The notes under the pieces were generated by a model. That model saw only the letters and a program-made list of their open reading frames with translations. It had not been told where the DNA came from and ran no database searches. Position numbers and translations under genes: made by a program. From an uncultured Oscillospiraceae bacterium (GTDB taxonomy: Bacteria; Bacillota; Clostridia; Oscillospirales; Oscillospiraceae), in the NCBI GenBank assembly GCA_947629955.1, contig CANRFT010000025.1:1-32709 (forward strand): DNA of 32,709 nt, given 5' to 3'. Positions 1 to 32,709 of the stretch are shown here, in pieces; position 1 is the stretch's first letter; every line of letters starts with the position of its first letter.

Positions 1-3000
1 TGGTCCAGTCCGCCGTAGCCGATGTCGTAGGCCCAGCCGTCGCCGCCGAAGATCCACACGGCCTTCTTGTTCAGGTACTCCTTCTGGGCCAGGATCTGGG
101 TCGCCAGAGTGCAGGCGGGGCACGGGCACACGGTCTGGCCGGCTTCCTTGGCGGCCTTAACGCCCGCCAGACGCTCCGGCTGCTCGTCGCCGAAGAGCTC
201 CTTGGCCTTGTCGGAGGCAAAGAACGCGATGGTGTCGTCAATGGAGTTGACGTTCTCCTCCAGCGCCTTAATGAGGGCCTGGGCGGGCTCCTGGTTGGCG
301 TCGCCGTCATCATAGGTATCCAGCCACGCCTGAGCAGCCTCCTTGACGGCGGAGCAGGCGTTGACGGTCAACAGCTCCTCTACCTTGGCCTTCAGAGCGT
401 TGCGGATGGCCTTCTGGCCCAGCAGCATGCCCAGGCCGTGCTCGGCGTTGTCCTCGAACAGGGAGTTGGCCCAAGCGGGGCCCTTGCCGTCCTTGTTGAC
501 GGTGTAGGGAGAGGTGGCCGCGGGGCCGCCCCAGATGGAGGAGCAGCCGGTGGCGTTGGAGATGTACATACGGTCGCCGCAGACCTGGGTGACCAGGCGG
601 GCGTAAGCGGTCTCGGCGCAGCCGGCGCAGGAGCCGGAGAACTCAAGCAGGGGCTGCTTGAACTGGCTGCCGGGCACGGTGGCGGTGGTGGCCACCTCGG
701 GCTTCTCGGTGACCTTGGCGACCATGTAGTCGAACACGGGCTGCTTGGCGGCCTCCTGCTCCAGAGGCGCCATGGTCAGGCTCTTGGTGGGGCAGACGCC
801 CACGCACACGGTGCAGCCCATGCAGTCCATGGGGGAGACGGCCATGGTGTACTTGTACAGGCCCTTGCCCTTGCCGGCCTTGAAGTCAACGAGCTGAGCG
901 TTGGCGGGGGCGGCGGCGGCCTCCTCGGCGGAGAGGGCGAAGGGACGGATGGTGGCGTGGGGGCAGACGTAAGCGCACTGGTTGCACTGGATACAGGTCT
1001 GCTCGTTCCAGGAGGGGACGGACACGGCCACGCCGCGCTTCTCATAGGCGGCGGCGCCCTGGCAGAAGGTGCCGTCCACGTGATCCTCGAAGGCGGACAC
1101 GGGGAGGGAGTCGCCGTCCATGCGGCCCACGGGCTGCATGATGGCCTCCACCTGCTTCACGGTGGCGGCGCTGCCCTCCAGCGTGCTGGCCTTGGGGGCG
1201 TCCTCGGCGCCGGCCCAGTCAGCGGGCACCTCGAACTTCCGGTAGGCGGTGGCGCCCAGGTCGATGGCCTTGTGGTTCATGTCCACCACGTCCTGGCCCT
1301 TCTTCAGGTAGGAGTGGGTGGCGGCGTCCTTCATGTACTTGATGGCCTCCTCGGCGGGGAGCACCTTGGCCAGAGAGAAGAACGCGGACTGGAGGATGGT
1401 GTTGGTGCGCTTGCCCATGCCGATCTGGATGGCCAGGTCGATGGCGTTGATGGTGTAGACCTGGATGTTGTGCTCCGCGATGTAGCGCTTGGCCACGGCG
1501 GGCATGTGCTTATCCAGCTCCTCGTCAGACCACTGGCAGTTGATGAGGAAGATGCCGCCGTCCTTTACGTCGCGCACCATGGGGAAGCCCTTGACGATGT
1601 AGGCGGGGACGTGGCAGGCCACAAAGTCGGCCTTGTTGATGTAGTAGGGGCTCTTGATGGGCTTGTCGCCGAAGCGCAGGTGGCTGATAGTCACGCCGCC
1701 GGTCTTCTTGGAGTCGTACTGGAAGTATGCCTGGACGTACTTGTCCGTGTGGTCGCCGATGATCTTGATGGAGTTCTTGTTGGCGCCCACGGTGCCGTCG
1801 CCGCCGAGACCCCAGAACTTGCACTCGATGGTCCCCTCGGCAGCGGTGTTGGGGGAGGGCTTCTCTTCCAGGGAGAGGCCGGTCACGTCGTCCACGATGC
1901 CGATGGTGAACTGGCGCTTGGGCTCGGCCTTGGTCAGCTCCTCATAGACCGCGAACACGCTTGCGGGCGGGGTGTCCTTGGAGCCCAGGCCGTAGCGGCC
2001 GCCGATGACGGAGACGTCGGTCTTCCCGGCGTTGGCCAGGGCGGTGACCACGTCCAGATACAGGGGCTCGCCCTGGGCGCCGGGCTCCTTGGTCCGGTCC
2101 AGCACGGCAATCTTCTTGGCCGTGGCGGGGATGGCGGAGAGCAGCTTGTCGGCCCGGAAGGGGCGGTACAGCCGCACCTTGACGAGACCCACCTTCTCGC
2201 CGTGGGCGTTCAGGTAGTCGATGACCTCCTCGGCCACGTCGCAGATGGAGCCCATAGCGATGATGACCCGGTCGGCGTCCTCGGCGCCGTAGTAGTTGAA
2301 CAGCTGATAGTTCGTGCCCAGCTTGGCGTTGACCTTGGCCATGTACTCCTCCACGATCTCGGGGACCGCGTCGTAGTACTTGTTGCAGGCCTCGCGGTGC
2401 TGGAAGAAGATATCGCCGTTCTCGTGGGAGCCCCGCATGACAGGGGTATTGGGGTTCAGGGCGCGGGCGCGGAAGGCGCTGACGGCGTCCCAGTCCACCA
2501 TATCGGCCAGGTCGTCATAGTCCCAGACGGCCACCTTCTGGATCTCGTGGGAGGTACGGAACCCGTCGAAGAAGTTCAGGAAGGGGACACGGCCCTTGAT
2601 GGCGGCCAGATGGGCCACCGCGCCCAGGTCCATGACCTCCTGCACATTGCCCTCCGCCAGCATGGCGAAGCCGGTCTGCCGGCAGGCCATCACGTCGGAG
2701 TGATCGCCGAAGATGTTCAGCGCGTGGGACGCCACGGTGCGGGCGGACACGTGGAACACGCCGGGCAGCAGCTCGCCGGCGATCTTGTACATGTTGGGGA
2801 TCATCAGCAGCAGGCCCTGAGAGGCGGTGTAGGTGGTGGTCAGGGCGCCGGCGGCCAGAGAGCCGTGGACGGTGCCGGCGGCGCCGGCCTCGGACTCCAT
2901 CTCAATGACCTTAACCGTCTGGCCGAAGATGTTCTTCCGGCCTTGGGCGGCCCACTGGTCCACATTGTCCGCCATGGGGCTGGACGGGGTGATGGGATAG

Positions 3001-3080
3001 ATGCCGGCCACTTCGGTAAACGCGTAGGAGACGTGGGCGGCCGCGGTGTTGCCGTCCATGGACTTGAATTTGCGTGCCAT
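1..3080 (-). CDS. nifJ: Pyruvate:ferredoxin (flavodoxin) oxidoreductase, partial
   Basis: Oxidatively decarboxylates pyruvate to acetyl-CoA and CO2, passing electrons to ferredoxin; central to anaerobic fermentation, cytoplasmic. About 1026 codons are present; the family is about 1170-1180 residues, so the C-terminus lies beyond the left edge. The reading frame begins MARKFKSMDGNTAAAHVSYA, the usual start of single-chain PFOR, followed by the pyrimidine-binding and CoA domains. A two-cluster ferredoxin segment is visible: CMGCTVCVGVCP (complement of about 787-825) and CIQCNQCAYVCPH (about 960-1000). The TPP-binding part carries the cysteine in SGSCAGCAETAY and the GDGWAYDIGYGG motif at the edge. 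The start is fixed by AAAGGAGGAAG about 9 bases upstream. Its own sigma-A promoter and a leader hairpin precede it, and it diverges from comM. Identification is firm. Confidence 0.97.
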   Translation of the reverse strand, partial: MARKFKSMDGNTAAAHVSYAFTEVAGIYPITPSSPMADNVDQWAAQGRKNIFGQTVKVIEMESEAGAAGTVHGSLAAGALTTTYTASQGLLLMIPNMYKIAGELLPGVFHVSARTVASHALNIFGDHSDVMACRQTGFAMLAEGNVQEVMDLGAVAHLAAIKGRVPFLNFFDGFRTSHEIQKVAVWDYDDLADMVDWDAVSAFRARALNPNTPVMRGSHENGDIFFQHREACNKYYDAVPEIVEEYMAKVNAKLGTNYQLFNYYGAEDADRVIIAMGSICDVAEEVIDYLNAHGEKVGLVKVRLYRPFRADKLLSAIPATAKKIAVLDRTKEPGAQGEPLYLDVVTALANAGKTDVSVIGGRYGLGSKDTPPASVFAVYEELTKAEPKRQFTIGIVDDVTGLSLEEKPSPNTAAEGTIECKFWGLGGDGTVGANKNSIKIIGDHTDKYVQAYFQYDSKKTGGVTISHLRFGDKPIKSPYYINKADFVACHVPAYIVKGFPMVRDVKDGGIFLINCQWSDEELDKHMPAVAKRYIAEHNIQVYTINAIDLAIQIGMGKRTNTILQSAFFSLAKVLPAEEAIKYMKDAATHSYLKKGQDVVDMNHKAIDLGATAYRKFEVPADWAGAEDAPKASTLEGSAATVKQVEAIMQPVGRMDGDSLPVSAFEDHVDGTFCQGAAAYEKRGVAVSVPSWNEQTCIQCNQCAYVCPHATIRPFALSAEEAAAAPANAQLVDFKAGKGKGLYKYTMAVSPMDCMGCTVCVGVCPTKSLTMAPLEQEAAKQPVFDYMVAKVTEKPEVATTATVPGSQFKQPLLEFSGSCAGCAETAYARLVTQVCGDRMYISNATGCSSIWGGPAATSPYTVNKDGKGPAWANSLFEDNAEHGLGMLLGQKAIRNALKAKVEELLTVNACSAVKEAAQAWLDTYDDGDANQEPAQALIKALEENVNSIDDTIAFFASDKAKELFGDEQPERLAGVKAAKEAGQTVCPCPACTLATQILAQKEYLNKKAVWIFGGDGWAYDIGYGGLD

Positions 3081-3102
3081 AGGTGTAGCTTCCTCCTTTA
3101 TT

Positions 3103-3120
3103 CGCCGGATCTCTCCGGCG
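3103..3120 (-). promoter_or_regulatory. Hairpin in nifJ leader
   Basis: A perfect 7-bp inverted repeat, CGCCGGA-TCTC-TCCGGCG, lies between the nifJ transcription start and the ribosome binding site. There is no U-tract, so it is not a terminator. A 5' mRNA-stabilising hairpin is the simplest reading. The role is inferred. Confidence 0.5.
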
Positions 3121-3143
3121 GATTTGTCTCACATACGCCATTA

Positions 3144-3172
3144 AATATATCACGCCCCGTCCCGTTTTGCAA
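3144..3172 (-). promoter_or_regulatory. Sigma-A promoter of nifJ
   Basis: On the minus strand TTGCAA (-35, 3172-3167) and TATATT (-10, 3149-3144) are separated by 17 bases. The predicted leader is about 57 bases. Confidence 0.7.
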
Positions 3173-3221
3173 TCGTCAGATTGTGTTTTTTTCGGCAAAA
3201 CGATGCAGAATTTTGAGCGGG

Positions 3222-3250
3222 TTGCGGAAAGGGAAAAAGTGTGCTAAACT
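3222..3250 (+). promoter_or_regulatory. Sigma-A promoter of comM
   Basis: TTGCGG (3222-3227), 17-base spacer, TAAACT (3245-3250). The predicted start of transcription is about 22 bases before the comM start codon, and the ribosome binding site GAGAGGAGGG lies between them. The -10 hexamer and spacing match the kinase promoter at 13115-13143. Confidence 0.65.
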
Positions 3251-3278
3251 GTCAGAAAAACGAGAGGAGGGTGTCCCC

Positions 3279-4805
3279 ATGGTGCGCAACGTGATGTCCC
3301 TGGGTCTGCAGGGGGTGGCGGGCTATCCGGTCACCGCCGAATGCGCCCTGTCCGGCGGCCTGCCCGCCTTCGACGTGGTGGGCCTGCCCGACGCCGCCGT
3401 GAAGGAGGCCCGGGAGCGGGTGCGCTCCGCCATCAAGTGCAGCGGGTTCGACTTCCCCGTGTCCCGCATCACCGTGAACCTGGCCCCGGCGGACCGGAAG
3501 AAAGCGGGCACCGTGTACGATCTGCCTATCCTGGTGGGCATTTTGGCCGCCGGCGGGCAGATCTCGCTCAGGAAGGAGCAGAAGTCCGCCTTTTTGGGGG
3601 AGCTGTCTCTGGATGGGAAGCTTCGGCCGGTGTCCGGGGTGCTGCCCATGGCCCTGGCCGCTCTGCGGGCGGGGATGGAGCGGCTGTATGTCCCCGCCGA
3701 CAACGCCCCTGAGGCCACCCTGGCCGGAGAGGGGCTGGAGGTCATCCCGGTGAACACCGTGGAGGAGCTGGCCGCCCACCTGTCGGGTGACGCGCCCATC
3801 GACCCCGCCCCGCCCTGGACGCCGGAGAACGCCGCCTATACCGGCCCGGATTTCAGCGAGGTCAAGGGCCAGGAGCAGGCCAAGCGGGCCCTGGAGGTGG
3901 CCGCCGCCGGCGGGCACCATGTGCTGATGACTGGCAGCCCCGGCGCGGGCAAGTCCATGATGGCCAAACGCCTGCCCTCCATCCTGCCGGATATGACCCG
4001 GGAGGAGGCCCTGGCCTGCACGGAGATCTACTCGGTGATGGGCATGACCAGCCGGGAGGAGCCCATGGTGCTGCGGCGGCCCTTCCGCTCCCCCCACCAC
4101 ACCATCTCCGCCGTGGCCATGGTAGGGGGCGGCGCCACCCTGCGGCCCGGTGAGATCTCATTGGCACACAACGGCGTCCTCTTTCTGGACGAGCTGCCCG
4201 AGTTCCACGCCGACGTGCTGGAGGTCCTCCGCCAGCCCCTGGAGGACGGCCAGGCCAACCTGACCCGGGTGACCGGCTCGGTGACCTATCCCAGCCGGTT
4301 CATGCTGGTGTGCGCCATGAACCCCTGCAAGTGCGGCTGGTACGGCCACCCCTCCGGCCGGTGTACCTGTACCGAGCAGTCCATCCGCCGGTATCTGTCA
4401 AGGCTGTCCGGCCCCATGCTGGACCGCATCGATATCTGCGTGGACGTGCCCTCTCTGGAGTACGACGAGCTGTCCGGCGAGTCCGGCCCGGCGGAGCCCT
4501 CCAGCGTCATCCGGGCCCGGGTCAACGCCGCCCGGGCCGTCCAGCGAAAGCGCTTTGGTCCCGACGGCCCCGCCTGCAACGCCCAGATGGGCCCCAAAGA
4601 GCTGAAGTCGTACTGCGCCCTGGACGAGGGCTGCCAGCAGCTCATCCGGGGGGCCTATGACCGGCTGGGCCTCACCGCCCGGAGCTATGACCGCATCCTG
4701 CGGGTGGCCCGGACCATCGCCGACCTGGACGGGGCGGAGGGCATCGAAGTGCAGCACCTGGCGGAAGCGTTGCAATACCGCCCTCCCGAGCATCTGAGAG
4801 TATGA
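3279..4805 (+). CDS. comM: YifB/ComM family Mg-chelatase-like AAA+ ATPase
   Basis: 508-residue AAA+ ATPase of the YifB/ComM family. In naturally competent bacteria ComM is a hexameric helicase promoting branch migration during recombination; in clostridia the role is less clear. The N-terminal third is the ChlI-like (Lon-protease-fold) domain (MVRNVMSLGLQGVAGYPV, FDVVGLPDAAVKEARERV). The AAA+ core follows, with Walker A GSPGAGKSMM at about residue 219 and Walker B VLFLDELPEF. A cysteine-bearing stretch CAMNPCKCGWYG and a C-terminal helical domain typical of the family complete it. The frame stays open upstream through the antisense of nifJ to about position 438, but the true start is the ATG at 3279: it has a strong ribosome binding site, a promoter just upstream, and is where family homology begins. 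Length is normal. Confidence 0.95.
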   Translation: MVRNVMSLGLQGVAGYPVTAECALSGGLPAFDVVGLPDAAVKEARERVRSAIKCSGFDFPVSRITVNLAPADRKKAGTVYDLPILVGILAAGGQISLRKEQKSAFLGELSLDGKLRPVSGVLPMALAALRAGMERLYVPADNAPEATLAGEGLEVIPVNTVEELAAHLSGDAPIDPAPPWTPENAAYTGPDFSEVKGQEQAKRALEVAAAGGHHVLMTGSPGAGKSMMAKRLPSILPDMTREEALACTEIYSVMGMTSREEPMVLRRPFRSPHHTISAVAMVGGGATLRPGEISLAHNGVLFLDELPEFHADVLEVLRQPLEDGQANLTRVTGSVTYPSRFMLVCAMNPCKCGWYGHPSGRCTCTEQSIRRYLSRLSGPMLDRIDICVDVPSLEYDELSGESGPAEPSSVIRARVNAARAVQRKRFGPDGPACNAQMGPKELKSYCALDEGCQQLIRGAYDRLGLTARSYDRILRVARTIADLDGAEGIEVQHLAEALQYRPPEHLRV

Positions 4806-4842
4806 AAAAATCCCTCTCCGTTTTTCGGAGAGGGATTCCCTT
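4805..4842. terminator. Bidirectional terminator between comM and secG
   Basis: Perfect 11-bp stem ATCCCTCTCCG / CGGAGAGGGAT (4810-4820, 4826-4836) with loop TTTTT. A run of six A on the left gives a good U-tract for the minus-strand secG message; the right side (TCCCTTT) is weaker. It starts at the last base of the comM stop codon and serves two convergent genes. Confidence 0.85.
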
Positions 4843-4852
4843 TGCGCTGTTC

Positions 4853-5095
4853 TCAGGCGAACACGATGCCGATGATCAGGGTCAGCACCATAAAGCCGAT
4901 GGCCACCCACTTGGTGATGCGGGCCAGCTTGGCGTCGGCGGTCTTGGCCTTGTTCTTGGACAGGAAGGTGTCGGCGCCGCCGGCAATGGCTCCGGACAGG
5001 CCGGCGCTCTTGCCGGACTGGAGCATCACGATGGCGATGAGCACCAGGGCCAGGATGAAGTAGAAGATGGACAGCACGATCTGAACGGTAGTCAT
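4853..5095 (-). CDS. secG: Preprotein translocase subunit SecG
   Basis: 80-residue integral membrane protein, the small non-essential partner of SecY and SecE in the general secretion channel. Two hydrophobic segments are visible (about residues 4-24, VQIVLSIFYFILALVLIAIV, and 58-79). They flank a cytoplasmic loop with the family hallmark MLQSGKSAGLSGAIAGGADT. The start MTTVQIVL is preceded by GAAAGGAAT; an in-frame extension upstream to 5275 runs through the promoter and is not coding. It is monocistronic, with its own promoter and terminator. Length is typical of Firmicute SecG. Confidence 0.95.
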   Translation of the reverse strand: MTTVQIVLSIFYFILALVLIAIVMLQSGKSAGLSGAIAGGADTFLSKNKAKTADAKLARITKWVAIGFMVLTLIIGIVFA

Positions 5096-5160
5096 ATTGG
5101 ATCGATTCCTTTCGGTTTGCAGTCTCAAATGGGCATGATTTGCCCGCACAGGTAAAATGT

Positions 5161-5189
5161 ATGGTACCACACTCTTCCGGAGATTGCAA
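5161..5189 (-). promoter_or_regulatory. Sigma-A promoter of secG
   Basis: On the minus strand TTGCAA (5189-5184), 17-base spacer, TACCAT (5166-5161). The roughly 60-base leader contains a short GGGCA/TGCCC hairpin (5131-5145) of unknown meaning. Confidence 0.65.
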
Positions 5190-5257
5190 GTATTTTTTTG
5201 ATTTGCCCTCCATTTTTTTGCCGGGAGGGGCCCGGATGGAAAAATTTCAAAAAATTT

Positions 5258-5271
5258 AGAACAAGTGTTTG
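5258..5271 (+). promoter_or_regulatory. LexA operator (SOS box) on the lexA promoter
   Basis: AGAACAAGTGTTTG matches the Bacillus-type LexA consensus CGAACRNRYGTTYG at 13 of 14 positions. It overlaps the -35 hexamer of the lexA promoter, as expected for autoregulation. Confidence 0.8.
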
Positions 5272-5297
5272 ACAAAGCAAACGATTTGTTGTATACT
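5269..5297 (+). promoter_or_regulatory. Sigma-A promoter of lexA
   Basis: Consensus TTGACA (5269-5274), exactly 17 bases, TATACT (5292-5297). The SOS box covers the -35. A second small dyad, CAAA-CGA-TTTG, sits in the spacer (5278-5288) and may or may not be bound. Confidence 0.85.
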
Positions 5298-5338
5298 ACC
5301 CCATAGACAGGACCGTTGCATCGAGGGAGGAGTTATTT

Positions 5339-5938
5339 ATGAGTAAGCTGACCCCCAAGCAGCAGCAGATCTACGACTATATCCTGGCATTCACCGACGC
5401 CCACGGCTACCCCCCCTCGGTGCGGGAGATCGCCGAGGCGGTGGAGCTGAAATCCCCCTCCACCGTTCACTTCCATCTGAAGGGGCTCCGGGAGGCGGGG
5501 CTCATCTCCCAGGCGGAGGGCAAGACACGGGCCATCACCATCACCGACGGGGCCCACAACCGGAGGGACCAGGTGCCCCTGGTGGGCTATGTGGCCGCCG
5601 GCTCCCCCATCCTGGCCCAGGAGAACATCGAGGATTATCTCACCTTCGACACAGGCGGCCTCACCGGGGAGCACTTCGCCCTGAAGGTCCGGGGCGAGTC
5701 CATGATCGAGGCGGGCATCCTGCCCGGCGACCTGGTGGTGGTCCACCAGCAGCAACAGGTCCGTAGCGGCGACATCGTAGTGGCCCTCTTTGAGGACGAG
5801 GCCACCGTCAAGACCTTCCGCCGCATCGATGGCCACGTCTGGCTCATGCCGGAGAACTCCAGTCCTGCGTACCAGCCCATCGACGGGGAGGGCTGCTCCA
5901 TTCTGGGCAGAGTGGTGGCGGTCATCCGGCGGTATTGA
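5339..5938 (+). CDS. lexA: LexA repressor (SOS regulator)
   Basis: 199-residue self-cleaving repressor of the DNA damage response. Residues 1-65 form the winged-helix DNA-binding domain (KQQQIYDYILAF, PPSVREIAEAV, LKSPSTVHFHLKGL). The scissile Ala87-Gly88 bond lies in VGYVAAGSPILA. The catalytic dyad is Ser121 (VRGESMIEAG) and Lys158 (DEATVKTF). All residues needed for RecA-stimulated autoproteolysis are present. The ATG at 5339 is preceded by GGGAGGAG. A near-consensus LexA box on its own promoter shows autoregulation. It is followed by a strong terminator, so monocistronic. Identification is secure. Confidence 0.97.
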   Translation: MSKLTPKQQQIYDYILAFTDAHGYPPSVREIAEAVELKSPSTVHFHLKGLREAGLISQAEGKTRAITITDGAHNRRDQVPLVGYVAAGSPILAQENIEDYLTFDTGGLTGEHFALKVRGESMIEAGILPGDLVVVHQQQQVRSGDIVVALFEDEATVKTFRRIDGHVWLMPENSSPAYQPIDGEGCSILGRVVAVIRRY

Positions 5939-5963
5939 GCCGGGAACAGCCAGAGCAGAGACC

Positions 5964-5995
5964 GGCCCCCGCTGTTTTCACAGCGGGGGCCTTTT
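5964..5995 (+). terminator. Terminator of lexA
   Basis: Perfect 12-bp stem GGCCCCCGCTGT / ACAGCGGGGGCC (5964-5975, 5980-5991), loop TTTC, then TTTT. It ends just before the convergent amidase stop codon. Confidence 0.9.
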
Positions 5996-6000
5996 CGCGT

Positions 6001-6828
6001 CTATCCGTCCAGTTCCTTCAGCCGGTACAGCATGGTGGCCACTTCCTCCCGGGTGGCGAAGCTCCCGTAGCGCAGCGCGTCGCCGTCCCCCTGGATGACG
6101 CCGTTTCCCTCCGCCCAGGCCCGTCCCTCGGCCGACCAGCCGGCGGGCTCCCTTTTCGCCTGGCGGCCCAGCCAGTTGTCCAGCATGGCGTCGAACTTCT
6201 CCTGTGTCACGTCGTCGTCCTCCTCTCCCGCTATCGCTTTAGCCACATCGGCCCGGAACTCATCCATGGACTTGCCGAACCTGGGAAACCAGTGCTCCAC
6301 GTCGGCGTGGCCGGAGGCGATCCCCCGCCGGTATCCCTCGCTGTGGCAGATGACCACGCTGTCCGCCAGCGGGTCGAGCTCATACAGTTTACATAACATC
6401 GCGGTCAGCTCCACCGCCTCCCGATAGATCTGGGCGAAGTAGCCCCCGTCCGTCAAATCGTCCTCGCAGATCTCGAAGCTGATGTGGGTGTCGTTGGCGC
6501 TCCTGCCGGAGGTGCCGGTGCCGGCGTGCCAGCCCCGGTGATCCCAGGGCAGGGTCTGGACGGCGGCTACGGTGCCGTCGTCCAGCTTCCCGATGAAGGC
6601 GTGGACCCCCACGTCCAGACCGGGCCGGTTCCAGTCGTTGCCGTTTTGGTTGATCCCCAGCGCTTTCAGCAGAGCTTCACGGTTCGGGTCGTCCTCCGCC
6701 GGCTGGACGTACCGCCGGAGCGTGGGGTTGTTCGCCCCGGTGGAGTGGACCATCACCCCTTTTGGCGCGATGGTCCGTCCGGTTTTGTAGCAGTCGCTGT
6801 CGGTCAGCAGACATTTAAGCCTCTCCAT
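6001..6828 (-). CDS. N-acetylmuramoyl-L-alanine amidase with SLH-like tail
   Basis: 275-residue amidase_2-type (PGRP/T7-lysozyme-like) enzyme that would cut the bond between muramic acid and L-alanine in peptidoglycan. Candidate zinc ligands and catalytic residues are His28 (GVMVHSTG), the histidines in WDHRGWHAGTG, and the segment ICHSEGYRRGIASGHADVEH. The last 40 or so residues (RAWAEGNGVIQGDGDALRYG, then FATREEVATMLYRLKEL) resemble one S-layer-homology motif. No signal peptide is visible, which resembles phage-type endolysins; no other phage genes are near, so it is probably a domesticated relative. The start at 6828 was chosen over an in-frame upstream start at 6867 because GGGAGGAGAG lies just before it. 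No convincing promoter was seen upstream. Confidence 0.88.
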   Translation of the reverse strand: MERLKCLLTDSDCYKTGRTIAPKGVMVHSTGANNPTLRRYVQPAEDDPNREALLKALGINQNGNDWNRPGLDVGVHAFIGKLDDGTVAAVQTLPWDHRGWHAGTGTSGRSANDTHISFEICEDDLTDGGYFAQIYREAVELTAMLCKLYELDPLADSVVICHSEGYRRGIASGHADVEHWFPRFGKSMDEFRADVAKAIAGEEDDDVTQEKFDAMLDNWLGRQAKREPAGWSAEGRAWAEGNGVIQGDGDALRYGSFATREEVATMLYRLKELDG

Positions 6829-6908
6829 TGGCTCTCTCCTCCCGTCCCCGGATTTGCCCCCGGTCATTCCTATGCGAAAGCGGCCGAAAGGGTGTCCCAG
6901 GGCAGCGG

Positions 6909-6940
6909 AAAAGCGCCTCTGTCAGGTTGGACAGAGGCGC
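6909..6940 (-). terminator. Terminator of the fumarase-hydrolase operon
   Basis: Perfect 11-bp stem GCGCCTCTGTC / GACAGAGGCGC (6913-6923, 6930-6940) with loop AGGTTG. On the minus strand it is followed by TTTT, so it ends the fumA-fumB-hydrolase message. Confidence 0.75.
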
Positions 6941-6962
6941 ATTCGACGATATGGAGTTTGCC

Positions 6963-7760
6963 TTACTTCAAATTCTGAACAAAACACATGATTCTTTTGT
7001 TTACCAATACCGGGTTATCAACATTGGAATTATGAGCGGCGCCAGGGATCCATATCAACGGATAACCGGTCCGTTTTGCCCACTCCCTGTTGTAGGCTTT
7101 GACTTTCCCCGTATGGTCTTTTTCTCCGACGAGCAGAAGAACGGGGCAGGGAATTTCACATGCCCTGTTATCATTCAGAAAGCCGGCATACCCGACCCCC
7201 ATAAGATGACACAGCTCCGCTTTCCCGTACCCGTCGATCATGGCCGCCATATTTGCCCGGCCGGTTTCCGTGGCCGCGTTTTGCGCTGCCACCGCTGATT
7301 TCAGCAGTTTTAGCGGAAACAGCTTTGCCATCCACTCGATTTGCCTGAGCCACCACAGATCGGACTTTGAATAATAATCTCCATACGGCGTTGAGTCGAT
7401 GGCCACAAAGCCTTTCACCATTTCTGGATACCTGCAAATAAAGGCCTGTGAAATAAATCCGCCCATGGACTGCCCGATCAGTATGACCGCGGTAACTCCG
7501 CACTCATCAAGGATCTTCTTCATCCCATTGGCCGCGTTTTCATAGGTAAACTCCGGGTATGGCCTCGATTCCCCGTGAGCGGGAGCGTCCCACACAATGA
7601 TATTGTGGCTTTCCGCAAAGGCCGAAACCTGCTGTTCAAACATAGTGTGGTCCCCAGTCAGCCCATGGAGAAAAAACAGCGTGTCCCTGGATAGATCAAA
7701 AACATCCGATCTCCAGTAGACGATACGCCCTATGGAGTCTTCAATTATCCGCTTCTGCAT
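6963..7760 (-). CDS. Alpha/beta hydrolase
   Basis: 265-residue alpha/beta-hydrolase-fold protein; substrate unknown. The oxyanion-hole motif FFLHGLTGDH, the nucleophile elbow IGQSMGGF (Ser), an acid in LLVGEKDHTG and the late histidine in IPGAAHNSNV give a full catalytic triad. Such proteins are typically esterases, lipases or C-C hydrolases. The ATG at 7760 overlaps the fumB stop codon by one base (TGATG), with AAAGG upstream; a GTG three bases earlier is an alternative start. It is visibly poorer in G+C than its neighbours, with many A/T-ending codons, suggesting recent acquisition into the fumarase operon. No link to the fumarase reaction can be inferred from sequence. Confidence 0.85.
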   Translation of the reverse strand: MQKRIIEDSIGRIVYWRSDVFDLSRDTLFFLHGLTGDHTMFEQQVSAFAESHNIIVWDAPAHGESRPYPEFTYENAANGMKKILDECGVTAVILIGQSMGGFISQAFICRYPEMVKGFVAIDSTPYGDYYSKSDLWWLRQIEWMAKLFPLKLLKSAVAAQNAATETGRANMAAMIDGYGKAELCHLMGVGYAGFLNDNRACEIPCPVLLLVGEKDHTGKVKAYNREWAKRTGYPLIWIPGAAHNSNVDNPVLVNKRIMCFVQNLK

Positions 7761-8326
7761 CACTCTATACCTTTCAGCGAGGCCAGATAGTCCGCCCGGC
7801 CCGTCTCGTAGAGGTTGTTTCCTTGACTGTCGATGACCACCGTCAGGGGCATATCCTCCACCTCCAGCCGGCGGACGGCCTCGGCCCCCAGATCCTCATA
7901 GCACACCAGCTCGGCGGACTTGACGCACCGGCTCAGGAGCGCTCCCGCCCCGCCGATGGCCCCGAAGTACACCGCCCCGGTCTCCTTCATGGCGGCGATG
8001 ACCTCCCCGTTCCGGCGGCCCTTGCCGATCATGCCCAGCTCCCCCAGCCGCAGGAGGGCGGGGGTATAGGCGTCCATCCGATAGCTGGTGGTGGGCCCGG
8101 CGGAGCCGATGGGCTGTCCGGGCCGGGCCGGCGTCGGCCCCACATAGTAGATGACGGAGCCCTCCACCGGGAAGGGCAGGGGCTTCCCCTCCGCCGCCAA
8201 CTCACACAACCGCTTGTGGGCGGCGTCCCGGGCGGTGTAGACCACCCCGGACAGCAGCACGCTGTCCCCGGCCCTCAATTCAGCCGCCGCCTCTTTGGTG
8301 AGGGGCGCGGTCACGCGTTTCGTCAT
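7760..8326 (-). CDS. fumB: Fumarate hydratase class I, beta subunit
   Basis: 188-residue beta subunit of a two-subunit Fe-S hydro-lyase (fumarase / L-tartrate dehydratase type), homologous to the C-terminal part of single-chain class I fumarase. Characteristic segments are LRAGDSVLLSGVVYTARDAA, YVGPTPARPGQPIGSAGPTT and GKGRR. The reaction would be reversible hydration of fumarate to malate, cytoplasmic and oxygen sensitive. One base separates it from fumA (TGA-G-ATG), indicating translational coupling; the downstream hydrolase overlaps its stop. Tartrate dehydratase remains an alternative, because sequence alone does not settle substrate in this family. The symbol follows two-subunit fumarase usage, not E. 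coli FumB. Confidence 0.9.
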   Translation of the reverse strand: MTKRVTAPLTKEAAAELRAGDSVLLSGVVYTARDAAHKRLCELAAEGKPLPFPVEGSVIYYVGPTPARPGQPIGSAGPTTSYRMDAYTPALLRLGELGMIGKGRRNGEVIAAMKETGAVYFGAIGGAGALLSRCVKSAELVCYEDLGAEAVRRLEVEDMPLTVVIDSQGNNLYETGRADYLASLKGIE

Positions 8327-8327
8327 C

Positions 8328-9161
8328 TCACAGCACCTCCGTCACATGGCGGGTCACATGGCAGTTGATGTTCACCGCGCAGGGCAGTCCCGCGATATGG
8401 GTGGCCATGGTCTCGATGTGGACCGCCAGCGCGGTGGTCCGACCGCCGAACCCCTGGGGGCCGATGCCCAGGGCGTTGATCTTCTCCAGCATCTCCCCCT
8501 CCAACTCGGCGTAGAAGGGGTCGGGGTGGTGGCTCCCCATCTCCCGGAGGAGGGCCTTTTTGGCCATCAGGGCGCACTTGTCGAAGGTGCCGCCGATACC
8601 CACCCCCACCACGATGGGGGGGCAGGGGTTGGGCCCCGCCAGCTCCACCGTCTCCAGGATGAACTTCTTGACCCCCTCCACCCCGTCGGATGGCTTCAGC
8701 ATGGCGATCCGGCTCATGTTCTCGCTGCCGAACCCCTTGGGGGCCACAGTGATTTTCATTTTGTCCCCGGGCACCAGCTCGGTATACAGCATGGCCGGGG
8801 TGTTGTCCCCAGTGTTCACCCGGCGCAGGGGGTCGCCCACGATGGACTTTCGCAGATATCCCTCCCGGTAGCCCCGGCGGACGCCCTCGTTCACCGCCTC
8901 GGTGAGATCCCCGTTGATGTGTACGTCCTGACCCACCTCCAAAAACACGCAGGCCGCCCCGGTGTCCTGGCAGATGGGCGTGCCGCCCCCCACCGAGTAG
9001 TTCTCCACCAGCCGATCCAGGACGTTCTTAGCCACCGGCCACTTTTCCTCCCGCCGTGCGGCCTCGATAGCCCCCTTCACGTCCTCCGGCAGATTCACGT
9101 TGGCCTCCACGCACATCCGCGCCACGGCCTCCGCGATCAAACCGGCGTCGATCTCCCGCAT
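8328..9161 (-). CDS. fumA: Fumarate hydratase class I, alpha subunit
   Basis: 277-residue catalytic alpha subunit that holds the [4Fe-4S] cluster acting as Lewis acid in the hydro-lyase reaction. Likely ligands are Cys64 (TPICQDTG), Cys180 (GPNPCPPI) and Cys267 (NINCHVTRH), matching the three cysteines of the family. Other family segments are KGFGSENMSRIAML and GVGIGGTFDKC. The ATG at 9161 was chosen because GGGGAG lies 7 bases before it; the in-frame ATG at 9176 would swallow that ribosome binding site. First gene of the operon, behind a perfect consensus promoter. L-tartrate dehydratase is the alternative activity. Confidence 0.92.
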   Translation of the reverse strand: MREIDAGLIAEAVARMCVEANVNLPEDVKGAIEAARREEKWPVAKNVLDRLVENYSVGGGTPICQDTGAACVFLEVGQDVHINGDLTEAVNEGVRRGYREGYLRKSIVGDPLRRVNTGDNTPAMLYTELVPGDKMKITVAPKGFGSENMSRIAMLKPSDGVEGVKKFILETVELAGPNPCPPIVVGVGIGGTFDKCALMAKKALLREMGSHHPDPFYAELEGEMLEKINALGIGPQGFGGRTTALAVHIETMATHIAGLPCAVNINCHVTRHVTEVL

Positions 9162-9191
9162 GGTATCACTCCCCATCCGCTTTTTGACAAC

Positions 9192-9220
9192 ATTATAAAA
9201 TCCAAATCCGCCCCTGTCAA
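9192..9220 (-). promoter_or_regulatory. Consensus sigma-A promoter of the fumarase operon
   Basis: On the minus strand TTGACA (9220-9215), exactly 17 bases, TATAAT (9197-9192). Both hexamers are perfect, so strong transcription is expected unless a repressor acts. Confidence 0.9.
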
Positions 9221-9246
9221 TCGAAAGGGGCGAAGCCGCCCGTTTT

Positions 9247-9299
9247 TTGGCTCTTTGCCCGTTGACTTTCCCCCGGTAAAGCGGTTACAATAGAGCCAA
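9247..9299. repeat. Inverted repeat bracketing the aconitase promoter
   Basis: TTGGCTCT at 9247-9254 and its exact complement AGAGCCAA at 9292-9299 flank the -35/-10 region of the aconitase promoter with 37 bases between. The right arm starts directly after the -10 hexamer. It could be a paired operator or chance. Confidence 0.45.
9262..9291 (+). promoter_or_regulatory. Sigma-A promoter of the aconitase-like gene
   Basis: TTGACT (9262-9267), 18-base spacer, TACAAT (9286-9291). It is back to back with the fumarase promoter, with about 40 bases between the two -35 elements. Confidence 0.8.
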
Positions 9300-9331
9300 C
9301 GATCCCACCTTTGACAAGGAGGCACACCCCC

Positions 9332-11605
9332 ATGATCAAACTGTACGACGGCGGCGTCTATCTGCTCCACGGCGCCGGCCTGGTGCCCGAGGCGGACGCC
9401 CGGGCCCTCGACCTCGACAAGGCGGATGCCCGGAAGGGCACCATGGCCTATTCCATCCTGGCCGCCCACAACACCTCCGGCGATATGGAAAACCTGCGCC
9501 TGCGGTTCGACGCCATGGCCTCCCACGACATCACCTTCGTGGGCATCGTCCAGACCGCCAAGGCCTCCGGCATGACGGAGTTCCCCGTCCCCTATGTGCT
9601 CACCAACTGCCACAACTCCCTGTGCGCCGTGGGCGGCACCATCAACGAGGACGACCATATGTTCGGCCTGTCCGCCGCCAAGAAGTACGGCGGCATCTAC
9701 GTGCCCCCCCACATCGCCGTCATCCACCAGTACATGCGGGAGATGCACGCCGGCTGCGGGAAGATGATCCTGGGCTCCGACTCCCACACCCGCTACGGCG
9801 CGTTAGGTACTATGGCCATCGGCGAGGGCGGCGGTGAGCTGGTGAAGCAGCTTTTGCGCGACACCTACGACGTGAAATACCCCGGCGTGGTGGCCATCTA
9901 CCTCACCGGGAAGCCCCAGCCCTATGTGGGCCCCCAGGACATCGCCCTGGCCATCATCGGGGCGGTGTTCAAAAACGGCTACGTGAAAAACAGGGTGATG
10001 GAGTTCGTGGGCCCCGGCGTGGCCTCCATGGACGCGGACTACCGCAACGGCGTGGACGTGATGACCACCGAGACCACCTGCCTCACCTCCATCTGGCGCA
10101 CCGACGGGGCCACGAAGGACTATCTCGCCGCCCACGGCCGCCCCGAGGACTACAAGGAGTTGGATCCGGCGGATGTGGCCTATTACGACGGCTGCGTCTA
10201 TGTGGATCTGTCCACCATCAAGCCCATGATCGCCCTGCCCTTCCACCCCTCCAACGCCTATGAGATCGACACCCTCAACGCCAACCTCACCGACATCCTG
10301 GCGGAGGTAGAGAAGGAGGCCGCCAAAGTCAGCGGCGGCCGGGCCCCGTATACGCTGCTGGACAAAGTGAAGGACGGAAAGCTCCACGTGCAGCAGGGGG
10401 TCATCGCCGGCTGCGCCGGCGGCGGCTACACCAATCTGGTGGAGGCCGCCAACGCCCTCCGGGGCAAGAGCTGCGGCAACGGGGAGTTCTCCCTGGCGGT
10501 ATACCCCTCCTCCCAGCCGGTGTTCCTCGACCTGACCCGCAAGGGCTATGTGGCCGAGCTGATGGAGGCGGGCGCCATCGTCCGCACCGCCTTCTGCGGC
10601 CCCTGCTTCGGCGCGGGGGACACCCCCTGCAACAACGGCCTGTCCATCCGCCACGCCACCCGGAACTTCCCCAACCGGGAGGGCTCCAAGCCCGGCAGCG
10701 CCCAGATGGCCGCCGTGGCCCTCATGGACGCCCGCTCCATCGCCGCCACCGCCGCCAACGGCGGCGTCCTCACCAGCGCGGAGGCGCTGGACTGCTGGGG
10801 CGACGTGCCCGCCTACAATTTCGACCACACGGTCTACGACCGCCGGGTGTATCAGGGCTTCGGCAAGGCCGGGGTCGGAGAACTGGTCTACGGCCCCAAC
10901 ATCAAGGACTGGCCCGACATGAGCGCCCTCACCGACAACATCCTGCTGAAGGTGTGCTCCAAGATCATGGATCCGGTGACCACCACCGACGAGCTGATCC
11001 CCTCCGGAGAGACCTCCTCCTACCGCTCCAACCCCCTGGGGCTGGCGGAGTTCACCCTGTCCCGCCGGGATCCCGAGTACGTGGGCCGCTCCAAGGCAGT
11101 GGACAGGCTGGAAAAGGCCCGTGTGGCCGGCCAGGACGTGCTGGCCATCGCCCCGGAGCTGGCGGATGTGTTCGCCGCCATCCGCGCCATCCCCGGCCAG
11201 GAGGACGTAGACCCCGCCGCCACCGAGATCGGCTCCATGATCTACGCCGTCAAGCCCGGCGACGGCTCCGCCCGGGAGCAGGCCGCCTCCTGCCAGCGGG
11301 TCATCGGGGGCCTCGCCAACATCACGAAGGAGTACGCCACCAAGCGCTACCGCTCCAACGTGATGAACTGGGGCATGCTCCCCTTCCAGATGGAGGGCGA
11401 GCCCAACTTTGACGTGGGGGACTACATCTATGTTCCCGGCGTCCGCGCCGCCCTGGACGGCGACCTGTTCCGCATCCCCGCCTACGTCATCAAAGGCGGC
11501 AAGGCGGAGCGGATCGACCTGTATATCGCCGATATGACCGCTGATGAGCGGGAGATCGTCAAAGCCGGCTGCCTCATCAACTACAACCGGGACCGGAAAC
11601 GCTGA
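9332..11605 (+). CDS. Aconitase-superfamily hydratase (YbhJ-like)
   Basis: 757-residue protein of the aconitase superfamily, closest in layout to the YbhJ-type hydratases of about 750 residues. Canonical aconitase isomerises citrate and isocitrate through a [4Fe-4S] cluster. The CGPC cluster motif is intact (Cys422, Cys425), but the usual SCTNS motif is replaced by [11 protein letters not shown] (Cys361), so three cysteine ligands survive in an altered setting. Substrate-domain segments such as [20 protein letters not shown] and the C-terminal swivel domain ([11 protein letters not shown]) are present. Start ATG at 9332 follows AAGGAGG. Divergent from fumarase, so it may serve an incomplete TCA branch, but no citrate synthase or isocitrate dehydrogenase is nearby. 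Whether the substrate is citrate is uncertain. Confidence 0.87.
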
Positions 11606-11616
11606 ACATAAGCACA

Positions 11617-11655
11617 GCCCCCGGCGCTTGACGCGCCGGGGGCGATTTCTTTTCG
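11617..11655 (+). terminator. Terminator of the aconitase-like gene
   Basis: Perfect 11-bp stem GCCCCCGGCGC / GCGCCGGGGGC (11617-11627, 11633-11643), loop TTGAC, followed by the U-rich GATTTCTTTT. It lies between two convergent genes. Confidence 0.8.
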
Positions 11656-11663
11656 GAGCTATC

Positions 11664-12635
11664 TCACATCGTAAACTGCACCGCGCAGAAAGCCGCGTAG
11701 ATCAGCAGCAGGGCGATGCCCTGCGTCCGATACAGCTTTTTCTTCGCCAGGGCGGGGACGGTGAGCAGCAGCATGACGGCAAACATCACCGGGATATCCA
11801 GCACCAGGGAGGCGTTGATACCGAAAATAGTGGAGTTCTGGGGGATGGTGAAGGGAGAGAGGGTCACCGACACGCCGGACACCAGCACCAGATTGAACAG
11901 GTTGGCGCCGATGACGTTCCCCAGGGACAGGGCCCCGTGGCCCTTGGCCAGGGAGGTGATGGCGGTGACCAGCTCCGGCAGAGAGGTGCCCAGGGCCACG
12001 AAGGTCAGGGCGATGACCGACTCGGGGACCCCCAGGGCCTGGGCGATAAGGGTGCCGTTGTCCACCAGCAGCTTGGCCCCCACGGCGATGAGGGCCGCCC
12101 CCACCACCAGCAGGAGCAGGCATTTGGACAGGGGCATCTCCTCCGCGGCCTCCCCCGGGCTGCCGGGAGCGGCGGTCTTGGAGTCCCCCCGCATCTGGAC
12201 CACGGTGACGACCATATACACCACGAACATGCCCAGCAGCACGATGCCGATGAACCGGCTGAAGCTGCCGGTGGTGTAGGCCACGCCGGCGTAGAGGACT
12301 GCCGCGGTAAAGAAGAAGGCAACCGGGGTGGTGAGGGCCTTCCTATCCACCGGGCCGGGCCGCACAGCGATGGTGATGGCGGCGATCAGGGCGGTGTTGC
12401 AGATTACCGAGCCGATGGCGTTGCCGTAGGCGATCTCGCCGTGGCCGGTGACGGCGGAGGTAGCGGACACCATCACCTCCGGCAGAGTGGTGCCGATGGA
12501 CACCACCGTGGCCCCGATGAGCAGCTCGGGCAGGTGGAACCGGCGGGCCAGACCGGTGGCCCCGTCCACGAACCAGTCGCCCCCTTTGATGAGACACACC
12601 AGCCCCACGGCAAACAGCAGTACAGGCACTATCAT
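11664..12635 (-). CDS. Calcium/sodium antiporter, CaCA family (YrbG-like)
   Basis: 323-residue multi-spanning membrane protein with the internal duplication of the Ca2+/cation exchanger family. Alpha-1 carries GTTLPEVMVSATSAVTGHGE and alpha-2 carries GTSLPELVTAITSLAKGHGA, each followed by GN-IG and an N (CN / FN). The conserved glutamates of both repeats, which bind the transported ion, are present. About ten hydrophobic segments are visible, with a short charged loop (RGDSKTAAPGSPGEAAEE) in the middle. Expected role is exchange of Ca2+ for Na+ or H+; specificity is not certain from sequence. It follows ridA by 23 bases containing GAAGGAG, so the two are cotranscribed. Confidence in the family is high. 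Confidence 0.92.
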   Translation of the reverse strand: MIVPVLLFAVGLVCLIKGGDWFVDGATGLARRFHLPELLIGATVVSIGTTLPEVMVSATSAVTGHGEIAYGNAIGSVICNTALIAAITIAVRPGPVDRKALTTPVAFFFTAAVLYAGVAYTTGSFSRFIGIVLLGMFVVYMVVTVVQMRGDSKTAAPGSPGEAAEEMPLSKCLLLLVVGAALIAVGAKLLVDNGTLIAQALGVPESVIALTFVALGTSLPELVTAITSLAKGHGALSLGNVIGANLFNLVLVSGVSVTLSPFTIPQNSTIFGINASLVLDIPVMFAVMLLLTVPALAKKKLYRTQGIALLLIYAAFCAVQFTM

Positions 12636-12658
12636 TGGTAAAACTCCTTCGATCCGAC

Positions 12659-13036
12659 TCAGCGGACGGCCACGGCCTCGATCTCCACCAGCACGTCTTT
12701 GGGCAGGCGGGCCACCTCCACCGCGGAGCGGGCGGGATAGCTCCCCTCCGTGAAGAACTCGGCGTACACGGCGTTCATGGCGGCAAAGTCGTTCATATCC
12801 TTCAGGAACACGGTGGTCTTGACCACCTGATCCATCTCCAGCCCGGCGGCGGCCAGGATGGCCTTCACGTTGGTGAGGGACTGGCGGGCCTGAGCCTCGA
12901 TGCCCTGAGCGATGGTCCCGGTGGCGGGGTCGATGGGGATCTGCCCGGAGGTGAACACCAGATTGCCCAGGTCGATGGCCTGGGAGTATGGGCCGATGGC
13001 GGCGGGCGCACTGGCAGTGCTGACGATCTTTTTCAT
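12659..13036 (-). CDS. ridA: RidA family reactive enamine/imine deaminase
   Basis: 125-residue YjgF/YER057c/UK114 protein. RidA hydrolyses reactive 2-aminoacrylate-type enamines and imines made by PLP enzymes, protecting the cell; the enzyme is a cytoplasmic homotrimer. Family marks are [21 protein letters not shown], and the active-site Arg103 (YPARSAVEV) and Glu119 (VEIEAVAV). The start [11 protein letters not shown] at 13036 is set by GGGAGG upstream; the longer open frame to 13096 crosses the promoter. First gene of a two-gene operon with the CaCA antiporter. Why the two are paired is not evident. Confidence 0.95.
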
Positions 13037-13067
13037 GGGGATGCCTCCCTTTCCAATATCTGCACCC

Positions 13068-13096
13068 ACCTTACCACGATTTTCCCCGTCTGTCAA
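13068..13096 (-). promoter_or_regulatory. Sigma-A promoter of ridA
   Basis: On the minus strand TTGACA (13096-13091), 17-base spacer, TAAGGT (13073-13068). Confidence 0.75.
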
Positions 13097-13114
13097 AGGA
13101 TTTTATCAAAGCGG

Positions 13115-13143
13115 TTGCGCTCCGGCGAAAGATGTGGTAAACT
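13115..13143 (+). promoter_or_regulatory. Sigma-A promoter of the kinase transcript
   Basis: TTGCGC (13115-13120), 17-base spacer, TAAACT (13138-13143). Transcription should begin near 13150, which excludes the in-frame GTG at 13144 as a start of the kinase. Confidence 0.65.
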
Positions 13144-13192
13144 GTGCCGAGAGAGCGCGGCGCGCGCCGCGTTCAAGAAGGAGGGGTGTCCC

Positions 13193-13252
13193 ATGAGCCC
13201 GGTGAAAAACTACATCGCGCGGCCCATCGCCGCCCCGTCCGGGGGCATATGA
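13193..13252 (+). CDS. Upstream 19-codon ORF before the kinase
   Basis: A small ORF of 19 codons (MSPVKNYIARPIAAPSGGI) with the best ribosome binding site of this transcript, AAGGAGGGG, about 6 bases before its ATG. Its stop overlaps the kinase start in the ATGA arrangement. It has no recognisable homology and could be a leader peptide that couples translation to the kinase, a small protein, or the remnant of a longer gene. There are no runs of one amino acid, so classical amino-acid attenuation is not indicated. Confidence 0.55.
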   Translation: MSPVKNYIARPIAAPSGGI

Positions 13253-13839
13253 GCGCCGTGGAGGCCCCCTTCGCCCCCATTTTGGCGGAGCTCCGGCGGC
13301 TGACCGCCTCGGTTGGGCCTGTCGTCGCGGCCATCGACGGCCGGTGCGGCAGCGGCAAGACCACTTTGGCAGAAGTCATCGCGAGGCAAATGCCCTGCAG
13401 CGTCCTTCACATGGACGACTTCTACCTGCCCTTTTCCCGGCGAAAGCCCGGCTGGGAGGGGGAGACGGCCGGCAACATGGACCTGGAGCGGTTCCTCCGT
13501 GAGGTGTTGCTCCCCGCCCGAAGCGGGCGGCCCATCCTGTACCGGCCCTACGACTGCGGGAGCGGGACGTATCTTCCCACCGCCGCTCTGCCCCCAAGGG
13601 GGCTCACGGTGGTGGAGGGCAGCTACTCCCTGCACCCCCTTTTGCGGCCTCACTACGACTGGTCGCTGTTCCTCACCTGCTCCAAAGAGGAGCAGGCCCG
13701 CCGCCTGAAGGCGCGGGAGGGGGACCGCTGGCCGGCCTTTGAGGACAGGTGGATCCCCATGGAGGAGCGGTATATCCGCGCCTGCGCCGTGGAGGAGGCC
13801 GCCTCCCTGGTGGTGGACACCACCGCGTTCCCTCTCTGA
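13249..13839 (+). CDS. P-loop kinase, uridine kinase-like
   Basis: 196-residue P-loop NTPase of the uridine kinase / phosphoribulokinase / pantothenate kinase fold. Walker A is GRCGSGKTT at residues 31-39; the substrate-side motif HMDDFYLPF and the late basic segment RLKAREGDRW are typical. An in-between VVEGSYSLHP resembles the acidic motif of uridine kinases. It would phosphorylate a nucleoside or vitamin; substrate not known. The start at 13249 overlaps the stop of a 19-codon upstream ORF (ATGA). The downstream gene, 113 bases on, encodes an ECF transporter substrate-binding component. Import followed by phosphorylation (metabolic trapping) of the same compound is therefore plausible, but inferred. 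Confidence 0.85.
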   Translation: MSAVEAPFAPILAELRRLTASVGPVVAAIDGRCGSGKTTLAEVIARQMPCSVLHMDDFYLPFSRRKPGWEGETAGNMDLERFLREVLLPARSGRPILYRPYDCGSGTYLPTAALPPRGLTVVEGSYSLHPLLRPHYDWSLFLTCSKEEQARRLKAREGDRWPAFEDRWIPMEERYIRACAVEEAASLVVDTTAFPL

Positions 13840-13952
13840 TCTGCCGCCAGGAAGGCGGCGGGATCCCATTCCCCCGCGCCTTTGAAAAAAGCCATGAAGG
13901 TGCTGCCGCCCCGAAGGACGGCGCCAGAGACTTTTGAAAAGGAGACCCAAAC

Positions 13953-14531
13953 ATGGACCGTACCGCTCGTTCCGTACACATCCGCAACCTCGTCCTGTCC
14001 GCCCTGTTCATCGCCGTGGGCATGATCCTGCCCTTTTTCACCGGCCAGATCCCCCAGATCGGCAGGATGCTCTCCCCCATGCACTTGCCCGTGCTGCTGT
14101 GCGGGCTCATCTGCGGCTGGCCCTGGGGGCTGGCGGTGGGGCTGATCCTGCCCCTGTTCCGCCACTTCACCCTGTGGATGCCCATGCTGCTGGACGCGAT
14201 CGCCATGACCCCCGAGCTGGCCACCTACGGTGCGGTGGTGGGCTTTCTCTACCGCCGGTTCAAAAAGCAGGACCTCGCCGCTGTCTACCTCTCGCTGATT
14301 CCCGCCATGCTGGCGGGGCGGGTGGTGTGGGGGATCGCCCGGGTTCTCATGACCGGCGTGGCCCAGGAGCCCTTCACCTGGGAGATGTTCCTGGCCGGCG
14401 CCTTCATCGACGCCGTGCCCGCCATCATCCTCCAGCTGGTGTTCATCCCCGCCATGATGGCGGCCCTGGACCGCACCGGCGTGGTCCGCTTCCGGCGGGA
14501 GGCCGGGGAGCCCAGTCTGTCCCACAACTGA
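13953..14531 (+). CDS. ECF transporter S component
   Basis: 192-residue membrane protein with about six hydrophobic segments, of the substrate-binding (S) family of energy-coupling-factor vitamin importers. The N-terminal helix LVLSALFIAVGMILPFF and the following loop HLPVLLCGLICGWPWGLAVG are characteristic. S components work with a shared ATPase/EcfT module, which is not in this window, so this is a solitary group II type. The start at 13953 follows AAAAGGAG. The 113-base gap to the kinase holds a small GC-rich hairpin (13843-13859) without U-tract; no promoter or known riboswitch was recognised there. Linkage to a kinase suggests a vitamin or nucleoside-like substrate. The substrate cannot be named. 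Confidence 0.82.
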   Translation: MDRTARSVHIRNLVLSALFIAVGMILPFFTGQIPQIGRMLSPMHLPVLLCGLICGWPWGLAVGLILPLFRHFTLWMPMLLDAIAMTPELATYGAVVGFLYRRFKKQDLAAVYLSLIPAMLAGRVVWGIARVLMTGVAQEPFTWEMFLAGAFIDAVPAIILQLVFIPAMMAALDRTGVVRFRREAGEPSLSHN

Positions 14532-14542
14532 ACGACCGCAGA

Positions 14543-14578
14543 CGCGGCGGACCGTCCGAAGGCGGTCCGCCGCGTTTT
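14543..14578 (+). terminator. Terminator of the kinase-ECF transcript
   Basis: Perfect 12-bp stem CGCGGCGGACCG / CGGTCCGCCGCG (14543-14554, 14563-14574), loop TCCGAAGG, then TTTT. It separates the ECF gene from convergent purF. Confidence 0.88.
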
Positions 14579-14594
14579 CACGTTCTGTTCCGTT

Positions 14595-15971
14595 TTACAC
14601 CTCTAAGGGGTATCGCTCGGTGAAGCACCCCCGGCAGAAGCCGCACTGGGCCTCCGGCGCCATATCGCCGAGGTCCTCCACAGGCAGGTAGCCCAGACTG
14701 TCCGCACCGGTGAGCGCCCGGATCTCCTCCACCGTGTGGTGGCAGGCGATGAGGTTCTCCCTGTCCGGGATATCGGTGCCGAAGTAGCAGGGGGCGATGA
14801 AGGGGGGCGCGGACACCCGGAAGTGGACCTCTTTCGCCCCCGCCTCCCGCAGCAGGCTGATGATCTGCCGGCAGGTGGTCCCCCGGACGATGGAGTCGTC
14901 CACCATCACCACCCGCTTGCCGGCCACCTCGCTGCCCAGGGCGGACAGCTTGATGCGCACCGCCTGCTCCCGGCTGGTCTGGTCCGGGGTGATGAAGGTC
15001 CGGCCCACGTACCGGTTCTTCACAAACCCCATCCCCAGGGGGATACCGCTCTCCAGGGCGTACCCCCGGGCGGCGTCCAGCCCGGAGTCGGGCACGCCCA
15101 CCACCAGATCGGCCTCCACCGGGTGCCGCCTCGCCAGCAGCCGGCCCGCGTTGACCCGGGCCTGGTGGACCGACTGGCCGCAGATCACCGAGTCGGGCCG
15201 GGCGAAGTAGATGTACTCGAAGATACACAGGTTGGACATCCCCCGGCAGTTGTCCCGGATGGAGGTGATCTTCCCCTGCTTCACCACCACGATCTCGCCG
15301 GGGTCCAGCTCCCGCTCGACCTTGCCTCCCACCGCCTCGATGGCGCAGGACTCGGAGGCGAACAGCACCGCCTCCCCCTTGCGGCCCATGCACAATGGCC
15401 GGAAGCCCCAGGGGTCCCGGCAGGCGATGAGCTTCTGGGGCGACATGACCAGGAGGGAGAAGGCCCCCCGCAGGTTCGCCGTGGCCTGACACACCGCCTC
15501 CTCCACGCTGCCGCACCGCAGCCGGGCCTGGGCGATGGCGTAGGCGATGATCTCGGTGTCGCTGGTGGTGTGAAAGATGGCCCCTTTGTACTCATACCGG
15601 CGGCGAAGGTCCTCCACGTCCACCAGGTTCCCGTTGTGGACCACCGCCAGGGTGCCCTTCACATATTTGATGGTCAACGGCTGGGCGTTCTCCCGTTCCC
15701 CCTCGCCGGTGGTGGCGTAGCGGACGTGGCCCACCGCCATGGTGCCGTTGAGCCGCTCCAGGGTCTCCTTATCGAACACCTCGCTGACCAGCCCCACATC
15801 CTTGTAAAAGGACTGCTCCCGGTCGTTGATGGCGGCGATGCCGCAGGCCTCCTGCCCCCGGTGCTGGAGTGCGTACAGCCCGTAGTAGGTGGTCTGGGCG
15901 CACCCTCCCGCCGGGTCATACACCCCGAAGACGCCGCACTCCTCGTGGAGTCCCCAGGCATTGTGTTCCAT
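14595..15971 (-). CDS. purF: Amidophosphoribosyltransferase
   Basis: 458-residue enzyme for the first committed step of purine synthesis: PRPP plus glutamine to phosphoribosylamine. The N-terminal Ntn glutaminase domain begins MEHNAWGLHEECGVFGVYDP. An 11-residue propeptide must be removed to expose Cys12, as in the Bacillus enzyme. The PRPP site is VVMVDDSIVRGTTCRQI. Cysteines in SNLCIFEY, IAPCYFGT and CGFCRGCF fit the [4Fe-4S] ligands of the oxygen-labile Bacillus-type PurF. The start at 15971 follows TGGAGGG; the open frame upstream to 16076 crosses the promoter. Monocistronic here, away from any purine operon. The divergent gene is an ammonium transporter. Confidence 0.96.
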   Translation of the reverse strand: MEHNAWGLHEECGVFGVYDPAGGCAQTTYYGLYALQHRGQEACGIAAINDREQSFYKDVGLVSEVFDKETLERLNGTMAVGHVRYATTGEGERENAQPLTIKYVKGTLAVVHNGNLVDVEDLRRRYEYKGAIFHTTSDTEIIAYAIAQARLRCGSVEEAVCQATANLRGAFSLLVMSPQKLIACRDPWGFRPLCMGRKGEAVLFASESCAIEAVGGKVERELDPGEIVVVKQGKITSIRDNCRGMSNLCIFEYIYFARPDSVICGQSVHQARVNAGRLLARRHPVEADLVVGVPDSGLDAARGYALESGIPLGMGFVKNRYVGRTFITPDQTSREQAVRIKLSALGSEVAGKRVVMVDDSIVRGTTCRQIISLLREAGAKEVHFRVSAPPFIAPCYFGTDIPDRENLIACHHTVEEIRALTGADSLGYLPVEDLGDMAPEAQCGFCRGCFTERYPLEV

Positions 15972-16032
15972 GGTCCATCCCTCCAAAAACGCGCAAACGG
16001 CGCCCATACCAACGCCGTTGCCTGTATATTTA

Positions 16033-16061
16033 ATTATAAATGACCTGTTTTGAAATTGCAA
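16033..16061 (-). promoter_or_regulatory. Sigma-A promoter of purF
   Basis: On the minus strand TTGCAA (16061-16056), 17 bases, perfect TATAAT (16038-16033). Two more TTGCAA hexamers lie upstream at 16101-16106 and 16112-16117, in A/T-rich surroundings; they may be decoys or a regulator site. The 15972-16346 gap between purF and amt holds only this promoter, the amt promoter and the amt leader. Confidence 0.8.
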
Positions 16062-16167
16062 CGGCCAGTCCTGCATATTTTCCGAAAATCAGCGGTCAAA
16101 TTGCAAGAAATTTGCAAGTCCGGTTTCCTAAAAATTCATTTGTTCCGCCAAACTTGCCCAAAGGCGC

Positions 16168-16196
16168 TTGACAGAGGCCGATTCGGGGCGTAGAAT
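16168..16196 (+). promoter_or_regulatory. Sigma-A promoter of the ammonium transporter gene
   Basis: Consensus TTGACA (16168-16173), 17 bases, TAGAAT (16191-16196). Transcription should start near 16203, leaving a leader of about 145 bases. Confidence 0.85.
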
Positions 16197-16202
16197 ACGC
16201 CA

Positions 16203-16315
16203 CAAGACAAAGGCGTCGGGGTTCCACCCGGCGTCTTTCTCTGTTCAAAAGTCAGGCACAAGGACGCGGCTGACGGCGGCCCCTCAAGGAAGGGGCGCGG
16301 ATCGGCCGCCTTTTT
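16203..16315 (+). ncRNA. Structured amt leader RNA (probable attenuator)
   Basis: Three helices can be drawn. Hairpin 1 pairs 16209-16220 with 16227-16238 (12 bp including two G-U) around a six-base loop GTTCCA. A second, weaker one pairs GTCAG (16251-16255) with CTGAC (16270-16274). The third is the terminator at 16275-16315. The segment 16231-16238 can instead pair with 16260-16267 (8 bp), which would break both hairpins 1 and 2. Such a layout suggests a signal-dependent choice between stop and read-through. The family is not recognised; the loops do not clearly match the dual-hexaloop ANTAR target. Confidence 0.6.
16275..16315 (+). terminator. Leader terminator upstream of amt
   Basis: Outer stem GGCGGCC (16275-16281) / GGCCGCC (16304-16310) followed by TTTTT. 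The interior can form a second hairpin (CCT / AGG around the AAGG region). It ends about 31 bases before the start codon and lies between promoter and gene, so it must be read through for expression. Confidence 0.75.
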
Positions 16316-16346
16316 GTGTCTGGAGAAAAGGGAGGAAATGATACAT

Positions 16347-18128
16347 ATGTCAGCGGAAGAAATTTTGAGCGCCGTCAACGGCGAACTGTTCGGCGTATGG
16401 TTCCTGATCGGGGCCGCGCTGGTGTTCTGGATGCAGGCCGGCTTTGCCATGGTGGAGACCGGCTTCACCCGTGCCAAGAACTCCGGCAACATTTTGATGA
16501 AGAACCTGATGGACTTCTGTATCGGTACCATCGTCTTCATCCTCATCGGTTCCAGCCTGCTGCTGGGGGAGGATATGATCGGTCTGATCGGCAAGCCGGG
16601 GCTTGACATCTTCACCGACTTCGCCAATTTTGACTTCTCCAGCTTTGTGTTCAACCTGGTGTTCTGCGCCACCACCGCCACCATCGTCTCCGGGGCCATG
16701 GCGGAGCGCACCAAATTCCTGAGCTACTGCATCTACTCCGCCGTCATCTCCGCCGTCATCTACCCCATCGAGGCCCACTGGACCTGGGGCGGCGGCTGGC
16801 TGGCCCAAATCGGCTTCCACGACTTCGCCGGCTCCAACTGCATCCACATGGTGGGCGGCATCAGCGCCTTCGTGGGGGCGGCCATCCTGGGTCCCCGGCT
16901 GGGCAAGTTCGTCCGGGACTCAGGCGGCAAGGTGATCAAGGTCAACGCCTTCCCCGGCCACAGCCTGCCCCTGGGCTGCCTGGGCGTGTTCATCCTCTGG
17001 CTGGGCTGGTACGGCTTCAACGGCGCCGCCGCCGTGTCCGTGGCTGAAATGGGCAGCATCTTCCTGACCACCACCATCGCCCCCTCGGTGGCCACGGTGG
17101 TGTGCATGATCTTCACCTGGATCAAGTACGGCAAGCCCGACGTCTCCATGTGCCTGAACGCCTCCCTGGCGGGGCTGGTGGCCATCACCGCCCCCTGTGA
17201 CGTGACCGACGCCTTCGGCGCCATCGTCATCGGCGCGGTGTCCGGCGTGCTGGTGGTGTTCGGCGTGTGGCTGCTGGACTACAAGCTCCACGTGGACGAC
17301 CCCGTAGGCGCCGTGGCGGTCCACTGTCTCAACGGCATCTGGGGCACCCTCGCCGTGGGCCTCTTCGCCACCGACACCGCCCCCGCCTTCGCCCGCGGCA
17401 TCGGCGACGGGATCAACTTCGGCGCCAACCAAATCGCCGGCAAGGGCCTGTTCTACGGCGGCGGCTTCCGCCAGCTGGGCCTCCAGTTCGTGGGGATGCT
17501 CTCCACCGCCGCCTTCACCGCCGTGACCATCACCATCACCTTCCTGGTCATCAAGGCGCTGGTGGGCCTGCGGGCCGGCCGTGAGGAGGAGATCACCGGC
17601 CTGGACGTGACCGAGCACGGCCTGTCCTCCGCCTACGCGGGCTTCAGCATCATCGACACCAACGCCCACGATGTGATGGCTGAGATCGCCCCCGAGGCCT
17701 CCGTCTCCGCCCCAGCCCAGGTGGCCATCCCCGCCGCCTCCGCCCCCGCGGCGAAGGAGCCCGGCGAGCCCAAGCTCACCAAGGTCTCCATGGTGTTCAA
17801 CCAGGAACGTCTGGAGGGCCTGAAGAAGGCCATGAACGACGTCGGCGTCACCGGCATGACGGTGACCCAGGTCCTGGGCTACGGCACTCAGAAGGGCCAC
17901 GACACCTATTACCGCGGCGTCAAGCTGGACAGCGTGAAGCTGCTGCCCAAGGTGAAGGTGGAGGTGGTCGTCAGCAAGGTGCCCGTGCAGACGGTCATCG
18001 ACGCGGCCCGGAAAGCCCTCTACACTGGCCACGTTGGCGACGGCAAGTTCTTCGTCTACGACGTGGAGCAGGTGGTCAAGGTCCGCACCGGCGAGATCGG
18101 CTACGACGCCCTCCAGGGCGAGGACTGA
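16347..18128 (+). CDS. Ammonium transporter fused to a PII signalling domain
   Basis: 593-residue fusion. Residues 1 to about 420 are a full Amt/MEP/Rh channel with eleven or so membrane segments. They include the signature DFAGSNCIHMVGGISAF, with the first pore histidine, and GAVAVHCLNGIWGTLAVGLF, with the second. An Ala/Pro-rich linker (about 421-475) leads to a PII (GlnB/GlnK) domain, 476-593. This has the T-loop GYGTQKGHDTYYRG, the nucleotide-site LYTGHVGDGKFFV and the C-terminal RTGE. The uridylylated Tyr of the enteric T-loop is absent (YRGVKLD where GlnK has YRGAEYS). Start at 16347 lies 11 bases after GGGAGG; an in-frame ATG at 16338 is too close to it. Expected to import ammonium with built-in gating by ATP/ADP/2-oxoglutarate. 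Confidence 0.96.
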   Translation: MSAEEILSAVNGELFGVWFLIGAALVFWMQAGFAMVETGFTRAKNSGNILMKNLMDFCIGTIVFILIGSSLLLGEDMIGLIGKPGLDIFTDFANFDFSSFVFNLVFCATTATIVSGAMAERTKFLSYCIYSAVISAVIYPIEAHWTWGGGWLAQIGFHDFAGSNCIHMVGGISAFVGAAILGPRLGKFVRDSGGKVIKVNAFPGHSLPLGCLGVFILWLGWYGFNGAAAVSVAEMGSIFLTTTIAPSVATVVCMIFTWIKYGKPDVSMCLNASLAGLVAITAPCDVTDAFGAIVIGAVSGVLVVFGVWLLDYKLHVDDPVGAVAVHCLNGIWGTLAVGLFATDTAPAFARGIGDGINFGANQIAGKGLFYGGGFRQLGLQFVGMLSTAAFTAVTITITFLVIKALVGLRAGREEEITGLDVTEHGLSSAYAGFSIIDTNAHDVMAEIAPEASVSAPAQVAIPAASAPAAKEPGEPKLTKVSMVFNQERLEGLKKAMNDVGVTGMTVTQVLGYGTQKGHDTYYRGVKLDSVKLLPKVKVEVVVSKVPVQTVIDAARKALYTGHVGDGKFFVYDVEQVVKVRTGEIGYDALQGED

Positions 18129-18148
18129 TCCAACCGAATACACACATA

Positions 18149-18182
18149 AGAGAGGGGCGGTTCCAGGCCGCCCCTCTCTTTC
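18149..18182 (+). terminator. Terminator of amt
   Basis: Perfect 11-bp stem GAGAGGGGCGG / CCGCCCCTCTC (18150-18160, 18168-18178), loop TTCCAGG, followed by TTT. It also lies at the end of the convergent GNAT gene. Confidence 0.85.
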
Positions 18183-18185
18183 CGT

Positions 18186-18623
18186 TCACAGCTCCAATTC
18201 CATTTTCACATGTGGGACGCCCGCCTCCATAAATTCCCCGGAGGTGGTCCGGAAGCCGTACCGCTTATAGAACCCCTCCGCCGGAGTCTGGGCGTCCAAG
18301 CGGATGTACCGGCACCCCGTCCGCGCCTTCAAGGTCTCCACGGCCTCGGTGAGAAACCGGCCGCCCAGGCCCTTGCCGTGCTCCACCGTCAGCACCCGGC
18401 CGATGTGGACGGCCTCATCGTCCCCCTCCACCCGGTAGGCCCGGAGGTAGGCGGTCACTTGGCCGCCCTCCTCGTAAAACAGGTGGAGGCTCTCATAGTC
18501 GGTGTCGTCCATGTCCAGGCAGAAGATGTGCTGCTCTATCATGAACACCGCCATCCGGGCCTTCAGGATCTCGTAGACCTCCCGGCCCGACAATTCACCG
18601 AAGGTCTTGATATGCAGTTCCAC
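18186..18623 (-). CDS. GNAT family N-acetyltransferase (ElaA-like)
   Basis: 145-residue acetyltransferase of the GNAT fold, close to the ElaA subgroup. Segments: ARMAVFMIEQHIFCLDMDDT near the N-terminus, the acetyl-CoA binding motif A region IGRVLTVEHGKGLGGRFLTE and the C-terminal AEGFYKRYGFRTTSGEF. It transfers acetyl groups from acetyl-CoA to an unknown amine. No ATG fits; the GTG at 18623 lies 6-9 bases after GGAGGGAGGG and gives the family length, so it is preferred over TTG at 18650. Monocistronic with its own promoter. Confidence 0.88.
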   Translation of the reverse strand: MELHIKTFGELSGREVYEILKARMAVFMIEQHIFCLDMDDTDYESLHLFYEEGGQVTAYLRAYRVEGDDEAVHIGRVLTVEHGKGLGGRFLTEAVETLKARTGCRYIRLDAQTPAEGFYKRYGFRTTSGEFMEAGVPHVKMELEL

Positions 18624-18655
18624 AATGTTTCCCTCCCTCCGCTCTGGCAAGTCCC

Positions 18656-18684
18656 ATCATACCACAGGGCGGCGGGGATTTCCA
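18656..18684 (-). promoter_or_regulatory. Extended -10 promoter of the GNAT gene
   Basis: On the minus strand TGGAAA (18684-18679), 17 bases, TATGAT (18661-18656), with TGG directly before the -10, an extended -10 feature. Confidence 0.6.
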
Positions 18685-18710
18685 GCCCTTTTCGCCCACA
18701 CGGCAAAACG

Positions 18711-18781
18711 CGGGGCGGCCTCATGGAGGCCGCCCCGTTCGCTTTTATGCGGTTCAGGTCAAATCGGTATCTCCCATCAGG
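18711..18781. repeat. Dispersed 71-bp repeat, copy A (nagA terminator)
   Basis: Aligns without gaps to 31521-31591 with 59 of 71 bases identical. The left part is a perfect 12-bp palindrome with a three-base loop (CGGGGCGGCCTC at 18711-18722, complement at 18726-18737). On the minus strand it is followed by CGTTTTG, so it should terminate the nagA-gntR message. The right part lies in the 3' tail after nagA and, read on the minus strand, ends LMGDTDLT-stop, mirroring the gltD end LMGYTNLT-stop. Confidence 0.75.
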
Positions 18782-18806
18782 TGCCGAAGCGAGGCGGGGA
18801 TCGCGC

Positions 18807-19940
18807 TCAGCGGACAGGCGCTCCGCCGAAAATGACCTGTCGGAGGCCGAGCCCCCGGTCAAGGATCAGCACGTCCGCCCGCTTTCCCGGCGTCAGGCTG
18901 CCTACGACGTCGTCCAGCCCGACGGACGCGGCGGGATTGACGGAAGCCGCCTTCACCGCGCTCTCCAGGGGGACGCCGAACTCTGCCGCCCGGCGCAGGC
19001 AGTCCGTCAGCACGGTGACGCTGCCCGCCAGAGAACCGCTGGCGATGGTGGCGGACCTTCCTTTCACCGTGACCGTCTGGCCCCCCAGCTCATACTGGCC
19101 GTCCGGCATACCGCAGGCCCGCATGGCGTCGCTGATCAGGCAGACGCGGTCGTCCCCGAACAGGCGGAACACCGAGCGCACCATGGCGGGATGGATATGT
19201 ACCCCGTCGCAGATCAGTTCCACCCAGGCGTCCGAGTCCGCCGCCGCGCCCACAATGCCGGGGTCCCGGTGATGGAAGGCCGGCATCCCGTTGAACACGT
19301 GGGTGATGTGGTCCGCGCCGGAGGACAGGGCCTCCCGGGCGGCAGCGTAGTCCGCGCAGGAGTGGCCCAGCGATACGCCGCACACCTCAGACGCCCGGCG
19401 GACAAACTCCATGCCCCCCTCCATCTCGGGGGCCACCGAAACCACCCGGATGCCGCCGCCGCTGGCCGCGTTCAGCCGGGTAAACATTTCGTAGTCCGCG
19501 GGGATGATATACTTCCGGTTCTGGGCGCCCCGTTTCTCCGGGTTGAAGAACGGGCCCTCCATGTTGATCCCCCGCAGGACCGCCCGGCCGGGCAGCTCCG
19601 CGCCGACGCGGGGACGGGCCGCGCGGTAGATCTCTGTCAGCCGCTCCTCCGGCAGCGCCATGGAGGTGCCCAAGAAGCTGGTCACGCCCTGTGACAGCAG
19701 GAACCGCGCCATGGTATCCACAGCCTCTTCGGTGCCGTCGCTGAAGTCCATCCCCATGGCCCCGTGGATGTGGATATCCACCAGGCCCGGGATGACGAAG
19801 CATCCTTCCGCGTCCAGGATCTCCTCCCCGCCGGACGGCAGCCCGGTCCCCATCTCGGCAACGGTCTTCCCCGACAGCCGGAGGTCCAGCTTCCGGAAGG
19901 TCCCGTCCGGGCAGAACACTGTCCCGTTTCTGATCAGCAT
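18807..19940 (-). CDS. nagA: N-acetylglucosamine-6-phosphate deacetylase (NagA family)
   Basis: 377-residue amidohydrolase removing the acetyl group from N-acetylglucosamine-6-P (or GalNAc-6-P in AgaA paralogues), giving the amino sugar phosphate and acetate. Metal and catalytic residues are visible: His57 and His59 (VDIHIHG), Glu128 (INMEGPFF), His193 (LGHSCAD), His214 (HVFNGM) and the general base Asp271 (LISDAM). DGVHIHP is the substrate loop. Length is normal. It is 22 bases downstream of the gntR regulator and cotranscribed with it. The divergent PTS/AgaS/GatZ genes hint that its real substrate may be an acetylated sugar other than GlcNAc-6-P, such as GalNAc-6-P; the specificity is not readable from sequence. 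Confidence 0.94.
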   Translation of the reverse strand: MLIRNGTVFCPDGTFRKLDLRLSGKTVAEMGTGLPSGGEEILDAEGCFVIPGLVDIHIHGAMGMDFSDGTEEAVDTMARFLLSQGVTSFLGTSMALPEERLTEIYRAARPRVGAELPGRAVLRGINMEGPFFNPEKRGAQNRKYIIPADYEMFTRLNAASGGGIRVVSVAPEMEGGMEFVRRASEVCGVSLGHSCADYAAAREALSSGADHITHVFNGMPAFHHRDPGIVGAAADSDAWVELICDGVHIHPAMVRSVFRLFGDDRVCLISDAMRACGMPDGQYELGGQTVTVKGRSATIASGSLAGSVTVLTDCLRRAAEFGVPLESAVKAASVNPAASVGLDDVVGSLTPGKRADVLILDRGLGLRQVIFGGAPVR

Positions 19941-19962
19941 CCTCTTTTCACTCCTCTGCTCC

Positions 19963-20709
19963 TCATGTGGAGGCGTCGTCCACGAAATAGGAGGTCTTGA
20001 ATTTGTATTTGTCTCCCCGCACCACCGTGCGGTGGATAATGATCAAATAATCCCCCTCATAGCAGAACCGCTCGCAGAGCATACAGGCCACATGGGCCGG
20101 GATTCCCAGCAGCATCCGCTGCTTTGAGGTGGGAAGCAGCGGGGACAGCGTCTCGTAGGCCTCCGTGATCTCCATGTTGTAATACTTTTTCAGATAGGCG
20201 TACAGGGAGCCGTCTTTCAGCAGATCGGGGTCGATGGAGAGGAAGCGGCTCTGGAGCAGATAGCTGACTTCGATCATCAGGGGATAGTCCTCCGCCAGGC
20301 GCAGCCGGGTCAGTTTGTGCCACCGTGAGCCGGCCGGAACGCTCCGGCAGAGCTCCTCCTCCAGTGAGTCCAGATATTTGTCGGATTCGATGAGCTCGCA
20401 GTCCAGGATCTGATTTTTCATCCTGATGTGGTTGGCGTCGAGACTTCCGGCGAACGAATGGAAGTTGGTGAGCTTCTGGTCGAATACCCTGGGCTTCACA
20501 TAATTGCCGTTCCCCTGGGCCTTGACGATATATCCGTCCTGCTGGAGGTCGTCCAGCGCCCGGCGGATGGTGGACCGGCTGACGTGGAACGACGCGCACA
20601 GCGCCCGCTCCGTGGGCAGGATACCGTTTTCAGAGTAGGTCCCGTTTTCGATCTCTTTCCGCAGCTCATCATAGACTTGGCGATATAACGGCTTGTCGTC
20701 AATCTCCAT
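19963..20709 (-). CDS. GntR/HutC family transcriptional regulator with UTRA domain
   Basis: 248-residue repressor. An N-terminal winged helix (residues 1-75; LPTERALCASFHVSRSTIRR and GYIVKAQGNGNYV) is followed by a UTRA effector domain (about 95-240), which in NagR/YvoA binds amino-sugar phosphates. It is the first gene of the nagA operon and faces the PTS operon, so it is the obvious regulator of both. Candidate operators lie in the shared promoter region. The start follows AAGGGGGGG. Its C-terminal half is somewhat richer in A/T than the enzymes around it. The ligand is inferred to be a phosphorylated amino sugar. Confidence 0.92.
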   Translation of the reverse strand: MEIDDKPLYRQVYDELRKEIENGTYSENGILPTERALCASFHVSRSTIRRALDDLQQDGYIVKAQGNGNYVKPRVFDQKLTNFHSFAGSLDANHIRMKNQILDCELIESDKYLDSLEEELCRSVPAGSRWHKLTRLRLAEDYPLMIEVSYLLQSRFLSIDPDLLKDGSLYAYLKKYYNMEITEAYETLSPLLPTSKQRMLLGIPAHVACMLCERFCYEGDYLIIIHRTVVRGDKYKFKTSYFVDDAST

Positions 20710-20732
20710 GACCTGTCCCCCCCTTTAATATT

Positions 20733-20760
20733 ATTTTATACAACGGAGCGTATTTGTCAA
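20733..20760 (-). promoter_or_regulatory. Sigma-A promoter of gntR-nagA
   Basis: On the minus strand consensus TTGACA (20760-20755), 16-base spacer, TAAAAT (20738-20733). Confidence 0.7.
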
Positions 20761-20764
20761 GAGT

Positions 20765-20793
20765 TGGATACCACCGGCGAATTGGTACCCATT
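20765..20793. promoter_or_regulatory. Candidate tandem GntR operators
   Basis: AATTGGTACCCATT (20780-20793) is palindromic at 12 of 14 positions, and TGGATACCA (20765-20773) has matching outer arms TGG-N3-CCA about 18 bases away. The core resembles the TTGGTATAGA-type sites of the YvoA/NagR regulators. They sit between the two divergent genes, next to the gntR -35. A possible extended -10 for the plus-strand operon, TGTCATATT, lies at 20809-20817, but no good -35 accompanies it. Confidence 0.5.
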
Positions 20794-20887
20794 ATATGGA
20801 CGTACCGCTGTCATATTGGGCATAAATCGGCCGGGAGCATTGATTATTTTGTGCAAATATGCTAAAAATGCATTGGAGGGATGAATT

Positions 20888-21334
20888 ATGATGCGAGATT
20901 TGATTACCGAGGAGACCTTCCTGGACGATGTGGTGTGCGCCGATTGGGAGGCGCTGGCTGACATCGGGGCCGGTCTGCTGGAGGCCCGGGGGGCGGTCCG
21001 GCCGACCTACGTGCAGTCGATCAAGGACACCGTGAAAGAGTTCGGCCCGTACATGGTCGTGGTAGACGATCTGGTCTTTTTCCACGGCCGGCCCGAGGCC
21101 GGCGTCAACGAGACCTCCATGAGCCTGGTGCTGCTGCGGGACCCGGTGTATCTGGAGGGGCGGCGCATCATGGCGGCCATCGTGTTCGCCGCGGTGGATA
21201 ACAGCAGCCATCTGGAGCTGATGCGGGAGCTGGGCGGCTTCCTGCAGGATGAGGAGTTTCTAAAGCTGCTGCGGGAGCACGGCAGCAGAGAGGAGATCAT
21301 GAAAAAAATTACGGAAGGGGCTAAGTTGGAATGA
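20888..21334 (+). CDS. PTS sugar transporter subunit IIA (ascorbate/mannitol-type)
   Basis: 148-residue EIIA of the fructose/mannitol fold, closest in pattern to the ascorbate (UlaC/SgaA) branch. The phosphorylated histidine is His66 in DDLVFFHGRPEAGV, followed by the usual N-TSMSLVLL strand. It receives phosphate from HPr and hands it to IIB. First gene of the plus-strand operon; ATG at 20888 lies 7 bases after TGGAGGG (an ATG at 20881 is out of frame). Its last four bases overlap the next gene (ATGA). Cognate IIB, IIC, EI and HPr are all downstream. Confidence 0.9.
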   Translation: MMRDLITEETFLDDVVCADWEALADIGAGLLEARGAVRPTYVQSIKDTVKEFGPYMVVVDDLVFFHGRPEAGVNETSMSLVLLRDPVYLEGRRIMAAIVFAAVDNSSHLELMRELGGFLQDEEFLKLLREHGSREEIMKKITEGAKLE

Positions 21335-22065
21335 AGTTTCGTGAATACTACGACATTGTGTCAGAGCAGTTGGGCCGCCAGTTTGACGAAGAGGCCGGCA
21401 ATATCGAGAAAGCGGCGGAGTACTGCGCCGCGTCGGTATGCAGCGGGCGGGTCATCCATGTGTTCGGCTGCGGCCACTCCCAGATGTTCGCCATGGAGGT
21501 GTTCTACCGCGCCGGCGGCCTGGTGCCCGTCAACGCCCTGTTGATCCCCCACCTCGCTCTGTTCCCCAAGGCCAAGCTCAGCACCCTCCAGGAGCGGGTG
21601 GAGGGCTTCACGGATCAGTACCTTGAGCTGGAGGACACGGACCCCAGAGACACGCTCATCGTGGTATCCGTCTCCGGGCGCAACGCGGGCGTGGTCGATA
21701 TCGCGCTGGAGGCGAAAAAGATCGGCATGAAAGTGATCGCGCTCACCTCCAGGGACTTCTCCTCCAGCACCACCTCCCGCCACTCCAGCGGGAAACACCT
21801 GGCCGACGCGGCCGACGTCGTCATCGATCTGAAATGCGTCAGCGGCGACGCGGTGCTGGAGATGGAGGGGCTGGAGCCCAGATTCTGCGGCACATCCACC
21901 GTTCTGGGCATGGCGGTGATGGAAGCGCTGGTGGCGCAGACCGTGGAGAACTGTGTGAAGGCCGGCTATACGCCCCCCATCTACGTCAGCTCCAACCTGG
22001 ACAAGGGCGACGCCATCAACGCCGAACACATCCGGAACTACTGCAAGCTGATCACCTGTCTCTGA
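21331..22065 (+). CDS. SIS domain phosphosugar-binding protein (COG4821-like)
   Basis: 244-residue single SIS (sugar isomerase) domain protein. The phosphosugar-binding loops are VFGCGHSQMFAMEVFYRAGG (about residues 44-63) and VVSVSGRNAGVVDIALEAKK (about 111-130). Proteins of this kind bind or isomerise hexose phosphates, but the substrate of this subgroup is not established. It is translationally coupled to IIA (ATGA overlap) and lies between IIA and IIB, so it probably acts on the imported sugar phosphate. A second, different SIS protein follows in the same operon; the division of labour is unknown. The family assignment is from memory of the motif layout. Confidence 0.85.
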   Translation: MKFREYYDIVSEQLGRQFDEEAGNIEKAAEYCAASVCSGRVIHVFGCGHSQMFAMEVFYRAGGLVPVNALLIPHLALFPKAKLSTLQERVEGFTDQYLELEDTDPRDTLIVVSVSGRNAGVVDIALEAKKIGMKVIALTSRDFSSSTTSRHSSGKHLADAADVVIDLKCVSGDAVLEMEGLEPRFCGTSTVLGMAVMEALVAQTVENCVKAGYTPPIYVSSNLDKGDAINAEHIRNYCKLITCL

Positions 22066-22149
22066 TCCCACAGTTCGTCAATATCGGCGCCCGCCGCCGA
22101 AAGCGCGGATCCGAGGCGCCCCACGGCGCCCGGGAGGAAGGAAGGAATT

Positions 22150-22431
22150 ATGCATATCGTTTGTGTGTGCGGGCTCGGCATGGGATCGAGTCTGATCCTC
22201 AAAATGACAGTGGACAAGACATTGAAGGAGCTTGGCGCCACGGGGCACGACATCGAGCACTGGGACGCGGGCACGGTGGACAGCCGCGGCGCCGACCTCA
22301 TCGTCACCTCCGCTGACTTTGAGAGCCGTTTCAGCGGCAGGGACAACGTGATCTTTGTCAACAACGTAGTCAACACCGGGGAGGTGAAAGAAAAACTGAA
22401 GACCTATCTGGAAGCCCGCCATCTGCTCTGA
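22150..22431 (+). CDS. PTS sugar transporter subunit IIB (ascorbate-type)
   Basis: 93-residue IIB of the lactose/ascorbate fold. The phosphorylated cysteine is Cys7 in CVCGLGMGSSLILKM, the typical C-G-x-G-x-GSS loop of SgaB/UlaB proteins. It accepts phosphate from IIA His66 and passes it to the sugar as IIC moves it across the membrane. The ribosome binding site GGGAGGAAGGAAGG is very strong. The 84-base gap before it contains a GGCGCC-rich stretch but no clear terminator. Confidence 0.93.
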   Translation: MHIVCVCGLGMGSSLILKMTVDKTLKELGATGHDIEHWDAGTVDSRGADLIVTSADFESRFSGRDNVIFVNNVVNTGEVKEKLKTYLEARHLL

Positions 22432-22471
22432 GGAACCAAGAAAAGAGAAAGTAAAGAAAGGAAGGTAAACG

Positions 22472-23824
22472 ATGTCAGTATTAAACTTTTTCCTGGAGCT
22501 GCTTGAGACTCCTACCATCGTCCTGGCTGTTGTGGCCCTGATCGGCCTGATCGCCCAGGGCAAGAAATTCCCCGATGTGTTCTCCGGAACGGTCAAAACG
22601 GCCCTGGGCTACCTGGTGCTGTCCGCCGGTTCCAGCCTGCTGGTCACGGAGATCCTGCCCTTTGTGGGCCTGTTCCAGGAGGTATTCCACTTGGACGGCT
22701 TCGCCACCGGCTCCGAGGTCATCGTGGGCGCCATCCAGGACTCCGTCCCCGTGATCGCGTCCACCTCCGCCATCATCATGGGCGCAGGCTTCCTGGTCAA
22801 CATCCTGCTGGCCCGCTTCACCCCGCTGAAGTACATCTTCCTTACGGGCCACATGATGTGGATCAGCTCCGTCGCCGTTGCCTTCTGCCTCTATGAGGCG
22901 GGCTTCAACAGCACCATGATCATCATCATCGGCATCATTCTTCAGGGCGCCGTCCTCACCCTGCTGCCCGCCATCTCCCAGCCCCTGGTCCGCAAGGTCA
23001 CCGGCAGCAACGACTTCGCCATCGGCCATCTGACCACCCTGGGCACCGTCTCCTCCGCCTACATCGGCGGCCTGGTCGGCGGCAAGAGCAAGAGCGCCGA
23101 GGAGATGAAGCTGCCCGAGCAGCTGAAGTTCTTTAAGGACACCTCTATGTCCATCTCCATCGTGATGTTCGTGTTCTACATGCTGGTGGTCATCCTGGCC
23201 GGCCCCGAGAAGGTCGCCGCGTATTCCGGCGGGACCAACTATCTGGTCTATGGCCTGCTCCGCGCGCTGGGCTTCACCGCCGGTATCCTGGTCCTGCTGC
23301 AAGGCGTCCGGATGCTGCTGGGCGAGCTGGTCCCCGCCTTCAAGGGCATCGCCGACAAGCTGGTCCCCAACGCCATCCCCGCGCTGGACGTGCCCGCCCT
23401 GTTCGGGTTCGCCCCCAACTCCCTGATGCTGGGCTTCATCTTCGCCACCATCGGCATGATCGTCGCGATGTTCCTGTCCTCTGTCCTGTTCGGTGTGGTG
23501 CCTCTGGTGTCCATCATCGGCGCGTTCTTCACCGGCGGCGTGGCCGGTATCTTCGGCAATGCCAAGGGCGGCCGCATCGGCGCCATGGTATCCGGTTTCG
23601 TCTACGGCCTCGAGCTGATCCTCTTCTCCGGCTTCACCTATAAGCTGTTCGACCACTTCGCCGCCGTTGGCGCCGAAGGGACCGGACATGACTGCATCGA
23701 CGCCATGGCCCTCATGACGGTGATGAAGTACCCCATCGTCGGCATCATCGTGATCATCGGCGCGTTCGTCCTGCTGTGTGTGCTGGAACAGCGGCATCAG
23801 AAGAAGGTCAGTGAAGGCCAGTAA
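22472..23824 (+). CDS. PTS sugar transporter subunit IIC (UlaA/SgaT family)
   Basis: 450-residue integral membrane permease of the ascorbate PTS family (SgaT/UlaA), with about eleven hydrophobic segments. Typical stretches are LNFFLELLETPTIVLAVVAL at the N-terminus, the FATGSEVIVGAIQDSVPVI loop and FLTGHMMWISSVAVAFCLYE. Length agrees with the family (440-480). It forms the channel part of the PTS. Family members are known for L-ascorbate, but many clostridial homologues sit beside amino-sugar or pentose genes, so the substrate should not be read as ascorbate here. It is followed by an internal terminator hairpin. Confidence 0.93.
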   Translation: MSVLNFFLELLETPTIVLAVVALIGLIAQGKKFPDVFSGTVKTALGYLVLSAGSSLLVTEILPFVGLFQEVFHLDGFATGSEVIVGAIQDSVPVIASTSAIIMGAGFLVNILLARFTPLKYIFLTGHMMWISSVAVAFCLYEAGFNSTMIIIIGIILQGAVLTLLPAISQPLVRKVTGSNDFAIGHLTTLGTVSSAYIGGLVGGKSKSAEEMKLPEQLKFFKDTSMSISIVMFVFYMLVVILAGPEKVAAYSGGTNYLVYGLLRALGFTAGILVLLQGVRMLLGELVPAFKGIADKLVPNAIPALDVPALFGFAPNSLMLGFIFATIGMIVAMFLSSVLFGVVPLVSIIGAFFTGGVAGIFGNAKGGRIGAMVSGFVYGLELILFSGFTYKLFDHFAAVGAEGTGHDCIDAMALMTVMKYPIVGIIVIIGAFVLLCVLEQRHQKKVSEGQ

Positions 23825-23859
23825 ATAATCGTTTTGATCCGAAGCGCCGGAGCTTTCCT

Positions 23860-23896
23860 GCGGGCGGGGTGTGATACGCCACTCCGCCCGCTTTTT
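23860..23896 (+). terminator. Internal terminator after PTS IIC
   Basis: 12-bp stem GCGGGCGGGGTG / CACTCCGCCCGC (23860-23871, 23880-23891; one G-U pair), eight-base loop, then TTTTT. No promoter is evident in the 30 bases before the next gene, so it probably lets through only part of the transcripts. Confidence 0.8.
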
Positions 23897-23925
23897 ATCC
23901 GGCTGACAGATTAGGAGGAGACAAT

Positions 23926-24951
23926 ATGTACGTACTTGAGCAGGAACTGCGGGATCAATTCCACGCCGCCGCGCGGACCGCGGAGTTGCTGGCGGCCCGG
24001 CGGGAGGAGATCCGGGCGGAATTTTCCGGCATACGGACGCTGTGCGTGCTGGGGTGCGGCTCCAGTTTCAGCGTGGCAAGATCCGCCGCCACGCTGTTCT
24101 CCCAGCACACGGGGATCCCCGCCTTCGCCCTGGCGGCCGGCGACCTTCTGGTCAATTTCCCGGATTACCGCAGGATGCTGTCGGGCGCCGCGCTGCTGGT
24201 GCTCTCCCGCTCCGGCTCCACCAGTGAGGCGGTGCGGGCGGCCCGGCGGTGCGGGGAGGAGCTTGGCTGCCGGATCCTGTCCGTCTGCGCGAAGGAGGAC
24301 ACCCCCCTGCACCCGCTGGCGGACTGGGAGCTTTGCATCCCCTGGGCCTTTGACGAGGCGGTCTGCCAGACCCGCACGGTGACCAACCTCTATCTGGTGG
24401 TCCTGGGGATCGCCCGCATCGCCGGCGGCGAGGGCACAGAGGATCTCGCCGCGGCGGCGGCAGCGGCCGAAGCCTTCTGCCCCGCACAGGAGCAGGTCCT
24501 CGCCGGGCTCGCGGAAAAGCCGTGGACCAGGGCAGTCGTCCTGGGGGACAGCGGCATGGCCGGCCTGCTGGAGGAGGGCGCTCTGGCCTTTAAGGAGATC
24601 TGCCGCAGGGACTCCAACCACTATCACCTTCTGGACGTCCGCCACGGGCCCATGGTACAGATCGGCCGGGACACGCTGGTCGCCGCCGTGGTCTCTTCCG
24701 GGGACCGGAAGCTCCAGCTGGACCTTCTGAAGGATGTGAGCGCGAAGACCGATCTTCTCTTGGTGCTGGACTGCGGCGAGGGGCAGGAGCCCGTTCCGGG
24801 CATACGGATCTCCCTGCCGGACTGCGGGCCGGATGAGCTGCGGGCCGTGTTCGCCCTCTTCTGCCTCCAGGAGCTCTGCTTCCGGCACGCGCTCGTCCGC
24901 GGCGTGGACCCCGACCGGCCGGAGGGCCTTGACCCATGGATCAGTCTTTGA
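23926..24951 (+). CDS. AgaS/GlmS-like tandem SIS isomerase (sugar-phosphate deaminase/isomerase)
   Basis: 341-residue protein with two SIS domains, as in the isomerase half of GlmS, AgaS and FrlB. The first has LCVLGCGSSFSVARSAATLF and VLSRSGSTSEAVRAARRCG (phosphosugar loops); the second has the AVVLGDSGMAGLLEEGALAF and ICRRDSNHYHLLDVRHGPM stretch with conserved His and Glu. AgaS deaminates and isomerises galactosamine-6-P to tagatose-6-P; FrlB deglycates fructoselysine-6-P. NagA and GatZ next door make AgaS the better analogy. Ribosome binding site TAGGAGGAG. Its last 16 bases overlap the next gene. The exact substrate is inferred. Confidence 0.87.
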   Translation: MYVLEQELRDQFHAAARTAELLAARREEIRAEFSGIRTLCVLGCGSSFSVARSAATLFSQHTGIPAFALAAGDLLVNFPDYRRMLSGAALLVLSRSGSTSEAVRAARRCGEELGCRILSVCAKEDTPLHPLADWELCIPWAFDEAVCQTRTVTNLYLVVLGIARIAGGEGTEDLAAAAAAAEAFCPAQEQVLAGLAEKPWTRAVVLGDSGMAGLLEEGALAFKEICRRDSNHYHLLDVRHGPMVQIGRDTLVAAVVSSGDRKLQLDLLKDVSAKTDLLLVLDCGEGQEPVPGIRISLPDCGPDELRAVFALFCLQELCFRHALVRGVDPDRPEGLDPWISL

Positions 24952-26255
24952 GAGAGAACCCCCTGCTGGCGCTGCTCCGGAACCGGGAGCGGGGGCGGCA
25001 GATGGGGGTGTGGTCCTGCTGCAGCGCGAACGAATATGTGATCCGAGCGGCTATGCGCCGGGCAAAGGGCGCGGAGATCCCCGTGCTGGTAGAGGCCACG
25101 GCCAATCAGGTCAATCAGGACGGCGGCTATACCGGAATGACCCCCGTGGAGTTCCGCGCGTTCCTGTCCCGCATCGCCGCGGAGGAGGGGCTTCCGGCGG
25201 AGCGGGTGCTGTGCGGCGGCGACCATCTGGGCCCCCTCACCTGGCGCGGGCTCCCCGCGGCGGAGGCTATGGCCCGGGCCGAGACGCTGGTGGAGAGCTA
25301 CGTGCTGGCCGGATTTTCAAAGATCCACCTGGACACCAGCATGCGCCTTGGGGACGACGACCCGGAGGCGCGGCTCAGCGACGAGGTGATCGCCCAACGG
25401 GGCGCCCGCCTGTGCGCCGCTGCGGAGCGGGCCTGGGCGCGGCTGTCTGAAACCCGCCCCGGCATCCCCGCGCCTGTCTATGTGATCGGCAGCGAGGTGC
25501 CGATCCCCGGAGGCGCGCAGGAGAACGAGGACTCGGTGGCGGTCACCGATCCGGGCGCCTGCCGGGCCACGCTGACGGCCTTCAGGAGCGCGTTCGAGCG
25601 GCGCGGCCTGGAGAGTGCCTGGGGCCGGGTGGTCGGCCTGGTGGTACAGCCCGGCGTGGAATTTGCCGATGAGTCGGTGGTGACATACCGCCGCGCGGCG
25701 GCGGAAGGGCTGACCGCCTGTCTGAGGGATTGGCCCGAACTGGTATTCGAGGGGCACTCCACCGACTATCAGCCGCGCGAGGCCCTCCGGGAGATGGTCG
25801 AGGACGGCATCGCCATCCTCAAGGTAGGCCCCGCCCTCACCTTTGCCCTGCGGGAAGGGCTGTTCGCCCTGGAGGAGATCGAGCGTGAACTGAGCGGGCT
25901 TTACGGGCTTGCGCCCAGCGGGTTCCGCTCCGCGCTGGAGAACGCCATGACGGAGGACGACCGCTACTGGGCCGGCTATTACCGCGGCAGCCCGGAGCGC
26001 TGCCGCTATGCCCGGTCCTTCAGCTATTCCGACCGCGCGAGATACTATCTCCCCTGCCCCGGGGTGGCCGCCGCAATCTCCCGTCTGATGGAGAACCTGG
26101 ATCGCCGGCCCATCCCTCCGGCACTGCTCAGCCAGTACCTGCCCGCCCAGTATGAGCGGGTCAGGACAGGGGCGCTGCCGGACCGGGCAGAGGATATCCT
26201 CATCGACCGGGTCGGAGACAGGATCGACGACTACATATACGCCGTGCTTCGATAA
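24936..26255 (+). CDS. GatZ/KbaZ-like tagatose-bisphosphate aldolase accessory subunit (COG4573)
   Basis: 439-residue protein of the GatZ/KbaZ/AgaZ family. In E. coli these proteins stabilise and activate the class II tagatose-1,6-bisphosphate aldolases GatY/KbaY; the family has also been listed as a predicted tagatose-6-P kinase. TIM-barrel segments: GVWSCCSANEYVIRAAM, VLVEATANQVNQDGGYTGMT, VLCGGDHLGPLTW, FSKIHLDTSMRLGDD, and a late FEGHSTDYQ. The conserved His/Asp pattern resembles a degenerate aldolase barrel. No GatY/KbaY partner is in the window. The start follows GGAGG and overlaps agaS-like by 16 bases. Links the pathway to tagatose phosphates. Confidence 0.9.
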   Translation: MDQSLRENPLLALLRNRERGRQMGVWSCCSANEYVIRAAMRRAKGAEIPVLVEATANQVNQDGGYTGMTPVEFRAFLSRIAAEEGLPAERVLCGGDHLGPLTWRGLPAAEAMARAETLVESYVLAGFSKIHLDTSMRLGDDDPEARLSDEVIAQRGARLCAAAERAWARLSETRPGIPAPVYVIGSEVPIPGGAQENEDSVAVTDPGACRATLTAFRSAFERRGLESAWGRVVGLVVQPGVEFADESVVTYRRAAAEGLTACLRDWPELVFEGHSTDYQPREALREMVEDGIAILKVGPALTFALREGLFALEEIERELSGLYGLAPSGFRSALENAMTEDDRYWAGYYRGSPERCRYARSFSYSDRARYYLPCPGVAAAISRLMENLDRRPIPPALLSQYLPAQYERVRTGALPDRAEDILIDRVGDRIDDYIYAVLR

Positions 26256-26265
26256 GGAGGCCTGT

Positions 26266-26931
26266 ATGTACAGCACACTGCTGTTCGACATGGACGGAAC
26301 ACTGATCGATTCCGAGGCCAGCATCTGGATATCCCTGTGCCACGCGCTGGAGGCGGCGGGCCAGCCGCCCATTCCGCGCGAGCGGACCCGCGAGTTCATC
26401 GGTCCCCCGCTGGATCGCACCCTCAGCGATCTGCTGGGCCTCTCCGGGGAGACCTTTCAGCGGGTGTGGGACGGCTATGCCGCCCATTACCGGCAGGTGG
26501 GGCTGTACGGCTCCGAGCCTGTTCCCGGGATGCCGGAGCTGGTCGCCCGGCTGAAAAAGCGGGGGTTCCGCCTGGCGGTGGCCACCTGCAAGCCGTGGGA
26601 CTACTGCGGCCCCATTCTGGAGCTCTGCGGCTTCGGCGACAGTTTCGAGGTGGTGGCCGGCAGCTTTCACAACGGCGTGCCGGAGAACAAGGCCGCGGTC
26701 ATCCGCGACGCGCTCCGCCAGCTGAACGCGGGCACGGAGGGCGTCCTGATGGTGGGAGACCGGGCCGCGGATGTGGCGGGCTCCAGGGCCTGCGGGATCC
26801 CCTGCGTGGGGGTGGACTTCTGCGGCTACGCCGATCCCGGCGAGATGGAGGCGGCGGGGGCCCTGGCGGTATTCGACACCATGGACGGACTGGAGCGTTT
26901 TCTGACCGGGAACGCCGGATCTCAGAATTGA
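26266..26931 (+). CDS. HAD family sugar-phosphatase or mutase-like hydrolase
   Basis: 221-residue haloacid dehalogenase superfamily hydrolase of the Gph/beta-phosphoglucomutase type. The nucleophile motif is LLFDMDGTLIDSE (DxDGT), motif III is the Lys in PENKAAVI, and the closing acid pair is MVGDRAADVAG. The helical cap lies at about residues 15-85. It most probably dephosphorylates a sugar phosphate or phosphoglycolate. ATG at 26266 follows AAGGAGG and gives the canonical N-terminus; the open frame to 26152 is not used. It sits 10 bases after GatZ within the operon, so it may detoxify or recycle a pathway phosphate. Not certain. Confidence 0.88.
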   Translation: MYSTLLFDMDGTLIDSEASIWISLCHALEAAGQPPIPRERTREFIGPPLDRTLSDLLGLSGETFQRVWDGYAAHYRQVGLYGSEPVPGMPELVARLKKRGFRLAVATCKPWDYCGPILELCGFGDSFEVVAGSFHNGVPENKAAVIRDALRQLNAGTEGVLMVGDRAADVAGSRACGIPCVGVDFCGYADPGEMEAAGALAVFDTMDGLERFLTGNAGSQN

Positions 26932-26947
26932 AACGGAGATGAATGTC

Positions 26948-28687
26948 ATGGTACTCAAGGGAAAAGCGGTATCCAGAGGCGTCGCCCTGGGGCCGGTCCT
27001 GCGTTACGCGCCTTTTCAGCCCGTTCTGACGAAGGAGCTCCTCCCGGCCGGCGGGGCGGAGGCCGCTCTGGCGGCGTACCGCGCCGCGCGGGCCGCCGCC
27101 CAAAAGGAGTTGGACGGGCTGGAGCGGCGGCTCGCGTCCGCGGACCCGGAGCAGGCGAAGATCATGGCCGCCCACCGGGATATCCTCCTGGACCCCGCCA
27201 TGGATGAGGAGATCACCGATCTGGTCAACTATGACGGGGTGAGCCCGGACGCCGCCGCCGACCAGGTCTTCCGGACCTACGCCGGGATCCTCAGGGGATC
27301 GGACAACCCGCTGATGCGGGAACGGGCCGCCGATCTGCTGGACGTACTCAACCGCCTGCTGCGCTGCTGGGCCGGAGCGCCGGAGCGCGACCTCTCCCGG
27401 CTGGACCGGCCGGTCATCGTGGTGGCCGACGACCTCTATCCCTCCGACACCGCCGCCATCGACCGGAAAAACGTGCTGGGGATCATCACCCAGACCGGCG
27501 GCAGCACCTCCCACACCGCGATCATCGCCCGGGGCTACGGGATCCCCGCCATCCTGGGCGTCCCAAACGCGATGGAGGCACTGGAGGACGGGCAGAAGGT
27601 CGTTCTGGACGGGGAGACGGGGGAGATCATCGCGGATCCCTCTGAGGCGGAAGAGGCGGCCTACCGCCGGAAATCGGAACGGGTGGCCGCCGCCCTGCGG
27701 GATCTGGACGCCTTTCTGGACGCGGAGCCCGTGACCCGGGACGGCGTCCGCGTCCAGGTGCGGCTGAACGTGGCCGCCGCGGGGGAGCGGGAACTCTCCA
27801 GCGCGGAGCATGTGGACGGCTGCGGGCTGTTCCGCACGGAGTTCCTCTATCTGAACCGGGAACAGCTCCCCGGTGAGGAGGAACAGTACCTCGCCTATCG
27901 GAAGGTATTGGAGCGCTTCGGAGACAAGCCGGTGATCCTGCGCACCATGGATATCGGCGGGGACAAGCAGTTCCCCGGCTCCGAGGAGCTTCGGGAGGAC
28001 AACCCCTTCCTTGGCCTGCGGGGCCTGCGGCTCTCTCTGGAGCGGCCGGAGCTCTTCCGGGTCCAGGCCCGCGCCATTCTCCGCGCCTCCGTCCACGGGA
28101 ACATGAAGGTGATGATGCCCATGGTGGGCAGTCTGGAGGAGTACCGCCAGGCCAAAGCCGTGTTCGCCGGGGAGATGGACGCGCTGGACCGGGAGGGGAT
28201 CCCCTGGGACCGGGATCTGCGCCTTGGGATCATGATCGAGGTCCCGTCCATCGCCCTCATCGCCGACCTGGCGGCCCAGGAGGTAGATTTTGCCAGCGTG
28301 GGCACCAATGACCTGACGCAGTACCTCTGCGCGGCGGACCGCGTCAGCCCGTCGGTGCGCGCCTATTACAAGGAATACCACCCCGCCGTGTTCCGCACGC
28401 TGGCCTATCTGGCCAGAGCCTTCCGGGACGCCGGACGCGAGCTGAGCATCTGCGGGGAACTGGGCGGCGACCCGCTGGCGATCCCGGCGCTGGTCGGGCT
28501 CGGGATCCGCCAGCTCTCCATGGGCGCGGCATCCGTCCCGGCCGCAAAGCGCGTTATCCGCTCCCTGGATCTGCCTGCGGCGGAGCGGTTGGCGGAAGAG
28601 GTACTGCATCAAAAGACACAAGAGGATGTCCGCGCCTGCCTGGAGCGGTTCGCGTCCGGGCTGGCCGGCCAGGAAAAGGAGGCTTGA
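26948..28687 (+). CDS. ptsI: PTS Enzyme I (phosphoenolpyruvate-protein phosphotransferase)
   Basis: 579-residue, full-length Enzyme I. It takes phosphate from PEP and gives it to HPr. The active-site His189 lies in GGSTSHTAIIARGYGIPAIL, inside the swivel domain. The C-terminal PEP barrel has GLFRTEFLYL, ILRTMDIGGDKQF, GIMIEVPSIALIADL and SVGTNDLTQYL. The usual CGEMAGD site reads CGELGGD, a mild change. ATG at 26948 lies 9 bases from GGAG; an in-frame ATG at 26939 touches that GGAG and is unlikely. Being in a sugar-specific operon beside its own HPr, it may be a dedicated second Enzyme I rather than the housekeeping copy. Confidence 0.95.
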   Translation: MVLKGKAVSRGVALGPVLRYAPFQPVLTKELLPAGGAEAALAAYRAARAAAQKELDGLERRLASADPEQAKIMAAHRDILLDPAMDEEITDLVNYDGVSPDAAADQVFRTYAGILRGSDNPLMRERAADLLDVLNRLLRCWAGAPERDLSRLDRPVIVVADDLYPSDTAAIDRKNVLGIITQTGGSTSHTAIIARGYGIPAILGVPNAMEALEDGQKVVLDGETGEIIADPSEAEEAAYRRKSERVAAALRDLDAFLDAEPVTRDGVRVQVRLNVAAAGERELSSAEHVDGCGLFRTEFLYLNREQLPGEEEQYLAYRKVLERFGDKPVILRTMDIGGDKQFPGSEELREDNPFLGLRGLRLSLERPELFRVQARAILRASVHGNMKVMMPMVGSLEEYRQAKAVFAGEMDALDREGIPWDRDLRLGIMIEVPSIALIADLAAQEVDFASVGTNDLTQYLCAADRVSPSVRAYYKEYHPAVFRTLAYLARAFRDAGRELSICGELGGDPLAIPALVGLGIRQLSMGAASVPAAKRVIRSLDLPAAERLAEEVLHQKTQEDVRACLERFASGLAGQEKEA

Positions 28688-28691
28688 TCCC

Positions 28692-28958
28692 ATGTATACC
28701 AAGGAAATCGAGATCGTCAACGCCACCGGGCTCCACGCCCGCCCCGCTTCACAGTTCGTCGCCAAGGCGGGCTCCTTCCGCTCCCGGATCCAGATCCGGC
28801 GGGTGGGAGACGAAAAGTGGTACAACGCCAAGGCGATCGTCATGCTTATGACCCTGGGCCTGGCCCAGGGAGAGCGGGCCGAGATCTCCGCCCAGGGAGA
28901 GGATGAGCAGGAGGCGGTAGAGGCCCTGGCCGCCCTGGTGGCGGACTTGAAGGAATAA
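28692..28958 (+). CDS. ptsH: HPr phosphocarrier protein lacking the Ser46 site
   Basis: 88-residue HPr. The phosphorylated His15 is intact in NATGLHARPASQF, so it can shuttle phosphate from Enzyme I to IIA. The regulatory serine phosphorylated by HPr kinase (Ser46 in LKSIMGVMSLG of Bacillus) is replaced by Ala48 in NAKAIVMLMTLG; the loop before it is two residues longer. It should therefore not report carbon status through CcpA. The start lies four bases after the ptsI stop (coupled), with GGAGG inside the end of ptsI. Last clearly cytoplasmic gene of the operon. Confidence 0.94.
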   Translation: MYTKEIEIVNATGLHARPASQFVAKAGSFRSRIQIRRVGDEKWYNAKAIVMLMTLGLAQGERAEISAQGEDEQEAVEALAALVADLKE

Positions 28959-29037
28959 GCGGCCGGACGCCCCCCATATCCGACTTGTCAACATCCGCAC
29001 GGTATGCGGAAAAAATAAAAGAAAAGGAGCAAAAAAC

Positions 29038-31458
29038 ATGAAAAAGTCAGTTAGATCAATCCTCGCCGTGACGCTTGCCCTGATCATGCTGATCGGCGCG
29101 GCGCCCCTCACCGTCTTTGCGGCCGCCTCCGGTCGCACCGTTTCCTTCGACCCCGGCCGGGGCGGCACAGGAGAGATGGAAAGTGTCACCGTGACGAACG
29201 GCGGCACCTACAAGCTGCCCGAGAACACCTTTACCGCCCCGGATGGGTGGACCTTCCTGGGCTGGCAGGTGGGCGCGTTCACCGGGCTGCGGCCGGTCGG
29301 CTATGAGATCACCGTCACGGAGGACACGGTGATCACCGCCCGCTGGAAGAGAGACATCGACTGGGTGGTCAAGTACGAGGAGAACTTCGACAAGGCCGTC
29401 GATCACGACCAGGGCGAATGGGTCCGGGACGATTTCACCCTCGAGTCCGACATCTACTGGGGCGACAACGGCTACGGCACTATTGCCCGCGCCAATCAGG
29501 GCCGTATGAGCGCCGAGACCTTCTATGAGCAGCTGAACGCGATCGAGGCCTGGCGCAAGTCCTACACCCTCGGCACCGACGGCTGGCTGACCGTCAACAC
29601 CTACGGCGTGGGCGAGAACGGCGAGCCGCCCAAGGACGGCGCCAAGTTCGTCATCAACGGCGACGGCAAGGCCGTGCTGGTGGTCCCCAAGCACAACGAC
29701 GCCGTGGTGATGGCCTCCACCAACCCCCTGCCCGATACCTACCGCATCGAGGTCACCATCTCTGATATCGACTTCGGCGGCCTGAACTGGGACGAGGAAG
29801 CGGGCCAGGAGCTGAAGATGGACGGCACCTGGACGCCGTGGACCAGCGACTGGCAGTCCGATTACACCAAAAAGTACATCGACTATGAGGGCGACCGGAT
29901 CAACGGCTACTTCGCTGACAGCGTGGCCGGCGCCGGCAATGCCGGGCCCTGGCTCGGCGGCGCCGAGGCGGCCACGCAGAACGGGTTCTACTTCCTGTCC
30001 ATCGTGGACTACGGCACCCCCATGCCCCACAACAACACCTTCATCCACCACCACCGCAAGGTGGCCATGGACACCGACAACAACGGCCTGAACCCCTGGT
30101 CCAATGTCCATCAGGCCGACGGTTCGAATCCGGCGGACGGTTCCAAATACGTCTCCATGCTGTGGATGTATGACCGGGACCAGAGCCTCAACAGCGGCAA
30201 CACCTTCTACGCCCACTCCTCGTTCGGCAACATGAGCGGCAGCAACATGGTGGACAAGTACATCCCCGGTGAGAGCTACACCTTCGCCGTCGAGCGCACC
30301 CCCACCGACTACACCCTGGAGGTCACCGGCAAGTTCCAGGTCGGCGGCGAGACCACCTACCGCTGGACCAAGGCCAACCTGCCCGACGCCACCACCGGCG
30401 ATCCCATGGATGACCACTATACCTTCCACTTCAACCAGACGCTGGAGGAGCTGCAGAATGCTCTGCCCGACTGGGCCAACGACACCTATTCCGACGGCTT
30501 CCAGTATTTCGAGAACACCCAGATGGGCCCGGACGGCGACTTCCCCCACACCTACTGGAGCGAGACCGAGGGCTATCCCGACTACTTCTACATGGGCGTC
30601 CCCCATATCAACTGGTATGCCGGCACCGCTGTGTACAGCAGCCTGAAGCTCCTGGTCCCCGCGGACGATGTGGATGACCCCGCCATCTACGGCGTTGAGA
30701 CCTATTCCTACATCAGCCAGGAGACCGGCGCCACCGGCATCGTCGAGCGCAGCGTCAAGCAGGCCCACGCGGGCGAGACGGTCACCCTCACCCCTGTTGC
30801 CGGCACCATGTACAGGCCCACCGGCGTGACGGTGACGACCGGCGACGGAAAGGACGTGGCGGTCACTGACAACGGCGACGGCACCTACAGCTTCACCATG
30901 CCCGCCAGCAAGGTCATCACGACCGGCAAGTTCGCTCACATCAGCGACTACTACGAGGACGTGGGCGCGAGCAGCTGGTATCTTGACGCCGTCGGCTACG
31001 CGGTGGCGAAGGACCTGATGAAGGGCACCGGCGAGCACATGTTCAGCCCGGCGGACACCATCGACCGCGCCCAGGTCATGACCATCCTGGCCCGCAGGGC
31101 GGGGGTGGATACCGACAGCGGGGACCCCGATCCCTGGTATGCGAAGGGCCTGGCCTGGGCCGTTGAGCAGGGCATATCCGACGGTGCGGAACCGGAAACG
31201 CTCATCACCCGCGAGCAGTTGGTCACATTGCTGTACCGGCTGGAGGGCAGACCAGAGGCGGACCTCTCCGTGCTGGAGAACTACTCCGACGCCTCTGATA
31301 TCCACGATTGGGAGGACTTCCCGGCGGCCATGGCCTGGGCCGTGCAGAGCGGCATCCTCCAGGGCGACGGCACGGGCAGACTGATCCCCCTCAGAAACGC
31401 CACACGCGCTGAGGCCGCGCAGCTCCTCATGATGTATTGCAGGGACATCCACAAATAA
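29038..31458 (+). CDS. Secreted S-layer-homology protein with unknown middle domain
   Basis: 806-residue exported protein. A signal peptide (residues 1-28, charged KKSVR then LAVTLALIMLIGAAPLTVFA) is followed by an InlB-type B-repeat (about 33-103; FDPGRGGTGEME, GWTFLGWQVGAF, VITARW). A large aromatic- and Asn-rich region spans about 105-550 and is not recognised; its beta-rich character (FENTQMGPDGDF, GTAVYSSLKLLVP) suggests a lectin- or jellyroll-like fold. A second beta repeat (about 553-630) and three SLH motifs (about 638-806) that anchor to cell-wall polymers end it. It lies 79 bases after HPr; a small CCGCA/TGCGG hairpin followed by A-rich sequence, but no clear promoter, precedes it. 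Could bind or degrade the glycan that feeds the PTS. Confidence 0.85.
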   Translation: MKKSVRSILAVTLALIMLIGAAPLTVFAAASGRTVSFDPGRGGTGEMESVTVTNGGTYKLPENTFTAPDGWTFLGWQVGAFTGLRPVGYEITVTEDTVITARWKRDIDWVVKYEENFDKAVDHDQGEWVRDDFTLESDIYWGDNGYGTIARANQGRMSAETFYEQLNAIEAWRKSYTLGTDGWLTVNTYGVGENGEPPKDGAKFVINGDGKAVLVVPKHNDAVVMASTNPLPDTYRIEVTISDIDFGGLNWDEEAGQELKMDGTWTPWTSDWQSDYTKKYIDYEGDRINGYFADSVAGAGNAGPWLGGAEAATQNGFYFLSIVDYGTPMPHNNTFIHHHRKVAMDTDNNGLNPWSNVHQADGSNPADGSKYVSMLWMYDRDQSLNSGNTFYAHSSFGNMSGSNMVDKYIPGESYTFAVERTPTDYTLEVTGKFQVGGETTYRWTKANLPDATTGDPMDDHYTFHFNQTLEELQNALPDWANDTYSDGFQYFENTQMGPDGDFPHTYWSETEGYPDYFYMGVPHINWYAGTAVYSSLKLLVPADDVDDPAIYGVETYSYISQETGATGIVERSVKQAHAGETVTLTPVAGTMYRPTGVTVTTGDGKDVAVTDNGDGTYSFTMPASKVITTGKFAHISDYYEDVGASSWYLDAVGYAVAKDLMKGTGEHMFSPADTIDRAQVMTILARRAGVDTDSGDPDPWYAKGLAWAVEQGISDGAEPETLITREQLVTLLYRLEGRPEADLSVLENYSDASDIHDWEDFPAAMAWAVQSGILQGDGTGRLIPLRNATRAEAAQLLMMYCRDIHK

Positions 31459-31513
31459 GGGGGCCTGCCTGCGGGCTCTGCGCTGTCTCTGATCGCATCG
31501 GACACAATAAATC

Positions 31514-31554
31514 AAACGAACGGGGCGGCCTCATAGAGGCCGCCCCGTTCGTTT
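31514..31554. terminator. Bidirectional terminator within repeat copy B
   Basis: Perfect 19-bp stem, 31514-31532 with 31536-31554, loop ATA. The stem foot is AAACGAAC / GTTCGTTT, so both strands end in U-rich sequence. It separates the convergent SLH gene and gltD and forms the left part of repeat copy B. Confidence 0.9.
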
Positions 31555-31591
31555 CCGTGCAATTCAAGTCAAGTTGGTATACCCCATCAGG
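31521..31591. repeat. Dispersed 71-bp repeat, copy B (gltD 3' end)
   Basis: Ungapped match, 59 of 71, to copy A at 18711-18781, same orientation. Here it overlaps the last nine or so codons of gltD and its terminator. Most differences are transitions. Confidence 0.75.
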
Positions 31592-32709
31592 AACTCGTCC
31601 ACCTCACGGGCGGCGCCCCGCCCCTCGGCGATGGCCCACACCACCAGGGACTGGCCCCGCCGCATATCGCCGGCGGCAAATACCTTGGGGACGCTGGCGG
31701 CGTAGCCGCCGGGGGCGGTGGCCACGTTGGAGCGGCCGTCCCGGCTGAGGCCGAAGGCGTCGGGCACCTCATCCTCCGGGCCCAGGAACCCGGCGGCGAT
31801 GAGCAGCAGCTGGCAGGGCAGCTCCACCTCCGAGCCGGGGATCTCCGTCATGACGGTCCTGTTGCCCTCGGTCCTCGGCTCCAGGCTTACGGCCACAACA
31901 GATGTCAAGGCCCCTTCCTTGTTTTCGTTGCATTTTTTCAGGGTCATCTGGTACCGGCGGGGGTCCGCGCCGAACCGTGCAATGGCCTCCTCCTGGCCAT
32001 AGTCGGTCTTGCACACCCGGGGCCACTGGGGCCAGGGGTTGTTGTCCGTCCGGCTGTCGGGCAGCTTGGGCATCATCTCCAGCTGGGTCACGGACTTGCA
32101 CCCCTGCCGGATGGCGGTGCCCACGCAGTCGTTGCCCGTGTCGCCGCCCCCTACAACGATGACGTCCTTCCCCGCGGCGTCCATGCAACCGTCCACCGGT
32201 TTTCCGTCCAAAAGGGCTCTGGTGGCGGCGGTGAGGTAGTCCACCGCAAAGTGAGTTGCCTTGCCGCCCGCGCCCCCCAGATCCATGCTTCTGGGCTTCT
32301 TGGCCCCGCAGCACAGGAGAACGGCGTCATATTTTTCCAGCAGCTCCCCGGCGGAGATATCCTTCCCCACCTCGCAGGAGGTGATGAACTCCACCCCCTC
32401 GGCGGTCATCAAATCGACGCGGCGCTTCACGATCTCCTTTTGCAGCTTCATGTTGGGGATGCCGTACATGAGCAGGCCGCCGACGCGGTCCTCCCGCTCG
32501 TACACGGTGACGGAATGGCCCCGGCGGTTGAGCTGGTCGGCGGCGGCAAGGCCCGCCGGGCCGGAGCCCACCACCGCCACCCGCTTGCCGGTGCGGACCT
32601 TGGGGGGCCGGGGCTTCACCGCCCCGGAGGCGAACCCCTCCTCGATGACGGCCAGCTCGTTCTCCTTCACCGTCACCGGGTCCCCGTGGAGGCCGCAGGT
32701 GCAGGCCGC
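31564..32709 (-). CDS. gltD: Glutamate synthase (NADPH) small subunit, partial
   Basis: 382 codons; the N-terminus lies beyond the right edge. GltD feeds electrons from NADPH through FAD and Fe-S clusters to the large subunit that makes glutamate from glutamine and 2-oxoglutarate. The visible part begins [20 protein letters not shown], the end of the Fe-S cysteine region. It then shows the FAD-binding [20 protein letters not shown], the family stretch [16 protein letters not shown], the NADPH-binding [17 protein letters not shown] and the late FAD site [24 protein letters not shown] at 32676 is not the start because the frame continues with conserved sequence. The last codons fall in a dispersed repeat. 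Nitrogen assimilation partner of the Amt-PII fusion elsewhere in the window. Confidence 0.95.

Follow-up and report, generated by a model that had tools for sequence, protein, structure and literature searches.

Introduction

In E. coli, the GalNAc pathway consists of AgaPTS, AgaA or NagA, AgaS, a kinase, and KbaYZ or GatYZ, according to the accessible sections of PMC12118421. In the accessible sections of PMC11907403, GatZ and KbaZ from E. coli, Agrobacterium and Sinorhizobium are reported to be tagatose-6-phosphate C4 epimerases. A further related enzyme is Streptomyces NagS, a GlcNAc-6-P dehydratase that acts on GlcNAc-6-P and ManNAc-6-P, whose orthologues are marked by at least 58.7% identity and by linkage to dmdR1, and three distant homologues of it, one of them from Clostridium, had negligible or no GlcNAc-6-P activity (PMC12680351, accessible sections). 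Of our literature searches on a GalNAc PTS of the Ula type and on UPF0309, one retrieved nothing, which is not proof of absence as subscription papers were mostly outside its reach, and the word ascorbate has no occurrence in the main text of PMC12118421 or PMC5583593.

The window, a stretch of 32,709 nucleotides from an uncultured Oscillospiraceae bacterium, contains a locus that resembles E. coli aga/kba in having PTS import, a NagA-type deacetylase, an SIS deaminase/isomerase, a GatZ/KbaZ protein and a tagatose-6-phosphate level (PMC12118421, accessible sections). However, its PTS is a Ula-family IIABC whereas that of E. coli is a mannose-family IIABCD, neither KbaY/GatY nor a LacC-type kinase was found, the second SIS protein (SIS2) stays under the AgaS cut-off, and a NagS-like SIS protein (SIS1) and the locus's own EI and HPr are added. 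The regulators also differ, with GntR in the window and the DeoR-type AgaR in E. coli. We read the window as a self-contained amino-sugar utilisation locus, likely for GalNAc, with a tagatose-6-phosphate branch shortened by GatZ, at a probability of about 0.58. Gene content and order, cross-genome conservation, EI grouping, catalytic-residue conservation and the outcome of kinase and aldolase searches were computed, and from these we infer every substrate and activity.

Results and Discussion

Organization and regulation of the locus

The genes for IIA, SIS1, IIB, IIC, SIS2, GatZ, a HAD-family phosphatase, EI, HPr and a secreted SLH-anchored protein lie on the plus strand, opposite gntR and nagA, an arrangement that an earlier sequence-only reading of this DNA had described and that profile matches and coordinates bear out. 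The block seems to hold the parts needed for import and breakdown of an amino sugar such as GalNAc. Spacing is tight, with overlaps of 4 bp (IIA/SIS1) and 16 bp (SIS2/GatZ) and gaps of 10 nt between GatZ and HAD, 7 nt between HAD and EI and 4 nt between EI and HPr. While the genes do run in one direction as that reading had it, a single transcription unit is in doubt, since a terminator-like hairpin (23860–23891, plus strand) with a 12-bp stem followed by TTTTT lies between IIC and SIS2, so that the locus may form more than one unit. Its stem is among the longest of the 12 terminator-like sites found in the scanned region, where 7.3 were expected. No tRNA or Rfam features were detected in the window at the thresholds used.

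The regulator (19963–20709, minus strand) is of the GntR family and carries a UTRA sensor domain (PF00392, PF07702), and the promoter scan gave a promoter-like TTGACA-16-TAAAAT for gntR at 20733–20760 on the minus strand. When the divergent regulatory region (20740–20890) was aligned with those of L007–L010, a TGGTA...TACC / ATTGG footprint was seen, which is suggestive only as a candidate GntR operator: the alignment holds five regions picked from eight viewed by eye, and the stretches of L005, L006 and L046, as cut, were left out and lack the motif, the L006 and L046 cuts being part of the intergenic region. The scan of the window region for perfect inverted repeats returned TATTT-N5-AAATA alone.

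Related loci share a four-gene core

Among 48 IIC loci, the shared core is IIA-SIS1-IIB-IIC, with IIA in 41, SIS1 in 43 and IIB in 44. Three loci from other genomes (L006, L007 and L046) have SIS2, GatZ, HAD and EI of the window type downstream of IIC, which indicates that the arrangement in the window is not due to chance. L006 and L046 continue with HPr, while the contig of L007 stops at EI; no IIB was found in L046, and the first residues of its IIC are missing.

AgaS-type proteins occur in 14 of the 48 loci. Eight loci (L019, L026, L030, L031, L033, L034, L038 and L040) combine PfkB with an AgaS-type SIS and a class II aldolase; NagA accompanies this set in six of the eight and is present in 11 of 48 overall. 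The family assignment was checked on L030 alone, which scores 398 bits against the AgaS family (below the cut-off of 529), 412 against the GatY subfamily (cut-off 383) and 313 against the TIGR03168 hexose kinase (cut-off 216). The AgaS-type, GatY/KbaY-type and PfkB set would fit a GalNAc/tagatose-6-phosphate route, for which the window has GatZ instead. As such, the sequence-only reading, which had proposed an amino-sugar route reaching tagatose phosphates through a Ula-family transporter, is upheld by the AgaS-type, GatY/KbaY-type, PfkB and NagA genes of the PTS relatives, with the substrate as a deduction. Considering that 30 of the 48 loci have neither an AgaS-type nor a window-type SIS2 nearby and that several consist of the core alone, it is not a given that the core serves GalNAc in every locus.

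Proposed route and catabolic enzymes

The gene set suggests a route from GalNAc to GalNAc-6-P, GalN-6-P, tagatose-6-P and fructose-6-P. On the cell surface, the SLH-anchored protein would bind or cut an amino-sugar glycan, and the Ula-family IIABC, powered by the EI and HPr that the locus encodes, would import the freed sugar, most likely GalNAc or a derivative, as the 6-phosphate. NagA would then take off the acetyl group, SIS2 would deaminate and isomerise galactosamine-6-phosphate to tagatose-6-phosphate, and GatZ would convert this to fructose-6-phosphate by C4 epimerisation, which would make a tagatose-6-phosphate kinase and a tagatose-bisphosphate aldolase dispensable. SIS1 may work directly on the imported sugar phosphate, and the HAD phosphatase (26266–26931, plus strand; PF13419) probably clears surplus or dead-end sugar phosphate. 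The HAD profile scan was made on a longer frame from 26152, and the start was set at the ATG after AAGGAGG.

NagA (18807–19940, minus strand; Amidohydro_1) is a predicted N-acetyl-hexosamine-6-phosphate deacetylase that scores 290.8 bits against TIGR00221 (cut-off 225.65), a model with GlcNAc-6-P in its name. SIS2 (23926–24951, plus strand; PF01380), a predicted AgaS/GlmD/GlmS-like amino-sugar-6-phosphate deaminase/isomerase, passes no NCBIfam cut-off; it scores 64–67 bits against each of the GlmS, AgaS and GlmD models, far below their cut-offs, and failed the AgaS model TIGR02815 at 65.8 bits (cut-off 529.2). Being equidistant from these models, SIS2 could still use GlcN-6-P, and its best PDB relative, 1j5x, was deposited as a glucosamine-6-phosphate deaminase. 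The locus might accordingly serve GlcNAc or ManNAc, with SIS2 as a NagB-II/GlmD-like deaminase giving fructose-6-phosphate directly after the PTS and NagA, and with GatZ and SIS1 acting on side products or a second substrate. The 1j5x relationship, the GlcNAc-6-P deacetylase equivalog passed by NagA and the substrates of NagS, the studied relative of SIS1 (PMC12680351, accessible sections), speak for this explanation. However, it leaves GatZ without an obvious role, the eight relatives with the same PTS fit tagatose-6-phosphate, and the three distant NagS homologues showed little or no GlcNAc-6-P activity in the same source, so we regard it as unlikely, though worth keeping in view.

The GatZ/KbaZ-like protein (24936–26255, plus strand) is a predicted tagatose-6-phosphate 4-epimerase that scores 573.5 bits against PF08013, and 520.8 against TIGR02810, under the equivalog cut-off of 568.8. 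It belongs to the same PF08013 family as the GatZ/KbaZ C4 epimerases and keeps all seven active-site residues named for E. coli GatZ (C20, E44, D87, H88, E171, H257 and K279), but differs from the known proteins in lacking an adjoining aldolase gene and in lying within an amino-sugar operon. GatZ was found in four loci only, and it never co-occurs with PfkB in the 48. The generalisation that GatZ always replaces KbaY and PfkB is weakened by L006, where a GatY-like aldolase fragment lies directly after HPr at the contig end, so that GatZ could there be an aldolase partner.

A classical aldolase route, in which the glycolytic phosphofructokinase phosphorylates tagatose-6-phosphate, a housekeeping class II aldolase splits the product and GatZ is a non-catalytic subunit, would agree with this fragment and with the names of TIGR02810 and PF08013 as aldolase subunits. 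In the draft genome (98.5% complete, 75 contigs; it may miss genes), the class II search found one aldolase, on contig C5, adjoined by a phosphofructokinase-like ORF identified by eye, and no kinase of the tagatose-6-phosphate type passed the TIGR03168 cut-off, the four matches scoring 22–30 bits. While the pair on C5 would supply both steps, this sole class II aldolase is of the fructose-bisphosphate type, and the reported C4 epimerase activity of GatZ and KbaZ (PMC11907403, accessible sections), together with the seven residues kept, argues against a non-catalytic subunit. We find the aldolase route rather improbable and prefer epimerisation by GatZ.

The permease belongs to the Ula family

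IIA (20888–21334; PF00359), IIB (22150–22431; PF02302) and IIC (22472–23824; PF03611, 358.4 bits) are all on the plus strand. By analogy, we take His66 of IIA, in FFHGRPE, and Cys7 of IIB, in CGLGMGSS, to be the phosphorylation sites. With the EI His192 and HPr His15 motifs and IIC, all five PTS components are present. The permeases resemble the UlaABC ascorbate PTS in IIC family and IIA/IIB architecture, and IIC passes the ascorbate IIC equivalog NF006919 (405.7 bits, cut-off 380), but IIA and IIB stay well under the ascorbate equivalogs (72.9 against 187 and 34 against 138 bits) and the partner genes are amino-sugar enzymes. UlaD–UlaG are the enzymes of the ascorbate pathway, and no gene of the locus matched one in profile searches. 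A true ascorbate or pentose PTS, the name that automated annotation of IIC would give, hence deserves almost no credence, with NagA, SIS and GatZ genes ill-suited to ascorbate. The permease search of the genome covered PF02378, PF03613 and the IIC query; it gave one IIC of the Ula/EIIC-GAT family and no match to PF02378 or to the mannose-family EIID PF03613.

EI and HPr appear dedicated to the locus

In most bacteria, EI and HPr are shared housekeeping energy-transfer proteins. EI of the window (26939–28687, plus strand; His192 in TSHTAI) scores 527.9 bits against TIGR01417 (cut-off 341.7) and is the sole PF05524 match in its 98.5% complete draft. A second PF02896 match, on contig C43, was considered as an extra EI and, by eye, is the C-terminal part of pyruvate phosphate dikinase. 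HPr (28692–28958, plus strand; PF00381) has His15, and a second HPr is encoded on contig C1. HPr was present in 42 of 42 genomes of the genus, and in 10 of them EI was not found, which gives no sign of a housekeeping EI across the genus.

In the EI tree, the window EI sits with EIs of other Ula-type loci, apart from 41 of 42 genus EIs. It groups with L006, L007 and L046 (SH-aLRT 99), then with L014, L016, L020 and L024 (96) and then with L156 (100); this tree was built quickly and has long branches, and certain groupings, including that with L156, could be spurious. Joining the window EI and its 42 genus EIs into one clade was rejected (p-AU 2e-8), the group having been picked after tree inspection with L156 counted in the genus group. 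As the EI phylogeny tracks the PTS locus and the draft holds one EI and one such IIC, EI and HPr would in substance be dedicated to this locus. The sequence-only reading of a self-contained system with a private EI/HPr pair therefore holds as to dedication, while an extra EI beside a housekeeping EI is ruled out by the single EI found in the draft. That reading had also asked whether a second ptsI/ptsH exists and would have counted EI and HPr as sole copies against itself; EI is the sole copy found, HPr is not.

HPr of the window has Ala at residue 48 (NAKAI), the equivalent of the regulatory Ser46 site. Loss of this Ser is not a general feature of the system, as the sibling loci L006 and L046 keep it.

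SIS1 and the secreted protein

SIS1 (21331–22065, plus strand; PF13580), a predicted SIS_2 phosphosugar enzyme, is NagS-like (UPF0309/NF002805; 284.6 bits, cut-off 135) and is the most constant enzyme of the related loci. The sequence-only reading had passed over this, as well as a possible epimerase role of GatZ and the recurrence of a domain of the SLH protein in other loci with this PTS. Its solved relatives are 3cvj and 9eol. The relation to Streptomyces NagS (SCO4393) is full-length (phmmer 151 bits, E 3.7e-43), and H53, R64, E94 and D179, which are essential in NagS, correspond to H49, R60, E88 and D173 of SIS1 and are invariant in 44 of 44 aligned sequences. In contrast, S91 of NagS is replaced by Thr in 44 of 44 and G227 by Ser in 43 of 44, and SIS1 is embedded in a PTS operon. 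Given that it lacks the marks of NagS orthology, we treat SIS1 as a distant homologue and do not class it as NagS. Streptomyces NagS does not bind GalNAc-6-P (PMC12680351, accessible sections), a point against a GalNAc route.

The secreted protein (29038–31458, plus strand; PF00395, weak PF18998) consists of a signal peptide identified by eye, an InlB-like repeat, an unclassified domain at about 29350–30690 and C-terminal SLH repeats. The unclassified domain also occurs in 7 of the 48 PTS loci, six of the seven being aligned (A1), and gave chance-level matches at most against PDB, Pfam, NCBIfam, PHROGs and plasmids. In a phylum sample it was found in 1 of 398 genomes, namely that of the window, and the sample may hold no Bacillus-type genomes, so that its rarity applies around the window alone.

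It is a long shot that SIS1 is the founding member of a PTS-coupled class of phospho-amino-sugar lyases and, at the same time, that the SLH-anchored domain is a new secreted glycan-active family feeding it a disaccharide. If the lyase reading were true, SIS1 would act like MurQ and NagS and remove by elimination the group at C3 of an N-acetylhexosamine-6-phosphate, in this case a sugar or acid in 3-O linkage, so that no glycosidase would be needed for the intracellular cleavage of a disaccharide delivered by a Ula-type PTS.

Implications

Going by family models alone, annotation would name an ascorbate transporter and an aldolase subunit here, while the evidence favours an amino-sugar locus in which the tagatose-6-phosphate branch is shortened. 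GatZ, as an epimerase that works on its own, would thereby be given a place in a natural pathway. The placement of EI in a genus with patchy EI suggests that EI and HPr can travel as cargo of a PTS locus, and the unclassified secreted domain is a candidate for glycan activity. Since 43 of 48 loci place a NagS-like SIS protein beside the same transporter, the substrate of this class becomes testable outside Streptomycetaceae.

Gene organization of the locus

The source genome is a 2.2-Mb draft of 75 contigs with a completeness of 98.5%, and the window is its contig C25. The genes for IIA, SIS1, IIB, IIC, SIS2, GatZ, a HAD phosphatase, EI, HPr and a secreted SLH protein all lie on the plus strand, and gntR and nagA lie on the minus strand, which upholds the gene content and orientation described in the sequence-only reading. 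IIA overlaps SIS1 (a NagS-like SIS protein, 21331-22065) by 4 bp, SIS2 (the second SIS protein, 23926-24951) overlaps GatZ (24936-26255) by 16 bp, and gaps of 4 to 10 nt separate GatZ, HAD, EI and HPr. These overlaps and the tight spacing give the block an operon-like structure. Between IIC and SIS2, a terminator-like hairpin (23860-23891) may attenuate or split transcription.

Elsewhere in the window, an ammonium transporter with a P-II nitrogen regulatory domain fused C-terminally is encoded in one frame of 604 residues (16314-18128, plus strand). A very long open frame of 1455 aa starts from GTG (438-4805, plus strand); its likeness to a Mg-chelatase/ComM-like protein is confined to the C-terminal residues 968-1448, its first 960 residues have no Pfam match, and an open frame of 1026 aa overlaps it on the other strand.

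Conserved core and neighbors of the transporter

A collection of genomes from 84,980 species was scanned once with the IIC protein using short peptide patterns, so that the 48 loci obtained are a sample. When every ORF was assigned to its best query by phmmer at 1e-8, SIS1, IIB and IIA were found in 43, 44 and 41 of the 48 loci, respectively. A second SIS protein was present in 18 loci (14 AgaS-type and 4 window-type), NagA in 11, class II aldolase in 10 (including one fragment, in L006), PfkB in 9, GatZ in 4, the unclassified domain of the SLH protein in 7, EI in 9 and HPr in 9, although the HPr of L030 was missed at this threshold and detected by HMM. Absences are not firm, because flank length and contig ends truncate loci; the five loci in which SIS1 was not found are L021 and L028, both of which are cut and start near IIC, and L027, L049 and L050.

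An AgaS-type SIS protein, aldolase and PfkB occur together in eight loci, six of which also have NagA. Among the eight, family models were run on L030 alone, where the aldolase belongs to the GatY subfamily (412 bits, cut-off 383) and the kinase to the hexose kinases of TIGR03168 (313, cut-off 216), while the SIS protein scored 398 bits for the AgaS family, under its cut-off of 529. With NagA, this set in the relatives makes up the known GalNAc route via tagatose-6-P, as outlined in the review PMC12118421.

Genes that by eye appear to encode mannose-family PTS subunits occur close to this Ula-type PTS in L045, in L051 and at the margin of L029; L045 also has an AgaS-type SIS protein and class II aldolase. 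L049 and L050 have a more distant IIC (41-42%) and two other genes in common (clusters c177 and c179), which read by eye as creatininase-like and phosphotriesterase-like.

SIS1 adjacent to the permease

Relatives of SIS1 with solved structures are Streptomyces NagS (PDB 9eol) and 3cvj. NagS is described as dehydrating GlcNAc-6-P, and no reaction is left when H53, R64, E94 or D179 is replaced with Ala (PMC12680351). The SIS1 equivalents of these four residues are invariant in all 44 sequences (the window and 43 loci). In contrast with Streptomyces NagS, SIS1 has Thr for S91 in 44/44 and Ser for G227 in 43/44. Where PMC12680351 deals with three distant NagS homologues, GlcNAc-6-P dehydration is negligible or none and no other substrates are mentioned for them. 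Since the essential residues are invariant and SIS1 is found with one PTS, SIS1 looks like a catalytically intact enzyme, as predicted from sequence, tied to one transporter. Being encoded next to the permease, it may act directly on the imported sugar phosphate, and the boldest reading would be a putative MurQ-like or NagS-like elimination.

GatZ as a proposed substitute for kinase and aldolase

GatZ in the window is adjoined by neither an aldolase gene nor a kinase gene. No TIGR03168 kinase exceeded the cut-off in the whole draft (best 29.6 bits), and the search for class II aldolases, with the class I (LacD-type) enzymes outside it, yielded one of the fructose-bisphosphate type (TIGR01859, 355 bits, cut-off 343). 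E. coli GatZ and KbaZ are reported to convert fructose-6-P to tagatose-6-P in PMC11907403, which also cites relatives in Agrobacterium and Sinorhizobium. All seven residues discussed there are kept in GatZ of the window, L006, L007, L046 and L052. The simplest reading of the pathway in the window is that SIS2 would convert GalN-6-P to tagatose-6-P, which GatZ would then convert to fructose-6-P, replacing kinase and aldolase. However, in L006 a GatY-like aldolase gene begins 3' of HPr, at the contig end, which speaks against such a bypass. Likewise, the GlmS, AgaS and GlmD models match SIS2 equally well, and thus GlcN-6-P is also a possible substrate.

In the window, L006, L007 and L046, GatZ is followed by a HAD protein, and a different one, found with the L025 query, is present in five other loci (L016, L019, L020, L024 and L025). 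That two types of HAD protein accompany this PTS suggests that a sugar phosphate needs dephosphorylation at times.

EI and HPr

A single EI was found in the source genome, as was one IIC of the window's family, and the PTS search, which covered PF02378, PF03613 and the IIC query, gave no match to permeases of those two Pfam families. A second PF02896 match was rejected as a further EI, as the fragment that contains it looks by eye like pyruvate phosphate dikinase. A second HPr with the Ser46 motif NAKSLLG is encoded on contig C1, flanked by genes reading by eye as mutS2 and uvrC. HPr of the window (28692-28958) has Ala at the site equivalent to Ser46, so that serine phosphorylation would not be possible at that site; an HPr kinase is encoded elsewhere in the genome.

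In the 42 genomes of the genus, EI was found in 32 and HPr in all 42, and EI in 19 of the 24 best genomes; the detection of HPr but not EI in 10 genomes suggests that the phosphocarrier is regulatory in these. Of 47 other EI places in the genus, 45 were taken, and 24 of them have an HPr frame no more than 300 nt from EI (excluding a further pair whose EI is truncated). An EI tree (n=52) was built from the window, nine EIs of Ula-type loci and 42 of the 45 genus stretches, three being too short or weak. The window groups with L006, L007 and L046 (SH-aLRT 99), joined next by L014, L016, L020 and L024 (96) and then by one genus member, L156 (100), whose EI adjoins distant Ula-type IIA, IIB and IIC; the remaining 41 genus EIs fall outside this group. 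The tree is a quick one made without bootstrap, and the tool warned of meeting long branches, including the window and L156. A tree that unites the window EI with the 42 genus EIs in a single clade was rejected (p-AU 2e-8). Window-type IIC was found in none of the other genomes among the 42, two of which have relatives of 36-39%. Therefore, from the tree grouping, the patchy EI of the genus and the confinement of window-type IIC to its own genome there, EI and HPr look like cargo of the locus within a genus that has no universal EI.

The secreted SLH protein

From residue 105 to 551 (window 29350-30690), the SLH protein (29038-31458) consists of a domain with no match above chance in Pfam, NCBIfam or the PDB. 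By their titles, the seven loci with this domain are from Bacillus (two), Oceanobacillus (three), Lederbergia and one named Roseburia. Its gene lies directly 3' of IIC in six loci and after aldolase and PfkB in L033; in L035 it is split across two frames, and the six intact proteins of other loci have no SLH match. In the window's phylum, the domain was found in its own genome only (1/398, a sample that may exclude Bacillus-type genomes). The contigs of L006 and L007 end too soon to show whether it follows, and the stretch 3' of HPr in L046, which reads by eye as SLH-type, gave weak, opposite-strand matches. The alignment has invariant blocks, e.g. PHNN-FIH-HRKV-MD and PHIN. In it, the domain of L039, titled Roseburia sp. 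1XD42-34, is closest to the Oceanobacillus loci, and the name may be wrong. The link of the domain to the PTS suggests a predicted glycan-binding or glycan-cutting role.

Taken together, the proposal that the locus encodes an amino-sugar route which uses an unusual transporter family and brings its own EI/HPr was largely right, with corrections, and the locus is a new variant among PTS amino-sugar loci rather than a new kind of system.
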